Shown: piece after piece, positions 1 to 64,000 of the stretch | Layout: every line of letters starts with the position of its first letter | Position numbering within the stretch: the stretch's first letter is position 1 | DNA from: an uncultured SAR86 cluster bacterium | GTDB lineage: Bacteria > Pseudomonadota > Gammaproteobacteria > Magnimaribacterales > AG-339-G14 | Direction of reading: 5' to 3' | NCBI GenBank assembly: GCA_902562135.1 | Contig: CACESE010000005.1 | Location: 1 to 64,000, forward strand | Length of the DNA stretch: 64,000 bases | Made by a program: the position numbers and the translations under genes | Notes under the pieces: model-generated | Databases searched by the model: none | Seen by the model: the letters and a program-made list of their open reading frames with translations, nothing else | Told to the model about the DNA's origin: nothing

Positions 1-1
1 T

Positions 2-157
2 TTCGGCGATCATAGAATCGCAATGTCATTTATAGTTGCTGGACTAAGAGCAAAAAAAGAAATAAAAATAAATAATACTGAGTGTATAAAAACTTCTTAT
101 CCCGAATTTATTGAACAAATGAGCAGTCTCGGCGCAAATCTTAATGAAAGTAAATAA
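2..157 (+). CDS. aroA: 3-phosphoshikimate 1-carboxyvinyltransferase (EPSP synthase), C-terminal end
   Basis: Only the last 51 codons lie in the window; the gene enters from the left edge. The fragment begins FGDHRIAMS, the conserved D-H-R-x-A-M block near the C-terminus of EPSP synthase, and ends with the usual short tail containing TSYPEF. EPSP synthase joins phosphoenolpyruvate to shikimate 3-phosphate in chorismate synthesis in the cytoplasm. The stop codon overlaps the start of cmk by 14 bases, so the two are probably translationally coupled. An aroA-cmk-rpsA order is common in Gammaproteobacteria. The motif and the neighbours agree, so the call is firm despite the short piece. Confidence 0.9.
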   Translation, partial: FGDHRIAMSFIVAGLRAKKEIKINNTECIKTSYPEFIEQMSSLGANLNESK

Positions 158-812
158 CTTAATTACTATCGACGGAGTTAGTGGAGTTGGAAAAGGAACC
201 TTAGCCAAAAGCTTGGCGTTAGAGCTCAGTTACAATATTTTGGACAGCGGAAATCTTTACAGGTTAGTTGGATTAATTTCAAAAAGAATTTCATCTGAAA
301 ATTCAAATAAAATTCAAAAAGAGCTCGAATCTAAAACAGTAACAATGAAATTACATGATCCCGAAAAGCTTGTAGAAGTTTTTTATGGTACGGAAAATGT
401 AACGGAGGAGTTAAGAACTGAAGAAGTTGCTATGCTTGCTTCATTTTTAGCAAAGCATATATCGATCAGAGAGATATTAAAAAAATACCAAAGGGACTAT
501 TTTGATTCGGAGGTAGGCTTAGTAGCTGATGGTAGGGACATGGGTACGATGATCTTTCCTCAGGCAAAGTGGAAATTTTTTCTCACTGCTTCGCTAGAGG
601 AACGCGCCAAAAGACGATTCGAACAGTTGAAAGAAATTGGATTGGAAGTTAATATGCCCACCCTTGTTGATAATATTCGGAAGAGAGATAAGCTGGATAC
701 TAAAAGAGATATTTCACCAGCTGTTCCTGCCGAGGATGCGTTAACAATTGATACCAGTGATTTAAGCGCTGGTGAACTAAAAAATAGAGTATTGAAAATA
801 ATTAGAACTTAA
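144..812 (+). CDS. cmk: Cytidylate kinase
   Basis: Phosphorylates CMP and dCMP with ATP in the cytoplasm for pyrimidine salvage. The 222-residue length is typical. The N-terminus has the P-loop GVSGVGKGTLAK at about residues 11-22, and the mid-protein motif DGRDMGT is the NMP-binding signature of the Cmk family. The start ATG lies inside the end of aroA and the stop overlaps the rpsA start by one base, so the three genes look like one transcript. Nothing is missing from the family pattern. Confidence 0.97.
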   Translation: MKVNNLITIDGVSGVGKGTLAKSLALELSYNILDSGNLYRLVGLISKRISSENSNKIQKELESKTVTMKLHDPEKLVEVFYGTENVTEELRTEEVAMLASFLAKHISIREILKKYQRDYFDSEVGLVADGRDMGTMIFPQAKWKFFLTASLEERAKRRFEQLKEIGLEVNMPTLVDNIRKRDKLDTKRDISPAVPAEDALTIDTSDLSAGELKNRVLKIIRT

Positions 813-2497
813 TGGAAAAAAACTTCGCAAAGCTTCTTGATGAAAATCTTGACACTTTAAACTTTGAAATAGGTAAATTAATTACGGGTGTAATTGTAGA
901 TCTTACAGACGATTGGGTTGTTATTCACGTGGGCTTAAAATCAGAGCCTATAATTGCTAGAAATGAATTTTTAGCTGATGAGGCTGAAAAAAAATTAGAA
1001 ATAGGTGACGAAGTTAAAGTAACTTTAGAAGCGATAGAAGATGGACATGGCTCTACAAGAGTTTCAAGACTAAGAGCAATGCACGATGAAAGTTGGGGTA
1101 AATTGGAAGAATCTTTATCCTCTGGAACAATTGTAAAAGGCTACATTACTGGAAAAGTCAGAGGAGGAATGACGGTTGATGTTGGAGGCGTAAGAGGTTT
1201 TTTACCAGGTTCTCTTGTAGATACAAGGCCCTTAGAAAATTTTGACCATCTAGAAAAATCGTTTCAAGAATTTAAAGTTATTAAACTTGATAAAGAGAAA
1301 AGTAATGTTGTTTTATCAAGAAAGGCTGTTCAAGAAGATATTAATTCTGAGGAAAGAGAAAAGATTTTTGCCACAATTCAAGAGGGAAGCCTTATTTCAG
1401 GTACTGTTAAAAATCTGACTGATTATGGAGCATTCATTGATTTAGGCGGGATAGATGGGTTGCTCCACATAACTGATATTACATGGAAAAGAATTAATCA
1501 TCCTTCTGAAGTCCTAAAGATTGGAGAAGAAATTGAATTAAAAGTTACAAAATTTGATAGAGAAAAATCAAGAATATCTCTTGGCATGAAACAACTAACC
1601 GAAGATCCTTGGGAGAATATAAAAGATACTTATCCAATAAACTCTGTAAATAAAGGAAAAGTGACAAGCATTACAGATTACGGATTTTTTGCCGAATTAG
1701 ATTCTAATACCGAAGGATTAGTTCACGTATCAGAAATTGACTGGACAAACAAAAATATACATCCCTCAAAAGTTGTTTCTGTAGGAGATCAAGTTGATTT
1801 GATGGTTCTTGAAATTGATATTGAGAAAAGAAGAATTTCATTAGGAATGAAACAGTGCGTAGAAAATCCATGGCTAAAATTCGCGGAGAATCATAGCCTA
1901 GGAGACAAGGTAAAAGGTGAAGTGAGTTCCCTTACAGACTTTGGTATGTTTTTAAGTTTAGAAGGCGGAATTGATGGATTAATACATCTTTCAGATTTAT
2001 CCTGGAGCGAACCAGAACAAGAAGCAGTAAAGAATTATTCTAAGGGTCAATCTGTTGAAGCCGTCATATTAGCAATGGATGCTCATAAAGAAAGAATTTC
2101 CATGGGAATTAAGCAGCTTACTGAAGATTTTTTTGAGACATATATAAAAAATAATCCTAAAGGGTCTCAAGTCACTGGCGTAGTTGATAGTGTTGAACAA
2201 GATACTATCATTCTAAAAATAGAAGGCGAGGTCACAGGAAAACTAAAACTTAAAGAATTCAAAGATGAAGATCCTAAAGAGGGTGATTCAATATCTGCTC
2301 AAATCACTTCAATAGACCGAAAAGAGAGATTTATAAATCTTTCTGTGAGAGCTTTAGAAAAGTCAGAGGAGAAAAGCCTTCTCAAAGAAAATATTAAAAA
2401 AAATAAGGAAATAGAAGAATCAACTAAAACCTCAATTGGCGACTTAATAAAAGATGAGATTGGAGAGTCTTCATCAGATAAAGATGAAAAAGTCTGA
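812..2497 (+). CDS. rpsA: 30S ribosomal protein S1
   Basis: Largest small-subunit protein; it binds mRNA on the ribosome and helps initiation on structured or weak Shine-Dalgarno messages. The 561 residues hold six S1 (OB-fold) repeats, starting near residues 18, 103, 190, 275, 362 and 449; repeats 3 to 5 carry the clearest G-x-V-x-x-x-x-DYG/DFG pattern. E. coli S1 is 557 residues with the same six repeats. The start overlaps the cmk stop by one base (TAATG), and the end overlaps ihfB. The low-complexity acidic and lysine-rich tail after about residue 520 is normal for this protein. Confidence 0.97.
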   Translation: MEKNFAKLLDENLDTLNFEIGKLITGVIVDLTDDWVVIHVGLKSEPIIARNEFLADEAEKKLEIGDEVKVTLEAIEDGHGSTRVSRLRAMHDESWGKLEESLSSGTIVKGYITGKVRGGMTVDVGGVRGFLPGSLVDTRPLENFDHLEKSFQEFKVIKLDKEKSNVVLSRKAVQEDINSEEREKIFATIQEGSLISGTVKNLTDYGAFIDLGGIDGLLHITDITWKRINHPSEVLKIGEEIELKVTKFDREKSRISLGMKQLTEDPWENIKDTYPINSVNKGKVTSITDYGFFAELDSNTEGLVHVSEIDWTNKNIHPSKVVSVGDQVDLMVLEIDIEKRRISLGMKQCVENPWLKFAENHSLGDKVKGEVSSLTDFGMFLSLEGGIDGLIHLSDLSWSEPEQEAVKNYSKGQSVEAVILAMDAHKERISMGIKQLTEDFFETYIKNNPKGSQVTGVVDSVEQDTIILKIEGEVTGKLKLKEFKDEDPKEGDSISAQITSIDRKERFINLSVRALEKSEEKSLLKENIKKNKEIEESTKTSIGDLIKDEIGESSSDKDEKV

Positions 2498-2762
2498 ATT
2501 AAAGAACAAAATATCTTCAAAATTTTCTTATCTCTCTCTAATAGACATTAGCTTAGCAGTCGACTTAATTTCAAAAAATATATCGGACGGTCTCAAAGAT
2601 GACGAAAGAATTGAAATTAGGGGCTTTGGATCTTTCTCAGTAAGATCAAGAAAACCAATTCGAGGTAGAAATCCTAAAACAGGATCTTCTGTAGAGCTTG
2701 GAAAAAGAAGAATTCCTTATTTCAGAGCTGCTAAAGCATTAAATTTTAAGATAAATCATTAA
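2484..2762 (+). CDS. ihfB: Integration host factor subunit beta
   Basis: DNA-bending HU/IHF family protein that pairs with IhfA (52868-53143 here). The chosen ATG at 2484 gives 92 residues starting MKKSELKNKI, close to the 94 residues of E. coli IhfB. An upstream in-frame ATG at 2454 would add ten residues that match no known family N-terminus and lie inside rpsA. The conserved arm GRNPKTG is present at about residues 62-68, preceded by the RGFGSF turn. It overlaps the end of rpsA by 14 bases, the usual rpsA-ihfB arrangement. Confidence 0.93.
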   Translation: MKKSELKNKISSKFSYLSLIDISLAVDLISKNISDGLKDDERIEIRGFGSFSVRSRKPIRGRNPKTGSSVELGKRRIPYFRAAKALNFKINH

Positions 2763-2782
2763 ATCTAAAATTCTTCAACTGT

Positions 2783-2796
2783 TATAATTCATTCTG
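2783..2796 (+). promoter_or_regulatory. Candidate -10 promoter box immediately upstream of lapA
   Basis: A perfect TATAAT lies at 2783-2788, with only seven bases before the GTG start of lapA at 2796. A transcript begun at the usual distance from this box would start at or next to the start codon, so the message would be leaderless. No clear -35 box is visible 16-18 bases upstream. It may instead be a chance match in AT-rich DNA. Confidence 0.4.
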
Positions 2797-3035
2797 TGAG
2801 GTATTTCTATCTAATTCTATTTTTTTTAGTTCTTGGTTATTTTGTTCTTTTTAGTTTTTTGAATGACGATTTAATTAAAATAGATTTATATTTTTTACAC
2901 ATTAAAGGCATTACGATTGGTTTTTCTCTTCTTGGAGCTTTAACTTTAGGAATGGTTATAAGTTTTTTATTACAAATACCTTTATTTTTCAAAAAAAGAA
3001 AAAAAATATCTAAAACAAATGACAATAAAAATTAA
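2796..3035 (+). CDS. lapA: LapA (DUF1049) family inner-membrane protein
   Basis: A 79-residue membrane protein with two hydrophobic segments at about residues 3-21 and 40-62 and a lysine-rich cytoplasmic tail. In gammaproteobacteria LapA lies with LapB and takes part in control of lipopolysaccharide synthesis; its place just after ihfB is the typical one. No lapB tetratricopeptide gene follows here, because pyrF comes directly next with a 17-base overlap. The start codon is GTG at 2796 with no good Shine-Dalgarno sequence. Identification rests on size, topology and position more than on strict motifs. Confidence 0.72.
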   Translation: MRYFYLILFFLVLGYFVLFSFLNDDLIKIDLYFLHIKGITIGFSLLGALTLGMVISFLLQIPLFFKKRKKISKTNDNKN

Positions 3036-3720
3036 TAAAAAACAAATTATTGTTGGCTTGGATTGTGATACTGAAGAAGAAGTTGAAGCAATACTTACTT
3101 TACTTGACCCCAATCTTTATCGAGTGAAAGTTGGAAAACAGCTTTTCATGAATTGCGGTCCTAATATAATAGAGCAAATAAACAATTTTGGATTTGAAAT
3201 CTTCTTAGATTTAAAATTGCATGACATACCTAATACTGTCTCAAAAGCTTTGCAAAACATTTTGAAGCTTAATATCTGGATGACCAATATACATTTGTCT
3301 GGGGGTAGAGAGATGATTGAAGCTTCAGTTAACAAAATCAAAGAATTCAATAATGAAACTCTGTTAGTTGGTGTAACAGTTTTAACTAGTTTAGATAACA
3401 AAAATATAGAAGAAATAGGTTTTTATAGAAATACGGAAGAATCTACGCTAGTGCTTGCAAAGTTAGGCAAGGAAATTGGCATAGATGGCGTTGTCGCATC
3501 TTTGAATAGTGTAAGCGAAATAAAAACAACTTTCGGAAACGATTTTTTAACGGTTACTCCTGGTATTAGAATGCAGCAGAACGATGAAGATCAAAAAAGA
3601 TCAGGATCACTTTTTGATGCAATTCAATTTGGAACCAATTTCGTAGTGGTCGGAAGAGAGCTGACGCAAGCAAAAAATAAGACAGAAGTAATTAATCAAT
3701 TCAATTCGCTTATTGATTGA
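3019..3720 (+). CDS. pyrF: Orotidine 5'-phosphate decarboxylase
   Basis: Last step of UMP synthesis in the cytoplasm. The 233 residues begin with the first strand VGLDCD and carry the family active-site block DLKLHDIPNT at about residues 63-72, with the catalytic Asp and Lys pairs in place. The C-terminal phosphate-binding region TPGIR and VVGRELT is also present. Length matches the bacterial type I enzyme. The ATG at 3019 overlaps lapA by 17 bases, implying shared transcription. Confidence 0.96.
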   Translation: MTIKINKKQIIVGLDCDTEEEVEAILTLLDPNLYRVKVGKQLFMNCGPNIIEQINNFGFEIFLDLKLHDIPNTVSKALQNILKLNIWMTNIHLSGGREMIEASVNKIKEFNNETLLVGVTVLTSLDNKNIEEIGFYRNTEESTLVLAKLGKEIGIDGVVASLNSVSEIKTTFGNDFLTVTPGIRMQQNDEDQKRSGSLFDAIQFGTNFVVVGRELTQAKNKTEVINQFNSLID

Positions 3721-3722
3721 AA

Positions 3723-5372
3723 ATGAATTTTTGTTGGAAGATAATTTTAGCTCTTTTAATCTTTTCATCATGTTCGAAAGATCCAAAATCTAATAACGCC
3801 GTGGTGGTGACCCGACACCATTTAGCAACAGATATAGGAGCTGAGATTTTAAAAAACGGTGGCAATGCAATTGATAGCGCTGTTGCAGTTGCTTTCGCTT
3901 TGGCAGTGGTAAATCCCTCTGCGGGAAATTTAGGCGGTGGGGGTTTTATGCTTTATTACGACGCAGACGATGAGAAAACTTTTGCTCTGGATTATAGAGA
4001 AAGGGCGCCACAAAATGCGACTGAGAAAATGTTCTTAAACAAAGAAGGAGATGTTATAGAAGGATTAAGTTTAAATTCTTATCTTGCATCAGGAGTTCCT
4101 GGAACAGTTAAAGGAATGTTTAAAGCTCATAATTTATTTGGGTCTATTCCGATTGAAAATCTAATAGCTCCTGCAATAAAAATTGCGAAAGATGGATTTA
4201 CACTTTCAAATTTTCAAGCTACTAATTTTAATAAATATAAAAAAAAATTTTTAAATGGTTCAGATAGTGAATCAATTTTCATAAAAGAAGGAGGCTTTAA
4301 AGAAGGCGATATTTTTATTCAAGCTGACTTAGCAAAAAGTTTAGAGTTGATACAATCAAGAGGACAGAAGGTTTTTTACGAAGGAAAATTAGCCGATAAG
4401 ATCGTAGAAGATTTCTCACAAAATGGAGGTCTAATCAGCTCTGAAGATCTATTAAATTACAAAGTTTATTTAAAGGATCCTATTTGCGGAATTTACAAAG
4501 AATACGATGTTTGCTCAATGCCTTTACCGAGTTCTGGAGGAATAGCAATAATTCAAATGTTAAACATTATTGAAAATTTTGATCTTAAAAACTACTCTCA
4601 TAACTCTCTAGAATATATAGAGCTATTAATAAAAATTATGAGTTTTGCCTACGCCGACAGATCAAAATATCTTGGCGATCAAGAATTTTTTGATGCGCCA
4701 GTAGAAAATTTGATTTCAAAAAAATATGCTGAAAAAATTTCAAAAAAAATAAAATCTAGTGAGGAATTAAAAGTTGAGCCGGGAATTTATTTTTATGAGG
4801 GAGATCAGACAACGCATTTCTCTATAATAGATTATGAGGGAAATGTTGTGAGCAATACTTATACTCTTAACACAGCCTATGGATCAGGAATCGTTGCAAA
4901 AGGAACCGGTATTTTAATGAATAATGAAATGGACGATTTTTCAATAAAACCTGGAACGCCAAATGTTTACGGTTTAATTGGATCAGAAGCTAACAAGATA
5001 GAGTCTAAAAAGTCTCCTTTATCTTCTATGTCACCCACCATTGTATTTAAAGATTCAAAGCCATTCTTGATAACTGGATCACAAGGAGGCTCAATGATAA
5101 TAAATACAGTCTTTCAGGAGATTCTAAATACAATAGAATTCAATATGGAATTATCTGAATCTAATGAAAAATCAAGAATTCATTATCAATGGAAACCAAG
5201 TGTTTTGTTCCATGAAGGGTTAAATAAAAGTCTCATAGACGAATTGAGTAAAAACATGAAATTAATGGAAAGAAAAATTGGTGAAACTCAGTCCATTAGT
5301 TTAGAAAATGGGAAATACCAAGGATGGTCAGATTATAGAAGGCCAGATGGAAAAAAAATTGAATTACATTAA
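3723..5372 (+). CDS. ggt: Gamma-glutamyltranspeptidase, predicted lipoprotein
   Basis: Cleaves gamma-glutamyl bonds, for example in glutathione, and transfers the glutamyl group to water or amino acids. The preproprotein of about 549 residues should self-cleave before the nucleophile Thr: the motif DQTTHFS puts that Thr at residue 363. Downstream blocks TYTLNTAYGSG, PLSSMSPT and GSQGGS match the small subunit of the E. coli enzyme. The N-terminus has a short hydrophobic segment ending in a lipobox-like FSSC, so it is probably a membrane-anchored lipoprotein facing the periplasm rather than soluble. ATG at 3723 was preferred over the TTG at 3717, which overlaps the pyrF stop. Confidence 0.93.
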   Translation: MNFCWKIILALLIFSSCSKDPKSNNAVVVTRHHLATDIGAEILKNGGNAIDSAVAVAFALAVVNPSAGNLGGGGFMLYYDADDEKTFALDYRERAPQNATEKMFLNKEGDVIEGLSLNSYLASGVPGTVKGMFKAHNLFGSIPIENLIAPAIKIAKDGFTLSNFQATNFNKYKKKFLNGSDSESIFIKEGGFKEGDIFIQADLAKSLELIQSRGQKVFYEGKLADKIVEDFSQNGGLISSEDLLNYKVYLKDPICGIYKEYDVCSMPLPSSGGIAIIQMLNIIENFDLKNYSHNSLEYIELLIKIMSFAYADRSKYLGDQEFFDAPVENLISKKYAEKISKKIKSSEELKVEPGIYFYEGDQTTHFSIIDYEGNVVSNTYTLNTAYGSGIVAKGTGILMNNEMDDFSIKPGTPNVYGLIGSEANKIESKKSPLSSMSPTIVFKDSKPFLITGSQGGSMIINTVFQEILNTIEFNMELSESNEKSRIHYQWKPSVLFHEGLNKSLIDELSKNMKLMERKIGETQSISLENGKYQGWSDYRRPDGKKIELH

Positions 5373-7152
5373 AGCTGTAGAAGTTTTTGAAAAAAAAATT
5401 GAGCTTCCGGAGGATCCAGGAGTATATAAATTTTTTGACATAAATTTTGAGCTTCTTTACGTTGGGAAAGCAAAAAACTTAAAGAATAGAGTATCATCTT
5501 ATTTTTCTAGGGGCGAAACAAAAAAACAAAGATCTCTGAGAAATCAAATCAATTATGTTGATTTGATAATTACAAAAACTGAATCTGACGCATTGATTTT
5601 AGAGCAGAGTTTAATTAGAAAACACAAACCCCCTTACAATGTCCAATTCAGAGATGATAAATCTTATCCAATAATTCATATTGCTAGTGAAAAGGAATTT
5701 CCAAATATTTATATTTCTAGACAAAAACAGAATCAAGGAATTTCCTTTGGGCCCTATGCAAACATTAGCGCAATGCGTAAAAATTTAGAAATATGTAAGA
5801 AGATATTCAAGATAAGAGACTGTAAGGACGTTGTTTTCAAAAACAGGACAAGGCCATGTATTGAATATCAAATAGGAAGATGTTCGGCCCCATGTGTTGG
5901 TATGATTTCTAAAAATGAATATATAAAAGATGTAGAAAGAGCTGAACATTTTTTAAACGGAAACAACGATAAAATTTTGAAAGATCTTTATAGAAATATG
6001 GATAAATATTCTCAACAAAAGGATTATGAAAGAGCAATTCTTTTTAGAGATAAAATTAATGCCATTAGAGATATACAAAGAAATCAGACCATACTAACTT
6101 TGTATAAAGATATTGATGTTATTGCTTTTAAAAAAACCAAGTTCAGTATTTGTATTAGTTTAGTCGAAGTAAGAGAAGGTTGGATAAGCACCACAAAGAA
6201 TTTTTTTGTAGACGATCAGAAGCTTATAGGCGATAAAGAAATGCTTTTAAAGTTTGTTGAAACGTATTATTCAAATTCTCCAGACAAAAAAATAAATTTA
6301 CTGTCAAATATTGATGTTTCAAATCAAAAAACTTATTTAGAAAATATCTTAAATAAAAAAATAAAATTTTTTAAAAAAATAAAAAAGAATACTCCTCTAC
6401 TAGAAATAGCTGAGTCACAGGCTTTAGACAGAATTAACAGAAGAAATAATTATGATTGGGTAAAAGATTCATTTATGAATTTAAAGGAAAAACTTAGTTT
6501 ATCTTCCTTGGATAGGATCGAAGCTTTTGACATCAGTCACAATCAAGGAAATCAAGTAACAGCATCATGTGTTAGTTTCACTGATAGTGGGCCAGATAAA
6601 AAAAATTATAGAAGTATGAATATAACACTGGAGAAAAATGATGATTATCTAGCTTTATCGGAAGCTGTGAGGAGAAGACTTAAAAATCTTAAAGAGAATA
6701 ATAAAGCTTTTCCTGATTTGTTATTAATTGATGGTGGTAAGGGGCAACTAAATTCCGTAGTAAATGAGATGAAAAAAAATGATTTTGGGACTCTCAATAT
6801 AATTTCAATTTCGAAAGGGCCTCAAAGAAATGAAAAATACGATGAAATACACTTATCAAAACATCCTTTTAAATTAAACATTGCTGATTTAAAGGGTTCT
6901 TCAAAATTGATTCAATTGATAAGAAACGAATCTCATAGGTTTGCTATTAAAAAGCATAGGCAAAGACGAAATAATTCTTATCTAAAATCAGAAATAGATC
7001 AAATTCCCTCTATAGGAAAAAAATACGCCAATATTTTAATTAGACATTTTGGCGGGACTAAAAGATTAAAAGAAGCTTCATACGACGATCTTTTGAAGGT
7101 GAATGGTATTGGTGAGCAAAAAGCTAAACTCATAAAAAAATATTTAAATTGA
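5347..7152 (+). CDS. uvrC: Excinuclease ABC subunit C
   Basis: Makes both incisions in nucleotide-excision repair with UvrA and UvrB. The chosen ATG at 5347 gives 601 residues (E. coli 610). It has the GIY-YIG nuclease near residues 20-95 (DPGVYKF, LYVGKAKNLKNRV), the Cys cluster PCIEYQIGRCSAPC, a UVR motif near residues 210-240, the RNase H-like C-terminal nuclease (FDISHNQG, LLIDGGKGQL) and a helix-hairpin-helix tail. A start at 5308 would lengthen an unrelated N-terminus inside ggt. The gene overlaps the ggt end by 26 bases. uvrC followed by pgsA is a common gammaproteobacterial pair. Confidence 0.96.
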   Translation: MEKKLNYIKAVEVFEKKIELPEDPGVYKFFDINFELLYVGKAKNLKNRVSSYFSRGETKKQRSLRNQINYVDLIITKTESDALILEQSLIRKHKPPYNVQFRDDKSYPIIHIASEKEFPNIYISRQKQNQGISFGPYANISAMRKNLEICKKIFKIRDCKDVVFKNRTRPCIEYQIGRCSAPCVGMISKNEYIKDVERAEHFLNGNNDKILKDLYRNMDKYSQQKDYERAILFRDKINAIRDIQRNQTILTLYKDIDVIAFKKTKFSICISLVEVREGWISTTKNFFVDDQKLIGDKEMLLKFVETYYSNSPDKKINLLSNIDVSNQKTYLENILNKKIKFFKKIKKNTPLLEIAESQALDRINRRNNYDWVKDSFMNLKEKLSLSSLDRIEAFDISHNQGNQVTASCVSFTDSGPDKKNYRSMNITLEKNDDYLALSEAVRRRLKNLKENNKAFPDLLLIDGGKGQLNSVVNEMKKNDFGTLNIISISKGPQRNEKYDEIHLSKHPFKLNIADLKGSSKLIQLIRNESHRFAIKKHRQRRNNSYLKSEIDQIPSIGKKYANILIRHFGGTKRLKEASYDDLLKVNGIGEQKAKLIKKYLN

Positions 7153-7159
7153 GATTGAT

Positions 7160-7690
7160 ATGAAATACCTTCCGAACATTTTATCTTCATTGAGATTGAT
7201 TTCATCGATACCAATTATTATTCTGTTTCAACAAGAATTTTTCATTACCTCAACTATATTTTTTTTTGCGGTATCCTTCACAGATTATTTCGATGGATAC
7301 CTAGCTAGAAAATATTCAACTGAATCTGATTTAGGTGCTTTCTTAGATCTTATAGCAGATAAAATTTTGGTTTTATCAGTTTTAATTTGGTTCGTTTATT
7401 TTTTTTCAAATATCTATCTTACAGTTTTGGTAATCTTCATAGTCATTAGAGAAATTATTGTTACCTCACTAAGATACTATTTAATTTCTAAGAGCTCAGA
7501 TTCAGATTCCATAAAGGTTAATCAGTTGGGAAAATTAAAAACTGTTTTCCAATTTATTGCCATTTCCTTATTACTACTTTGTCCTATGTTTGAAGAAAAT
7601 TTTTATAATATCTCTTTAGCGATATTATTTTTTTCTATGGTACTGTCTTATATCTCTTTTTTTACTTATTTGAAAAGAATAGGAAATTAA
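7160..7690 (+). CDS. pgsA: CDP-diacylglycerol--glycerol-3-phosphate 3-phosphatidyltransferase
   Basis: Inner-membrane enzyme that commits CDP-diacylglycerol to phosphatidylglycerol synthesis. The 176 residues contain the CDP-alcohol phosphotransferase signature D-G-x2-A-R-x8-G-x3-D-x3-D: DGYLAR, then G and D at the right spacing in GAFLDLIAD. Four to five hydrophobic segments are evident. It begins seven bases after uvrC and ends four bases before the convergent export gene. Confidence 0.95.
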   Translation: MKYLPNILSSLRLISSIPIIILFQQEFFITSTIFFFAVSFTDYFDGYLARKYSTESDLGAFLDLIADKILVLSVLIWFVYFFSNIYLTVLVIFIVIREIIVTSLRYYLISKSSDSDSIKVNQLGKLKTVFQFIAISLLLLCPMFEENFYNISLAILFFSMVLSYISFFTYLKRIGN

Positions 7691-7694
7691 GAAA

Positions 7695-9539
7695 TTAATT
7701 ATCGTTGAGATTATCGATAGCAGATGCTGCAAATGCCAGATCAGAAATAATTTGAGTTATCGGTATAAGAGCTTGTATCGCATTATTCCTTGTGACAATT
7801 CTTCTGGGCACAACCACAGTATCTCCTGGCTCTAATTTTAAATTTCTTGGAAATATTCCCAACGTTAACACTTTAGTAAAAATGCTTCTACTTTGTTTTT
7901 TTACAATTCCATTTGCTTGGATCACATAGATTCTATTTTTGTCTGCGTAACTTTTTAAACCCCCGGCTGTATTAATAGCTTGATTTACATTAATTCTTCT
8001 ACTGTATTCGAAAGCAGTAGGGTTAAGAACTTCCCCGAAAACATTAATTGTATAAGGCTTCGTTGGGATAATTATTGAATCTCCTTCTTTCAAAATTATA
8101 TTTGATGAGGAAGAAGATCCAGGTGAAAAGTCACCCGAAATTCTGCCTAAATTTTTTGGATCTATAGATTCAGACAATGCCTCGATGATATTAATGTTGC
8201 CTATATCTGCTCCAGTATCCGAGCTAGATTTTTTAGCAGCTTCTAAGTCTAATTTAAATTTTCTCAAAGACTCAAGTTGCTTTTCTCTGATGCTCAAACG
8301 CGTAAAAATTATCCCATCGTTAAAAGCCTCTGGTTTGAATTCTCCTATTATTCGATATAACTCGTCTAAAGTAGTATTAGATTCTAAAGTATAAGTCCCA
8401 GGAGAATTGACAGCTCCTGAAACATAAACGTTTATTAAGTCATTAGCAGGAGTAACCTCAGAGGCATAAAAGTTGTAGAAACCTCTCTTGTAAGTTGGAT
8501 ATACGTCGACTGAAAATACATCGGATAGATCTGTAGACAGGTCACTAACTTTTTTATTAATAAAAGTTCTTGTTTTTCTATCAAGCATTTTTAGAGTAAT
8601 GTCTGAAGGAGTTGTTTCTTGAAATCCTAATCCAAACTTAATTAAATCTTTTAATTCTTCACCTTCGATAATTTCATAGATTGCTGGTCTTCTAATTGAT
8701 CCAGATAATCTTACGAATTGATCGGCAGGTTCTATTAAAATTACATCCCCAGCTTCCACTGAAATGTCTTTAGATCTATCTCCATCAATTAAAAGTTTAT
8801 AAAAATCAAAGTAAAAGATATCTCCGTTTACTCTAATTAATTTTATTTTTCTTAAAGTTCCAATTTCAGTTATACCTTTTGAATATTCCAAAGCGCTTGT
8901 TATTGTGCTGAAAGGATTAACTAAGTAGGTCCCTGGTGAATTAACAGCTCCTACTATTGAAATCTTTTTAGCGCTAAGATTTTTTATCGATACATTTACA
9001 TTAATTCCTACGAAGGACTGATTTACTAGACTTGTAAGGATTTCCTGTACTTCTCCCAGAGTCTTCCCAGCCACAGAGATAGATCCTATTTCAGGAAACA
9101 AAATTGACCCATCAAGCTTAACTCTCAAATTAAATGTGTCGCTTTGGGTTCCAGATAAAATTATTGAGAGTTCATCTCTCAGAGATATTTTATATTCGTT
9201 GGGTAATGGTAAGTCTCCGGTAGGAAATTTAGATTTAGCAACAGAAGAAAAAAAACCAGATGAAAAATAACTATAACCATACTTTTCATTTGGAGATAGT
9301 CTGTCAATTTCAGATGAATTACTTTCATTAGCGTTATCTGTTGATAGATCTTCATCCATTACAGTAGGCATCGGTTCTTCTTGAAATCCATCGGGACTAT
9401 TAGCGTTCAAAGCGCTTGTTATTGCTTCTATTTGTTCTGGCGAGAGCTGTGATAGTAAGGCAGGACTAATGACCTGAGATACAGATGAAAAACTATATAA
9501 AATAAATAACGAATATATTAAAAATTTATATGCTCTCAT
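7695..9539 (-). CDS. Polysaccharide export protein with SLBB repeats (Wza-like)
   Basis: A secreted 614-residue protein with a hydrophobic signal peptide at residues 1-22 ending SVSQ. A polysaccharide biosynthesis/export domain lies near residues 110-190 (PNEYKISLRDEL), followed by at least three SLBB-type repeats recognised by recurring GxVxxPGTY and EAGDVILIEPA phrases near residues 195, 255, 370 and 500. Such proteins form or line the outer-membrane channel for surface polysaccharide. Unlike Wza it has no lipobox Cys, and at 614 residues it is much longer than Wza (about 380). It probably serves the glycan cluster at 12783-41635, although it faces away from it. The final 30 residues contain a hydrophobic stretch that could be membrane-linked. 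Confidence 0.82.
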   Translation of the reverse strand: MRAYKFLIYSLFILYSFSSVSQVISPALLSQLSPEQIEAITSALNANSPDGFQEEPMPTVMDEDLSTDNANESNSSEIDRLSPNEKYGYSYFSSGFFSSVAKSKFPTGDLPLPNEYKISLRDELSIILSGTQSDTFNLRVKLDGSILFPEIGSISVAGKTLGEVQEILTSLVNQSFVGINVNVSIKNLSAKKISIVGAVNSPGTYLVNPFSTITSALEYSKGITEIGTLRKIKLIRVNGDIFYFDFYKLLIDGDRSKDISVEAGDVILIEPADQFVRLSGSIRRPAIYEIIEGEELKDLIKFGLGFQETTPSDITLKMLDRKTRTFINKKVSDLSTDLSDVFSVDVYPTYKRGFYNFYASEVTPANDLINVYVSGAVNSPGTYTLESNTTLDELYRIIGEFKPEAFNDGIIFTRLSIREKQLESLRKFKLDLEAAKKSSSDTGADIGNINIIEALSESIDPKNLGRISGDFSPGSSSSSNIILKEGDSIIIPTKPYTINVFGEVLNPTAFEYSRRINVNQAINTAGGLKSYADKNRIYVIQANGIVKKQSRSIFTKVLTLGIFPRNLKLEPGDTVVVPRRIVTRNNAIQALIPITQIISDLAFAASAIDNLNDN

Positions 9540-9701
9540 TAAATTATCCCCAAAAAATTATCGAAACATTTTACACTTCAATATTAATTTATACTAAAAA
9601 ACTTAAATAAAATTTAAATATGATTTCAATAAAATGATAAAGTCTTTCATTTGTCATATTCTATTTAGCAAGCCTAATTATCTGGAGTTATTTAATATAA
9701 A
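9540..9701. promoter_or_regulatory. Divergent intergenic region between the export gene and galE
   Basis: This 162-base AT-rich spacer separates two divergent genes and must hold both promoters. On the minus strand a GATAAT box lies at 9557-9562, 17 bases before the export-gene ATG. On the plus strand TTGTCA at 9651-9656 with TAATTA at 9675-9680 (18-base spacing) is a weak promoter pair for galE. No operator repeats, riboswitch or terminator hairpin were seen. Confidence 0.4.
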
Positions 9702-10718
9702 TTGAATATATTGATTACAGGTGCCCTTGGTTATGTTGGAAGTCACATAGCCGTATTACTGTCAAAAAATCCAAATTTTGATTTATTCTTAATTGATAAT
9801 TTTGAAAATTCATCTAAAGACACATTAAAAAAAATAAAATTTTTATGTAAATCTAAAATAAATTTTTTTGAGATGGATATTAGAAATTCTTTAACTATCT
9901 CAGACTTTATAAAGAGTAAAAACATAAAAACTATTATCCATTGCGCAGGTTTAAAATCTGTAAAAAACTCTGAACTTCACCCTGATGAATATGAAGAGGT
10001 AAATGTAACTGGTAGTTATACGTTACTTAATTCTTTTATAAATTCAAATAATAAAAAAGACGAGTTGAATTTCATTTTTAGTAGCAGTGCTTGCGTATAT
10101 GGAAAGCCGGTTTATCTTCCTTATGACGAACTTCACCCTACAAATCCATTCAATAATTATGGTCACAATAAGGTTTCAATTGAAAATATGCTTAATAAAA
10201 AAGTTAGACAAACTGATAACTTAAAAGTAGTGAGTTTGAGATACTTCAATCCTGTTGGAGCTCATGATTCATATTTAATTGGGGACAGGCCAAGCGGATA
10301 CCCAGAAAATTTAATGCCCATAATAAACGAAGTGGCAAAAAATAAATCATCTAAGTTAGAAATATATGGAAATGACTATAATACGCCTGATGGGACAGCA
10401 GTAAGAGATTATGTACATATCTTAGATGTAGCTCAGGGTCATTTATCAGCCTTAAAATATTTATTTAATTGTAAAAAAAAATCATATGAAGTTTTCAACC
10501 TTGGGTCTGGCAAAGGGATTAGTGTTTTAGAATTAATTGATACTTTCCAAAGAGTGAATAAATTGAAGATTCCTTATTTTTTTGGCAAAAGAAGAAAAGG
10601 AGACCTTCCTGAATATTTTGCTGATACGTCTAAAGCAAAGAAAATATTGAATTGGTCGCCCACAAAAAATCTCGATCAAATGTGCTTTAGCAGTTGGAAG
10701 TTTGAAAATACCTTATAG
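9702..10718 (+). CDS. galE: UDP-glucose/UDP-N-acetylglucosamine 4-epimerase
   Basis: Extended short-chain dehydrogenase that interconverts UDP-glucose and UDP-galactose, or the N-acetyl forms. The 338 residues begin with the NAD-binding motif TGALGYVGSH; the catalytic triad is seen as SSSACVYG and YGHNKVSIE (Tyr-x3-Lys), and GALDxx-like RYFNPVGAH and AVRDYVH blocks are typical of GalE. The start is TTG at 9702; no better ATG is upstream. It is divergent from the export gene and near the glycan cluster, so supply of a 4-epimerised sugar for the glycan is likely. Substrate preference cannot be read from sequence alone. Confidence 0.9.
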   Translation: MNILITGALGYVGSHIAVLLSKNPNFDLFLIDNFENSSKDTLKKIKFLCKSKINFFEMDIRNSLTISDFIKSKNIKTIIHCAGLKSVKNSELHPDEYEEVNVTGSYTLLNSFINSNNKKDELNFIFSSSACVYGKPVYLPYDELHPTNPFNNYGHNKVSIENMLNKKVRQTDNLKVVSLRYFNPVGAHDSYLIGDRPSGYPENLMPIINEVAKNKSSKLEIYGNDYNTPDGTAVRDYVHILDVAQGHLSALKYLFNCKKKSYEVFNLGSGKGISVLELIDTFQRVNKLKIPYFFGKRRKGDLPEYFADTSKAKKILNWSPTKNLDQMCFSSWKFENTL

Positions 10719-10726
10719 AAAATATT

Positions 10727-11818
10727 TTATTCAATTAAGGAGCAAACATATTCTCCTATTGCTAAAGAACTTGTAAGACCTGGGCTATCTATTCCTTGCA
10801 GATTTATGAAATTTTTAATCCCATGGAAATTTGAAGTACTGATAGAAAAATCTTTGAATTGCTCGTCTTTATTTTGAATTTTAGGTCTAACCCCACAATA
10901 ATCTTCATTTAATTTTTCAGGAATGATATCTGGCCAGTAAGTTTTTATGGATTCTAAAAATTTATTTTTCAAAGAAGAGTCGAAGGTGTAATCAATTTTT
11001 TCTATGTATTCAATGTCAGGACCAAATCTTAAATAACCCTCTAAATCCATGCCAACATGAATTCCAAGACTTTCATCATTACTAATTGGATAAATTAATT
11101 TTTTAAATGGATTTTTGCCAGAATATTTAAAGTAATGACCCTTTGCGAAATATATCTTTTTAATAAATTTTTTCTTTAAGAAGTCAAAATTATTAGATGT
11201 ATTAAAAGATTCTAATCCTGAAGCATTAATCAGCACCTTGCTTTCGAAATCAAATTTTTCAGAGGAATTGCAAGAAATTATAAAAATTTCTTTATTAATT
11301 CTTGCAGACTTACAAGATGTATTTAGAGAAATAATGCCTTTATTATTGGTAACATCAACCTCTAAGGAATTGATAAGACTCGGTACATCAATAACTCCGC
11401 TATTAGGTGAGAAAATGCCAGCTGCTACAGAAAGTTCTGGTTCGTTTTCTTTTATTTCATCTTTAGATACTCTTTTAAGCTCAACTTTATTCTTACAACC
11501 TAAATTAAAGATTTTTTCTAATTTTGTGATTTCTTTTTCGTTGGTTGCTACGATATATTTTCCAGTTTTTTTGTGAGGTATTCTTCTTGCTTCCGCATAC
11601 TCGTAAAGTAGGTGATTTCCTCTCAAGCAAAGCTTATGCTTAAGAGTATTGTTGGGATAATACATGCCGGCATGGATTACGCCAGAATTTCTTGAAGAAG
11701 TGGCTTCTCCAGATCTATTTTCTTTATCCAGTACTACTACTGAAAGCCCTCGTTCAGAAGCGTACTTTGCAATTGATAAACCAATTACTCCTGAACCGAT
11801 TATTGCTACATCAAAAAT
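10727..11818 (-). CDS. lhgO: L-2-hydroxyglutarate oxidase family FAD enzyme, apparent AUU start
   Basis: FAD-dependent oxidoreductase of the LhgO/L2HGDH family, which oxidises L-2-hydroxyglutarate to 2-oxoglutarate at the membrane. The first ATG, at 11665, would give 312 residues with no FAD-binding site. Read further upstream in the same frame, the DNA encodes DVAIIGSGVIGLSIA (Rossmann GxGxxG), VVVLDKE, then SSRNSGVIHAGMYYP, the family N-terminus. An in-frame stop lies 15 bases before an ATT at 11816-11818, and there is no ATG, GTG or TTG between them, so ATT is the most likely initiator, giving 363 residues. A weak AGAG lies upstream. It converges on galE with an 8-base gap. A sequencing error that hides a normal start is the main alternative. 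Confidence 0.82.
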   Translation of the reverse strand: MFDVAIIGSGVIGLSIAKYASERGLSVVVLDKENRSGEATSSRNSGVIHAGMYYPNNTLKHKLCLRGNHLLYEYAEARRIPHKKTGKYIVATNEKEITKLEKIFNLGCKNKVELKRVSKDEIKENEPELSVAAGIFSPNSGVIDVPSLINSLEVDVTNNKGIISLNTSCKSARINKEIFIISCNSSEKFDFESKVLINASGLESFNTSNNFDFLKKKFIKKIYFAKGHYFKYSGKNPFKKLIYPISNDESLGIHVGMDLEGYLRFGPDIEYIEKIDYTFDSSLKNKFLESIKTYWPDIIPEKLNEDYCGVRPKIQNKDEQFKDFSISTSNFHGIKNFINLQGIDSPGLTSSLAIGEYVCSLIE

Positions 11819-11893
11819 TTTATTTCTCTTTTAAACTAAAGTTTATTTAAACAGTTTTTAAAAAAAATTTATATCCTACAGTTGTCATTTATC

Positions 11894-11899
11894 TATAAT
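11894..11899 (+). promoter_or_regulatory. Probable -10 box of the tRNA-Cys gene
   Basis: A perfect TATAAT lies 18 bases before the tRNA-Cys gene, a fitting distance for a start point a few bases 5' of the mature tRNA. No convincing -35 hexamer is found 16-18 bases upstream; TTGTCA at 11882-11887 is too close to pair with it. Confidence 0.5.
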
Positions 11900-11917
11900 A
11901 AGAACTCAATTTTATAG

Positions 11918-11991
11918 GGCTGAGTGGCAGAGTGGTCATGCAGCGGACTGCAAATCCGTCCACGCCGGTTCGATTCCGACCTCAGCCTCCA
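11918..11991 (+). tRNA. tRNA-Cys (anticodon GCA)
   Basis: A 74-base cloverleaf. Acceptor stem GGCTGAG pairs with CTCAGCC; the anticodon loop is CTGCAAA, giving GCA; the T-arm contains GGTTCGATTCC; CCA is encoded at 11989-11991. It stands alone between lhgO and a methyltransferase gene, both on the other strand. Confidence 0.97.
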
Positions 11992-12042
11992 TTAGACTAC
12001 AAGATAACTTTTTATAAATTTTTTTTGAGTTAAAAATTCTTA

Positions 12043-12711
12043 TTAGATGGTATTTTTTGCTTTGAATAATATAAATTCCCAAAAATAATTATCGTTTTCT
12101 TTAATATAAGTTTTCTTTTCTATGGATTTAACGTTCTTTAATAAACGTTTAGAAAAAGGAATTTTAGTTTTGAAAAAAGTTTTCCACTGATTTTCAAAAT
12201 TTTTGGATAATTCCCTTTCAATTAAATGCAGATCTGAAAAAGAAGTTGCGCAAACATAAAGCTCACCGTTTCTTCTTAGATGTTTTTTTGAACCCGAAAT
12301 AGCTTTTAATATTAGGTTAGCTCCAGAGGAATCTGCTTTTGGAACATTAGAAGGAAACCACCCTGTAATCTCAGAAATACTGCTTTGAACTCCTGAAACG
12401 TCGCAACAAATTATGTCAAAATCATTTTCAACATTTTCATACAAATTGGATAAAAAAATATTTACTTCAACATTATTTTTTTTTGCATTTTTTTTTGCGA
12501 ATTCAATATGTTTTTTATAGACATCACACCCTTGAACTGAATTTGCCCCATTTTTCTTGAAATAAATTGCCAAGGGACCAATCCCACAACCAAGGTCAAG
12601 GACGTCCTTATCTGCGAAAGGCACATTTTCAGCACAATATTGGCTTATAAGAGTTGGCCTGAAAACATCTTCATCTGCAATTAGCTCTATGCCTAAAAAG
12701 TCAATTTTCAT
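12043..12711 (-). CDS. Class I SAM-dependent methyltransferase
   Basis: A 222-residue cytoplasmic protein with S-adenosylmethionine motif I VLDLGCGIGPLAI near residues 37-49, an acidic residue ending the next strand (GCDV) and motif IV-like FDIICCDVSG near residues 99-108. The place of the catalytic NPPY seen in RNA and DNA amino-methyltransferases is taken by CDVS, so the substrate class cannot be assigned. Length and fold resemble small ribosomal or protein methyltransferases. It has its own promoter region, divergent from galU, with a 71-base spacer. No specific function is claimed. Confidence 0.8.
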   Translation of the reverse strand: MKIDFLGIELIADEDVFRPTLISQYCAENVPFADKDVLDLGCGIGPLAIYFKKNGANSVQGCDVYKKHIEFAKKNAKKNNVEVNIFLSNLYENVENDFDIICCDVSGVQSSISEITGWFPSNVPKADSSGANLILKAISGSKKHLRRNGELYVCATSFSDLHLIERELSKNFENQWKTFFKTKIPFSKRLLKNVKSIEKKTYIKENDNYFWEFILFKAKNTI

Positions 12712-12769
12712 TTATATTGTTACTGAAGTAATATAAAAAATAAGATTAACACAATATATTTTTTCTTCA

Positions 12770-12775
12770 TATTAT
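12770..12775 (+). promoter_or_regulatory. Candidate -10 box of galU
   Basis: TATTAT lies seven bases before the galU ATG at 12783, so transcription would begin almost at the start codon. No clear -35 box or Shine-Dalgarno sequence is present in the 71-base spacer. The spacing repeats the pattern seen at lapA, the Coq4-like gene and the desaturase gene. Confidence 0.4.
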
Positions 12776-12782
12776 CGGGAAA

Positions 12783-13703
12783 ATGAAAAATTTAAATAAA
12801 GCAATTATTCCAGTAGCCGGTCTTGGAACTAGGTTATTTCCTGCAACAAAGGCAATTCCAAAGGAATTATTGCCTATTTTGGATAAGCCTCTCATAGAAT
12901 ATATAGTTGAAGAAATTTCTTTATCAGGGGTTAAAGAAGTTATTTTTGTAACAAGAAGCGGAAAAGAGTCGATCAAGAATCATTTTGCTAGAGATTTAAA
13001 GTTAGAAAATAACTTAAAAAAATTAGGAAAAAAAAACATTATTGAGGCCTTTCATAACCCGTTATTTAAAAATATAAAATTTAAATATATCAATCAAGAA
13101 AAGCCTTTAGGTTTAGGGCATGCAATTTCTTGCGCACAACATCTAGTAAAAGATGAAGATTTCTTTTTAGTTATATTGCCCGATGAGTACATAGTTTCAG
13201 AAAGAAAAGAAAATGATATAACCTCTATGGTCAAATCCAATCTTAAAGACAAGTTAGGACGTATTCTGGTTGAGAAAATTCCAAAAAAAAGATCAAAAAA
13301 TTATGGAATTATTGATTTTTGTAAAGATAAAAAATCACCTAATAAGTTTATAAATTTGATACAAGAAAAACCCAATCCATCTGAGAGTAAATCTAATTAT
13401 AGAGTGGTTGGCAGGTATATTTTACCTATAGAAATTATGAATTTCCTATCAAATGAAAGACCTTCGGCCAATGGAGAAATAGAATTAACAAGTTCTATAA
13501 ATAAGTTACTTTTAAAGTCCCCAAGAACTATAATTGCTCAAACTTCAGAATCTAAAATATTTGATTGTGGTTCTAAGGAAGGCTTTTTGGGTGCTAATAT
13601 ATTTACCGCGATGCAAGATAAGATTCTGAAGAAACAAATGAACAAACTAATTAGCCCAGGTGGTGGAATTGGTAGACACAAGGGACTTAAAATCCCTCGA
13701 TAG
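12783..13703 (+). CDS. galU: UTP--glucose-1-phosphate uridylyltransferase, C-terminus running into tRNA-Leu
   Basis: Makes UDP-glucose for surface polysaccharides. The N-terminal nucleotide-binding motif GLGTRLFPATK and the following PKELLPILDKP are the GalU signature; the VEKP-like block appears as QEKP and the C-terminal IFDCGSKEG is the sugar-phosphate binding region. The protein has 306 residues (E. coli 302). The last 16 codons (13653-13700) and the TAG stop lie inside the tRNA-Leu gene that begins at 13654, so the tail SPGGGIGRHKG... is tRNA sequence read as protein. The natural family end falls near residue 290. It is the first gene of the + strand glycan region. Confidence 0.94.
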   Translation: MKNLNKAIIPVAGLGTRLFPATKAIPKELLPILDKPLIEYIVEEISLSGVKEVIFVTRSGKESIKNHFARDLKLENNLKKLGKKNIIEAFHNPLFKNIKFKYINQEKPLGLGHAISCAQHLVKDEDFFLVILPDEYIVSERKENDITSMVKSNLKDKLGRILVEKIPKKRSKNYGIIDFCKDKKSPNKFINLIQEKPNPSESKSNYRVVGRYILPIEIMNFLSNERPSANGEIELTSSINKLLLKSPRTIIAQTSESKIFDCGSKEGFLGANIFTAMQDKILKKQMNKLISPGGGIGRHKGLKIPR

Positions 13704-13740
13704 CAATATCGTGCCGGTTCAAGTCCGGCCCTGGGTACCA
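13654..13740 (+). tRNA. tRNA-Leu (anticodon UAA)
   Basis: An 87-base class II tRNA with long variable arm. Acceptor stem GCCCAGG pairs with CCTGGGT with one G-T wobble; the anticodon stem AGGGA/TCCCT encloses CTTAAAA, giving TAA; the T-arm has GGTTCAAGTCC; CCA is encoded at 13738-13740. The first 50 bases are also the end of the galU reading frame on the same strand, and the wzz start is 13 bases downstream, so the tRNA is embedded in a protein operon. Confidence 0.97.
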
Positions 13741-13753
13741 AAGATGTAATTTA

Positions 13754-14710
13754 ATGGAAGAAGAAACAAAAAAAATAATTCAAAGTTATGAAGAGGATTC
13801 AATTAATTTTTTAGAATTATTTTTTATTTTATGGAAAGAAAAAATTAAAATTATTTTTGTAACTTTTCTTTTTGCCATATTTTCTGTTTTTTACGCCCTT
13901 TCTCTTCCTAACATTTATAAAAGTGAAGCAATTCTAACGCTATCAAATAATTCAGGCTCAGATTTTTCAAAACTAGTTCAGAATTATTCTTCTTTAGCTG
14001 GTTTGGCAGGTATATCTTTACAAAACCTAGGCCCAGAGGGAGATAAACTGAACGAGGCTGTTGAGAGAATGCAATCTCTAGATTTCTTTGAAGAATTTAT
14101 CTTAAAAAATGATCTATACGTAAAATTGTTAGCCGTGAGAAGTTGGGATCAGGATGAGGATAAATTAATTATCAATAAAAGTCTTTATGATGTTGATAAG
14201 GATGAATGGTTAGACGATTCTAAGTTTTCAGTAAATGGAAAGCCTTCGATACAAACAGCACACAGAAACTTTCTTGAAAAATTAAATATTTCTATAAATA
14301 ATAAAACAGGATTCCTTGAAATTGATTTCGTTCATCCTTCCCCTAAAGTTGCCAGAGAAATATTAGATTTAATTATTTATGAAATAAATGAAAAAACTAG
14401 AAGCGAAGAGAAACTGCTTGCTGAAAAAACTATAGTTTTTCTTGAAGAGGAGCTAAAAAATGCACAACTACAAGAGATAAGATCTGGAATAAGCAGTTTG
14501 ATCCAAAATCAAGTTGAAAAAATGACTTTTGCCAGCGCCTCTCCGGAGTATTTATTTAAAATACTTTCGAAACCCACATCTCCTGAGCTTAAATCTGAAC
14601 CAAGGCGTTCAGTTATTTGCATCGTTATTACTTTCTTGGGTGGATTATTAATTAGCTTTTATGTTTTAGCAGCACACTATTTGAGAAATACTGAAAAGAA
14701 TAATTCTTAA
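13754..14710 (+). CDS. wzz: Wzz-type polysaccharide chain-length regulator
   Basis: Inner-membrane co-polymerase that sets glycan chain length in the Wzx/Wzy pathway. The 318 residues have a transmembrane segment near residues 33-53, a periplasmic domain with predicted helical stretches, and a second transmembrane segment near residues 284-306 preceded by the Wzz proline motif (SKPTSPELKSEPRR). There is no cytoplasmic tyrosine-kinase domain, so it is of the O-antigen rather than the capsule type. It starts 13 bases after tRNA-Leu and leads the sugar operon. Confidence 0.85.
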   Translation: MEEETKKIIQSYEEDSINFLELFFILWKEKIKIIFVTFLFAIFSVFYALSLPNIYKSEAILTLSNNSGSDFSKLVQNYSSLAGLAGISLQNLGPEGDKLNEAVERMQSLDFFEEFILKNDLYVKLLAVRSWDQDEDKLIINKSLYDVDKDEWLDDSKFSVNGKPSIQTAHRNFLEKLNISINNKTGFLEIDFVHPSPKVAREILDLIIYEINEKTRSEEKLLAEKTIVFLEEELKNAQLQEIRSGISSLIQNQVEKMTFASASPEYLFKILSKPTSPELKSEPRRSVICIVITFLGGLLISFYVLAAHYLRNTEKNNS

Positions 14711-14718
14711 ATTTTTGA

Positions 14719-16017
14719 ATGAAAAAAAAAGTTAAAAAAGAAATATCCGTTATTGGCCTTGGATATGTAGGGTTGCCTTTAGCGATTGAGTTTGGAAAAA
14801 AAAATAAGGTTATAGGATTTGATCTTAACAAGATAAGAATAAAAGAACTAAGAAGAGGGAAAGATAGTACTAAAGAGTGTACCAAGAGACAGATTGTCTC
14901 ATCTAAATATCTCTCCTTTACTTATGAACTTGATGAAATTAAATCTTCCAATGTTTATATCGTCACTGTTCCAACACCAGTAGATGACTCTAATCAACCA
15001 GATTTAAGTTTTTTAAAAAATGCAACCTTTTTAGTAGGAAGTATTTTGAAAAAGAATGATTTAGTAATTTTTGAATCTACGGTATATCCAGGAGCAACTG
15101 AAGAAATCTGTATTCCTATTTTAGAAAAAGAAAGTGGATTAAAAGGCGGTACAGATTTTTTCTTCGGATATAGCCCAGAAAGGACAAATCCTGGGGATAA
15201 AATAAATACCCTTACTAATATTAAAAAAATAACTAGTGGTTGTGACATAAAAACAGCCAAAACCATAAATGACCTTTATAAATCGATTATCAAAGCTGGA
15301 ACTTGGGAAGCAAGTAGCATAAAAGTAGCAGAGGCCGCAAAAGTTATCGAAAACTCTCAAAGAGATTTAAATATAGCCTTCATAAATGAATTATCTTTAA
15401 TCTTTGATCTCTTAAATATTGATACTATCGAAGTTCTAGAAGCCGCAGGATCTAAATGGAACTTTATGGATTTTAGACCAGGACTTGTAGGGGGACATTG
15501 CATTGGAGTTGATCCGTACTATCTAACTTTCAAAGCAGAGCAACTGGGTTATCAGCCTCAGGTAATTCTTTCAGGGAGAAGAATAAACGACGACATGGCA
15601 AAAATTACTGCAAAAAAGATTATAAAAAAGATGGTAAAAAATGAAATAAATATTTCAAAAGCAACGATTGCTATTTTTGGGGTAACTTTTAAGGATAATT
15701 GTCCGGATATACGTAATAGCAAAATTTTTGATTTAATCGAAGAAATAGAAAATTGGGGTATTAAAGTTAAATTAATAGACCCTTGGGCAGATAAAAAAGA
15801 AATAAAACAAAAACATAACAAAATATTAAGTGCTTCTTTTGCAGATCTAAAAGTAGATTCTATAGTTGTTGCAGTTGGTCATGATCAGTTCAAAAGGATA
15901 AGTGCAAAAAAATTGAGAACTCTTTGCAGATCTAAAAACCCTGTAATTGGTGATTTGAAATCTATCTATTCAAAAGAAAAATTAAAAGAAGAAGGATTTT
16001 CTGTAATACGTTTATAG
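14719..16017 (+). CDS. Nucleotide-sugar 6-dehydrogenase (TviB/WbpA-like)
   Basis: NAD-dependent two-step oxidation of UDP-N-acetylhexosamine to the uronic acid. The N-terminal motif VIGLGYVGLPLA binds NAD; the catalytic Cys is residue 261 in GGHCIGVDPYYLT; the C-terminal domain has FGVTFKDNCPDIRNS. The sequence most resembles the TviB/VipA group, which oxidises UDP-GlcNAc, rather than Ugd, which oxidises UDP-glucose. At 432 residues it is full length. It follows wzz by eight bases. A uronic acid product could be a substrate for one of the two amidotransferases in the cluster, but that is inference. Confidence 0.88.
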   Translation: MKKKVKKEISVIGLGYVGLPLAIEFGKKNKVIGFDLNKIRIKELRRGKDSTKECTKRQIVSSKYLSFTYELDEIKSSNVYIVTVPTPVDDSNQPDLSFLKNATFLVGSILKKNDLVIFESTVYPGATEEICIPILEKESGLKGGTDFFFGYSPERTNPGDKINTLTNIKKITSGCDIKTAKTINDLYKSIIKAGTWEASSIKVAEAAKVIENSQRDLNIAFINELSLIFDLLNIDTIEVLEAAGSKWNFMDFRPGLVGGHCIGVDPYYLTFKAEQLGYQPQVILSGRRINDDMAKITAKKIIKKMVKNEINISKATIAIFGVTFKDNCPDIRNSKIFDLIEEIENWGIKVKLIDPWADKKEIKQKHNKILSASFADLKVDSIVVAVGHDQFKRISAKKLRTLCRSKNPVIGDLKSIYSKEKLKEEGFSVIRL

Positions 16018-16026
16018 GTCAAACAA

Positions 16027-17034
16027 ATGTCAAACAAAACTTTGATAATTGCTGAAGCAGGAGTTAATCATAATGGAAAATTATCTATCGCTAAGGACTT
16101 AATAGATATTGCTGCTAGTTGCGGAGCAGATTACATAAAGTTTCAAACTTTTAAAGCCGATGACTTGCTAACAAAGAATGCAAAAAAGGCAAGTTATCAA
16201 AAAAAAACAACTTCCAATCAAGAAACACAATATCAATTGTTGAAAAGATTAGAACTCTCGGAGGAAATGCACATTGATTTAATATCTCACTGTAAAAAGA
16301 GAAAAATAAATTTTCTTTCTACTGGCTTTGATATTGATAGTATAAAAATGTTAATGAAGTTCGGTCAGGATTTCATAAAGGTACCTTCGGGCGAAATAAA
16401 CAATTTACCTTATTTAAAATTTATTGGTTCTTTAAAAAAACCAGTTATCCTTTCATCGGGTATGTCACATATGCAAGAAATAGAAGATGCTTTGGAAATT
16501 CTTGAGAAGGCAGGGTGTAACAAAAATAAAATAATTGTCTTGCACTGTAATACAGAATATCCCACTCCGAAGCGTGATGTAAATTTAAAAGCAATGTTAA
16601 GTATAAAAGAAAAGTTTGGGGTTAAAGTAGGATATTCAGATCATACCTCAGGAATTGAAATTCCAATTGCAGCGGTTGCTTTAGGGGCAACAGTAATAGA
16701 AAAACATTTTACTATAGATAGAACTTTTGAAGGACCTGATCACAAAGCCAGTTTAGAACCCCATGAATTATTAGAAATGATTAAATCTATCAGAAATATT
16801 GAAAATGCTTTAGGAGATGGAGTTAAAAAGCCAAGTTCGAGTGAAAATAAAAATATAGCTATTGTGCGTAAATCTATTGTTGCTTCAAAAAATATTAAAA
16901 AGGGAGAATTTTTTACAAATGAAAATTTGACTACTAAGAGACCCGGTACTGGAATTTCACCAATGATGTGGGACAAACTTATTGGAAAAAAGTCGAAAAA
17001 AAATTTTAAAAAAGATCAGCAAATTAAGCTATGA
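16027..17034 (+). CDS. neuB: Nonulosonate synthase (N-acetylneuraminate/legionaminate synthase)
   Basis: Condenses an N-acyl-mannosamine-type sugar with phosphoenolpyruvate to a nine-carbon sialic-acid-like sugar. The 335 residues have the NeuB barrel start AEAGVNHNG and KFQTFKADDL, the metal and substrate motif GYSDHTSG, and EKHFTIDR. A C-terminal SAF antifreeze-like domain (KSIVASKNIKKGE, RPGTGISP) starts near residue 280. NeuB, LegI and PseI cannot be separated with certainty by eye; the 4,6-dehydratase, DegT aminotransferase and acetyltransferase later in the cluster favour a legionaminate-type product (LegI role). It overlaps the next gene by four bases. Confidence 0.9.
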   Translation: MSNKTLIIAEAGVNHNGKLSIAKDLIDIAASCGADYIKFQTFKADDLLTKNAKKASYQKKTTSNQETQYQLLKRLELSEEMHIDLISHCKKRKINFLSTGFDIDSIKMLMKFGQDFIKVPSGEINNLPYLKFIGSLKKPVILSSGMSHMQEIEDALEILEKAGCNKNKIIVLHCNTEYPTPKRDVNLKAMLSIKEKFGVKVGYSDHTSGIEIPIAAVALGATVIEKHFTIDRTFEGPDHKASLEPHELLEMIKSIRNIENALGDGVKKPSSSENKNIAIVRKSIVASKNIKKGEFFTNENLTTKRPGTGISPMMWDKLIGKKSKKNFKKDQQIKL

Positions 17035-18188
17035 AAAAAATATGTGTAGTTACCGGAACAAGAGCTGAATATGGTTTGCTTAAGCATCTAATGAGAGGGA
17101 TTCAAAACTCAAAAAAATTAGAGCTGCAGATTATTGTCACAGGCATGCATTTATCTAAAAAATTTGGTTATACGATTAATGAAATTTTAGACGACAAATT
17201 TAAAATAGATCACAAGGTAGACATAAAACTCGTTAATGACACCTCCTTAAATATTTCAAAATCAATGGGCATTGGGATTGAAAAATTTTCAAGTTGTTTC
17301 AAAAAATTAAATCCTGATTTAGTTTTGGTGCTAGGGGACCGATATGAAATTTTTGCTGCTGCAATTTCTGCTATGTTATCAAGAATTCCTATTGCGCATT
17401 TACATGGAGGAGAAGCAACTGAAGGGTTGATTGACGAGCCAATCAGACATTCTATCTCTAAGATGTCTCACCTCCATTTTGTTGCTTCTGAAGAATATAA
17501 AAATAGAGTAATTCAGCTTGGCGAAGATCCAAAAAAAGTTTTCAACGTTGGCGCGCTTGGTTTAGATAGTATAAGTAAAGAGGAACTGTATGATCAAAAA
17601 GATCTTGAAAATATTTTAGATATGTCATTTTGCGACCGAAATTTTCTGGTTACCTATCATCCAGTAACTCTGGAAAAAAACTCTTCAAAAAATCAATTTA
17701 AAGAAATCTTGAATGCTCTAATGAAATTTAAAGATTTTGGAGTAATTTTTACAATGCCTAACTCTGATTTAGACGGAGAAATTTTATTTTCAATGATAAA
17801 AAACTTTGTAAAAAGCAGATCAAATGCATTTGCTTTTGAATCTTTGGGTCAACAAAAATACTTTTCTTGTTTAAAGATAGTTGACCTTGTAATAGGAAAT
17901 TCTTCAAGCGGATTAATAGAAGTACCAGCTTTTAAAATCCCTACTATTAACATAGGAGATCGTCAAAGAGGAAGATTAAAAGCTGCATCGGTAATTGATT
18001 GTAATCCTTCAGAGAGCGCTATAACGAAATCAATCAAAAGAGGATTATCGCCTTCTTTTCGGTCAAGCTTGAAGAAAGTAAACAATCCATATGGAAAAAA
18101 GGGTGCAAGTAGTAGGATCGTTTCAGTTCTTGAAAGTGTCAGTTTTAAAAATCTTTTAAAAAAAGAATTTTACAATATTTCGTTTTAA
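17031..18188 (+). CDS. neuC: Hydrolysing UDP-sugar 2-epimerase (NeuC/LegG type)
   Basis: Removes UDP while inverting C2, giving the free mannosamine-type sugar for the NeuB-type synthase just upstream. The 385 residues start with TGTRAEYGLL and have the family blocks GDRYEIFAAA, HLHGGEATEG, EPIRHSISKMSH, and a C-terminal GNSSSGLIEVP that holds the UDP. The four-base overlap with neuB and one-base overlap with the next gene indicate tight coupling. NeuC (UDP-GlcNAc) and LegG (UDP-diNAc-bacillosamine) share these motifs; genes in the cluster favour the LegG role. Confidence 0.9.
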   Translation: MKKICVVTGTRAEYGLLKHLMRGIQNSKKLELQIIVTGMHLSKKFGYTINEILDDKFKIDHKVDIKLVNDTSLNISKSMGIGIEKFSSCFKKLNPDLVLVLGDRYEIFAAAISAMLSRIPIAHLHGGEATEGLIDEPIRHSISKMSHLHFVASEEYKNRVIQLGEDPKKVFNVGALGLDSISKEELYDQKDLENILDMSFCDRNFLVTYHPVTLEKNSSKNQFKEILNALMKFKDFGVIFTMPNSDLDGEILFSMIKNFVKSRSNAFAFESLGQQKYFSCLKIVDLVIGNSSSGLIEVPAFKIPTINIGDRQRGRLKAASVIDCNPSESAITKSIKRGLSPSFRSSLKKVNNPYGKKGASSRIVSVLESVSFKNLLKKEFYNISF

Positions 18189-19069
18189 TGAAAGTTTTAT
18201 TTATTGGCTCAGTACAATTTTCTGAAAAAATGCTTTTAGAGCTTATTAAATTAAATGCAAATATCGTAGGAGTTTGTACCCTTAAAGAATCAGAAGCCAA
18301 CTCCGATCATTTTGACCTAAGTAAAGTTGCAAAAAAATCCGATATACCTTTCAAATATACTCCAGACATAAATTCTGATGATAATAAGTCATGGATAAAA
18401 TCATTAAAACCAGACATAATTTTTTGCTTAGGATGGTCTAAACTTCTCGATAAAAACTTTTTGAAGTTAGCACCGAGAGGGGTTATAGGTTTCCATCCTA
18501 CTGCTCTTCCAAAAAATAGGGGAAGGCATCCAATAATTTGGTCACTGGTCTTGGGTCTAAAGAGCTCTGCATGTACATTTTTTCAAATGGAAGAAGGAGC
18601 CGATACTGGAAATATTCTTTCACAAAAGATTTTTAAGATTTCCGAGAAAGACAATGCTTCTTCCGTCTATCAAAAGGTAGAAAAAATTGCAGTAACACAA
18701 ATTAAAAATCTTTTTCATCAATTAAAGTCAGATAGTGTCCTGCCTATAGCACAAAACCATTCGCAGTCTAATTCTTGGAGGAAACGAAGTAAAGAAGATG
18801 GACGGATAGATTGGAGAATGCCTTCAAAAGGAATATATAACTTAGTTAGAGGGTTGTCACATCCTTATCCAGGAGCACATTTTGAATATAAAGATACGAA
18901 AATAATTTTATGGAGTTGCAAAGTTTTAAGTGACTTTCCTGATAACATAGAGCCTGGAAAAATACTTGGCACTGGTGAGAAGGGTCCAATTATTAAATCC
19001 GGAGATGGAGCATTGGAATTGCTCGATTTTGAACCAAAAATAAATTTTGTATTAGGGGAATATTTATGA
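18188..19069 (+). CDS. Formyltransferase-fold protein, altered catalytic Asn
   Basis: Related to methionyl-tRNA formyltransferase and sugar N-formyltransferases that use N10-formyltetrahydrofolate. The 293 residues include VIGFHPTALPKNRGRHP and EEGADTGNIL. In the family triad Asn-x-His...Asp, His103 and Asp139 are present, but the Asn position is Gly101. The C-terminal half holds an OB-like extension (RSKEDGRIDWR). It overlaps neuC by one base and the PIG-L deacetylase by four. A role on an amino sugar is likely from context: deacetylation followed by formylation, or formyl removal. With Gly in place of Asn, activity may differ from the standard. Confidence 0.75.
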   Translation: MKVLFIGSVQFSEKMLLELIKLNANIVGVCTLKESEANSDHFDLSKVAKKSDIPFKYTPDINSDDNKSWIKSLKPDIIFCLGWSKLLDKNFLKLAPRGVIGFHPTALPKNRGRHPIIWSLVLGLKSSACTFFQMEEGADTGNILSQKIFKISEKDNASSVYQKVEKIAVTQIKNLFHQLKSDSVLPIAQNHSQSNSWRKRSKEDGRIDWRMPSKGIYNLVRGLSHPYPGAHFEYKDTKIILWSCKVLSDFPDNIEPGKILGTGEKGPIIKSGDGALELLDFEPKINFVLGEYL

Positions 19070-19734
19070 AGACTTTAATAGTTGCGCCTCATCCCGACGA
19101 TGAAATATTAGGTTGTGGTGGAACCATTTTGAGAAAAGTTTTTGAAGGCGAAACAGTAGGTTTATTATTCATGACATCCATGATTGAATCAGAGGGGTGG
19201 AGTGAAGCTCAAATTAGTACCCGAATTAAAGAATTGTCTGAGATTCAAAAGAAGCTAAAAATAGATAAAAAAAATTTCTTTGAATTGAACTTACCTGCGG
19301 CCAAATTAGATACTTTGCCTCTTGGCGATATAATTGCAAAAACTTTTAAAGTATTTAAATCATTTCAACCTGATGAGGTCTTTTTGCCTCATCCTGGAGA
19401 CGTTCATAGTGACCATAGAATTTGTTTTGAAGCTTCAATACCTTGTACGAAATGGTTCCGTTTAAATTCGATTAAACGTGTTTACACTTATGAAACTCTA
19501 TCTGAAACAGATGTCTTACCTAATGAATCTAAACTTTTTGTACCAAATACTTTTATTGATATCAGTAATACTTTGAAAGAAAAAATAAAATTGTTAAAAA
19601 TATATAAATCCGAAGTACAAAAATTTCCATTTCCAAGAAGTGAAAAAGCTGTTCAATCTTTAGCAGAATATAGAGGGTCTCAATCCGGATTTTTAGCTGC
19701 TGAAGCTTTCCAATTATTAAAAAGTAAATATTAA
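19066..19734 (+). CDS. PIG-L/LmbE family N-deacetylase
   Basis: Zinc-dependent deacetylase that removes N-acetyl groups from sugars. The 222 residues begin with IVAPHPDDEILGCGGT, the HPDDE zinc and catalytic motif, and carry the second zinc-ligand block HSDHRICFEA. The ATG overlaps the stop of the formyltransferase-like gene (ATGA) and its own stop overlaps the next start by one base. The tight pairing with a formyltransferase-fold protein suggests exchange of N-acetyl for another acyl group on a cluster sugar; that is inference. Confidence 0.88.
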   Translation: MKTLIVAPHPDDEILGCGGTILRKVFEGETVGLLFMTSMIESEGWSEAQISTRIKELSEIQKKLKIDKKNFFELNLPAAKLDTLPLGDIIAKTFKVFKSFQPDEVFLPHPGDVHSDHRICFEASIPCTKWFRLNSIKRVYTYETLSETDVLPNESKLFVPNTFIDISNTLKEKIKLLKIYKSEVQKFPFPRSEKAVQSLAEYRGSQSGFLAAEAFQLLKSKY

Positions 19735-20792
19735 TGACTTTAAAAAATACTTCCAAGGTTTGGAAAAAAATAATATTACTAGAAGCCTCATCTATATTAG
19801 ATGCTGCTAAAAACTTAGAAGAAAACGGGGTCCAAATTGTTTTAGTTGTTGATAAAAAAAAATGTTTGGTAGGTACAGTATCGGATGGAGATATCAGAAG
19901 AGGTTTACTAGCAGGTTTAGATCTAAATAGTTCAGTTTTAAAGGTCGTGAATAAGAAGCCAAGAGTAGTTCCTGAAGCAGTTACAAGTGATTTAGCTCTA
20001 GAAATTATGAAGTCGAATAATTTAAGACAAATACCTATTGTAGATAAATCAAATAAAATCAAAGGAATTCATTTGTGGGATGAAATAACTGTAAAGGAGT
20101 CAAGAAGTAATATTATGGTTATTATGGCTGGAGGAAAGGGCATAAGAATGAGGCCCTATACCGAATCTTGTCCTAAGCCTATGTTAGAAGTAGCTAACAA
20201 ACCTATTCTTCAGCATATTATAGAGAAAGCAAAAAATGAGGGTTTTAATAAATTTATTATTTCCGTAAATTATCTCGGTCAGATGATAAAAGATTTTTTT
20301 GGTTCTGGAGAGAAATTTGGAATAGATATCGAATATTTAGACGAGGATTCTCCTTTAGGAACTGCCGGTTCTTTGTCTTTGTTAAAAATAAAAACTAAAG
20401 AGCCTTTTTTAGTTGTTAATGGAGATGTTGTAACAGGAGTTCGTTTTAAAAAAATTTTAAAATTCCATGATACACAAAATGCTCACGCAACTATGGCAGT
20501 AAGTTTACATGAGTGGCAACACCCTTTTGGAGTGGTTCATATGAATGGAATGAACATTACAAAAATTGAAGAAAAGCCTGTTTCTAGAGATTATATTAAT
20601 GCTGGAGTTTATGTTTTATCGCCAGAAGTATTAAAATTATTAAAAAAGAATAAATTTTGTGACATGCCAGAACTTTTTGAGCGCCTAAAAGCTAACAATT
20701 TTTCAACTATTGCCTATCCAGTTCATGAGCAATGGTTAGATGTGGGTAAACCTGATGATTATTACTTAGCAGAAAATTACTTAAAGAAATGA
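19734..20792 (+). CDS. CBS-domain sugar-phosphate nucleotidyltransferase (PtmE-like)
   Basis: Two CBS domains at about residues 8-118 (TVSDGDIRRG, LRQIPIVDK) precede a nucleotidyltransferase domain starting VIMAGGKGIRMRPYTE near residue 126 and containing the PKPMLEV and VNGDVV metal-binding blocks. This architecture matches PtmE of Campylobacter, a glucosamine-1-phosphate guanylyltransferase that starts the GDP-linked legionaminate route. Whether GTP is used here cannot be told by eye. The CBS pair suggests regulation by adenosine nucleotides. It overlaps both neighbours by a few bases. Confidence 0.85.
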   Translation: MTLKNTSKVWKKIILLEASSILDAAKNLEENGVQIVLVVDKKKCLVGTVSDGDIRRGLLAGLDLNSSVLKVVNKKPRVVPEAVTSDLALEIMKSNNLRQIPIVDKSNKIKGIHLWDEITVKESRSNIMVIMAGGKGIRMRPYTESCPKPMLEVANKPILQHIIEKAKNEGFNKFIISVNYLGQMIKDFFGSGEKFGIDIEYLDEDSPLGTAGSLSLLKIKTKEPFLVVNGDVVTGVRFKKILKFHDTQNAHATMAVSLHEWQHPFGVVHMNGMNITKIEEKPVSRDYINAGVYVLSPEVLKLLKKNKFCDMPELFERLKANNFSTIAYPVHEQWLDVGKPDDYYLAENYLKK

Positions 20793-21982
20793 AAAATAAT
20801 AAAAAGATTCCTGTCCTAAGGTGTTGTTCCAAATGTGGCCTTCCAGAAACTTATGAAACGATCGAGTTTGACGAAAAGAATGTTTGCAATATATGTAGAA
20901 GTGCAGAATACAAAAACGAATCTATAGATTGGGTTGAGAGAAAAAAATTATTAGATGCTTTAATTGAGAAACATAGAGGAAAATCAGATTACGATTGCAT
21001 TATTCCTTTTTCGGGAGGGAAAGACAGTACATTTCAATTATTTTACTTAGTTAAAGAATACAATATAAAGCCACTAGTGGTTCGTTTTAATCATGGATTC
21101 ATGAGAGAAACGATTCAGAAGAATAATGAAAGAACTTTCAAAAAACTTGGAGTAGATGTAATAGATTTTACTCCCAATTGGCATACAGTTAAAAAATTAA
21201 TGTTTGAGTCTTTCAATCGAAAAACTGACTTCTGCTGGCATTGTCATACTGGAATTTATTCTTACCCTTTAAGAGTGGCGCTTCTTCATAAAGTTCCTTT
21301 AGTTTTTTGGGGAGAGGCGCAAGCAGATATAACTGGTTACTACGATCACTTGAATGACGAGATTGAATATGAAGATGATAAAAAATTTAATATGTTAAGA
21401 ACCCTAGGAATTACTGCCGAAGACATGCATGGCATGATTGATAGCCCTGAAGATCCTGTCGATTTAAGAGATTTAATTCCATATACATTTCCTCCTGTAA
21501 AAGAATTAATAAAATTAGGTTATTGTTCAGTTCCTTTGGGAAGTTTTATTCCATGGGATTATAAAAAAAATACAGAAATAATTAAGCGTGAATTAGGCTG
21601 GGAAATTGATGAGCTTGAAGGCGTGCCAACTGAAATAAATCCTCATGGTGAAAAAATTGAATGTTTTATGCAGGGCACTAGAGATTATATTAAGTACATT
21701 AAAAGGGGGTATAGTAGGGTTGCTCAAATAAACGCATTTGATGTCAGATCAAATCGTTTATCTACGAGTGAAGCTAAAAAATTAAGTGAAAAGTATGATG
21801 GAAGAAAACCTCCCTCATTAGAAATTTTTCTGGAGTATATGGGATTGTCTGAAGAAGAATTTAATAAAATCGTCAAAGGTATGGCTATACCTCCCTACGA
21901 TCATGATTTTGATGCAAAAGGCGATGCGCCTAGAGTATGGGATTTTGATCAGTGGTATAGAGAAGACAATAGAAAAAAATAA
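20789..21982 (+). CDS. N-acetyl sugar amidotransferase (WbpG/PseA/LegA type)
   Basis: PP-loop ATPase that turns an N-acetyl group into an acetamidino group, using ammonia supplied by HisH and HisF. The 397 residues have a zinc-type pair CCSKC (residues 12-16) and CNIC (33-36) and the PP-loop SGGKDS at 75-80. In Pseudomonas WbpG and Campylobacter PseA the same layout is found next to extra HisH/HisF genes, and here hisH and hisF follow directly with a one-base overlap. The target is likely a nonulosonate or its CMP form, or a uronic acid, which the sequence cannot settle. Confidence 0.9.
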   Translation: MKNNKKIPVLRCCSKCGLPETYETIEFDEKNVCNICRSAEYKNESIDWVERKKLLDALIEKHRGKSDYDCIIPFSGGKDSTFQLFYLVKEYNIKPLVVRFNHGFMRETIQKNNERTFKKLGVDVIDFTPNWHTVKKLMFESFNRKTDFCWHCHTGIYSYPLRVALLHKVPLVFWGEAQADITGYYDHLNDEIEYEDDKKFNMLRTLGITAEDMHGMIDSPEDPVDLRDLIPYTFPPVKELIKLGYCSVPLGSFIPWDYKKNTEIIKRELGWEIDELEGVPTEINPHGEKIECFMQGTRDYIKYIKRGYSRVAQINAFDVRSNRLSTSEAKKLSEKYDGRKPPSLEIFLEYMGLSEEEFNKIVKGMAIPPYDHDFDAKGDAPRVWDFDQWYREDNRKK

Positions 21983-22599
21983 TGATCGGCATAGTAGATT
22001 ATGGGGCTGGAAATTTAGCTTCTGTTCATAATGCCTTTGAAAGAATAGGTGAGCATTCAGAAATATTTGAAGACTCAAAACTAATTGATAAATATGACCG
22101 CATAGTTTTGCCAGGAGTTGGGTCATTTTCTAGAGCTATGCATTTGCTAACATCCAAAGGTTGGAAAGAAGCAATACTCAATCATATAAATGATAAAAAA
22201 CCTTTTCTTGGGATATGTCTTGGCATGCAGATTTTATTTGAATCAGGTGATGAAAAAGGTCCTTGCGAAGGTTTGGGAGTGATTAAAGGAAAAGTTAAGC
22301 TGTTAAATCCTTCTTCATATTTAAAAATTCCTCATGTGGGATGGAACAACCTTTTACCTAGTAAAGAACATCCGGTGATGGAAGGTATAAAAGAAAATAT
22401 TGATTTTTATTTTGTGCATTCTTACAGATGCATACCCGAATCAAAAAAAGTAATCCTTTCTGAGTGTGATTATGGAGGTAAATTTGTATCATCAGTTTCA
22501 AAAGATAATGTCATTGGGATGCAATTTCATCCTGAAAAAAGTCAGCCAGTTGGGTTAAAGATTTTAAAAAATTTTTCAAATTGGGATGGTAAATGTTAA
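21982..22599 (+). CDS. hisH: HisH-type glutamine amidotransferase dedicated to sugar amidination
   Basis: Class I glutaminase that releases ammonia to a HisF partner. The 205 residues start MIGIVDYGAGN and have the catalytic triad Cys79 (GICLGMQ), His183 and Glu185 (FHPEKS). It overlaps the WbpG-type gene by one base and hisF by seven. No other histidine gene lies near, so it is most likely the HisH2 of the amidotransferase system and not part of histidine synthesis. Confidence 0.92.
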   Translation: MIGIVDYGAGNLASVHNAFERIGEHSEIFEDSKLIDKYDRIVLPGVGSFSRAMHLLTSKGWKEAILNHINDKKPFLGICLGMQILFESGDEKGPCEGLGVIKGKVKLLNPSSYLKIPHVGWNNLLPSKEHPVMEGIKENIDFYFVHSYRCIPESKKVILSECDYGGKFVSSVSKDNVIGMQFHPEKSQPVGLKILKNFSNWDGKC

Positions 22600-23354
22600 A
22601 AAAAAGAATAATTCCAGTTTTACTTTTGAAAGATAAAAGAATGGTTAAGGGTAAAAAATTCAAAGATTTTAAAGATACAGGAGAGCCCAAAACAGCCGTA
22701 AGAATATATAGTGCACAGGATGCTGATGAATTAGTGTTTTTGGATATTGATAATAATTCATCTTCATTGGGTAATTTAATAGAAATCGTTAAACAGGCCT
22801 CTGAGGAGTGTTTTATGCCGCTTGCTGCAGGAGGAGGAATTTCTGATATAAATCAAGCAAGAGAATTGTTAAAAGCAGGAGCTGACAAAATAGTTGTCAA
22901 CACTTCATGTGTTAAAAATCCATCGTTAATCAAAGAAATTTCTGAAGAGTTTGGAGAACAATGCGTAATAGGAAGCATAGATTATAAAATTTCAAATAAT
23001 TTAAGAGAGGTCTGGATAAAAAGTGGAAAGCTTAATACTAATTTAGATCCTTTGGAGCATGCAAAAAATTTAATTAAGCTTGGAGCTGGTGAAATTTTAT
23101 TAAATAGTATTGACCGAGATGGAATGATGGAAGGCTATGATCTTGAATACGCGGATAAAGTTTCTAAAGAAATAAACGTTCCTCTCATAGTTTGTGGCGG
23201 AGCAGGAAATTACATGCATCTCGCAGATTTGTTAAATAATACTTCTATATCAGCTGCGGCTTGTGCAAGTTTGTTTCATTTCGGAGATAATAATCCAATT
23301 CGCGCAAGGTCTTATTTAAAAAATCTTGATATTCCAATGAGAATGCTTAAATAA
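22593..23354 (+). CDS. hisF: HisF-like ammonia-channel protein lacking Asp11
   Basis: A 253-residue beta/alpha barrel of the HisF family. It aligns residue for residue at the N-terminus with histidine HisF (KRIIxxL), but the catalytic Asp11 is Leu11 in IIPVLLLKD, while Asp130 remains (GSID). The barrel blocks LVFLDID and AAGGGI are kept. Loss of one of the two catalytic acids argues against cyclase activity in histidine synthesis and for a role as a pure ammonia conduit from HisH to the WbpG-type enzyme. The extra HisF proteins beside WbpG in other bacteria have a similar VLLLK start. Confidence 0.9.
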   Translation: MLKKRIIPVLLLKDKRMVKGKKFKDFKDTGEPKTAVRIYSAQDADELVFLDIDNNSSSLGNLIEIVKQASEECFMPLAAGGGISDINQARELLKAGADKIVVNTSCVKNPSLIKEISEEFGEQCVIGSIDYKISNNLREVWIKSGKLNTNLDPLEHAKNLIKLGAGEILLNSIDRDGMMEGYDLEYADKVSKEINVPLIVCGGAGNYMHLADLLNNTSISAAACASLFHFGDNNPIRARSYLKNLDIPMRMLK

Positions 23355-23356
23355 AA

Positions 23357-24334
23357 ATGAATAGGATTAAAACTTTACATATTTTTGGAGGAGGAGTTTT
23401 TGTAAAAACTGCTGTAAGAAAAGCACATGAAAATGGTTGGAAAGTAGTTTTAAGAACAAGTAAGAGATTTGAAAATGATATAGATGGTTTTAATGACAAA
23501 GCACTAGATGTATTTTGTGGTAACAACATTAATAATTTGATGAAAAAGGGGAGAGTTCCTGAAAATGGTGATATAGGTATTTCTTTTAGCGCTCCTTGGA
23601 TTTTGTCAAAAGACATAATAGATATATTTAAAGGAAGAATTTTCAATTTACATAACCAACCCCTTCCAAAATACAGAGGTGGTGGAGGCGCTTCATGGAA
23701 CATTTTGATGAATGATCGAAAAGGTGGTAGTTGCATTCACCTTTTAACCCCGAAACTTGATGCAGGAAAAATTTTTTCTAAAACATCTTTTCAATTTCCA
23801 AAAAGTTGTAGAACTCCTGAGGATTTCGATAAATTTTCAATTAAAAAAGCGACTAAGATGTTGGATGCATGGCTAGACAATTTTTTTAAGACCGGGCTTC
23901 CAGGTAAAGCTATCTTGAATAGAGATGAAGATTCAGAATATTGGCCAAGATTAAATACAGAAATACATGCATGGATTAATTGGACCTGGCCTATAAGTGA
24001 TATTGAGTCTTTTTGTAACGCTTTTTCTCATCCACACTCTGGAGCTAAGACTGAAATAAACGGTACTGATGTAAGAATCTTTAAAATAAAATCTTTTAAA
24101 AAAAAGAAAAAATTTCATACGTTTCAAACAGGTCTTATTTTCAAGAAATCAAAAAAAAATATATTTATAGCTCATGGAGAAGGTTATCTTGTCCTAGATA
24201 AAGATGACTTATACCCAAAAAGTGTGAAACCTAGATTGGGGGATAGATTTTTTACTTCAAGTAAAAAAATAGAAAATTCTTTTTCTACCAGAATACAATA
24301 CACTCCAGACGGAAAGGTTATTAAAGAGATTTAA
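23357..24334 (+). CDS. Formyltransferase family protein, intact catalytic triad
   Basis: Second formyltransferase-fold protein of the cluster (325 residues). The Asn-x-His pair is Asn97 and His99 in FNLHNQPLPKYRGGG, and Asp135 lies in LDAGKIF, so the N10-formyltetrahydrofolate-dependent triad is complete. The N-terminal nucleotide-binding region is less typical than in methionyl-tRNA formyltransferase, and a sugar amine is the likelier substrate given the context. It begins two bases after hisF. The true product, such as an N-formyl sugar, is not proven. Confidence 0.8.
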   Translation: MNRIKTLHIFGGGVFVKTAVRKAHENGWKVVLRTSKRFENDIDGFNDKALDVFCGNNINNLMKKGRVPENGDIGISFSAPWILSKDIIDIFKGRIFNLHNQPLPKYRGGGGASWNILMNDRKGGSCIHLLTPKLDAGKIFSKTSFQFPKSCRTPEDFDKFSIKKATKMLDAWLDNFFKTGLPGKAILNRDEDSEYWPRLNTEIHAWINWTWPISDIESFCNAFSHPHSGAKTEINGTDVRIFKIKSFKKKKKFHTFQTGLIFKKSKKNIFIAHGEGYLVLDKDDLYPKSVKPRLGDRFFTSSKKIENSFSTRIQYTPDGKVIKEI

Positions 24335-24348
24335 TAATCATCTTTGAA

Positions 24349-25074
24349 ATGATAAAAAAAAATAAAGTTATTGGAATAATTCTGGCAAGAAGTGGCTCTA
24401 AGGGGCTTAAAAATAAAAATTCAAGACCTTTGCTAGGTAAGCCACTTTTGACCTATTCAATTGAAGCAGGGAAAAAATCTAAATATATTGATCATCTTAT
24501 ATTGAGCTCTGATTGCGATATATGCATAGAAATTGCGAAAAATTACAAGGTAGATGTGCCTTTCAAAAGGCCAAAAAAACTTTCTGGCGACACCGTGCCT
24601 TCAGCGGATGTGATAGAACATGCTATCACTTTTCTAAAAAAACAAGATCTTGAATTCGATATTATTGTTCTCATTGAACCGACTTCACCTCTTAGAACTT
24701 CGGAGGACATAGATAATGCTCTTGAAAAAATGATGAAGACAAATTCAACTTCAATCGTCAGTGTCTCAAAAGTAGAAGATCAGCATCCAGATTTTTGTTT
24801 TTTGTTAAAAAATGAGAAGTTAAAAAATTATGCAAAAAGAAATTTTAAGGTCAAAAGAAGACAAGATATAGAAGACATCTTTTTTCTTGAAGGTTCAGTC
24901 TATGCCTCATTCATTGATAGTTTTTTAAAAGAAAAATCTTTTTGTCAATCAGATACTGCAGCCTATATAGTTCCAAAATGGAAATCATTTGAGATTGACG
25001 ATATTTGGGATTTCATTAATATCGAAGCAATAATGAAATTTAATAAAAAAAGTAAAAATGCTAAAAAGAAATAA
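24349..25074 (+). CDS. neuA: CMP-nonulosonate cytidylyltransferase (NeuA/LegF type)
   Basis: Activates a sialic-acid-like sugar with CTP for transfer. The 241 residues begin IILARSGSKGLKNKN, the CTP-binding motif, with LSSDCD and IEPTSPLR blocks in their usual order and EGSVYAS near the C-terminus. The family covers NeuA, LegF and PseF. The gene completes the NeuB-NeuC-NeuA route in this cluster. It overlaps the next gene by 17 bases. Confidence 0.9.
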   Translation: MIKKNKVIGIILARSGSKGLKNKNSRPLLGKPLLTYSIEAGKKSKYIDHLILSSDCDICIEIAKNYKVDVPFKRPKKLSGDTVPSADVIEHAITFLKKQDLEFDIIVLIEPTSPLRTSEDIDNALEKMMKTNSTSIVSVSKVEDQHPDFCFLLKNEKLKNYAKRNFKVKRRQDIEDIFFLEGSVYASFIDSFLKEKSFCQSDTAAYIVPKWKSFEIDDIWDFINIEAIMKFNKKSKNAKKK

Positions 25075-26389
25075 AAATAATAAAGCTTCAGGAAATTCTT
25101 TACATAAAAAAGCAAAGAAATATATCCCAGGCGGAAATTCACTACTTTCAAAACGAAGGGAAATGTTTGCGCCTAATCAATGGCCTGCATATTTTGAAAG
25201 TGCAAAAGGAATTACTGTTAAAGATATTTCTGGAAATCTATTTAGAGACTTTAGTCACTTTGCGGTTGGCACCAACTCTCTAGGTTATGGAAATAGTAAA
25301 GTTGATAAAGCCGTAAAAAATTGTATTGAGAAAGGAAATATGTGTACTCTCAATCCTCCTGAAGAGGTATTTTTAGCTGAAAAATTAGTAAAAATGCATC
25401 CATGGTCATCAATGGCTAGATTTGCCAGAACCGGAGGGGAGGCGAATACAATTGCAGTAAGGATCGCTAGAGCTTTCACAAAAAAAAGTAAGATAGCATT
25501 TTGTGGATACCATGGGTGGCATGACTGGTATCTTTCGGCAAATATTAGAAATAAAAAAAATTTAGATCTTCAGCTTTTATCAGGTTTATCTACCAATGGA
25601 GTTCCAAAAGAACTTGAGTCAACATCCATTCCTTTTTTTGAAGGCGAATTAAATAAACTTGAAGATATTTTGAAACAAAAAGATGTTGCAGCAATTAAAA
25701 TGGAAGTTATGAGATCAAAAAAACCTTCAAAACAATATTTGGAAGATGTTAAATTTCTATCGAAAAAATATAAAAGTCTTTTAATATTTGATGAGTGTAC
25801 TAGTGGGTTTAGAGAAACTTTTGGAGGTCTTCATTTAAAATATGATGTTAACCCTGACTTAATGATTCTTGGAAAGGCTCTGGGTAACGGATACGCAATA
25901 ACTTCAGTTTTAGGAAAAGAGGAGATTATGGAGAAATCTCAATCAACTTTTATAAGTTCAACTTTTTTTACTGAAAGAATTGGGTTTGTAGCTGCTCTAG
26001 CAACTCTTGATGAAATGGAAAGAGTAAAATCTTGGGAAAAAATTAGTTCTATTGGATCGTTTTTTAAAGCTGGTATTTCAAAATTATTCACTTCTTATGG
26101 CTTGAAGTTAGAGTTAAGTGGAATGGACGCTCTTGTGTCTTATAACGTTAACCATAAAGAATCACGAGAAATTAAAACTTTTATCACGCAAGAAATGCTT
26201 AAAAATAATTTTCTTTGTGGAAATTTGTTTTATCCAAGCACTTCACATACGAAAAAGGATATAAAAGATTTTTTTAATTCTCTTGATAAAGTTCTAAGGA
26301 AGCTTAAATTAATCTTAGATAAAAATGAAAAGGTTAAGGATCATCTCAAGGGCCCTGTTTCTCATAATTCTTTTGAAAGATTGAATTAA
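25058..26389 (+). CDS. Class III aminotransferase, glutamate-1-semialdehyde aminomutase-like
   Basis: PLP enzyme of 443 residues. The N-terminus resembles HemL (YIPGGNS), the PLP lysine is residue 273 in LGKALGNG, and DECTSGFRE holds the cofactor-ring Asp. Its place between the CMP-transferase and an SDR suggests that it modifies a sugar or makes an amino substituent, not that it makes tetrapyrroles. The exact substrate is unknown. No truncation is evident. Confidence 0.82.
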   Translation: MLKRNKNNKASGNSLHKKAKKYIPGGNSLLSKRREMFAPNQWPAYFESAKGITVKDISGNLFRDFSHFAVGTNSLGYGNSKVDKAVKNCIEKGNMCTLNPPEEVFLAEKLVKMHPWSSMARFARTGGEANTIAVRIARAFTKKSKIAFCGYHGWHDWYLSANIRNKKNLDLQLLSGLSTNGVPKELESTSIPFFEGELNKLEDILKQKDVAAIKMEVMRSKKPSKQYLEDVKFLSKKYKSLLIFDECTSGFRETFGGLHLKYDVNPDLMILGKALGNGYAITSVLGKEEIMEKSQSTFISSTFFTERIGFVAALATLDEMERVKSWEKISSIGSFFKAGISKLFTSYGLKLELSGMDALVSYNVNHKESREIKTFITQEMLKNNFLCGNLFYPSTSHTKKDIKDFFNSLDKVLRKLKLILDKNEKVKDHLKGPVSHNSFERLN

Positions 26390-26406
26390 TCCGGAAAAGA
26401 TAATAA

Positions 26407-27207
26407 ATGACTACGTTTAATAAACTACTAGATATGAAAGGAAGGCTTTGTTTAATTACAGGAGCATCCGGAAGTATTGGATCAGTTCTTTCAGAAACAA
26501 TGAGTGAGCTTGGTGCTGACTTAATAATTGTGGACAAAGATTTAGGAAAATTAAACAAATTGAAAAAAACTTTAGAAAAGAAATGGGAAAATAATATTTA
26601 CTCTTACGAATGTGACATTGAATATGAGACTGAAAGAAAAAAATTATTTAGAAAAATTAATGCTAAGTTTTCAAATTTGAACTGCTTAGTTAATAATGCT
26701 GCTTTTATAGGTTCATCGAAATTGAAAGGGTGGAATGAACCATTAGAAAAGCAATCTTTGGAAACATGGAGAAGAGCCTTTGAAGTAAATTTAACTGCCG
26801 CTTTTCATTTTTGCCAATTATTTTTTCCTTTATTAAAGATCAGTAAGGGGTCGAATATCATAAACATCTCCTCAATTTATGGTGAGTATGCGCCTGATTG
26901 GTCAATATATGAAAATACTTCAATAAATAATCCTGCTGCCTATTCAGTTTCAAAAGCAGGCTTAAATCATTTAACGAAATATCTTGCTTCGTATTTTGCG
27001 CCGAATGTAAGAGTCAACACAATATCTCCAGGCGGAATGAAAAGAAATCAAGACAAACAATTTGTCAAAAAGTATAAAAATAAAACTTTGTTAAAAAGAA
27101 TGTCCAAAGAAGATGACTTAAGGGGCGCATTAGCTTATTTAGCAACTGATCTCTCTGAATACGTGACAGGACAAAACCTTAGAGTTGATGGGGGTTGGGG
27201 AATTTAA
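26407..27207 (+). CDS. Short-chain dehydrogenase/reductase (PtmA-like)
   Basis: NAD(P)-dependent oxidoreductase of 266 residues. It has the cofactor motif TGASGSIGS near residues 19-27, NNAAF, the catalytic Ser in NISSIYGEY and Tyr-x3-Lys in YSVSK; the tail DGGWGI is classical for SDRs. Flagellin-glycosylation clusters with legionaminate genes carry a similar SDR called PtmA. Function on a sugar intermediate is inferred from position only. Confidence 0.85.
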   Translation: MTTFNKLLDMKGRLCLITGASGSIGSVLSETMSELGADLIIVDKDLGKLNKLKKTLEKKWENNIYSYECDIEYETERKKLFRKINAKFSNLNCLVNNAAFIGSSKLKGWNEPLEKQSLETWRRAFEVNLTAAFHFCQLFFPLLKISKGSNIINISSIYGEYAPDWSIYENTSINNPAAYSVSKAGLNHLTKYLASYFAPNVRVNTISPGGMKRNQDKQFVKKYKNKTLLKRMSKEDDLRGALAYLATDLSEYVTGQNLRVDGGWGI

Positions 27208-27227
27208 ATTTCACAAAGGGAATTTTT

Positions 27228-28232
27228 ATGACAAATGTTGTTTTGGTTGGAGCTGGTAAATTAGGTAGCAGACACCTTCAAGCTATTTCTCAGGCTAGAT
27301 TAAAAAATTTAAAAATTTTTGTAGTTGACTTCAATCCAGAAGCCATAACTAATTCAAAAAAAAGACTAGAAGAAGTTGGAATCAAAAAAAATACGACATC
27401 TGTTGTTTTTTTAAACAATATCAATGAACTTAATATTACAACTATTAATCTTTTAATTATTGCCACTACTTCTGAAAACAGATTTAACGTTTTAAAAGAA
27501 ATTTCTAATAATTTTAGTATCTTAAATCTGATATTAGAAAAATTTTTATTTCAAAAAGAAGAGACTTATTACAAAGCTGAAAAGCTTATAGAAGATTCAA
27601 AAATAAAAGCTTGGGTAAATTGTCCAAGAAGACAATGGAAATTTTATATCGATCTGAAAGAGAGATTAAAAAATAATAAAATAAAAAAATTCCAAGTATC
27701 TGGAGGAAAATGGAGTATGGCCACTAGCGCTATTCATTTTTTGGATCTTATTTCTTTTTTCGAAAATAAATTTGATTTCAAGATTACAAACGTTGATTTT
27801 GGAAATAGGCATTACCCAGCTTATTCTATAATTACAGGCCCACGTGAAAATAAATTTATTGAATTTTTTGGAACTATTGAAGGAGAATTTAATAATTCTT
27901 CAAAATTCAAATTTGAATGTTTAGATTTTGAAGAAACTTTTGAGATATTGATAGAAACCGATACTCAAGAGATAAAAATTTATGAAGAACTTGGAAATAC
28001 TCTCTTTCTCGATAAAAATAAGTCAGGGAAAGTTATTGATGAAGTGAATTTTAAAATGCCATATCAGAGTGAAATAACAAATTTAATATTGGAGGATATT
28101 ATAAATAGTTGTAGTTGTTCTTTAACTTCTTACAAAGAATCAATGCAGCTTCATTTGCCCCTTCTAAAAACTTATTTAAATTTTTTGAGTAATCTAGAAG
28201 GTAATTCAATAAATAAGTGTCCAATCACATGA
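27228..28232 (+). CDS. Gfo/Idh/MocA family oxidoreductase
   Basis: NAD(P)-dependent sugar dehydrogenase fold. ATG at 27228, preceded by AAAGGG, gives 334 residues starting MTNVVLVGAGKLGSRH, the Rossmann motif; an earlier frame start at 27195 would overlap the SDR and add residues unlike the family. The usual EKP catalytic block is altered to LEKFLF, with the Lys kept, followed by WVNCPRR. It may oxidise or reduce a cluster sugar. It overlaps the next gene through ATGA. The substrate is unknown. Confidence 0.75.
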   Translation: MTNVVLVGAGKLGSRHLQAISQARLKNLKIFVVDFNPEAITNSKKRLEEVGIKKNTTSVVFLNNINELNITTINLLIIATTSENRFNVLKEISNNFSILNLILEKFLFQKEETYYKAEKLIEDSKIKAWVNCPRRQWKFYIDLKERLKNNKIKKFQVSGGKWSMATSAIHFLDLISFFENKFDFKITNVDFGNRHYPAYSIITGPRENKFIEFFGTIEGEFNNSSKFKFECLDFEETFEILIETDTQEIKIYEELGNTLFLDKNKSGKVIDEVNFKMPYQSEITNLILEDIINSCSCSLTSYKESMQLHLPLLKTYLNFLSNLEGNSINKCPIT

Positions 28233-29197
28233 AAAAAGACGAAGAAACTTTTGATGTATTACTAGTAGGTAGTGGCAACATGGCCATGGAGTACTTAAAA
28301 ATTCTAAAAGATTTAAAAAAGAAAGTTTTGATAGTTGGTAAAAGTAAAAAAAATGTTAATTTTTTGAAGAATTTATACCCTCAATTTTCTTTCAGGTATG
28401 GAGGCGTAAAAGATTTTTTTAAATCATCAGATGTAAAAATTGATTCTGCAATAAATACTGTGAATATTGAACGGCTTTCCGATGTAACTGAGGTTTTACT
28501 GAAAAAAAGGGTAAAACACATTTTAGTTGAAAAGCCTGCTGCACTTAATATTTCTTCTCTAAGAAGATTAATGAAAATTTCTAATGAATCAAATTCAAAA
28601 ATATTCATTGCTTACAATAGAAGATTTTATTCATCTATAAATAAATTATCAAAAGAGATTGAAAAGGATGGAGGAATACAAAGTGTAAATTTCGAATTTA
28701 CGGAATGGACTCATACTTTTGGGAAACATACTCATGATGTTAATGTTTTAAATAAATGGGTCATTTCTAATTCATCTCATGTTTTGGATTCTGTCTTTTA
28801 TTTAATCGGGAATCCCGAGACACTAAAATGTCAAATTAATGGTCAAAATAAAATTAAATGGCATCCAAGTGGGTCCATTTTTTCCGGATTTGGCATTAGT
28901 TCAAAAAATATTCCATTTTCATATCAGGCCAATTGGAACTCTGCAGGCAGGTGGTCGATTGAAGTTTTGACAAAAAAAAGAAGATTTTTCTTAAAACCGT
29001 TAGAAGAGCTCTTTTATCAAAACGTTGGTAGTGTTGAGATTAAAGCATTAAAAATAGATAAACGATTAGATACTAAATACAAGCCTGGATTATTTTTACA
29101 AACTCAAGCTTTTTTGAATAGAGAACATGTGAAGTTGAAAAATTTAAAAGACCAAATTCATTCACTAAAAACTTACAATAAAATTGCTGGGTATTAA
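28229..29197 (+). CDS. Gfo/Idh/MocA family oxidoreductase
   Basis: Second sugar dehydrogenase-like protein (322 residues from the ATG at 28229, which overlaps the previous stop). The N-terminus has VLLVGSGNMAMEYL and the conserved catalytic block LVEKPAALN is intact, followed by YNRRFYSS. A GTG four codons earlier is possible but less likely. Paired Gfo/Idh genes with an SDR and an aminotransferase suggest a multi-step modification of one sugar, but no route can be named. Confidence 0.8.
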   Translation: MKKDEETFDVLLVGSGNMAMEYLKILKDLKKKVLIVGKSKKNVNFLKNLYPQFSFRYGGVKDFFKSSDVKIDSAINTVNIERLSDVTEVLLKKRVKHILVEKPAALNISSLRRLMKISNESNSKIFIAYNRRFYSSINKLSKEIEKDGGIQSVNFEFTEWTHTFGKHTHDVNVLNKWVISNSSHVLDSVFYLIGNPETLKCQINGQNKIKWHPSGSIFSGFGISSKNIPFSYQANWNSAGRWSIEVLTKKRRFFLKPLEELFYQNVGSVEIKALKIDKRLDTKYKPGLFLQTQAFLNREHVKLKNLKDQIHSLKTYNKIAGY

Positions 29198-29212
29198 TTT
29201 TTTTTTAAAGAA

Positions 29213-30388
29213 ATGATTAATTTAAAAAATTCATCAAGTTTTTTTTTAATATCTATTCTATTATTTTTTTCTTTTCCTTTAGCCATTCCTTCATTTGAGT
29301 ATTCTTTAATTTTTATTCAGTTTTTACTTTTTGTTCCGATTTTTATTTTTTTAAAACTATTTCAAACCAATTTGTTAGGAATATTATTGGTATTGTTATA
29401 CCTCTTTTTGCTTCTACTTGTTCCATTTGATATGCCTGGAAGTGTTGTAGGCTGGATGTCAATGTTATGTGTAGGATATTTTTTTGGCGAATATGCAAAT
29501 CGTGATGGAATACAAACTCTGAAAGAACTTAGAGTTTTTGTACTATCTTCTATCTTGCTTACTTTGTGGATTTTATTTCAGAATTATCAGAATTCTTTTA
29601 GCTATGATTTGCTTTCAGATTATTTCGCAGCATCAAGTATTAATACGGTCCCTATATTAATGGTTTGTCTAACAAATTTATTCTGCGTTATATATTTTCA
29701 CAGTGTTTATTTTAATGATAAGTACTTATTCGTGAATTTAAAATTTTCAAGAAAGCTTCTGTTTCTGCTATTTCTTATAAGTTCTCTTTCTGTAATTATC
29801 TTTGAGTTGAGAAGTGGCATAGGAATATTTTTCCTTTGGTCTATAGTTATTTGGAATTCATTTGGCCATAAAAGCCCATTGATAAAATATTTTTTACTTT
29901 TTGCTTTGGTCACAATAATTTCTTTATTTTATGTTGATATCCTTTTGGATTTAATTTTAAGTTTTCTTGTTCCAGGAAGAGAGAATTTAGCTTCTTTGAC
30001 TGCGGAGTTGTCTGAAGGAGCTCTTAGATACGATGAAATTATTACTTTCTGGGAAGTAGCGGGAGTGTCAAATAAATTAAACTTTCATATTTGGTCAGAA
30101 AATTTTAGCGTGTCAGGTATGTCTGATTTTATAGCAGCCTTATTTCCTATCTCTTTATTGATCTTTATTCCTTTCATATGGTCCTTTAAAATTATTAAAA
30201 AAATTAATAAAAGAAATAGAAATGCTATTTTAATAATCTTTACGAGTATGTTTTCATCACTTTTTATTTCAGTACTTCAACCTGACTTTTTTTCTATGTT
30301 TACTTTTTTTGCGATAGTTTTTTACATCTTTTTTGCAGAGAGAAAAAAGATCTTGCACTCACAAATTTTCAAAGCTGACCAGATATGA
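29213..30388 (+). CDS. Polytopic membrane protein, candidate O-antigen polymerase (Wzy)
   Basis: A 391-residue protein with about ten hydrophobic segments spread along its length and a longer loop near residues 245-300. Wzy polymerases have this profile and little sequence conservation. The cluster has wzz and wzx and no other polymerase candidate, which makes Wzy the best guess. No diagnostic motif was found, so this is a topology and context call. Its stop overlaps the ATG at 30385. Confidence 0.55.
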   Translation: MINLKNSSSFFLISILLFFSFPLAIPSFEYSLIFIQFLLFVPIFIFLKLFQTNLLGILLVLLYLFLLLLVPFDMPGSVVGWMSMLCVGYFFGEYANRDGIQTLKELRVFVLSSILLTLWILFQNYQNSFSYDLLSDYFAASSINTVPILMVCLTNLFCVIYFHSVYFNDKYLFVNLKFSRKLLFLLFLISSLSVIIFELRSGIGIFFLWSIVIWNSFGHKSPLIKYFLLFALVTIISLFYVDILLDLILSFLVPGRENLASLTAELSEGALRYDEIITFWEVAGVSNKLNFHIWSENFSVSGMSDFIAALFPISLLIFIPFIWSFKIIKKINKRNRNAILIIFTSMFSSLFISVLQPDFFSMFTFFAIVFYIFFAERKKILHSQIFKADQI

Positions 30389-30820
30389 AACTGCCAAGTA
30401 ATAGAAAATTCAGTTTTTTCTTTGGTCAAATCCTTCTTAGCATTTCTATTATTTTGCATTTTCAAAATTTTTATTTTTATTCATTAATTATTTTTTCGAT
30501 TAGTTGCATGCTATTTATTCTTTCTTTTCTTGTTCTATCTAGTCCCCCCAGGCTGGTCTTTTAAGTCTCAAAACACCAACGGAAGAAAAAAAAATGAGCA
30601 TTATTTTTTTAGTGATCTAATGGAGATAACTACTATTCCCTTAACAAACTTCATAGAAAAATCCCTGATTGATATAAAAATTATTAATTTAGAAAATATC
30701 TTTAAGGAAAAGATTTTAGATTGTAATAACTGTGAAAATCTTTATTACTTATCTGACGATGGACATTGGACAAAAGAATCTCATAGATTTTTAGCTGATT
30801 ACTTCAAAAATAAAATATGA
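30385..30820 (+). pseudogene. Frameshifted remnant of a membrane SGNH-type protein
   Basis: Two reading frames seem to be parts of one gene. The first starts at ATG 30385, encodes about 58 residues with two hydrophobic stretches and stops at TAA near 30561. The second is open in the +1 frame across the run of six C at 30544-30549 and continues to 30820, ending with YYLSDDGHWTKESHRFLADYF, like the last catalytic Asp-x-x-His block of SGNH hydrolase or acetyltransferase domains. Dropping one C joins the frames into a protein of about 144 residues. Even joined, it lacks the front half of an SGNH domain, so it is probably decayed. A sequencing error in the C run is possible. Confidence 0.55.
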
Positions 30821-30861
30821 AACAAAAGATTTTAAATTGCGCCATAATTTTTATTGCATGA
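30817..30861 (+). other. 14-codon open frame linking the remnant to the next gene
   Basis: ATG at 30817 overlaps the previous stop (ATGA) and encodes MKQKILNCAIIFIA, ending at TGA 30859-30861, which itself overlaps the ATG of the next gene at 30858. The two ATGA junctions would let ribosomes pass from one frame to the next. It may be a coupling peptide or a leftover of a lost gene. No function is claimed. Confidence 0.25.
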
Positions 30862-32144
30862 AACATATTTTCGAACTTTATAATTACGTTAGAGAAAGGC
30901 ATAACATCGTATGGACTTTTAAAGGCATCTTTCTTGCATTGATAAAATCAACAAACAAATTACCCAAAAACGTAGATATTTTATTTTTTTGTCACGATGT
31001 TCACAGACATGTAAAAAAAAATGGCAAGATGTATGCGCCTTTGTTAGATCCTATTATTGAAGAGATTGAGCAAGATAATGAGTGCTTTACTCTAGCGAGT
31101 CCTTTTTCTAAGTTGTCTGGAAAAAAATGTTTTGGAAAAGTAGATATACACAATTCGTTTATTATTTTTGCACTCCTAAAAAGGTTTTTTTTAAATTTTA
31201 GTTTAAAACTAATGAATGTCGATAATGACCCTTTAATAAAAGGGTATGAAAAAATCTTTAAAAAGATTGAACCAAAAAAAATATTAGCTATTCAACCTTC
31301 AATAGAATTATGTATTGCAGCTAAAAAAATGAACATTAAAACATTTGATGTGCAACATGGAATTATTACAGATGTAAACTACTACAATCTTTCAAAAAGA
31401 CATTCTTTTAATCAGTTAGGATGGCCTGATTATATTCTTTGCTGGGATAAAGAGAGTGAACTTAGATTAAAAAGATTAACTGACAATAAAGTTAATTCTA
31501 AAGTTGTTGGACATCCATCCTATCACTCTGGGTATGGATATCTCGAAAGGGAAAATTTTCAACGGAAAAATAATTTTAAAAATCTATCGCTTAAGAAGAA
31601 AATTTTGGTTTCTTTAACTTATCTAGACTACGGCGTAGACCATGAAGATAGTTATTATAAAGAAATTGGAATTCCAAAAGAGCTTGTTTTGCTTATTAAA
31701 AATACAAGTGAATTTGAATGGCATTTAAGAATGCACCCAGTTCAGCTTAAGTATAGTCATAAAAGAATTTCTAAATATCTAAAAAATTTATTTTCTAATA
31801 ATAAAAATGTTTATTGGGAGGAACCTAGTAAGACTTCTCTATCTCAAGCTCTTTTTGCATCAGTTGGTCATATTACCGTTGAGTCAGCAACAGCTCTTGA
31901 TGCAGCTCAAAATTCAGTCCCTACAATTCTTATAGGATGTCCTGGCGTATCCAATCGAAATAAAGCTGATTTATATTTTAAGGAATACTTAGATAAGAAA
32001 ATTATGAAATTCGTAGATTCCAAAGATCTTAGCAATTTATCCCTAGATTTTTTTCTATCAGAATTTGATTTTAAGAAGAAAAATAAATTTTTAGATGAAG
32101 GAAATAAGAATTTTAAAAATTTTGTTGAAGAATTAAAAAATTAA
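30858..32144 (+). CDS. Putative GT-B glycosyltransferase or surface-carbohydrate protein
   Basis: A 428-residue soluble protein from the ATG at 30858 (a TTG at 30837 would add seven residues). It has a C-terminal half with features of GT-B glycosyltransferases: DVQHGIITD near residue 170, WHLRMHPVQ near residue 293, and HITVESATALDAAQ near residue 340, similar to CDP-glycerol and capsule transferase folds where a His-Gly and a Ser/Thr-rich loop bind the nucleotide. No confident family assignment was made. It sits between the polymerase candidate and the flippase. Confidence 0.5.
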   Translation: MKHIFELYNYVRERHNIVWTFKGIFLALIKSTNKLPKNVDILFFCHDVHRHVKKNGKMYAPLLDPIIEEIEQDNECFTLASPFSKLSGKKCFGKVDIHNSFIIFALLKRFFLNFSLKLMNVDNDPLIKGYEKIFKKIEPKKILAIQPSIELCIAAKKMNIKTFDVQHGIITDVNYYNLSKRHSFNQLGWPDYILCWDKESELRLKRLTDNKVNSKVVGHPSYHSGYGYLERENFQRKNNFKNLSLKKKILVSLTYLDYGVDHEDSYYKEIGIPKELVLLIKNTSEFEWHLRMHPVQLKYSHKRISKYLKNLFSNNKNVYWEEPSKTSLSQALFASVGHITVESATALDAAQNSVPTILIGCPGVSNRNKADLYFKEYLDKKIMKFVDSKDLSNLSLDFFLSEFDFKKKNKFLDEGNKNFKNFVEELKN

Positions 32145-32145
32145 A

Positions 32146-33405
32146 ATGAAACCTAACTTAATTTCAAATACTCTTATCTATGGATTATCAGGTACTTTAG
32201 TAGCTTTAATTCCTTTCGTACTTTTGCCTTTTATGACAAGAGCTCTTAGTCAAGGAGACTTTGGAACGGCATTATTTTTTAGCGCATTAACTACCATTGC
32301 ACTTCCCTTTATTGGCTTGGGAGCATCTAATGCAATCAGCGTTAGATTTTTTCAATTAGATACTAATAAATTAAGTAATTATATTTGGTCCTGCATTTTT
32401 CTAAATTTTGTTTCGACATTCTTTCTAATTTTTATTTTTTATTTTAGCCATACTTTATTTTCAGATTTGTTAATCATAGATTCGAGTTGGATTTATTTAT
32501 CAATTTGCATTTCGGGTTTTTGGGGCATTTCTCAATCCTGTGGAATTTATTTAATAGCAAGATCAAGCCCAAAATTATATTTTGTTATCAATGCACTTAT
32601 TGGAATACCTACGGTCGGATTAACAATTTTTTTAATCAATTTCTTTGGATATTCATGGCAAGGATTTGCTTTAGCCTTATTTGTATCACATTTTTTGGCA
32701 GCAATAGTCTCGCTTGCAATTTTAAAAATTGAAGTTGGCTTTTCTAAAGTATGCAAGGAATATGTCATTGATAGTTTAAAATTTGGCTCTCCTATAATGA
32801 TACATTCCCTCGGTTTAGCTCTGATAACTTATTTCGATCGTTTGATCGTTTCTAACTTCTTAGGCATTGAGAAGTTGGGAGAATACTCAGTTGCTTTTCA
32901 ACTTGGCATAATTTTGAGCTTTATTGCTCAGGCATTTAACAAAGCTTTTGTTCCCTGGTTATATGGAAATCTTAAAATAAATTCAATGGAGTCACATTTA
33001 AAAATTGTAAGAGGTACATATTTAATTTTTTTGTTGATTATTGTTTTTGTTTTAATTTTTATAAGTCTTTTAGATTTTTTAATTATTATTTTCGCTGGTG
33101 AGTCTTATAGAAACGTATTCAATATAGCAGCTATTATTTCAATTGGTTCGGCATTCAATGCGGCTTATTTGACTGTTATAAATTATGTATTTTATGCTGA
33201 GAAAACACTAGAACTCTCATTACTGACTATGTCTGTAGCTATTTTTTTTATTATTTTAAGTTTTATTTTAACCCCATTACTCGGATTAATTGGTGCTTCA
33301 ATTTCTTTTGCAATATCTAATTTGTTATTATTCTTAAGTGTTTGGATGTTAGCTATAAGGTCATACAAAATGCCTTGGTTTTCCATGAAACTTTTCATCC
33401 AATAA
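32146..33405 (+). CDS. wzx: Oligosaccharide flippase (Wzx family)
   Basis: Polytopic membrane protein of 419 residues with about twelve hydrophobic segments and the MATE/MOP-fold N-terminus (SNTLIYGLSGTLVALIPF, then TRALSQGDFGT). It moves lipid-linked repeat units across the inner membrane. Together with wzz and the polymerase candidate it shows a Wzx/Wzy route. It begins one base after the preceding gene. Confidence 0.88.
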   Translation: MKPNLISNTLIYGLSGTLVALIPFVLLPFMTRALSQGDFGTALFFSALTTIALPFIGLGASNAISVRFFQLDTNKLSNYIWSCIFLNFVSTFFLIFIFYFSHTLFSDLLIIDSSWIYLSICISGFWGISQSCGIYLIARSSPKLYFVINALIGIPTVGLTIFLINFFGYSWQGFALALFVSHFLAAIVSLAILKIEVGFSKVCKEYVIDSLKFGSPIMIHSLGLALITYFDRLIVSNFLGIEKLGEYSVAFQLGIILSFIAQAFNKAFVPWLYGNLKINSMESHLKIVRGTYLIFLLIIVFVLIFISLLDFLIIIFAGESYRNVFNIAAIISIGSAFNAAYLTVINYVFYAEKTLELSLLTMSVAIFFIILSFILTPLLGLIGASISFAISNLLLFLSVWMLAIRSYKMPWFSMKLFIQ

Positions 33406-33415
33406 AAATTTTTTA

Positions 33416-35236
33416 ATGTGTGGAATTTTTGGAATAATCTCAGAAAAAAAAATTGATTTAAACTCTTTCAAAAAACTTGCGTTGCTCAGTGAGAGAAGAG
33501 GAAGGGATTCAAGCGGTCTATTATTTTTCGAAACAGATACTTACAAAATATTAAAAGCTGATTACAGGTGTAAAAATTTATTAAAAGAAATTTCCGATCT
33601 TCAGACTCAGTGCATTATTGGACATAGTAGGTTGATAACTAATAGCCAACTAGACAATCAGCCTGTACATAGAAACGGTATATCAATTATTCATAACGGA
33701 ATTATTTTAGATGACGATCTTTATTGGCAAAGCTCGTCATTAAGTCCTGAATATAAAATTGACACAGAAGTTTTGTTAGCAATCACTTTAGAACATTTAA
33801 ATGTGCAAGGTTCATTAGAGGGTTTGTATGAAAAATTTCTAGAACAGTCCAAAGGGGCATTCTCTTGCTGTTTAACGTTTCCAAAGCTAGGGAAATTAGT
33901 TTTACTGTCTAATACTGGAAGTTTGTACTATTCAGAATCTGATAAAAAAGTAATTTTTGCCTCAGAAAAATATTTTTTATCAGCAATGAATCAAAAAAAA
34001 ATTCATCAATTGAAAGGAATGCAATCCTTTGACATTCCCATTTCCGAAGAAAGTGTTCTTATAGACGAAAGAAAAATTGTCAGGGACAACTTAGTTCCCT
34101 CATTGCCAAAAGAAACCCTTTTAGAAAAAAAACTTTTATTTGAAGTTCCAAACTTAAAAAGATGCACAAAATGTATCTTGCCTGAAACCATGCCATTTAT
34201 TAAGTTCAATTCTGAAGGAGTTTGCAATTATTGTGAAAATTACACTCCTAGAAACAAACCAAAAGACAAAGACGAGTTATTAAACTTGCTGAAAAGCTAT
34301 GAGAAATTTTCAGGAAATAAATGCATTGTTCCTCTATCAGGGGGCAGAGATAGTAGTTACGCGCTACATATAATTAAAAAAGAGTTAAAAATGAGTCCTA
34401 TCACAATGACTTACGATTGGGGAATGGTGACAGACTTGGCTAGAAGAAATATAAGTCGAATGTGCTCTCAACTTGGTGTAGAAAACATAATTATTGCGGA
34501 TAACATCTCAAAAAAAAGATCTAATATAAAAAAAAATCTTTTAGCTTGGTTAAAAAAACCTGATTTAGGCATGCTGAACATATTAATGGCAGGAGATAAA
34601 CATTTCTTCAGACATATTGAGTCAATTAAAAAAGAACTTGGAGTTTCTCTTAACATTTGGGGAATGAATCCACTTGAAGTAACGCATTTCAAAGCAGGAT
34701 TTCTTGGTTATGTTCCTGATTTTGAAACGAAACAAGTTTTTTACACAGGCCTTTCAAGTCAGCTCAGATATCAATTCTTGAGAGCTATTGCGATGCTTAA
34801 AAATCCGAGTTATTTAAATAGTTCTTTATGGGACACTCTGTCTGGAGAATATTACAGAAGCGTAAAAACTCAAAAAGATTTTTACAATGCATATGATTTT
34901 TGGCAGTGGGATGAAAATTTAATTAATGAATCATTGAAAGAATATGAGTGGGAAACTGCCGTAGATACTAAATCGACATGGAGAATTGGAGATGGCACAG
35001 CTGCATTTTATAATTATGTTTATTTTACTTTGGCCGGATTTTCAGAATTTGACACTTTTAGAAGTAATCAGATAAGAGAAGGACAGCTTTCACGTCCACA
35101 AGCATTGGAATATGTTAACGAAGAAAATGCTCCCAGATATCAAAATATAAAGTGGTATTTGGATGCAATTGGTATGGATTTTGAAAAAGTTGTAGAGACT
35201 ATTAACTTGAATCATAAAAAATATTACCCAACATGA
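33416..35236 (+). CDS. Fusion of class II glutaminase and WbpG/PseA-type sugar amidotransferase
   Basis: A 606-residue two-domain enzyme. Residues 1 to about 215 are a class II (Ntn) glutamine amidotransferase like that of GlmS: Cys2 in MCGIFGI is the nucleophile after Met removal, with ERRGRDSSG, IGHSRLITNSQ and HNGII in the known order. A linker leads to a WbpG/PseA-like domain with the zinc-type CTKC (250-253) and CNYC, the PP-loop SGGRDS at 308-313, and a long C-terminal part akin to the gene at 20789. Glutaminase and ATP-dependent amidotransferase would act in one chain, with no need for HisH or HisF. It starts 10 bases after wzx and overlaps the next gene by four. The substrate is unknown. 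Confidence 0.85.
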   Translation: MCGIFGIISEKKIDLNSFKKLALLSERRGRDSSGLLFFETDTYKILKADYRCKNLLKEISDLQTQCIIGHSRLITNSQLDNQPVHRNGISIIHNGIILDDDLYWQSSSLSPEYKIDTEVLLAITLEHLNVQGSLEGLYEKFLEQSKGAFSCCLTFPKLGKLVLLSNTGSLYYSESDKKVIFASEKYFLSAMNQKKIHQLKGMQSFDIPISEESVLIDERKIVRDNLVPSLPKETLLEKKLLFEVPNLKRCTKCILPETMPFIKFNSEGVCNYCENYTPRNKPKDKDELLNLLKSYEKFSGNKCIVPLSGGRDSSYALHIIKKELKMSPITMTYDWGMVTDLARRNISRMCSQLGVENIIIADNISKKRSNIKKNLLAWLKKPDLGMLNILMAGDKHFFRHIESIKKELGVSLNIWGMNPLEVTHFKAGFLGYVPDFETKQVFYTGLSSQLRYQFLRAIAMLKNPSYLNSSLWDTLSGEYYRSVKTQKDFYNAYDFWQWDENLINESLKEYEWETAVDTKSTWRIGDGTAAFYNYVYFTLAGFSEFDTFRSNQIREGQLSRPQALEYVNEENAPRYQNIKWYLDAIGMDFEKVVETINLNHKKYYPT

Positions 35237-36456
35237 CTCAATCTAAAAAGAATATTTGGTATATATCTAAATATTTAAATTTACCAGAGAATGGTAACTT
35301 CCCTGGACGCGGGTTTTCATTGTTAAGGGAATTCTCAAAAAAAGATTTGGACTGCACCTTATTTGTTGCACGACATGAAATGAACTTTTTTAAAAAAAAT
35401 AATATTCCTTCTGTTGAAATTGTCTATATTCATGGTGTTAGAGTAATTAAGTTAAATATAATTAAGTATAAAAAAACTAAATCTTTCTTGAGAATCTTAG
35501 GCTGGTTACAATTTGAAATAAAATTATTCTTTTTAAAAAAAAATACACTTCCAAAACCAGATGTAATTATTAGTTCAAGTCTTTCTATTTTAAGCATACT
35601 AAATGGAATTTTTTTTAAATGGATTTTTTCAAGTAAATTAATTTTTGAAGTAAGAGATATTTGGCCACTAGTTATAATCGAAAATGGAGGATTCAGTAAG
35701 TACAACCCGTTTGTACTTTTACTAAGTTTTGTTGAATGGCTTGGTTACAAATATTCTGATGAGATAGTAGGCACCATGCCTAATTTAAAAGAACATGTTC
35801 AAAATATTTTAGGAAAAGATAAAAATGTAACTTGTATACCAATGGGCATTTCAAATGAGTTGGAATCTCAAAAAATTCTACCTATGCCTGAAAAATTAAA
35901 TGATGCATTTCCAGACGATAAGTTCATATTAACTTATGCAGGATCCATCGGTATAGATAACGCATTAGAAACATTTTTCAAAAGCGCTGAGTCTTTAGTT
36001 TCCGATGACAAGATTGTTTTTAGAATTGCTGGAAAAGGAGATCTATTAGATTTTTATAAAAAAAAATTTAATCATCTTAAAAATATCCAATTTATTGGAA
36101 ACTTAGAAAGTAAATATGTTCAAACTATTTTGAGGAAAAGTGATTGTTTGTATTTTGCTGCTCATCCAACCAAAGTGCTCAAATATGGACAGTCTTTGAA
36201 TAAATTAATTGACTATATGTTTTCTGGAAAAATTATTATTGCTTCTTTTAGTGGTTACGAATCTATGTTGAATGAATCAGGATGCGGTTATTTTGTTCCT
36301 GCCGGAGATGAAATTAAACTTGCTCAAAAAATAAAAGAAATTTCGAATAAATCTCTTTTCGAGTTAAACGAAATTGGTAACAAGGGAAAGGATTGGATTT
36401 TATCTAATAGAAAGTATGATCTTCTTGCTGAAGAATATTTAAACCTGATTTTGTAA
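35233..36456 (+). CDS. Glycosyltransferase family 4 (WbuB-like)
   Basis: GT-B fold transferase of 407 residues. The N-terminal half starts NIWYISKYLN with a glycine-rich loop GRGFSLLREF; the C-terminal half has the nucleotide-binding LTYAGSIGIDNALE and the E-x7-E-like region of GT4 enzymes near HPTKVLKYGQSLNKLIDYM. It probably adds one sugar of the repeat unit on the cytoplasmic face. Donor and acceptor cannot be read from sequence. Confidence 0.85.
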   Translation: MTQSKKNIWYISKYLNLPENGNFPGRGFSLLREFSKKDLDCTLFVARHEMNFFKKNNIPSVEIVYIHGVRVIKLNIIKYKKTKSFLRILGWLQFEIKLFFLKKNTLPKPDVIISSSLSILSILNGIFFKWIFSSKLIFEVRDIWPLVIIENGGFSKYNPFVLLLSFVEWLGYKYSDEIVGTMPNLKEHVQNILGKDKNVTCIPMGISNELESQKILPMPEKLNDAFPDDKFILTYAGSIGIDNALETFFKSAESLVSDDKIVFRIAGKGDLLDFYKKKFNHLKNIQFIGNLESKYVQTILRKSDCLYFAAHPTKVLKYGQSLNKLIDYMFSGKIIIASFSGYESMLNESGCGYFVPAGDEIKLAQKIKEISNKSLFELNEIGNKGKDWILSNRKYDLLAEEYLNLIL

Positions 36457-36488
36457 TTTATAATCAAAGTTAACTTTTAAAAAATTAA

Positions 36489-37676
36489 GTGGATATTTTA
36501 AAAATAATTGGAAGGAAAGAGAGTTTATTTGCTCAAGATGTTACTTGTGTAGAAAATGATTTAAGGGATATTGTAAAAAAAAGTAATTTTTTAATAATAG
36601 GCGGCGCTGGTTCAATAGGAAAAGCTGTAACAAAAGAGATATTTGTAAGAAAACCAAATTTATTGCATGTTGTTGACATAAGCGAGAATAATCTTGCTGA
36701 GCTGGTAAGAGATATTAGAAGCTCTCTAGGTTATATAGAAGGGGAGTTTAAAACTTTTGCCCTTGATTGCGGGAGTTCTGAGTATGAATTCTTTGTTTCG
36801 TCAAATTCTACATATGATTTCGTACTCAATTTGTCTGCAATGAAGCATGTCAGAAGTGAAAAAGATCCATTTTCTTTAATGAGACTTATAAATGTAAATA
36901 TTTTAAATACCCTTAAAACTTTAGAATTAGCAAAAAAAAATAAAACCAAAAAATATTTTTGTGTGTCTACGGACAAAGCAACCAATCCTGTAAATATGAT
37001 GGGAGCAAGCAAAAGAATTATGGAAATGTTTTTGATGCAAGAAGAAGATTCAATTGAAATATCTACCGCAAGATTTGCTAATGTAGCTTTTTCTGATGGG
37101 TCACTTCTTCATAGTTTTAATCAGAGATTTATCCAAAAGCATCCTCTTTCAGGTCCAAATGACGTGAAGAGATATTTTGTATCTGCGAAGGAGTCAGGAG
37201 AATTATGTTTGATGTCTTGTATTTTAGGAGAAAATAAAGATATTTTTTTCCCTAAATTGTCCGAAAAAATAAAATTAACCTCTTTTCCGGAAATAGCAAG
37301 AAGGTTTCTTAATGAAAAGGGTTATGAACCTTATGAGTGCTCTAGCGAAATTGAGGCAAGAACAAAAATTGATAAATTAATTTCTCAAAAAAAATGGCCA
37401 TGTTATTTTTCTGCCTCAGATACTTCTGGAGAAAAAGATACTGAAGAGTTTTTTACAAGTGAAAACATTTTGGATAATGAAAAGTTTGAAAATATAGGGA
37501 TAATTAAAAACAAAATTAACCCCGATGATCCAGAATTAAAGAATTTTCTTAAAAGGATTGAACAATTTAAAATTTCGAATAAATGGAGTAAAAAGGATCT
37601 TGTGAAATTATTTGAAGAGACAGTCAAAGAATTTAATCACTTAGAAACTTCTAAAAATCTTGATGAAAAAATGTAA
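36489..37676 (+). CDS. UDP-N-acetylhexosamine 4,6-dehydratase-like protein (LegB/PglF/CapD group)
   Basis: Polysaccharide_synt_2 domain protein of 395 residues. It starts with GTG at 36489. The NAD motif GGAGSIGKAV lies near residues 38-47; STDKATNP and MMGASKRIMEM are the active-site region, where Met replaces the usual Tyr as in other FlaA1/CapD-type dehydratases. It lacks the N-terminal membrane part of PglF, so it resembles soluble LegB. It would give the 4-keto-6-deoxy sugar for the aminotransferase at 38915 and so start both bacillosamine and legionaminate synthesis. Confidence 0.82.
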   Translation: MDILKIIGRKESLFAQDVTCVENDLRDIVKKSNFLIIGGAGSIGKAVTKEIFVRKPNLLHVVDISENNLAELVRDIRSSLGYIEGEFKTFALDCGSSEYEFFVSSNSTYDFVLNLSAMKHVRSEKDPFSLMRLINVNILNTLKTLELAKKNKTKKYFCVSTDKATNPVNMMGASKRIMEMFLMQEEDSIEISTARFANVAFSDGSLLHSFNQRFIQKHPLSGPNDVKRYFVSAKESGELCLMSCILGENKDIFFPKLSEKIKLTSFPEIARRFLNEKGYEPYECSSEIEARTKIDKLISQKKWPCYFSASDTSGEKDTEEFFTSENILDNEKFENIGIIKNKINPDDPELKNFLKRIEQFKISNKWSKKDLVKLFEETVKEFNHLETSKNLDEKM

Positions 37677-37688
37677 TATTTTTAGAAA

Positions 37689-38270
37689 ATGAAAAGATTT
37701 TTTGATTTAGTTATTTCTTCACTTGGTTTGCTCTTAGTCTCTCCCATTTTTGTTTTAATATTTTTTTCCGTTTTTATCATTTTAGGGAAGCCTATCTTTT
37801 TTATTCAAAAGAGATCTGGTTATAAAAAAAATGGTTTTTATTTAATTAAATTTAGAACTATGTTGGAAAATAAAAAAGATTCGACAGTTGATGATGAAAT
37901 CAGACTTACGAAATTTGGAAGTTTTTTAAGGTCGTATAGCCTTGATGAATTACCAGCACTTTTTAACGTGCTAAAAGGGGATATGAGTTTAGTTGGCCCA
38001 AGGCCTTTGCTTTACGAGTACCTTGAGTTATACGATGATTTCCAAATCAAAAGACATGAAGTTAAGCCCGGAATTACAGGATGGGCCCAAATTAATGGAA
38101 GAAACAATATTACTTGGCAAGAAAAATTTGATCTTGATCTATGGTATGTAGAAAATAACAATTTTTTATTAGATTTAAAGATACTTTTTAAAACTATCCT
38201 GTTGGTTTTATTTAAGTCAGGAATATCTCAGAAGGGACATGTGACCAGTAAGAAATTCGAAGGGAATTAA
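37689..38270 (+). CDS. Initiating sugar-1-phosphate transferase (PglC-like)
   Basis: Small monotopic phosphoglycosyl transferase of 193 residues. One N-terminal hydrophobic hairpin at about residues 8-34 is followed by the core KFRTM, SLDELPALFNVLKGDMSLVGPRP (shown in part) and WAQINGR motifs, with the DE catalytic pair in LDELP. It loads the first sugar onto undecaprenyl phosphate. Its neighbours on both sides are of the bacillosamine type, so UDP-diNAc-bacillosamine is a likely donor. Confidence 0.9.
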   Translation: MKRFFDLVISSLGLLLVSPIFVLIFFSVFIILGKPIFFIQKRSGYKKNGFYLIKFRTMLENKKDSTVDDEIRLTKFGSFLRSYSLDELPALFNVLKGDMSLVGPRPLLYEYLELYDDFQIKRHEVKPGITGWAQINGRNNITWQEKFDLDLWYVENNNFLLDLKILFKTILLVLFKSGISQKGHVTSKKFEGN

Positions 38271-38273
38271 ATT

Positions 38274-38912
38274 ATGAGCTTAATCACGTATGGAATTTTT
38301 GGAGCAGGAGGAAATGCTTCGGAACTTTTGCCGATTTTGAAAGAGCAACTCAATACTAGTTCTGCTAACAAATATAAAATTTTTTTTGTTGATGAAGATG
38401 AGACTAAAAAAACCTTTTGCAATTTAAATGTTTTAACAACTAAAGAGTTTATGAATTTAAATAAAAATCAAAAAAAAATTGTTTTATCTCCTGCGGACTC
38501 AAAAGTTAGAGAAAGAATTGTAGATGAACTTCAAGGAAATATAGATTTTATAAATTTAATTTCGAGAGATTTTGTGAATTTGTCAGAATGCAGTTTAGGA
38601 AATGGTCTAACAATTGCTCAGAAATGTATTATTACATCTGGCGTGAAATTGGGAAATTTTATTCAAATTAATTTAAATGTTTCTATTCAACATAATTGTC
38701 TGATAGAAGATTACGTAACTATAGCTCCTTCAGTTTCTTTAATGGGTAACGTAAAAATAGGAAAGCACGCTTATATTGGAGCCGGAGCAGTTATCAAACA
38801 AGGTGTGCAAATTGGACCTCGGTCTACAGTAGGTATGGGTTCGGTTGTTGTTAAAGATGTTCCAGAAGATACAACTGTTTATGGAAACCCTGCTAAACCA
38901 AAAAATAATTAA
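38274..38912 (+). CDS. Sugar N/O-acetyltransferase (PglD/NeuD/LegH type)
   Basis: A 212-residue protein with an N-terminal Rossmann-like part (YGIFGAGGNASELL) and a left-handed beta-helix of hexapeptide repeats from about residue 100 (LGNGLTIAQKCII, IGAGAVIKQG), ending VYGNPAKPK. PglD acetylates the 4-amino group of the UDP-amino sugar; NeuD is the related sialic acid O-acetyltransferase. The flanking dehydratase and aminotransferase favour the PglD/LegH role. Confidence 0.86.
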   Translation: MSLITYGIFGAGGNASELLPILKEQLNTSSANKYKIFFVDEDETKKTFCNLNVLTTKEFMNLNKNQKKIVLSPADSKVRERIVDELQGNIDFINLISRDFVNLSECSLGNGLTIAQKCIITSGVKLGNFIQINLNVSIQHNCLIEDYVTIAPSVSLMGNVKIGKHAYIGAGAVIKQGVQIGPRSTVGMGSVVVKDVPEDTTVYGNPAKPKNN

Positions 38913-38914
38913 TC

Positions 38915-40090
38915 ATGAATTCTTGGCCAAGTTTTACAAAACACGAATCAAAAATAGCTCAAAAAATAATTGCTTCTTCAAAAGTAAATTATTGGACAGG
39001 AAATGAAGGCAAACTATTTGAAGCAGAGTTTTCAAAATGGGTAGGGGTAAAATATGCAATTGCAGTTTCTAATGGATCGGTTGCTTTAGATTTAGCTTTG
39101 AAAAGTCTAGATTTAAAAAAAGGAGATGAAGTAATTGTAACACCTCGCTCTTTTGTAGCTTCAGCAACTTCAGTTGTAAATTGTGGAGCTAAACCAGTTT
39201 TCGCAGATGTAGATCTATCTTCGGGTAACCTATCTTCAAAAACTATTATTAGAAAAATAACGAAAAAAACAAAAGCTATCATATGTGTTCATTTGGGTGG
39301 GTTACCCTGTGAAATGGACGAAATCTTGAAATTAGCTAAAAAGTTTAATCTGTATGTTATAGAAGATTGCGCACAAGCTCATGGAGCTTTTTATAAAAAT
39401 AAAAGTGTGGGAAGTATTGGACATATAGGAGCTTGGTCTTTTTGTCAGGACAAAATTATAACGACTGGCGGAGAAGGAGGAATGATAACAACTAATGATA
39501 AAAAACTCTGGCAAAAAATGTGGGCTTTTAAAGATCACGGAAAAAACTATCATTCTGTATTTAAAAAAAAGCATCCTCCTGGGTTTAGATGGTTACATGA
39601 TAGCTTTGGGACTAATTTTAGAATGACCGAAGTTCAATCAGCAATAGGAAGATACCAATTAAGAAAACTTAAAAGTTGGAATAAAATAAGAAAAAGAAAT
39701 GCTTCTATAATTCAAAACATTGCTTTGAAATTCCCAGAATTTCTTCATGTTCCTCATTTGCCAATACATTCTAACCATGCTTTTTACAGATGTTACATTC
39801 AAGTTAAAGAAAATTCTTTAAAAGATAAATGGAATAGAGACAAAATAATTAGTGAAATAGTTTCACATGGCGTTCCTGCCTTTTCTGGTTCATGTTCTGA
39901 AATTTACTTAGAAAAGGCATTTAAAGATAGTAAATTTTCCATAAAAAAGAGATTGCCTAATGCAAAAGAATTAGGTGAAACTTCTTTATGTTTTTTGGTT
40001 CATCCGACTTTAACAAAGAAAGATATGAACAAGGTAAGTTCGGTTCTTTTAAAAGTTTTCAAAAAAATTAAAAAAGATAATATCAAGTAG
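38915..40090 (+). CDS. DegT/DnrJ/EryC1 sugar aminotransferase (PglE/LegC type)
   Basis: PLP enzyme of 391 residues that converts the 4-keto sugar to the 4-amino sugar. The PLP lysine is residue 180 in SFCQDKIITTGGEGG, EDCAQAHGA contains the ring-binding Asp, and AVSNGSVALDLAL is the phosphate-binding stretch. It begins two bases after the acetyltransferase. With the dehydratase and acetyltransferase it makes a UDP-diacetamido-trideoxyhexose. Confidence 0.9.
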   Translation: MNSWPSFTKHESKIAQKIIASSKVNYWTGNEGKLFEAEFSKWVGVKYAIAVSNGSVALDLALKSLDLKKGDEVIVTPRSFVASATSVVNCGAKPVFADVDLSSGNLSSKTIIRKITKKTKAIICVHLGGLPCEMDEILKLAKKFNLYVIEDCAQAHGAFYKNKSVGSIGHIGAWSFCQDKIITTGGEGGMITTNDKKLWQKMWAFKDHGKNYHSVFKKKHPPGFRWLHDSFGTNFRMTEVQSAIGRYQLRKLKSWNKIRKRNASIIQNIALKFPEFLHVPHLPIHSNHAFYRCYIQVKENSLKDKWNRDKIISEIVSHGVPAFSGSCSEIYLEKAFKDSKFSIKKRLPNAKELGETSLCFLVHPTLTKKDMNKVSSVLLKVFKKIKKDNIK

Positions 40091-40095
40091 TAATA

Positions 40096-40101
40096 TATAA
40101 T
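40096..40101 (+). promoter_or_regulatory. Candidate -10 box before the membrane-anchored epimerase
   Basis: A TATAAT lies 13 bases before the ATG at 40115 in the 24-base gap after the aminotransferase. It could be an internal promoter giving a very short leader. No -35 box is clear, because the upstream bases are the aminotransferase coding end. Confidence 0.3.
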
Positions 40102-40114
40102 TTATCTTTAGACT

Positions 40115-41635
40115 ATGAAAAAAAATACGTTTGTAAGGATAATTCCTGATCTATCTTTTTTATTACTTTCCTCATTAATTACTGTCTCTTTATTCAGAGA
40201 CGCAGGTATAAGTGTTAAGTATTTTTTAGATGTAGCTGAAATTTTCTTTATTCTTTCTTTTTCGATCCTGTTTAGTTTTTTTGTATTTAAGGTTTATTCG
40301 AGACAAACGTTTACTTTCAAAAGTAAGCTAAATTTTCCCATAAGAGGTTATTTTTTGGGTCTTGCTATAATATGCTTGATAAGTTTTGTTTCCCAAAATA
40401 ATTTTATAGATCTGAATTATATTTTTTTCAAAAATTTAATTTTAGTCGCAGAACCCGACATTTTTTTCAACCTAACTGTCATTTCGTGGCTTTTTTCTTT
40501 TGTCTTAATGATCTTAGTAAGGTCTTGGATTTATCTTTATGCAAAAACAAATGAAAGTGAAATCAAATCAATAAACATTGAAAGAAATAAAAAAAATGTT
40601 TTGATTATAGGAGGAGCAGGTTATATAGGATCTGCATTAGTCAAAAGACTTTTAGATTTGAATTATAAAGTTAATGTACTGGACATACTTTTTTTTGGTA
40701 ATGATCCAATAAGCCCTTTTTTAAGTCATCCCAATTTTAATTTGATAAGAGCTGATTTTAGAAAGATAGATGACTTAGTTATTTCTATGCAAAATTGCCA
40801 TTCTGTAATCCATCTTGGAGGGCTTGTTGGAGATCCTGCATGTGCAATTGATGAAAATTTAACAACTGAGGTGAATTTAACCTCAACTAAGATCTTAGGA
40901 ACGATAGCAAAAGCTGCCGGTGTGCAAAGATTTATTTTTGCTAGCTCTTGCTCTGTTTATGGAGATCAAGACGGAATGTTAGATGAAAGTTCAGTCACGA
41001 AGCCTTTATCACTCTATGCAAAAACTAAAATTGCCTCAGAAAAAGTTTTGCAAGATTTAGCGTCAAATGATTTTAGTCCTGTAATTTTAAGATTTGGAAC
41101 AGTTTTTGGATTATCAGGAAGAACTAGGTTTGATTTAGTAGTAAATTTGCTAACCGCCAAAGCTTTTGTTGAAAAAAATATGACTGTTTTTGGAGCGAAT
41201 CAAAACAGGCCTTTCATTCACGTTGATGACGCGGCAAATGCAATTGTATCTTCAATAATTCAAGATCAAGATAAAGTTCATAATGAAATTTTTAACATAG
41301 GTAGTGACAATTTAAATTTCAACCTTCTCGAAGTTGCAAAACTTATTAAGCTTCAAGTTCCAGACTCAGAAATTACTGTTGAAGAAAGAAATGAAGACGC
41401 AAGAAATTACAAAGTTTCATTCGAGAAAGCCCGCAACATATTAAACTTTAAAAATAATTGGACTTTAGAAGAAGGAATTGCGCAAGTAGTTGAGACATTT
41501 AGACAAGATATAAATATTGATTATCAATCAAATCGATATAGTAATGTGTTACACATGTCAGAAGAAGGCAGGGATCTTCTTGGTTCATTGGAATATTCGG
41601 GTTGGGAGAAAGATTTACTCGACGCACAAGTTTAA
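40115..41635 (+). CDS. Membrane-anchored NAD-dependent epimerase/dehydratase
   Basis: A 506-residue protein with two parts. Residues 1-150 hold four hydrophobic segments (about 10-27, 40-62, 77-96 and 118-141), as in the N-terminus of CapD- or WbaP-type membrane enzymes. From residue 162 comes an extended SDR: LIIGGAGYIGSALVKRL, the Ser in FASSCSVYGDQDG, Tyr-x3-Lys in YAKTK, and FIHVDDAANAI. The SDR part resembles GalE/RmlB-like epimerases and not the CapD dehydratase that normally follows such a membrane part. The substrate is unknown; it is the last gene of the glycan cluster. Confidence 0.8.
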   Translation: MKKNTFVRIIPDLSFLLLSSLITVSLFRDAGISVKYFLDVAEIFFILSFSILFSFFVFKVYSRQTFTFKSKLNFPIRGYFLGLAIICLISFVSQNNFIDLNYIFFKNLILVAEPDIFFNLTVISWLFSFVLMILVRSWIYLYAKTNESEIKSINIERNKKNVLIIGGAGYIGSALVKRLLDLNYKVNVLDILFFGNDPISPFLSHPNFNLIRADFRKIDDLVISMQNCHSVIHLGGLVGDPACAIDENLTTEVNLTSTKILGTIAKAAGVQRFIFASSCSVYGDQDGMLDESSVTKPLSLYAKTKIASEKVLQDLASNDFSPVILRFGTVFGLSGRTRFDLVVNLLTAKAFVEKNMTVFGANQNRPFIHVDDAANAIVSSIIQDQDKVHNEIFNIGSDNLNFNLLEVAKLIKLQVPDSEITVEERNEDARNYKVSFEKARNILNFKNNWTLEEGIAQVVETFRQDINIDYQSNRYSNVLHMSEEGRDLLGSLEYSGWEKDLLDAQV

Positions 41636-41641
41636 AATACT

Positions 41642-42499
41642 TTGATTAATAAAATATTCTCTTTAATTAAAAAAAATTTTTTTCGGAAAAATTTTTTTCT
41701 AATTGATGATGAAATTAAATTGGATGATTTAATTGAAAAAATAAAATCTCTCAAAGTTATATCAGTTGATACAGAGTTTGAATGGAGAAGAACTTATCAC
41801 CCTAAACTTTCTTTAATTCAAATTTGCGACGGAAATGATGTTTTTCTTATAGATTGCCTTTTATGTAAGAACGTCGAAAAGGTTAAATTTATTTTTGAAT
41901 CTGTACAAATCTTAAAAGTTTTTCACGCTGTTAGGAGTGACACAACAGTTTTATTTTCATCTTTAGGGATAAAGACCAATAATGTTTTTGATGTTCAAAT
42001 CGCAGAAAAAATTATTAACAATCTCGATGTAAAAAGTTATTCATACTTAGTGGAAAAATATATCAACTTATCAATAAATAAATCTGAAACTAATTCGAAT
42101 TGGATGAAGAGGCCTTTTTCGGATAATCAACTGAAATATGCTTCAGAAGACGTAGAGTTTTTGATAGATATATATACTAAGCAAAATAAATTATTGGATA
42201 AAAAAGGATTAAACAAGGCATTTTACCTTTCAAAAGAAGAAGCTGGGTTGGGTAACCAAGAATTATATATTTCAAGATTACAAAAAATAAGAGATAAATC
42301 TGAAATAGACGAAAAAATATTTATGTGGCGAGAAGAACTAGCAAAGAAAAAAGATATTCCAACATCTTTCATCCTATCTGACAAAAAATTAAAAAAATTA
42401 TCTAAAAGATTTTTCCAAGAAGGCTTAGAGTCCGATTTATCAGATTTGATAGACAATAATGAGCATGTTGAAGACTTTTTAAATCGTTTAAGTAAATGA
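41642..42499 (+). CDS. rnd: Ribonuclease D
   Basis: 3'-5' exoribonuclease in tRNA maturation. The 285 residues have the DEDDy motifs: DTEFEW with Asp and Glu, FHAVRSDTTVL, and YASEDVEFLIDIY with the final Tyr and Asp. One HRDC-like domain follows (WREELAKKKDIP). E. coli RNase D is 375 residues with two HRDC domains, so this form is shortened to one. The start is TTG at 41642 with no better alternative upstream. Confidence 0.9.
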   Translation: MINKIFSLIKKNFFRKNFFLIDDEIKLDDLIEKIKSLKVISVDTEFEWRRTYHPKLSLIQICDGNDVFLIDCLLCKNVEKVKFIFESVQILKVFHAVRSDTTVLFSSLGIKTNNVFDVQIAEKIINNLDVKSYSYLVEKYINLSINKSETNSNWMKRPFSDNQLKYASEDVEFLIDIYTKQNKLLDKKGLNKAFYLSKEEAGLGNQELYISRLQKIRDKSEIDEKIFMWREELAKKKDIPTSFILSDKKLKKLSKRFFQEGLESDLSDLIDNNEHVEDFLNRLSK

Positions 42500-42810
42500 T
42501 ATTTTTTTGGGTAACACACGTCTTCTTATCAATTATTATTGCTTATTCGGTCTATAGATTAATAGATAACCTTTTTCTTAAAATTTTTGTAACATCTTTA
42601 TTTTTTGGGTTCATTTCTAGTTTTTGGTTTCTATATCCTGGCAGTAATTATTTAGCTCCTGTTATGTCAATAATTTTTCTTGAATTGACAATAATCGAAT
42701 CAAACGGCATTGAAAGACTGCTTAGGATCAGTTTTGCCACATTCATATTATCTTTCATTATTTTAAGCGTTTCGATTTTTATAAAAAAATACGCTTTTAA
42801 AAAGAGATAG
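42496..42810 (+). CDS. Small integral membrane protein of unknown function
   Basis: A 104-residue protein with three or four hydrophobic segments and a basic tail (KKYAFKKR). It overlaps the rnd stop (ATGA) and, at its 3' end, overlaps the convergent phosphodiesterase gene by 14 bases. No family was recognised. Confidence 0.55.
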   Translation: MIFFWVTHVFLSIIIAYSVYRLIDNLFLKIFVTSLFFGFISSFWFLYPGSNYLAPVMSIIFLELTIIESNGIERLLRISFATFILSFIILSVSIFIKKYAFKKR

Positions 42811-43285
42811 TTTCTGCTTTCCGAGTTTTTGTATTGAACAGACCTATTTTATTTTTCCCTTCAAGAAAGCCTGCACACTCTCCAGGATTAAAAATAGTTA
42901 CGCCTTGAATATTTTCCAATCTATACCTATGAGTATGACCATGAAAGATAAAGTCAGTATTTTTCATAATTTCTGGTGATATTTTTAAAGGATCATGAAC
43001 TACTGTGAATCTTAAATCGTCAAGTTCCAAAAAATATGGTTCATCGAACATCTCAAATTGATTTTTTCTTGCTATATCAAGTAGGCCAGGCTTTTCGTCT
43101 TCATCGTTGTTTCCAAACACACATATTAATTTCGAGTTAAGTTTCTCGAAACAATCTAAAGATTTTGGCAAAGTAACATCTCCAGTATGTATTACTAGAT
43201 CAACATTATGTGAATTAAATAAATCACATATTATGGAGATATTTTTTAAGTTATTGTGAGTATCTCCTACTATACCTAATAGCAA
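42797..43285 (-). CDS. YfcE/MJ0936-type metallophosphodiesterase
   Basis: A 162-residue calcineurin-like phosphoesterase with two-metal motifs in order: GDTHNN at residues 6-11, TGDVT, FGNNDED, VHDP and FHGHTHR. Members of this group hydrolyse phosphodiesters such as bis-pNPP in vitro, and the natural substrate is unsettled. The stop lies within the end of the convergent membrane gene. It starts four bases after the thiolase gene end on the opposite reading direction of the + map, so both minus genes could share a message. Confidence 0.85.
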   Translation of the reverse strand: MLLGIVGDTHNNLKNISIICDLFNSHNVDLVIHTGDVTLPKSLDCFEKLNSKLICVFGNNDEDEKPGLLDIARKNQFEMFDEPYFLELDDLRFTVVHDPLKISPEIMKNTDFIFHGHTHRYRLENIQGVTIFNPGECAGFLEGKNKIGLFNTKTRKAETISF

Positions 43286-43288
43286 TTT

Positions 43289-44431
43289 TTAACTTGTTTT
43301 TTCTAAAATATGTATCCCACAAGCAGTTCCAAGTCCTATTACATGAGTCATGCCAATTCTTGCTCCTTCGACTTGCCTTTTTCCTGCTTCTCCTCTTAGA
43401 TGAGTACATATTTCGTAAATATTAGCTATCCCGGTAGCTCCAAGGGGGTGACCTTTAGAAAGAAGTCCGCCTGATACGTTCACTGGCACCTTTCCTCCAA
43501 GGTTAACGTGACCTTCGTCAATCATTTTTCCAGCTTCTCCATCTTTGCAAAGCCCTAAATTTTCATAATGAAGCATTTCAGCGGTTGCAAAACAGTCATG
43601 TAATTCAACAAGGTTAACATCTTCAGGACCAATTCCTGCTTGTTCATAAGCATCTTTGGCAGCTAATCTTGTACAAGCATTCACATCAGGCATTACTAAA
43701 TCTCTATCAGTATATGGATCACTTGCCATAGCTGAAGCTCTAACCTTAACTGCTCTTGCCATTCCCAGCTCTTTTGCTTTTTTTTCAGAAACTAATACTG
43801 CTGCGGCAGAACCATCAACATTTACAGAACACATTAATTTCGTATTCGGATAAGAAATCATCTCTGCGTTCATAACCTCATCTAAAGGTGTTTCGATTTG
43901 ATACATTGCCTTAGGATTCATTGTGGAATGATGATGATTTTTGACGGAAATCTTTGCAAATTGTTCAAATGTAGTTCCGTGTTCTTTTGCGTGTTCCATA
44001 CCAGCTTCCGCGAAAACACATGGCATTGTGCCTGAGCCCAAGAGACCTTCTTTTGGAATACCATCTCCGCCGCCAGCACCTCCAAGAAGACCTTTGCCCA
44101 TTTGCTCAACTCCTACGGCTAAAACAACGTCATACATGCCAGCTTTAATTGACATCCATGCCTCCCTAAATGCCGTTGCTCCAGTTGCACACGCATTTGC
44201 AACATTAACTACTGGCATACCTGTTTGTCCGATTTCTTGAAGAATTCTCTGACCAACCATAGCATTTGCTTGACCTAAATTACCGCAGTAAAGAGCTTGC
44301 ATATCTTGTATTCCAAGACCTGCATCATCTAACGCCATTAAGGCTGCTTCAGCTCCAATGTTAGGAACGCTTCTGTCGGGAAACCTTCCAAACTTAATCA
44401 TATCTACTCCCATTACATATACATCACTCAT
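43289..44431 (-). CDS. Thiolase family protein (SCP-x / acetyl-CoA acetyltransferase-like)
   Basis: A 380-residue thiolase-fold protein. The acyl-binding Cys is residue 81 in VANACATGA, LVELHDCFA replaces the usual NEAFA region as in lipid-transfer (SCP-x type) thiolases, and the active-site His is in SKGHPLGATG. It is preceded by a DUF35 partner gene 12 bases upstream, the normal pair for this thiolase group. It probably acts in fatty-acid or sterol side-chain degradation; the chain specificity is unknown. Confidence 0.9.
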   Translation of the reverse strand: MSDVYVMGVDMIKFGRFPDRSVPNIGAEAALMALDDAGLGIQDMQALYCGNLGQANAMVGQRILQEIGQTGMPVVNVANACATGATAFREAWMSIKAGMYDVVLAVGVEQMGKGLLGGAGGGDGIPKEGLLGSGTMPCVFAEAGMEHAKEHGTTFEQFAKISVKNHHHSTMNPKAMYQIETPLDEVMNAEMISYPNTKLMCSVNVDGSAAAVLVSEKKAKELGMARAVKVRASAMASDPYTDRDLVMPDVNACTRLAAKDAYEQAGIGPEDVNLVELHDCFATAEMLHYENLGLCKDGEAGKMIDEGHVNLGGKVPVNVSGGLLSKGHPLGATGIANIYEICTHLRGEAGKRQVEGARIGMTHVIGLGTACGIHILEKTS

Positions 44432-44443
44432 GTTTTTACCTCC

Positions 44444-44860
44444 TTAAGCTGGTTCAAAAAAATAACTTAAATAAGAATTTCCTTCTTTATCTTTTCTGCC
44501 TAGCGCATCTCCATAAATTACTTTTACAGGCATATTGAATTTAATTTTATCAGGATCGGGATCAATATTTACCAGATTGCCTTTAATGGTTCCACCGCCT
44601 TCTAAATCAACAATAGCAGAAATATAAGGGACATCGATGCCAGGAAAAGATCTATAGACCACTGCATAGCTATGTAAAGTTCCTTTATCTGATAATTTGA
44701 TAACTTCCATATTATCCCTTGCAAAGCACTTAGAACAAACATTTCTTTCACCTAAATAAGTAGCGCCGCATTTTTTACAACGATAGCCCTCCAAATAAGG
44801 CTCACTATTTTCAGGTATTTTTAAGTAGTCAACCACTGGAAGAGGTTTAGATTCGCTCAT
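44444..44860 (-). CDS. DUF35 zinc-ribbon/OB-fold protein, thiolase partner
   Basis: A 138-residue protein with a rubredoxin-like zinc ribbon (CKKCGATYLGERNVCSKC) near residues 28-45 followed by an OB fold. DUF35 proteins bind SCP-x thiolases or related acyl-CoA enzymes and support their activity. A good Shine-Dalgarno sequence (GAGGA) lies upstream of the ATG, with a CATAAT -10-like box about 25 bases upstream. It is the first gene of the small minus operon. Confidence 0.9.
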   Translation of the reverse strand: MSESKPLPVVDYLKIPENSEPYLEGYRCKKCGATYLGERNVCSKCFARDNMEVIKLSDKGTLHSYAVVYRSFPGIDVPYISAIVDLEGGGTIKGNLVNIDPDPDKIKFNMPVKVIYGDALGRKDKEGNSYLSYFFEPA

Positions 44861-44928
44861 AATGTCCTCAATAAATTAAATTATGTACAATTATTAAATC
44901 ACAGGATCAATAAAAATTTAATAAAAAA

Positions 44929-45663
44929 ATGAATTTGATAGGCGGAATTGTTGGCGGAATGATGGGTTTCATCATCCTTGGTCCGTTAGGGGCTTTAGTA
45001 GGCAGTGTTTTGGGATCTAGAATGTCCAATAGTTCAGTTACTAGAAAAAATCCTAACAACTTTGATCATCAGTTAGCATTTTTTGCTGCCCTTTTTGCTT
45101 GTTTAGCGAAAATAGCTAAAGCAGATGGTCAGGTCACAACAGATGAAATAAATAAAATTGAAGGTTTTATTTCCAAAAAATTTAATTTAAATGGAGAAGA
45201 AAGAAATTTCGCAATAAATATTTTTCAAAAAGCAAAAGATGACAATGTTTCTTTTGATTCCTATGCTAGCCAGTTGGCTAAACTTTTAAAGCAAAGTCCA
45301 AATTCTTTAATTATTTTTTACGAGCTTCTATTTGAATTAGCCTTGGCCGATGGAGTATTACATCCCAACGAAGAAAAGTTACTTAAAAGAGTCCCTAAGA
45401 TATTTGGCTTTAGTGATCAACTTTATAATCAGTTATTTCAAAAATATGGATTAAAGACTAGCAATCATTACCAAGTCTTAGGAGTTTCAAAAGAAATGAC
45501 CTTTAACGAAATAAGAAAGGTTTATTTAAAAAAGAGAAGAGAATTTCACCCTGATAAATTAATTTCAAAAGGCCTTCCAGAGGAATTAATTGAGAAAGCC
45601 AAAGAAAAGTTTATTGAAATCCAAGAAGCATATGAAGAATTGGAAAAAATTCATAAAAAATGA
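44929..45663 (+). CDS. djlA: DjlA-like membrane J-domain co-chaperone
   Basis: A 244-residue protein with an N-terminal glycine-rich hydrophobic segment (about residues 3-26), a TerB-like helical domain in the middle (AKIAKADGQVTTDE, ALADGVLHPNEE) and a C-terminal J domain from about residue 182, with the HPD motif in REFHPDKL. This is the order of DjlA, a co-chaperone that stimulates DnaK at the inner membrane. It is slightly shorter than E. coli DjlA (271). Confidence 0.9.
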   Translation: MNLIGGIVGGMMGFIILGPLGALVGSVLGSRMSNSSVTRKNPNNFDHQLAFFAALFACLAKIAKADGQVTTDEINKIEGFISKKFNLNGEERNFAINIFQKAKDDNVSFDSYASQLAKLLKQSPNSLIIFYELLFELALADGVLHPNEEKLLKRVPKIFGFSDQLYNQLFQKYGLKTSNHYQVLGVSKEMTFNEIRKVYLKKRREFHPDKLISKGLPEELIEKAKEKFIEIQEAYEELEKIHKK

Positions 45664-45674
45664 TAATTTGAATT

Positions 45675-46142
45675 ATGAGTTTTTTTACTTCGTTAAACCA
45701 AAAGTTGATGCAACTTAATGGGCTTGATTTTTTAATTTTATTTTCTTTGAGAATTTACCTAGCCTATATTTTTTGGGTAGCCGGAGTAAGGAAAATTGTT
45801 TGGGACAATGGAATGCCAAATATAGACAGATTTGCAAATTTTCTCGGTCCTGGAGGGAGTGATAACCTAAATTTGTTCTTACCGAATTTTTTTGGATGGT
45901 TAGCAGTGCTGGCTGAAGCAGGAGGAGCCGTTTTACTTTTTTTAGGGCTTTTTTCTAGATGGGCTGTTATACCTCTCATTATTACAATGCTTGTTGCTTT
46001 CTATTATCATCTTCCCAATGGATGGAGCATTGATGCTGGCGGAGTTGAATTGACAGTAACTTATATAGTGATGTTGTCAGTAATTTTAATTTTTGGACCA
46101 GGAAAATATTTGTCCCTAGATTATTGGGTTTTGAGAAAATAA
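45675..46142 (+). CDS. DoxX family membrane protein
   Basis: A 155-residue protein with four hydrophobic segments and the DoxX-type motifs RIYLAYIFWVAG and LAEAGGAVLLFLGLFSR. The family is found in quinone-linked or thiosulfate-oxidation settings but its function is generally not known. It sits 11 bases after djlA and one base before pdxH. Confidence 0.8.
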   Translation: MSFFTSLNQKLMQLNGLDFLILFSLRIYLAYIFWVAGVRKIVWDNGMPNIDRFANFLGPGGSDNLNLFLPNFFGWLAVLAEAGGAVLLFLGLFSRWAVIPLIITMLVAFYYHLPNGWSIDAGGVELTVTYIVMLSVILIFGPGKYLSLDYWVLRK

Positions 46143-46143
46143 A

Positions 46144-46749
46144 TTGTTATTTCATTCTGATATTACTTCTGAACCTCTTTTGAAGGTTGTTGAAATTTTA
46201 AATAAAGCTATGACTAGAAATTTAGTTGATTGGAATGCTATGAATATAGCTACAGTTAACTCAATTGGCCAACCTTCGTCTAGGATGGTTTTATTAAAGA
46301 AAATTGATGAGAGGGGCTTTGTTTTTTATTCAAATTTTAATAGCAAAAAGGGAAAAGAAATTGACTCTAATAATTCGGTGGCCTTAAATTTTTGGTGGAG
46401 AGAGTTAAAAGAGCAAATAAGAATCGAGGGGCAGATTGGAAAATTGTCATCGGAAGAATCTGATGAATATTTTAATTCCAGACCACTACAATCAAGAGTA
46501 GCAGCTATCGTTTCTAAACAAAGTGAAAAAATAGAATCATACGATAAATTAAATGATGAAATAAGGAAACTCACTTCAGAATTTGAAAATAAAAATGAAG
46601 ATCCTGTCAGGCCAGAGCATTGCGGGTTATATCTAATAAGTCCAAAATCTATAGAAATTTGGAAAGAAGGAGATTTTAGAACGCATTTTAGAGAAAAATT
46701 CATTAAAAAAGACGATAACGCTTGGGAGAGTTATTTTTTATCTCCTTAA
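46144..46749 (+). CDS. pdxH: Pyridoxamine/pyridoxine 5'-phosphate oxidase
   Basis: FMN enzyme of the cytoplasm that makes pyridoxal 5'-phosphate. The 201 residues include SRMVLLKKIDERGFVFYSN, FWWRELKEQIRIEG and the C-terminal FRTHFREKF; these match FMN- and substrate-binding positions of PdxH. The start is TTG at 46144. The E. coli protein is 218 residues; the missing part is the mobile N-terminus. pdxB, in the same vitamin B6 pathway, is at 62164. Confidence 0.92.
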   Translation: MLFHSDITSEPLLKVVEILNKAMTRNLVDWNAMNIATVNSIGQPSSRMVLLKKIDERGFVFYSNFNSKKGKEIDSNNSVALNFWWRELKEQIRIEGQIGKLSSEESDEYFNSRPLQSRVAAIVSKQSEKIESYDKLNDEIRKLTSEFENKNEDPVRPEHCGLYLISPKSIEIWKEGDFRTHFREKFIKKDDNAWESYFLSP

Positions 46750-46758
46750 AAATTGGGT

Positions 46759-46764
46759 TATAAT
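46759..46764 (+). promoter_or_regulatory. Probable -10 box of the thrS operon
   Basis: TATAAT lies 31 bases before the thrS ATG, giving a leader of about 25 bases. The leader has GACC...GGTC complementary arms at 46774-46789 that could form a small hairpin next to the start codon. The long tRNA-like operator known for E. coli thrS does not fit in so short a leader. Confidence 0.5.
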
Positions 46765-46795
46765 CCTTGCATGGACCGTTCGTATAGGTCATTAA

Positions 46796-48724
46796 ATGAT
46801 AGAAATAAAACTTCCTGACAATTCCATTAAAAAATTCGAAAATCCTGTTTCTATATTTGAGGTAGCAGAGTCTATCGGCTTAGGACTGGCAAAAGCTACA
46901 GTTGCAGGAAAAGTAAATGGAAATTTAAAAGATGCCTGTGATTTAATCGAGGAAAACGCCTCTTTAGAAATTATTCGCGCACAAGATCAAGAAGGCTTAG
47001 AAATCATAAGACATAGTTGCGCTCACTTATTTGGTCACGCCCTTAAACAAATTTATCCTGACGCAAAGATGGCAATTGGACCAGTAATTAATAATGGATT
47101 TTACTATGACATCGATCTTGAAAAGTCTTTAACTAAAGATGACTTAGAAAACATTGAAACAAGAATGAAAAAGTTGTCGGCTTCAGATTACGAAGTCATC
47201 AAGAAAGTTATGCCAAAAATAAAGGCTGAAGAAATTTTTAAAAGTAGAAACGAAGACTATAAATTGGAAATTCTAAAAGACATTGATGATGAAGAAACTG
47301 TTGGTTTGTACTATCACCAAGAATATATCGATATGTGTAGAGGGCCTCACGTAAATTCAATGAAACACTTAAAAGCATTTAAATTGACTCATGTTGCAGG
47401 GGCTTATTGGAGAGGCGATTCAAAAAATAAAATGTTACAAAGAGTTTATGGAACTTTGTGGAATTCAGAAAAGGACTTAAAGAAACATTTAAGTAATATT
47501 GAAGAAGCTTCAAAAAGAGATCATAGAAAATTGGGTCAAAAATTTGATTTGTTCCATTTCCAAGAAGAAGCGCCAGGGATGGTTTTCTGGCATCCAAAAG
47601 GGTGGACAATTTTCAGGTTGTTAGAGAACTTCATTAGGGAAAAGCAATTAAGTGCTGGTTATGAGGAAATTAAAACACCACAAGTTTTGGACAGAAAATT
47701 ATGGGAAAAATCAGGACATTGGGATAAATATAGAGAAAATATGTACATCACAGAAATAGATGAAGAGCATGCAAATGAAAAAAGAGTAAATGCCTTAAAG
47801 CCAATGAGCTGTCCTGCGCATGTTCAAATTTACAATCAAGGAATTAAATCTTATAGAGATCTTCCAGTAAGGTTAGCTGAGTTCGGATGTTGTCATAGAT
47901 ATGAAGCCTCGGGAACTTTGCATGGATTGATGAGAGTAAGGCAATTAACTCAGGATGATGGACATATTTTCTGTACTGAAGATCAAATTGAATCAGAGAC
48001 ACAAAATTTTATAGAGGTACTTTCCGAGGTTTATGATGAATTAGGATTTAAGAATTTTAAAATAAATTTATCTACGCGTCCTGATGTCAGAGTAGGTTCA
48101 GATGAAATATGGGATAGGGCCGAAGATGCTCTTCAACAAGCCATAAATAAATTAAATTTAAAATATGAAGTTTCTGAGGGTGATGGTGCTTTTTACGGCC
48201 CAAAACTAGATTTTATTCTTACCGATGCAATCGATAGAGAGTGGCAATGCGGAACACTTCAATTAGATTTTAATTTACCGGAAAGATTAGATGCACGATT
48301 TGTTGGAGAAGATGGTGAAAAACATCACCCGGTTATGATGCATCGAGCAATTTTGGGATCAGTAGAAAGGTTTATTGGAATTTTAATCGAAGAATTTGAT
48401 GGAAATTTTCCTGTTTGGCTGTCACCAATTCAAGCCGTAATAATTAATATTTCTCAAAAACATGAAAAAAAAGCTAGAGAAATTCAAGAAAAACTTAAAA
48501 GTAGAGGCTTTAGAGTGAAATTAGACTTGAGGAATGAGAAAATCACTTATAAAATCCGCGATCACTCAATGCAAAGAGTACCTTATCAACTTGTTGTGGG
48601 CGATAAAGAGGAAGAAACAAATACTGTATCTGTTCGAGCTCGAAAAGGTGAGGATTTAGGAAGCATGAAAATAGAAGATTTTTCTAACATGCTCAGCGAA
48701 AAAATAAAATCAAAGGAGGTTTGA
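46796..48724 (+). CDS. thrS: Threonyl-tRNA synthetase
   Basis: Charges tRNA-Thr. At 642 residues it equals the E. coli length. It shows the N-terminal TGS domain, the editing domain with HSCAH and the Zn-associated RGPHV, the class II catalytic core with zinc Cys in MSCPAH and the following histidines, [14 protein letters not shown]-like motif 2 region ([10 protein letters not shown]), motif 3 [11 protein letters not shown], and a C-terminal anticodon-binding domain. It heads the classical translation operon and is followed by infC after 33 bases. Confidence 0.98.
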
Positions 48725-48757
48725 TTGGTTAAATTTTTTTTAGTTTCAGTCTAATTT

Positions 48758-49297
48758 ATGGCTCAAGCAAGAAGGGCGTTCGAAAAAAGAAATAAGCAGC
48801 CCATTAACAAATTCATCAAAGCTGCAAAAGTAAGACTAATATCTCAAACTGGTGAGCAATTAGGAGTTGTAGACTTAAATGAAGCTTTAGATAAGGCTAA
48901 AGATCAAGATTTAGATCTTGTCCAAATGAATAACGACACAGACACGCCTGTTTGTAAGTTAATGGACTATGGAAAACATCTTTTTGATCAGAAAAAACAA
49001 AAAGCAGCCTCTAAGAAAAAAACCAAAAAAACTCAACTTAAGGAGATTAAATTTAGACCTGGAACTGACGAGAACGATTATCAAATAAAGTTAAGAAATA
49101 TAATAAAGTTTTTGAATGAAGGGGATAAAACAAAAATTACAATGAGATTTAGAGGTAGAGAATTAGCTCATAAAGAAATAGGATTAAGGCTACTAAAGAG
49201 AGTAGAATCTGACCTTTCAGATATTGCCTCTGTGGAACAGGAGCCTGTTTCGGAAGGTAGACAATTCGTGATGCTTCTTAGCCCAAATAAAAAATAA
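48758..49297 (+). CDS. infC: Translation initiation factor IF-3
   Basis: Binds the 30S subunit and checks the start codon. The 179 residues have the N-domain ([26 protein letters not shown]) and the C-domain ([32 protein letters not shown]) of IF-3. The start codon is ATG at 48758. In E. coli and many gammaproteobacteria infC begins with AUU, which IF-3 uses to repress itself; that signal is missing here. Confidence 0.97.
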
Positions 49298-49299
49298 TT

Positions 49300-49497
49300 A
49301 TGCCAAAAATTAAAGTTCACAGCGGCGCAGCCAAACGTTTTAAAAAAACCGGTAATGGTTTGAAAAGAAAACATGCAAATAAAAGCCATATTCTTACTAA
49401 AATGACAACTAAATCTAAAAGACAACTTCGTGGAACGGTTGCTTTGGCAGCAGGCGATGAAAAACTAGTCAAAAGAATGTTTAAGGAGAAATCTTAA
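49300..49497 (+). CDS. rpmI: 50S ribosomal protein L35
   Basis: 65 residues, rich in Lys and Arg, with the L35 pattern [20 protein letters not shown] and the [16 protein letters not shown] block. It begins two bases after infC and overlaps rplT by one base. Normal size and position. Confidence 0.97.
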
Positions 49498-49853
49498 TGG
49501 CTAGGGTTAAAAGAGGAGTTGAAGCTAGAAGGAAGCACAAGAAAGTTTTAAAACTTGCTAAAGGATACCGTGGCGCAAGAAGCAGAACTTTCAAAGTCGC
49601 TAAGCAGGCTGTCACGAGAGCTGGACAATATGCATATCGGGATAGAAAAGTAAAAAAAAGAACCTTTAGATCACTTTGGATAGTGAGAATAAATGCAGCT
49701 GTAAGAGAACATGGGATGTCTTATAGTGTTTTTATGAATAGTCTGAAGAAGGCTAACATCAATCTCGATCGAAGAGTGTTAGCAAATCTTGCTGCCGAAG
49801 ATTCAGAATCTTTTGCGGATTTAGTCGAAATTGCTAAACAAAATGCAGCATAA
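49497..49853 (+). CDS. rplT: 50S ribosomal protein L20
   Basis: 118 residues, as in E. coli. It contains the L20 start [19 protein letters not shown] and the RNA-binding [11 protein letters not shown] and the C-terminal LANLAAED. In E. coli L20 represses its own operon, but no clear leader pseudoknot was found here. Only eight bases separate it from pheS, so there is no room for the pheM attenuator. Confidence 0.97.
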
Positions 49854-49861
49854 TATGTTGT

Positions 49862-50839
49862 ATGGATTTATCAAAACTTAAAGCGGATTTAAAAAAAGAC
49901 TTTAATTCATCTTCATCTTCTGTAGATCTTCAAAATTTAAAAGTTAAGTATCTTGGAAAAAAAGGCAAGATAACTAATTTATCTAAAAAACTAAGTACAT
50001 TTGAAAGAAAGGATCGACCAAAAGTAGGGAAAAAAATTAACGAACTTAAATTACTTTTTAACGAACTTAATGATAAAACTTCTCTTAAAATTGAAAAAAA
50101 AGAACTAGAAATTGAAATATCAAAAGAGCAAGTAGATGTTTCTCTTCCAGTGGATACATCTCAGAGAGGGGGGCTACATCCGATTACAAGAACAATTGAA
50201 AAAATATCCTCGTACTTTTTAACTAAAGGCTATCTTATTGAAGATGGCCCTGAAATAGAAAGCGAATACTATAATTTTGATGCGCTTAATATTCCACAAG
50301 ATCACCCTGCTAGAGATATGCACGATACCTTTTATTTAAGTACTGGAGACTTGCTTAGAACTCATACCTCACCAGTTCAGATTCATGCTCTAGAAAAATA
50401 TGAAATGCCTTTAAAAATCCTTTGCCCAGGAAAAGTCTATAGAAGTGATTCGGATCCAACACATACTCCTATGTTCCATCAAATAGAAGGATTAGTAATA
50501 GATAAAAATGTGAACTTTGGAAATTTGAAAAAGGAATTAGTTGATTTTTTGAATTATTTTTTTGGAAAGGATTTAAAAGTTAGATTTCGCCCCTCTTATT
50601 TTCCATTTACTGAACCCTCCGCTGAGGTAGACATTATGGATCAAAAGGGTTGGTTAGAAATAATGGGCTGCGGAATGGTTCATCCAAATGTTTTAAAAAT
50701 GTCAGGCATAGATTATAAAAAATATTCTGGCTTTGCATTTGGCTTAGGAATAGAAAGAATGGCTAAGTTAGATTATTCAATTAGCGATATGCGCATTTTA
50801 TTTGAAAATGACTTAAAAGCTATTTCGGGTAAAAAATGA
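49862..50839 (+). CDS. pheS: Phenylalanyl-tRNA synthetase alpha subunit
   Basis: Catalytic subunit of the alpha2-beta2 enzyme. The 325 residues (E. coli 327) have an N-terminal coiled-coil part and the class II core: HPITRTIEKI, PARDMHDTFY (motif 2 area), VYRSDSDPTHTPMFHQIEG and the motif 3 FAFGLGIERMAKL. It starts eight bases after rplT and overlaps pheT by four. Confidence 0.97.
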   Translation: MDLSKLKADLKKDFNSSSSSVDLQNLKVKYLGKKGKITNLSKKLSTFERKDRPKVGKKINELKLLFNELNDKTSLKIEKKELEIEISKEQVDVSLPVDTSQRGGLHPITRTIEKISSYFLTKGYLIEDGPEIESEYYNFDALNIPQDHPARDMHDTFYLSTGDLLRTHTSPVQIHALEKYEMPLKILCPGKVYRSDSDPTHTPMFHQIEGLVIDKNVNFGNLKKELVDFLNYFFGKDLKVRFRPSYFPFTEPSAEVDIMDQKGWLEIMGCGMVHPNVLKMSGIDYKKYSGFAFGLGIERMAKLDYSISDMRILFENDLKAISGKK

Positions 50840-52866
50840 AATTTTTAAAGTCTCATTTACTAGAGAAGGTGCCAATGAAAATTGACACTAGAAAACTTGA
50901 AACCGAGTTGACTAGACTTGGTTTGGAAGTGGATTCCGTAAAAAAATTTAAAAATAAAGCAGATTTTGTTTTAGATTTAGACTTAACGCCAAATCGTGGA
51001 GATTGTTTTAGCGTTCTTGGTATTGCAAGAGAGTTAGCAGCAGCCGAGAACAAAAAAATAAAACAAGAAATCGTTGATTTAAAAAAAACTGACCTTAAAC
51101 CTAAAACCAGAGTTAAATTATCGGCTCAAGGTGCTTGTCCAAGGTATAGTTTTATTGAAATTTACAATTTTGATAATTCAAAAAAAATCCCAAATTTTAT
51201 TCTGGATAGGCTTGAAGCTGGAGGAATTAATTCTATAAATCCTGTAGTTGATATTTTGAACTATGTCATGTTGGACTTTGGCCAGCCAATGCATGCATTT
51301 GATTTGGATAAAATTGGCAAGGTTATAGACGTTAGATATGCCAAGGATAAAGAAAAAGTAAAACTTTTGGATGAATCTACAAAAGTTTTAAACAAAAATT
51401 GTCTTGTTATTTCTGATGAGAATCAGGCATTAGCATTTGCTGGAATCATGGGGGGATTGAATTCTTCAGTGACAAACGAAACTAATTCCATTTTTATTGA
51501 GTCAGCTTTCTTCACTCCAGATGTTATTAGAGGTAAAGCGAGAAACTTCAATATACAAACCGATTCTTCACAAAGATTTGAAAGGGGAGTTGATTTTAAT
51601 ATACAAATTCAGGCTTTAAAAAAAGTAACCAACTTAATAATAAAATATTTATCAGGGTCTTATTCTGTTATTTCCACTGTTGAACAAAAAAAACATATTC
51701 CAGATCAAAGAAAGATTACTCTTAATTCATCAAATTTAAGAACAAAGCTAGGGTATGAAATCAAATCTAATAAAATAAAAAAAGTCTTAAAATCTCTTGA
51801 TTTAAAAGTAGAGAGTTTAAAAAATAATTTTCTATCGGTTGAAGTTTCAAGTCATAGATTTGATCTAAAAATCGAAGAGGATCTAATAGAAGAAATTGCC
51901 CGAATTGAAGGATATGACAATATTCCTTCAATTGATTTAAAAACCACAAACCAACAATACAGAAACTCAAAATATCTTCAGTCTTTGCAGTTAAAGAAAT
52001 ATTTAGCAAACCAAGGATATCAGGAAGTTATTAATTACTCTTTTATAAATAAACAAATTTTAGATGATTTAGATATCATCCATGAAACTATCAAGATTAA
52101 AAATCCTCTCAATGAAAACCTAGAAGTCATGAGACCCAGTCTGATGCCGAGCTTAATAACAAACTTAAAAAGTAATTTAAATCGTGGAGAAACTTTTATA
52201 AAAATATTTGAAGAAGGAAAAGTTTTTAAACTAGATTCAGCAAAAAGCGAAACAAACATGTTTTCAGGCTTAATATTCGATCATGACAAGAAAAAAAATT
52301 GGAATGATAAAGCAATCTTTGATTTTTTTGATTTAAAAAAATTAATTATTGATATGTTGGGATATCTTTCTGCAACTAATATAAAGTTTATAAAGAGTAA
52401 AAACGTTTTTTTACACCCAAATATTTCTTTAGATGTTGTGGTTAAAGGAAAAATAATAGGATCTTTTGGAAGGGTTCATCCAAAAATTAACAAAAACTTT
52501 GGAATCAAAAAAACATTTTTTTACTTTGAATTCTTAACAGAATCCTTGTTTTTTGAAAGTGACATTAAGATAAATGAATCTTCAAAATATCCATCTATTC
52601 AAAGAGATTTATCTTTTTTAATTCCTGGAAAAATAGATTTTGATAAATTATATGAATTAGCTAAAAAATTAGGCGGATCGAATTTAGTCAATTTCAAGCT
52701 ATTCGACCTTTATCAAGAGTCTGAAAAAAACCAAGACTCAAGTTATGCTTTTAATTTCACTTGGCAATCAAAAAAGAAAACTTTAGAAGATAAAGAGATA
52801 GATTTGATAGTATCAGATATTATAAAAGGCTTTCAGAAAAAGTTTAACGCGAAACTTAGAAGTTAA
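50836..52866 (+). CDS. pheT: Phenylalanyl-tRNA synthetase beta subunit lacking the OB-fold domain
   Basis: Pairs with PheS. The protein has 676 residues against about 795 in E. coli. The N-terminus aligns (ELTRLGLEVDSVKKF), then jumps directly to DLDLTPNRGDC, so the EMAP II-like OB tRNA-binding domain (about residues 40-150 in E. coli) is absent, which accounts for most of the missing length. The B3/B4 editing domain, B5 and class II-like core are present, and the C-terminal FDX-ACB domain (SKYPSIQRDLSFLIP) is intact. The reading frame is unbroken. The loss looks like a clean domain deletion. Confidence 0.95.
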   Translation: MKFLKSHLLEKVPMKIDTRKLETELTRLGLEVDSVKKFKNKADFVLDLDLTPNRGDCFSVLGIARELAAAENKKIKQEIVDLKKTDLKPKTRVKLSAQGACPRYSFIEIYNFDNSKKIPNFILDRLEAGGINSINPVVDILNYVMLDFGQPMHAFDLDKIGKVIDVRYAKDKEKVKLLDESTKVLNKNCLVISDENQALAFAGIMGGLNSSVTNETNSIFIESAFFTPDVIRGKARNFNIQTDSSQRFERGVDFNIQIQALKKVTNLIIKYLSGSYSVISTVEQKKHIPDQRKITLNSSNLRTKLGYEIKSNKIKKVLKSLDLKVESLKNNFLSVEVSSHRFDLKIEEDLIEEIARIEGYDNIPSIDLKTTNQQYRNSKYLQSLQLKKYLANQGYQEVINYSFINKQILDDLDIIHETIKIKNPLNENLEVMRPSLMPSLITNLKSNLNRGETFIKIFEEGKVFKLDSAKSETNMFSGLIFDHDKKKNWNDKAIFDFFDLKKLIIDMLGYLSATNIKFIKSKNVFLHPNISLDVVVKGKIIGSFGRVHPKINKNFGIKKTFFYFEFLTESLFFESDIKINESSKYPSIQRDLSFLIPGKIDFDKLYELAKKLGGSNLVNFKLFDLYQESEKNQDSSYAFNFTWQSKKKTLEDKEIDLIVSDIIKGFQKKFNAKLRS

Positions 52867-52867
52867 T

Positions 52868-53143
52868 ATGTCTATCACTAAATCGGACTTAGTTAATCAA
52901 TTGAATCAGAAATTAGGACTTCCCAAAAAAGAAAGCATCATGATTGTTGAGACTTTTTTTCAAGAAATTTCTGAGGCTTTGGCCAGAGGTGAGGAGGTAA
53001 AGTTGCCTGGATTAGGAAATTTTTCTACATCTTTCAAAAAAAGTAGACCTGGAAGAAACCCAAAGACAGGAAAACAATATGTAATTGAAGCAAGAAATGT
53101 CATAAGCTTTAAAGCTAGTAAAAAGTTAAGAAAAGAGCTCTAA
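52868..53143 (+). CDS. ihfA: Integration host factor subunit alpha
   Basis: Partner of IhfB. The 91 residues begin MSITKSDLVNQLNQKLGLPK and include the arm KSRPGRNPKTGKQ with the conserved GRNPKTG at about residues 63-69. It starts one base after pheT, its usual place. Confidence 0.96.
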   Translation: MSITKSDLVNQLNQKLGLPKKESIMIVETFFQEISEALARGEEVKLPGLGNFSTSFKKSRPGRNPKTGKQYVIEARNVISFKASKKLRKEL

Positions 53144-53147
53144 ATTA

Positions 53148-53471
53148 GTGGAAATTGATTTAAAAAAAATCCCTGATAAAAAATATTTTACAACTGCAGA
53201 AGTCACAAAAATTGTGGGCGCTAGAGCTCATACTTTAAGATATTGGGAAAGAGAATTTGATTCTTTGTTTAAATTAAAAAAGTTATCAAACAAAAGAGTT
53301 TTTAAAAAAAAGGATGTTATTAACCTATTAAAGATAAAAAGTCTTTTAAAAAATGAGGGCATGACTATTAAAGGTGCGAAGACTAAAATAAACGCCTTTG
53401 AAATAGACTTAAAATCTTCAGTTGACATTTTGCCTGTATTGAAGGAAATTTTAAAAGAATTAAAAAAATAG
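53148..53471 (+). CDS. MerR family transcriptional regulator
   Basis: A 107-residue DNA-binding protein starting with GTG at 53148. The N-terminal winged helix has KKYFTTAEVTKIVG and HTLRYWEREF at residues 8-33, the MerR signature; a short dimerisation helix follows. It is the usual MerR gene next to ihfA. No effector-binding domain is present, so the ligand is unknown. Confidence 0.88.
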   Translation: MEIDLKKIPDKKYFTTAEVTKIVGARAHTLRYWEREFDSLFKLKKLSNKRVFKKKDVINLLKIKSLLKNEGMTIKGAKTKINAFEIDLKSSVDILPVLKEILKELKK

Positions 53472-53485
53472 TTTGGGAGAGAATC

Positions 53486-54010
53486 ATGAGAAGAATTGTT
53501 ACAGGTCATAACAAAGAGGGTAAATCAATTATTAATATTGATGGTCCACCAGCAAGAACTTTAGGAGAAGATGTCGGAGGACTTTATGAACTTTGGAATA
53601 CTGACGGAAAAGATGTAAATTCATTAGACTCAGTAGATAGGGCTAATTCAGATGTAATTCTATCTCCACCGGCTGGAGGAACTAAATTTAGGTATTTTCA
53701 AATCAATCCAGTTCCGGAGGGAGTTTCTGCTGAGTTCATTGAAGAAGCCACTGCTGAAGCATTCGAAAAAATGGGAGCAGCACATCATAGAGTTGATACA
53801 ACAAGGCATCCAGCGATGCACAAAACTGAAACTGTAGATTACATAATTTTGCTTAAAGGCGAAGTTACTTTGATCCTTGATGAGGAAGAAGTCGCGTTAA
53901 AACCTTTTGACGTAGTTGTACAAAGAGGAACAAATCATGCTTGGGCAAATTATGGAAATGAACCGGCTCTCTTGATAGCAGTTTTAATCGATAGCAATGT
54001 AAGAGAGTAA
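53486..54010 (+). CDS. Cupin-domain protein
   Basis: A 174-residue protein with a C-terminal cupin barrel: MHKTETVDYIILLKGEVTLIL, a metal-site His/Glu set, and GTNHAWANYGNEPA. The N-terminal half resembles cupin proteins near acyl-CoA genes but shows no known domain. The ATG has a GGGAGA Shine-Dalgarno sequence. It lies directly before the carboxyltransferase gene and probably shares its message. Confidence 0.8.
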   Translation: MRRIVTGHNKEGKSIINIDGPPARTLGEDVGGLYELWNTDGKDVNSLDSVDRANSDVILSPPAGGTKFRYFQINPVPEGVSAEFIEEATAEAFEKMGAAHHRVDTTRHPAMHKTETVDYIILLKGEVTLILDEEEVALKPFDVVVQRGTNHAWANYGNEPALLIAVLIDSNVRE

Positions 54011-55604
<1,594 letters not shown>

Positions 55605-55614
55605 CAATTAAAAT

Positions 55615-56799
55615 TTAAGAACTAACTATAATCTTCTTATCTAATAGATTCTTTCTCTCAGTTTCATTGATTCCAATATCAGATAATACTTCATGAGTAT
55701 GTTCGCCTAATTTTGGAGCTGGTCTGGAAAGCTTAGTTGGAGTTTTGCTAAATCTTGCAGCTGGTCTAGCTTGTCTGACTTCACCAAAGCCGTCTATATT
55801 TATTCTTTGAATAGACTCATTAGCCAAAATTTGTTCATTATCTAAAAGTTCCATACGGTCTAGCAAAGGCGCGCTAGGAACTCCTTCGGCTTGTAGTCTC
55901 TCTAAAATTTCAGAGCTTTTCCATTTTGCTATTTCTTCACCGGTAATTTCTTTTCTTATTTGAGCATTTGCTACTCTCCCTGCAGGAGATGCGAATCTTT
56001 CATCATCAACTAAATCTTCTCTATTCAGAGCTTTGCACATGCCTTGCCATTCAGCATCAGATACAGCCCCAGCTGTTATATATTTGTCTTTGGCTTTATA
56101 AATTAGATCCTGACTGCCTTGGAGCTTTCTTACATCTATTTCATTTTCTGCAAAGACAATCCCAGCCATACCCTCTGGCCAGAAAAATGAAATCATGCAG
56201 TCCAACATAGACAATTCAATATGTTGAGCTGTACCGTGTTTTTCTCGAGCATATAAAGCTGCAGCTACTGCTTGAGCAGCAGTTAAGGCAGTGACTTTGT
56301 CCGCGATAATAATTCTGAACATTTTAGGCCTGCCTGTGTCTCTATCGGCTTGAATATCAGTTGCTCCGGAAAGCGCTTGGATGACAGGATCGTAAACTCT
56401 TGAATTTGCATAAGGCCCTCTATTTCCAAACCCGCTTATTGATACATATATTATTTTTGGGTTGAGTTTTCTTATTACCTCCTCTCCGAAACCCATTCTG
56501 TCGATAGCACCAGGACGAAAGTTTTGCATGAAGACATCAGCTTCAGAGGCTAGTCTGAGTAATATTTTTTTGCCTTCTTCTGTTTTCAGATCTAAAGCTA
56601 TTGATTTTTTTCCTCGATTACATGAAAAGAAAACCGGATTTACCCCGTTATGAGGAGCTGCCATGTGTCTTACAAGTTCTCCAGTCAATGGTTCTACTTT
56701 TATTACCTCAGCGCCTTGATCTGCCAACATCATCGCTGCAACAGGTCCGGAAACCATGCCTGTCAAATCTAATACTTTTAAACCTGTTAAAGGACCCAT
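55615..56799 (-). CDS. CaiB/BaiF family CoA-transferase
   Basis: Class III CoA-transferase (394 residues) that moves CoA between carboxylic acids. It starts LTGLKVLDLTGMVSGPVAAM and has FMQNFRPG, the SISGFGNRGPY region, DPVIQALSG and the catalytic Asp in IELSMLD. It lies convergent with the carboxyltransferase and tRNA-Pro, with a GST gene eight bases upstream. The acyl substrate is unknown. Confidence 0.93.
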   Translation of the reverse strand: MGPLTGLKVLDLTGMVSGPVAAMMLADQGAEVIKVEPLTGELVRHMAAPHNGVNPVFFSCNRGKKSIALDLKTEEGKKILLRLASEADVFMQNFRPGAIDRMGFGEEVIRKLNPKIIYVSISGFGNRGPYANSRVYDPVIQALSGATDIQADRDTGRPKMFRIIIADKVTALTAAQAVAAALYAREKHGTAQHIELSMLDCMISFFWPEGMAGIVFAENEIDVRKLQGSQDLIYKAKDKYITAGAVSDAEWQGMCKALNREDLVDDERFASPAGRVANAQIRKEITGEEIAKWKSSEILERLQAEGVPSAPLLDRMELLDNEQILANESIQRINIDGFGEVRQARPAARFSKTPTKLSRPAPKLGEHTHEVLSDIGINETERKNLLDKKIIVSS

Positions 56800-56807
56800 T
56801 TTAAATT

Positions 56808-57434
56808 CTAGTAATTCACTTCCATCGCTTTAATGAAAGCAGTTCTTTTAATAATTTTTTCTCTATAAATTGTAATATTTTTTGACAATTCAAACTCATA
56901 AAAGATAGCCCAATCAAGACAAGACATCAATAGAATGTCAGCCAGACCAAATCCTCCTGAAAGCAAGTACTCGTTATTTTCCAGGTGTTTTTCTATTACT
57001 TTAAAGTGCCTCTGAAGATATTCTCTACAAGAAGCTACTACTTTTGGAGCAGCCCCGTAAATGTCTTTTAGATCATAATGGCGACGCATTACATAAAGAC
57101 TGGTTTCGTCTACCTCTCCATAAATGTAATTACACCATTCATCTTCTTTTGCCATCTCTTGAGAAGATGAAGGGATAAAAATATTTTTAGATGGAAAGGT
57201 ATTTTGAATATATTTACAAATTGCAACACTTTCTGAAAGTTTGAAACTCCCATGTTCAAGGCTAGGAATTTTTTGCTTCGGATTAAGAGAAGTGTACTCG
57301 GTTGTAAGTGTTTCTCCAGTTCTTGGTCCGATAGGGTTCAATTCATATTCAACCTTTAGTTCTTCAGCAATCCAAATTGGTCGTAGCGTCCTAGCAGTTC
57401 CGGCTCCCCAAAGTTTTATAATTTCATTAGACAC
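56808..57434 (-). CDS. Glutathione S-transferase family protein
   Basis: A 208-residue protein with the N-terminal thioredoxin-like domain (LWGAGTARTLRPIW, then NPKQKIPSLEHGSFKLSESVAI with the glutathione-binding Ser) and an all-helical C-terminal domain. It is eight bases before the CoA-transferase gene on the same strand, so they probably form one message. The substrate is unknown. Confidence 0.88.
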   Translation of the reverse strand: MSNEIIKLWGAGTARTLRPIWIAEELKVEYELNPIGPRTGETLTTEYTSLNPKQKIPSLEHGSFKLSESVAICKYIQNTFPSKNIFIPSSSQEMAKEDEWCNYIYGEVDETSLYVMRRHYDLKDIYGAAPKVVASCREYLQRHFKVIEKHLENNEYLLSGGFGLADILLMSCLDWAIFYEFELSKNITIYREKIIKRTAFIKAMEVNY

Positions 57435-57446
57435 AAGTTAATCATA

Positions 57447-57478
57447 TAAAAAAAGGGGCTGTGAAGCCCCTTTTTTTT
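57447..57478. terminator. Rho-independent terminator downstream of hsp20
   Basis: GGGGCT (57455-57460) and AGCCCC (57465-57470) form a six-pair stem with a GTGA loop, followed on the plus strand by eight T. On the minus strand a run of T also follows (from A at 57448-57454), so it can work in both directions. It lies just after the hsp20 stop and before the GST gene, which is read in the same direction. It is the only strong intrinsic terminator seen in the window. Confidence 0.85.
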
Positions 57479-57923
57479 AACCTAATAATTTACTTTTAGA
57501 AGTAAAATTTATTTTTCTAGGTTTTTGGTCTTCAGGAATAACTCTTTCTAGACCAATGTAAAGCATTCCATTGTTCAAAGCTGCACCTTTAATAATCATG
57601 TCATCAGAAAGCACAAACTTTTTAACGAAATTTCTAGCAGCAAGACCTTGGTGAACTATTCCTTCACTTGCATCTTTATCTTTTGTTCCGGTAATAGTTA
57701 AGTTTTCACCTGCCGCTTCAATATCTAATTCACTTTCTTCAAAGCCTGCAACTGCAACTTCAATTGTGTATTGCTCCTCATTAACCTTCCTTATGTTATA
57801 AGGGGGGTAATTAGAGGTTTGTTTGGAATTTGCCAGCAAGGATAATGTATCTATCGTTCTGTCAAATCCTACTGAAAATGGAGAAATATCTCTCCATAAA
57901 AGTTCAAATGTATTGTTTATCAT
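57477..57923 (-). CDS. ibpA: Small heat-shock protein (IbpA/Hsp20)
   Basis: ATP-independent holdase of 148 residues with an alpha-crystallin domain near residues 35-130 (YNIRKVNEEQYTIEVAVAGF, and the GVL-like GMLYIGLE). The N-terminus SPFSVGFDRTIDTL matches IbpA/B. A clear AAGGAG lies before the ATG. A sigma-32-like promoter box is upstream, and a strong terminator follows. Confidence 0.92.
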   Translation of the reverse strand: MINNTFELLWRDISPFSVGFDRTIDTLSLLANSKQTSNYPPYNIRKVNEEQYTIEVAVAGFEESELDIEAAGENLTITGTKDKDASEGIVHQGLAARNFVKKFVLSDDMIIKGAALNNGMLYIGLERVIPEDQKPRKINFTSKSKLLG

Positions 57924-57985
57924 TTTTTACTCCTTTAGTTAAGCAAGTTAAAATTACGTTGACCTTAAAAGCATCAACACTTTTT

Positions 57986-57993
57986 ATATGGGG
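57986..57993 (-). promoter_or_regulatory. Candidate sigma-32 -10 box of hsp20
   Basis: Read on the minus strand the sequence is CCCCATAT, equal to the sigma-32 -10 consensus CCCCATnT, about 63 bases before the hsp20 ATG. The -35 element is poor: only TTG followed by T-rich sequence is at roughly the right distance. Heat-shock control is plausible because the gene is a small heat-shock protein. No clear RNA thermometer was found in the short leader. Confidence 0.45.
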
Positions 57994-58020
57994 CACTTTT
58001 CTTAAAAAACAATAGATAGG

Positions 58021-58026
58021 TATAAT
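58021..58026 (+). promoter_or_regulatory. Candidate -10 box of the Coq4-like gene
   Basis: TATAAT lies six bases before the GTG at 58033, so a transcript would begin at the start codon. No Shine-Dalgarno sequence is present. It lies in the 109-base divergent spacer shared with hsp20. Confidence 0.45.
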
Positions 58027-58032
58027 TTAAGA

Positions 58033-58551
58033 GTGTTATCTTTTAAGAATCAAAATTGTTCTTTGACCCTTAGAGAGGGGATTGAAGAATATAATGACTA
58101 TCTTCGCGCTAATGGAAAAGAAGTTTTAGCTCAATTGCGAGACTCGTCAATTGTCCAAGATCATGATGTGACGCATGTCATTTTTGGTTTAGATACTACT
58201 TTAGAAGAAGAAAGTTTACTTGACACTTGGGTTTTGTGGTGTTGTTCCTATCGATTGAGCCATTTAATGTCATATTCAAAACAACCTGAAATCAAAGATT
58301 TGTACAAAAAACTATTGAGAGAGGTTGGAATTTTTAAATTCTTAAAGCTTCTAGTTAACGTATTTCCGACTAAATTCAAAATTATTTTTAAACATAAAAA
58401 ATTAATGAAAAAAAAATGGCCATTTGAATTTCCAGAGGCATACTACGACAGAAAGATTTTTGACTTGAGAGAAGAATATGGAATTGAAATCTTAAAAGAA
58501 GAGGATAAACAATTCAGAAAGTTAAATTGGTCTGGAGCTATAAAAAATTAG
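58033..58551 (+). CDS. Coq4-like protein with HDxxH-x11-E motif
   Basis: A 172-residue protein that starts with GTG. It shows the metal motif of the ubiquinone-biosynthesis protein Coq4: His44-Asp45-x-x-His48, then Glu60 after 11 residues. The surrounding VTHVIFG and LREGIEEYN are compatible with this family. Coq4 supports ubiquinone synthesis at the membrane. Bacterial Coq4-like proteins are diverse, so a role in quinone metabolism is likely but not proven. PsiE follows after 33 bases. Confidence 0.65.
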   Translation: MLSFKNQNCSLTLREGIEEYNDYLRANGKEVLAQLRDSSIVQDHDVTHVIFGLDTTLEEESLLDTWVLWCCSYRLSHLMSYSKQPEIKDLYKKLLREVGIFKFLKLLVNVFPTKFKIIFKHKKLMKKKWPFEFPEAYYDRKIFDLREEYGIEILKEEDKQFRKLNWSGAIKN

Positions 58552-58584
58552 ACGTCATTTTTATTAAACAAAGGGAGGAAAAAA

Positions 58585-58971
58585 ATGGATAAAACTCATT
58601 GGATCACTGTTGTAAGTGAAAAAGTGCTTTTGGCAATCATAGGCGTGGCTACCTGTTTAGCCGCCCTACAACATCTTTACAACATGTACTTATCAATGGA
58701 GATCATGCTTGCAGATTTGTTTTTGTTGTTTATCTTTACAGAAATCCTAGCGATGGTTGCTGCATTTTACAGTTCAAAGAGAATACCAGTGACATTGCCA
58801 ATTATAATTGCCATAACAGCATTGTGCAGATTAATCGTGATGCAAAATAAAGATATGGACGCTTTGATTATAATTGCAGAGGCAAGTGCTGTAATAATTT
58901 TGGCAGGAGCAGCTTACATTATGAGCTTAAAAGACAAAATTAGTCTCGAGAAATTAAAAGATAGAGATTAA
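58585..58971 (+). CDS. psiE: PsiE family membrane protein
   Basis: A 128-residue protein with four hydrophobic segments (about residues 10-30, 40-61, 68-85 and 92-112), a conserved pattern of the PsiE family (FTEILAMVAAFYSS, and the polar RLIVMQNKDM loop). PsiE was found as phosphate-starvation inducible in E. coli; the role is unknown. A GGGAGG Shine-Dalgarno sequence lies upstream. It converges with tusA with a four-base overlap. Confidence 0.75.
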   Translation: MDKTHWITVVSEKVLLAIIGVATCLAALQHLYNMYLSMEIMLADLFLLFIFTEILAMVAAFYSSKRIPVTLPIIIAITALCRLIVMQNKDMDALIIIAEASAVIILAGAAYIMSLKDKISLEKLKDRD

Positions 58972-59198
58972 CTTTTTCTATTTTTTTTGACTTTGAATTT
59001 TAGTAATTCTTTTTTTATTTCTTTAGAGATTAATTCATGATTTAAATATTCACAAAACTTTTCCACATCTTTTTCAGATGAAGGGTCGGTTGCTATTAAT
59101 TCAATTACATCTCCTGGTTTAGCTTCATGAATGGCTCGATGCAAAAGCATAATTGGTTCAGGACAAATCAATCCTTTTGCATCAATTTTTTGCGTCAT
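58968..59198 (-). CDS. tusA: TusA sulfur-carrier protein
   Basis: A 76-residue SirA/TusA-fold protein. The persulfide Cys is residue 12 in GLICPEPIM, the family hallmark. TusA moves sulfur for tRNA 2-thiouridine and other pathways. It overlaps the upstream nucleotidyltransferase-cupin gene by 17 bases and the convergent psiE by four. Confidence 0.93.
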   Translation of the reverse strand: MTQKIDAKGLICPEPIMLLHRAIHEAKPGDVIELIATDPSSEKDVEKFCEYLNHELISKEIKKELLKFKVKKNRKS

Positions 59199-59958
59199 AG
59201 TATCTGAGTCTTTCTATGTCATTCTCTTCGGCTTTTTCTCCATACTGGATTTCAATAATGTGACATGGTTCATCAAAGGGATTTGTAATTTGATGCCAAG
59301 CTTTCTTTTGAACATGAAAAACTTCTTCTTTTTTAAGATTTATTGATTCAAAATTTTCAGCATCTTTTTCGCTAAAATTCACAACACAAGAACCTTTAGA
59401 TACAAACCAGATCTCATTTCTATGAAAGTGTCTTTGAAAGCTCATCCCGTTATTTGGCGATATTATTAATTCTTTTAGTTTAAGATTTTTATCTTCAAAT
59501 AAATTAAAAAATTTTCCCCAAACTCTCTTCTCAGATGGGTATTCAAAATTTTTTAGAATCCAGCTAGAAGAGTTTTTTTTATCTTTGCCGCCAACACCAA
59601 AATGAAAGCTAACTCCTTTGACTTCCATTTCAGGAATATTTTGTTCATTCCTATCTCCACCATTACAAAAAAGTATTTCGTCATTTGGATGATCTAATTT
59701 GATTTTTTCTAAAGCGTTTTTACAACTTCCTGCTTCGTCATCTTCAAAAGCAATTACTTCGTCGACAAATCTTATGTTGGAAAGAATTATTTTTCTTTCC
59801 TTGAAGGGCATAAAAAATTTGCCCTTTTTATTTTTTAACCAGTCATCGCTATTTAAGGCAACAATCAGCCTGTCACCCATAGATTTAGCTTCTTTCAAAT
59901 AAGCTATATGACCCGAATGAATGGGGTCGAACCCTCCACTAACTAAGACAACTTTCAT
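59182..59958 (-). CDS. Nucleotidyltransferase fused to a mannose-isomerase-type cupin
   Basis: A 258-residue two-domain protein. Residues 1-140 are a HxGH-type nucleotidyltransferase (GGFDPIHSGHIAYLKEAK, then ALNSDDWL and the KERKIILSNIRFVDE block) close to RfaE2/TagD enzymes that load a sugar or polyol phosphate with a nucleotide. Residues 150-245 are a type II mannose-6-phosphate isomerase cupin (FQRHFHRNEIWFVSKG, VQKKAWHQITNPF). The cupin is normally found at the end of mannose-1-phosphate guanylyltransferase. The joint function is unknown; a nucleotide-sugar step for glycan or LPS is plausible. Confidence 0.85.
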   Translation of the reverse strand: MKVVLVSGGFDPIHSGHIAYLKEAKSMGDRLIVALNSDDWLKNKKGKFFMPFKERKIILSNIRFVDEVIAFEDDEAGSCKNALEKIKLDHPNDEILFCNGGDRNEQNIPEMEVKGVSFHFGVGGKDKKNSSSWILKNFEYPSEKRVWGKFFNLFEDKNLKLKELIISPNNGMSFQRHFHRNEIWFVSKGSCVVNFSEKDAENFESINLKKEEVFHVQKKAWHQITNPFDEPCHIIEIQYGEKAEENDIERLRYYDAKN

Positions 59959-59981
59959 AATTAAATTTTAATCTATCTTCT

Positions 59982-61394
59982 CTAAAAGACTTTAAAGTTT
60001 TTGTCATTAATTGCTCTTTTCGTGGTTTGATCTAATCTTATAAAAACTAAAAAGGATGCAAGTAAAACTCCAAAACACAATCCTATCCACATTCCAATTG
60101 CTCCTCGGCTGGAAACTATTAGGTCTGTCAAACCTAAAACATATCCTATTGGTAGGCCAAAACACCAAAAAGCAATAATCATTATGTATAGAGGGGCTAG
60201 GGTATCTTTGTAACCTCTCAAAGCTCCTTGTCCAGTAAAACTCACTCCATCTGAAAGTTGCATAAAAGCTGCTATGAATATCAATGAAGCAGATAAAGAG
60301 ACTACAGCCGGATCTGTGTTAAAGAAAGATGCAAAAAGTGTTCCAAAGTTGTAAAGCAATATAAAGTTAAAACAAGCCAATATGACTGCGATGACGATAG
60401 CAAAGAAAGAGGAGTATCTTGCTCTAACAAATTCTCCAGCACCAAGCAGATTTCCAGATCTCACAGCAGCTGCTAAACCTATAGAAAGCGGTAGCATGAA
60501 GGTAACGGTTGTGACTTGCATTGCGATCGCATGAGATGCGATTGTATTCTCTCCTAAATTACTCAAGAGCAAGCCGCTTCCACTGAAAAGACCAAATTCT
60601 ACAAAGATACAAGCTCCAATAGGAAATCCTAGTTTAAATATTTCTTTAATTTTTCGTAAGTCTGGTGCGTGATACCCCTTGAATAATTTTGCTTCTTGAT
60701 AGGGTTTAGAAAAATATATATAGATAGTTAGCGCGATAAGAGCGGTCCATGAAGAAATAGCAAACGATACTCCGCATCCGCTGCCACCAAGCTCGGGAAA
60801 TCCGAATTTCCCAAAAATTAAGACGTAATTCAATAACGCACTCAGAGTGACCATTCCTAGATTAATTATTGTTATAGGAATCGGTCGAGTAATTCCTTCG
60901 CTAAATGATTTTAAAGGTTGGAATAAAAACAGGGCCGGAGTACCTACCAATAGGCCCAATAAGTAATTTTTAGTTATTTTTTGAACTTCCTCAGGGGTCT
61001 TAAAAAAATCTAAAATATTGCCGGCAAACCCAAGATATAAAGACACTAAAATTATTAAAGGTATGCAAAGCCAAAAAGCTTGTTTTAAAAGCGGCCCAAT
61101 TTCTTTATGTTTTTTGGCTCCATGATATTGTGCAACATACGCTGTTATTATAAAAAGGCTACCACCCAAGCCAAAAAAAATTGGCCAAAAAAGCATATTA
61201 CCAGTCGCTACAGCAGCCTGATCTACGGTATTATAATTTCCAGTCATCATCGCTGCGATTACACCAGTAGCATGAGTAGCCAATTGAGAAAAGTAAATTG
61301 GTATCGCAAGGCTAAAAAAAACTTTTAATTCAAAACCAATCTTATTCGAGCTGCCTATAGGTTCAATAATGTTTTTGTCATCAGTAGCATTCAT
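59982..61394 (-). CDS. MATE family efflux transporter
   Basis: A 470-residue polytopic membrane protein with twelve hydrophobic segments in two halves. The MATE patterns are seen as TGVIAAMMTGNY near the start, then GLLVGTPALFLFQPLKSF and QLSDGVSFTGQGALRG in the second half. It exports cationic compounds with Na+ or H+. It starts 36 bases from the divergent acyltransferase gene. Confidence 0.9.
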   Translation of the reverse strand: MNATDDKNIIEPIGSSNKIGFELKVFFSLAIPIYFSQLATHATGVIAAMMTGNYNTVDQAAVATGNMLFWPIFFGLGGSLFIITAYVAQYHGAKKHKEIGPLLKQAFWLCIPLIILVSLYLGFAGNILDFFKTPEEVQKITKNYLLGLLVGTPALFLFQPLKSFSEGITRPIPITIINLGMVTLSALLNYVLIFGKFGFPELGGSGCGVSFAISSWTALIALTIYIYFSKPYQEAKLFKGYHAPDLRKIKEIFKLGFPIGACIFVEFGLFSGSGLLLSNLGENTIASHAIAMQVTTVTFMLPLSIGLAAAVRSGNLLGAGEFVRARYSSFFAIVIAVILACFNFILLYNFGTLFASFFNTDPAVVSLSASLIFIAAFMQLSDGVSFTGQGALRGYKDTLAPLYIMIIAFWCFGLPIGYVLGLTDLIVSSRGAIGMWIGLCFGVLLASFLVFIRLDQTTKRAINDKNFKVF

Positions 61395-61429
61395 AAAAGG
61401 TAGGGTATGATACTACTTGAAAATTAAAT

Positions 61430-62164
61430 TTGGAGATTAAAATCAGAAAAGACAATAGACCTTTTTGGTTGAAACGAATTAATTGGTGGCTCGATCAAAA
61501 GTATATTAAGTTTAAAATTGCACCTCAATTTGAAAAGATTGGCGAGGGACCTTTAATTCTTGGTGTGAGATATTTACATGTTAATGGAGAGGGGATTTCA
61601 GTTGGAAATTTTGCTACTTTTATATCTGCACTTGATTCCCATATTCATTTAACAACCTGGAATGCTGACACTTACGAAGGAAAAATTGAAATCGGAGATT
61701 TCTGTCTATTCAGTCCCGGCGTAAGAATATCTGCTGCAACGAGTATTAAAATTGGAAATTCTTGTATGTTTGCTAACAGCGCTTATATTTCTGATTCTGA
61801 TTGGCATGGAATTTATGATAGAGCTTTACCGGTAGGAAAGTCCGAAGAAGTAGTACTAGAAGATAATGTTTGGATTGGCGACGGCGCGATTGTCAGCAAA
61901 GGAGTGACTATAGGAAAAAATTCAATTGTTGGAGCAAGATCGGTAGTTATAAAAGATGTTCCTGAAAACGTTATTGTGGCAGGCAATCCTGCACAAGTAG
62001 TAAAAGAATTAGACGAAAATGAAAGATTAATTTCTAGAGCCGATATGTTCTCTTCGCCAGATGAACTAGACGCTTTATATTTGAAAATAGACAGGATCAG
62101 TTTAAAAGAAAATTCTTTTCTTGGCTGGATTAAAAGCAAGTTATTTCCAGGAAAAAATAATTAA
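61430..62164 (+). CDS. Left-handed beta-helix acyltransferase
   Basis: A 244-residue protein of the maltose/galactoside acetyltransferase fold. The hexapeptide repeats run from about residue 70 to 190 (IEIGDFCLFSPGVRIS, WIGDGAIVSKGVTIG), ending VAGNPAQVVKEL. The start is TTG at 61430. The substrate, such as a sugar or lipid A part, is unknown. The stop overlaps the pdxB start by one base. A weak TATGAT lies 18 bases upstream. Confidence 0.85.
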   Translation: MEIKIRKDNRPFWLKRINWWLDQKYIKFKIAPQFEKIGEGPLILGVRYLHVNGEGISVGNFATFISALDSHIHLTTWNADTYEGKIEIGDFCLFSPGVRISAATSIKIGNSCMFANSAYISDSDWHGIYDRALPVGKSEEVVLEDNVWIGDGAIVSKGVTIGKNSIVGARSVVIKDVPENVIVAGNPAQVVKELDENERLISRADMFSSPDELDALYLKIDRISLKENSFLGWIKSKLFPGKNN

Positions 62165-63264
62165 TGAAAATTATTATCGATAAAGATCTTCAAGAGCTTT
62201 CCGAAATATTAAATCGAGATGAAACTTTAAAAGTTTCATGCCTTGCTCCAAAAGATATAAATAACAAAAATATCAAAAGTGCTGAAGCTTTATTTTTAAG
62301 GTCAATAACTAAAATTGATAATAAACTTTTAGAAAACACCAAAGTAAAGTTTGTTGCGTCTTTGACTTCGGGAGAAGATCATATAAACCACGAAACTCTC
62401 AAAAATTTAGACATATCCCTGTCTTCGGGACAAGGTGGAAATACGCTCGCAGTAGTTGAATATGTTTTGAGCACTTTATCGATTTTGTTGATTGGTAAAA
62501 AAATAACTCCATTTGAAACAAAAATAGGAATAATTGGATTTGGAAGAATCGGAAAAAAATTAAAAGAAATATTGGATGCAATAGGATTTCCAAATATTAT
62601 CTACGACCCTTACATTCCAGAGTGTTCAGGAACTTTGACGGATGTTTTAGAATGTGATGTCATAACTCTTCATTGTTCCTATTCAAAACAAGGTAAATTT
62701 CCTTCTCATCACCTACTGACTGATCAACATTTAAACAAGCTCAGCAAAAAAAAATTTTTAATCAATTGTTCTAGAGGGGAGGTTTTAACTGAAGATTATT
62801 ATGAATTAAAAAATAATAATTTCGTTTTTGATGTGTGGCCAAAAGAAAATGAACCAAACTTTGAAAATTACAGTAAACCCATGATCGCAACTCCGCATAT
62901 TGCTGGCAAAACAATTGGCGCAGAAAATAATTTCTCTTTTAATGCTTTGAAAGACTTTAATAATTTTTTTGATTTAAATTTAAACTATTCTAGCACTCAC
63001 AGAATCAAAGAGGTTTTTGTTGGAAAGTCATTGGAAGAGGAGATTAATTTTTTTGGATTACCCGCTTCTTTAATTTTAAAAGTTTATGATGTTAGAGAAG
63101 ACGATTTAATTTTTAAAAAATATTTCGACAATGAAAATATCAATGAAGATTTTCAAGATTTAAGAATTTCACTTAAAAGATTAGGAATAACTAATCACAA
63201 GATAACTGGCGATGTAAGCAATAAGTCAAAATCACTAATGAATTTGATGGGATTTAGACTCTAA
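62164..63264 (+). CDS. pdxB: Erythronate-4-phosphate dehydrogenase
   Basis: Second step of the DXP-independent start of vitamin B6 synthesis, oxidising 4-phosphoerythronate. The 366 residues have the D-2-hydroxyacid dehydrogenase fold: ASLTSGEDHI, then NAD motif IGIIGFGRIGKKL, LINCSRGEVL, and the C-terminal His in ATPHIAGKT. The extra C-terminal dimerisation domain (about residues 285-366) tells PdxB from other members. It follows the acyltransferase with a one-base overlap. Confidence 0.93.
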   Translation: MKIIIDKDLQELSEILNRDETLKVSCLAPKDINNKNIKSAEALFLRSITKIDNKLLENTKVKFVASLTSGEDHINHETLKNLDISLSSGQGGNTLAVVEYVLSTLSILLIGKKITPFETKIGIIGFGRIGKKLKEILDAIGFPNIIYDPYIPECSGTLTDVLECDVITLHCSYSKQGKFPSHHLLTDQHLNKLSKKKFLINCSRGEVLTEDYYELKNNNFVFDVWPKENEPNFENYSKPMIATPHIAGKTIGAENNFSFNALKDFNNFFDLNLNYSSTHRIKEVFVGKSLEEEINFFGLPASLILKVYDVREDDLIFKKYFDNENINEDFQDLRISLKRLGITNHKITGDVSNKSKSLMNLMGFRL

Positions 63265-63284
63265 GCATCATTCAATTTGTCTTG

Positions 63285-63290
63285 TATAAT
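63285..63290 (+). promoter_or_regulatory. Candidate -10 box of the desaturase gene
   Basis: TATAAT lies six bases before the desaturase ATG at 63297, again a leaderless layout, in the 32-base gap after pdxB. There is no Shine-Dalgarno sequence before the ATG. The -35 region is unclear. Confidence 0.45.
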
Positions 63291-63296
63291 ATCTCG

Positions 63297-64000
63297 ATGA
63301 TTAACCCTAATAATCTTTTGTCTGCGGAAGAACTAGCTTCCTTAAGAGAGACTAAGGATTGGAAAAACTATTTGGCTATTTTAAGTATTTGGTCTCAAAT
63401 TATTTTAGGTTTTATAATTTTCGCAATTTGGCCCTCTTTAATTACTTTTTTAATCTCATCTTTGATCATTGGCACGAGACAATTCGCTTTGGTCATTATG
63501 ATGCACGATGGCGCTCATAATTTGATATCTAAAAATAAAAAAATTAATGATTTCATTTCTCAGTGGCTTTGTGCATTTCCAATGATGACAGAGACAGGTA
63601 CTTATAGAACCTATCATTTAAAACATCATAAGCATACAGAGACAGATTTAGACCCGGATAAAATTTTGACAGATCCTTTCCCAGTATCAAAGGCAAGCTT
63701 TTCGAGAAAAATCCTCAGAGATTTGACTGGCATTTCAGGCCTAAGAAGATACTTAGGTTATTTTTCATCTGCGTGGGGACCTAACGAGAAAAATTTAATA
63801 TCTCACCTGAAGCATTTTTTTTCTAAACTTTACGGATTCTTAATCTGCCAAAGTGTGATTCTTTTAGTTTTAGCTTTTTTTGGATTGCCTTGGTTATATT
63901 TGCTGCTATGGTGGATTCCGAAACTGACAGTTTTTAGTTTATTTTATAGATTGAGAAACATTGCAGAACACGCATGTACTTCAGGAGTAGAAGATTTCTC
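63297..64000 (+). CDS. Fatty-acid desaturase, N-terminal part (runs off the window)
   Basis: The frame is open from ATG 63297 to the window end (234 codons). It has two histidine boxes of the membrane di-iron desaturases: HDGAH at residues 70-74 and HLKHHKH at 107-113, and RNIAEHACTSG near the edge, the start of the third region. Hydrophobic segments lie near residues 27-60 and 185-215. The regiospecificity and total length cannot be given because the 3' end is outside the window. Confidence 0.88.
   Translation, partial: MINPNNLLSAEELASLRETKDWKNYLAILSIWSQIILGFIIFAIWPSLITFLISSLIIGTRQFALVIMMHDGAHNLISKNKKINDFISQWLCAFPMMTETGTYRTYHLKHHKHTETDLDPDKILTDPFPVSKASFSRKILRDLTGISGLRRYLGYFSSAWGPNEKNLISHLKHFFSKLYGFLICQSVILLVLAFFGLPWLYLLLWWIPKLTVFSLFYRLRNIAEHACTSGVEDF

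Follow-up and report, generated by a model that had tools for sequence, protein, structure and literature searches.

A class II glutaminase fused to an N-acetyl sugar amidotransferase domain: a widespread family and a probable one-chain route to amidino sugars

Background

Can one protein chain of a surface glycan cluster do the work for which a separate synthetase, glutaminase and ammonia channel are otherwise used? Acetamidino sugars are rare surface groups, and the described cases that we found involve WbpG-type enzymes with ammonia supplied by HisH and HisF. The window considered here (the whole stretch of DNA that was analysed, 64,000 nucleotides) has such a set of three genes and, in the same cluster, a gene joining a glutaminase to a WbpG-type domain. 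We found in the literature no description of this domain combination and no demonstration of the chemistry of the N-acetyl sugar amidotransferase (NASAT) in vitro. We believe that the fusion is probably a self-contained glutamine-dependent N-acetyl sugar amidotransferase that makes an amidine, likely on the sugar handled by the neighbouring glycosyltransferase, GT4b. A conserved one-chain version would be a much simpler enzyme for reconstitution.

The fusion protein

The gene and its parts are as follows.

33416..35236, + strand: fusion gene, class II (Ntn) glutaminase plus N-acetyl sugar amidotransferase; 606 amino acids, intact open reading frame, ATG start
33416..34105, + strand: GlmS-like glutaminase domain, residues 1-230 (alignments with GlmS 4amv/1xff, fold match to 1xff)
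34157..35179, + strand: NASAT/WbuX domain, residues 248-588 (TIGR03573 profile, 8wex)
34163..34234, + strand: zinc tetracysteine motif C250xxC253 ... C270xxC273, common to fusions and stand-alone WbuX
34337..34354, + strand: PP-loop SGGRDS, residues 308-313 (sequence and alignments)

A preliminary description of the window had read a glutaminase and a WbpG-type domain in this one chain. Profiles, Pfam, motifs and the predicted structure bear this reading out, and SGGRDS lies at 308-313, exactly where that description put it. Among the glutaminase profiles, residues 1-200 match GlmS with 52.7 bits, PurF with 44.7 and AsnB with 44.3; the protein is above the gathering scores of both GATase_6 (38.0 bits against 27) and GATase_7 (32.7 bits against 25). 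Residues 248-588 match the WbuX model TIGR03573 over positions 2-335 of 344 (E=3.9e-34) with 118.6 bits, a score below the curated cut-off of 203.2 bits. By its sequence the fusion thus appears as a diverged relative of TIGR03573 and is not a member by the cut-off rule, so that its substrate or even its reaction may have shifted.

Across 40 aligned fusion homologues Cys2, R28G29, D31, S33, R72, T75, N76, N94G95 (in HNGII) and D116 are invariant, and the GlmS positions Cys2, Arg72, Thr75, Asn94, Gly95 and Asp116 align with the catalytic residues of the fusion. The four zinc cysteines, SGGxDS, N345, E421, G541 and R560 are, in the alignment, common to the fusions and the stand-alone WbuX proteins. 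A PDB sequence search with the whole chain gives a single match, 8wex, which is the N-acetyl sugar amidotransferase of Legionella (LpNASAT); a profile built from the 40 fusions matched GlmS and 8wex about equally well. The AlphaFold2 model, computed from an alignment with plasmid-derived rows left out, has a pLDDT of 89.8 and a pTM of 0.89. In Foldseek one half resembles the GlmS glutaminase domain 1xff (TM-score by target 0.73) and the other 8wex (TM-score by target 0.55, probability 1.00).

An asparagine-synthetase-like C-terminal half, named in the preliminary description as one finding that would overturn it, was ruled out by profile, PDB sequence and fold comparisons. The asparagine synthetase model TIGR01536 gives 44.3 bits against a cut-off of 267.1, the chain has no Asn_synthase Pfam match, and AsnB superposes on the model only piecewise (rmsd about 22 A), whereas the TIGR03573 match is near-complete. 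The half is WbpG-type, as had been proposed.

Distribution and origin

The preliminary description had suggested a search for GATase_6/7 followed by the NASAT family; this order recurs end to end in at least 80 named genomes. Every one of the top 80 loci in the named-genome scan is a fusion, about 600 residues being aligned at 46-60% identity; the hosts belong to Pseudomonadota, Bacteroidota, Actinomycetota, Planctomycetota, Verrucomicrobiota, Bacillota, Campylobacterota, Rhodothermales and Prochlorococcus. Pseudomonas peradeniyensis, Devosia and Agrobacterium sp. RAC06 are examples of non-pathogens with a homologue. Copies are also found on two Agrobacterium plasmids (56%) and on one Solidesulfovibrio plasmid (39%). 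The 80 named-genome loci and two plasmids aligned over about 600 residues, together with the confident predicted structure, place the domain order far beyond chance. This is a widespread family without a family name. Its genes are publicly annotated as “hypothetical protein”, “glucosamine 6-phosphate synthetase” or “7-cyano-7-deazaguanine synthase”, and the present assignment corrects these annotations.

Within the phylum the fusion occurs in 3 of 398 sampled genomes, the window's own counted. All 40 close relatives of the window genome that were scanned lack it, a pattern consistent with the cluster being exchanged horizontally as a whole. In a tree of NASAT domains built by a quick method all the fusions form one clade with full support, with a single phage loss nested inside; the fusion most likely arose once.

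A profile search of viral sequences found phage copies, and a single-sequence viral search found none. In two IMG/VR contigs (L121 and L122) a full-length fusion at 5001-6827 stands beside portal- and prohead-like genes; these contigs were assigned to phages only by eye and by their collection, and on such sequence grounds phages look to be carriers of the gene. A third phage-like contig (L123, 4992-6104) has the NASAT half alone (370 amino acids, 61% identical), an apparent loss of the glutaminase half, with WecB-like and UDP-sugar dehydratase genes nearby. In Alcaligenaceae bacterium CGII-43 (L120, about position 10001) the homologue begins with MPGIFG in place of MCGIFG, and the nucleophile Cys2 is replaced.

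The window cluster

The other genes of the cluster to which we refer are these.

14719..16017, + strand: TviB/WbpA-type UDP-GlcNAc 6-dehydrogenase; in several phyla its homologues occur with the fusion
20789..21982, + strand: stand-alone WbuX/WbpG (NASAT), 319.5 bits, above the family cut-off
21982..22599, + strand: HisH-type class I glutaminase of the classic trio (profile)
22593..23354, + strand: HisF2/WbuZ/AglZ-type ammonia-channel subunit of the classic trio (profile)
32146..33405, + strand: Wzx-type flippase, upstream of the fusion
35233..36456, + strand: GT4 glycosyltransferase (GT4b), 4-base overlap with the fusion stop; recurrent partner of the fusion across phyla
36489..37676, + strand: FnlA/PseB-like UDP-GlcNAc 4,6-dehydratase
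37689..40090, + strand: initiating phosphoglycosyltransferase, NeuD/PglD-type acetyltransferase and DegT aminotransferase (bacillosamine-type first sugar); such genes usually follow on the 3' side of the fusion

The classic WbpG-HisH-HisF set reported at 20789-23354 is real, with profile matches to all three genes. It had been placed next to the fusion; it does belong to the same cluster but lies about 10 kb upstream. By analogy with Legionella, this trio probably serves a nonulosonic acid. The region around it (16027-27207) holds a nonulosonic acid-type set in an unusual combination: NeuB, NeuC, a CBS-nucleotidyltransferase (PtmE-like), a PseF-like cytidylyltransferase, a PtmA-like reductase, a class III aminotransferase, an LmbE-type deacetylase and two formyltransferases. 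Elsewhere in the genome (G000:C1:32985-33668) there is a second HisF, which scores 285.3 bits on the WbuZ model, nearly as much as the cluster HisF, and is probably the histidine-pathway copy. For two window proteins, at 29213-30388 (391 amino acids) and 30837-32144 (435 amino acids), neither NCBIfam nor Pfam gave a match at the thresholds applied.

The genome of the window comprises 988,923 bases and is 76% complete. TviB is present in it, and no good match to WbpB, WbpD, WbpE or WbpI was found in this 76%; either the substrate in the window differs or these genes lie in the missing sequence. A GlcNAcA/GalNAcA-type or a 6-deoxy amino sugar is a possible substrate here.

Gene neighbourhoods of the fusion

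We compared 84 fusion loci. Among 83 cases, 44 have the same GT4b as the gene directly 3' of the fusion. After it come genes for an initiating phosphoglycosyltransferase, a NeuD-type acetyltransferase, a DegT aminotransferase and a PglF/WbpM-type dehydratase. In the sample of 398 genomes, GT4b with at least 40% identity turned up only in the 3 that have the fusion. This association suggests that modification falls on the sugar added by GT4b, which adjoins the first sugar of the repeat.

The WbpA/B/D/E(/I) pathway, which leads to 2,3-diacetamido uronic acids, is commonly encoded upstream. A WbpB-, WbpD- or WbpE-like gene close to the Escherichia albertii O1 versions is found in 24 of the 61 fusion loci that have at least 9 kb of upstream sequence. 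In 12 of the 84 loci (e.g., L069, 676-2067) a VimE deacetylase relative (NF053580, below the cut-off) is encoded near the fusion, a hint that some of the sugars may receive a C-2 amino acid as they do in the Wbp/Vim pathway.

The complete set of WbuX, HisH and HisF is found in 14 of the 84 loci, so that two ammonia systems in one cluster are a recurrent pattern. It had been expected that two such supplies would be new or at least uncommon; they are uncommon, but the window is not unique in this, and the fusion family itself is widespread. Separate AsnB/WbpS-type enzymes are present in 20 fusion loci. Among 34 Pseudomonadaceae loci picked by the WbpE gene alone, the fusion is found in 5 (3 of them also with the trio), the trio alone in 6 and an AsnB-type enzyme in 8. 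A close GT4b (55-57%) is found in these loci only alongside the fusion; two loci with no fusion have a GT4 at 33-34%.

The Escherichia albertii O1 cluster

A DNA search of E. coli genomes returned two chicken isolates, Z1323CEC0003 (L180) and Z1323CEC0011, in which an entire O-antigen cluster lies between galF and gnd. In Z1323CEC0003 the order is Gfo/Idh/MocA, tviB, acyltransferase, DegT, wzx, wzy, GT4, wecB, fusion, GT4b. Two broken copies of an ISAs1 transposase are also seen in the cluster of these isolates. Both E. albertii O1-specific wzy primers (PMC5622975) match this cluster exactly, 107 bp apart, which is the published product size; we therefore take it to be the E. albertii O1 antigen cluster.

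The fusion and GT4b of this cluster are 56% and 46% identical to those of the window. The cluster encodes the ManNAc3NAcA pathway (WbpA/B/D/E/I). None of WbpG, HisH2 and HisF2 is found in it, and the fusion is its only amidotransferase; that Z1323CEC0003 has no second NASAT is judged from the cluster and from typical E. coli, a species not among the control genomes matching in the NASAT profile search. The O1 repeat reportedly has one acetamidino residue. The structure of this O antigen has been published (Zheng et al. 2017, Carbohydr. Res. 446-447, 28-31), and the title of that paper, as cited in PMC10622841, likens it to the O antigen of P. aeruginosa O5, in which the C-3 acetamidino group of ManNAc3NAmA is made by WbpG (PMC10607449). 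The authors of the E. albertii O-cluster survey considered that gene content and functions fit the structures (PMC5622975), and the link from the fusion to the amidine may already be implied there. In E. coli O180 the sugar pathway is the same, and both fusion and trio are missing; O180 cross-reacts serologically with E. albertii O1, the clusters being overall unrelated (PMC6927306), which fits a shared ManNAc3NAcA.

An O1 cluster with no trio, the reported resemblance to O5, and O180 with no fusion indicate together that the fusion most likely replaces WbpG, HisH and HisF. The acetamidino product, inferred in the preliminary description, thereby gains indirect backing from a cluster in which no other amidotransferase is found. 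This comparison is the main support for the product and also its weakest documentary link.

Discussion

We presume that the fusion works as follows. The Ntn glutaminase, with Cys2 as its nucleophile after removal of Met1, would free ammonia from glutamine, and the ammonia would pass inside the chain to the NASAT domain. There the PP-loop and ATP would adenylate the oxygen of the sugar N-acetyl group, releasing PPi, and ammonia would displace AMP to leave an acetamidino group. One chain would thus do the work of WbpG, HisH and HisF. The modified sugar would most likely be the one transferred by the adjacent GT4b; in most Wbp-type clusters it is probably a 2,3-diamino-uronic acid, ManNAc3NAcA being converted to ManNAc3NAmA.

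A variant of the preferred explanation, differing from it in substrate, is that the amidine is formed on another N-acyl group or another sugar. Candidates are C-2 of GlcNAcA/GalNAcA, a bacillosamine-type sugar and a 6-deoxy amino sugar, e.g., FucNAc. For the window this variant is the natural reading, considering a genome with TviB and FnlA/PseB-like enzymes and no WbpB/D/E/I matches; the loci of the nearest homologues (L041 and L058) likewise show TviB and no WbpB/D/E in the available locus sequence, and marine O antigens are known to contain 2-acetamidino uronic acids (GalNAmA) as well as FucNAm (PMC3210612). However, the window genome and these loci are incomplete, and the tight conservation of the family (about 50-60% across phyla), shared by GT4b, suggests one main substrate, so that overall we regard a different sugar as rather unlikely. 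Amidation of a carboxyl is a more distant proposal: the fusion would turn a uronic acid (GlcNAcA, ManNAc3NAcA) into a uronamide, as WbpS does with its AsnB-type domain. Uronate-forming TviB/WbpA homologues and Wbp-pathway genes are indeed often near the fusion, enzymes of the WbpS type also carry a class II glutaminase (PMC7468200), and the 14 loci with both fusion and trio are easily understood if the two modifications differ. Yet the synthetase half is NASAT and not AsnB, 20 fusion loci already have separate AsnB/WbpS-type enzymes, and the O antigen of E. albertii O1 is reported to resemble one whose special feature is an acetamidino group made by WbpG; we find the uronamide improbable.

It is very improbable, in our opinion, that the glutaminase half is structural or regulatory, with ammonia coming from HisH-HisF or from solution. 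The phage contig that keeps a 61% identical NASAT half by itself and the bacterial copy in which Cys2 is missing could be read in this way, but the catalytic residues are all invariant in the 40 aligned homologues, and a dedicated HisH-HisF pair is missing from the E. albertii O1 cluster, which leaves only the pair of the histidine operon.

Returning to the self-contained amidotransferase, if fusion and trio catalyse the same reaction, it has to be explained why some clusters have both. The window is one such case; others are O5-like clusters, among them those of Pseudomonas and Polaromonas, and Pseudomonas fildesensis is an example of a strain with both systems. Our suggestion, tentative and one that may well prove wrong, is that the two ammonia routes (the fused class II glutaminase and the HisH-HisF channel) would lead to two amidines within a single repeat unit, one on each of two different sugars. 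Each would be linked to a glycosyltransferase of its own, and the two might be formed at different stages (on the sugar nucleotide or on the lipid-linked form). With E. albertii O1 as an anchor, acetamidino sugars become predictable in many genomes that have no HisH-HisF pair.

Comparison with known systems

Two proteins were considered as known members and rejected: WbmE of Bordetella is a periplasmic deamidase of the transglutaminase family, and WbpS has a synthetase domain of AsnB type. WbpS/WbqG (P. aeruginosa O6, P. gingivalis PGN_1234) share with the fusion a class II glutaminase, a PP-loop domain and an occurrence in surface glycan clusters (PMC7468200); their AsnB-type synthetase half gives a carboxamide, whereas the fusion has a NASAT half that cannot be superposed on AsnB. 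GlmS (1xff) and PurF have the same Ntn fold, cysteine nucleophile and RG-DSSG, HNGII and Asp motifs, but the fusion has no isomerase or PRTase domain, its second domain is an ATP-PPase, and Trp74 of GlmS is Leu in it.

Between clusters, E. albertii O1 has the WbpA/B/D/E/I sugar pathway and no trio; the window, in contrast, has the trio, and the pathway was not found in its genome.

The closest relatives are WbpG/WbuX/PseA (TIGR03573; LpNASAT 8wex), which resemble the fusion in the synthetase domain, the four zinc cysteines, SGGxDS, the setting in clusters for amidated diamino sugars and the probable reaction. The fusions differ from stand-alone WbuX in forming a separate long-stemmed clade, in the score below the cut-off and in their conserved surface residues. 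WbpG/WbuX/PseA take ammonia from HisH through HisF, whereas the fusion has a class II glutaminase of its own.
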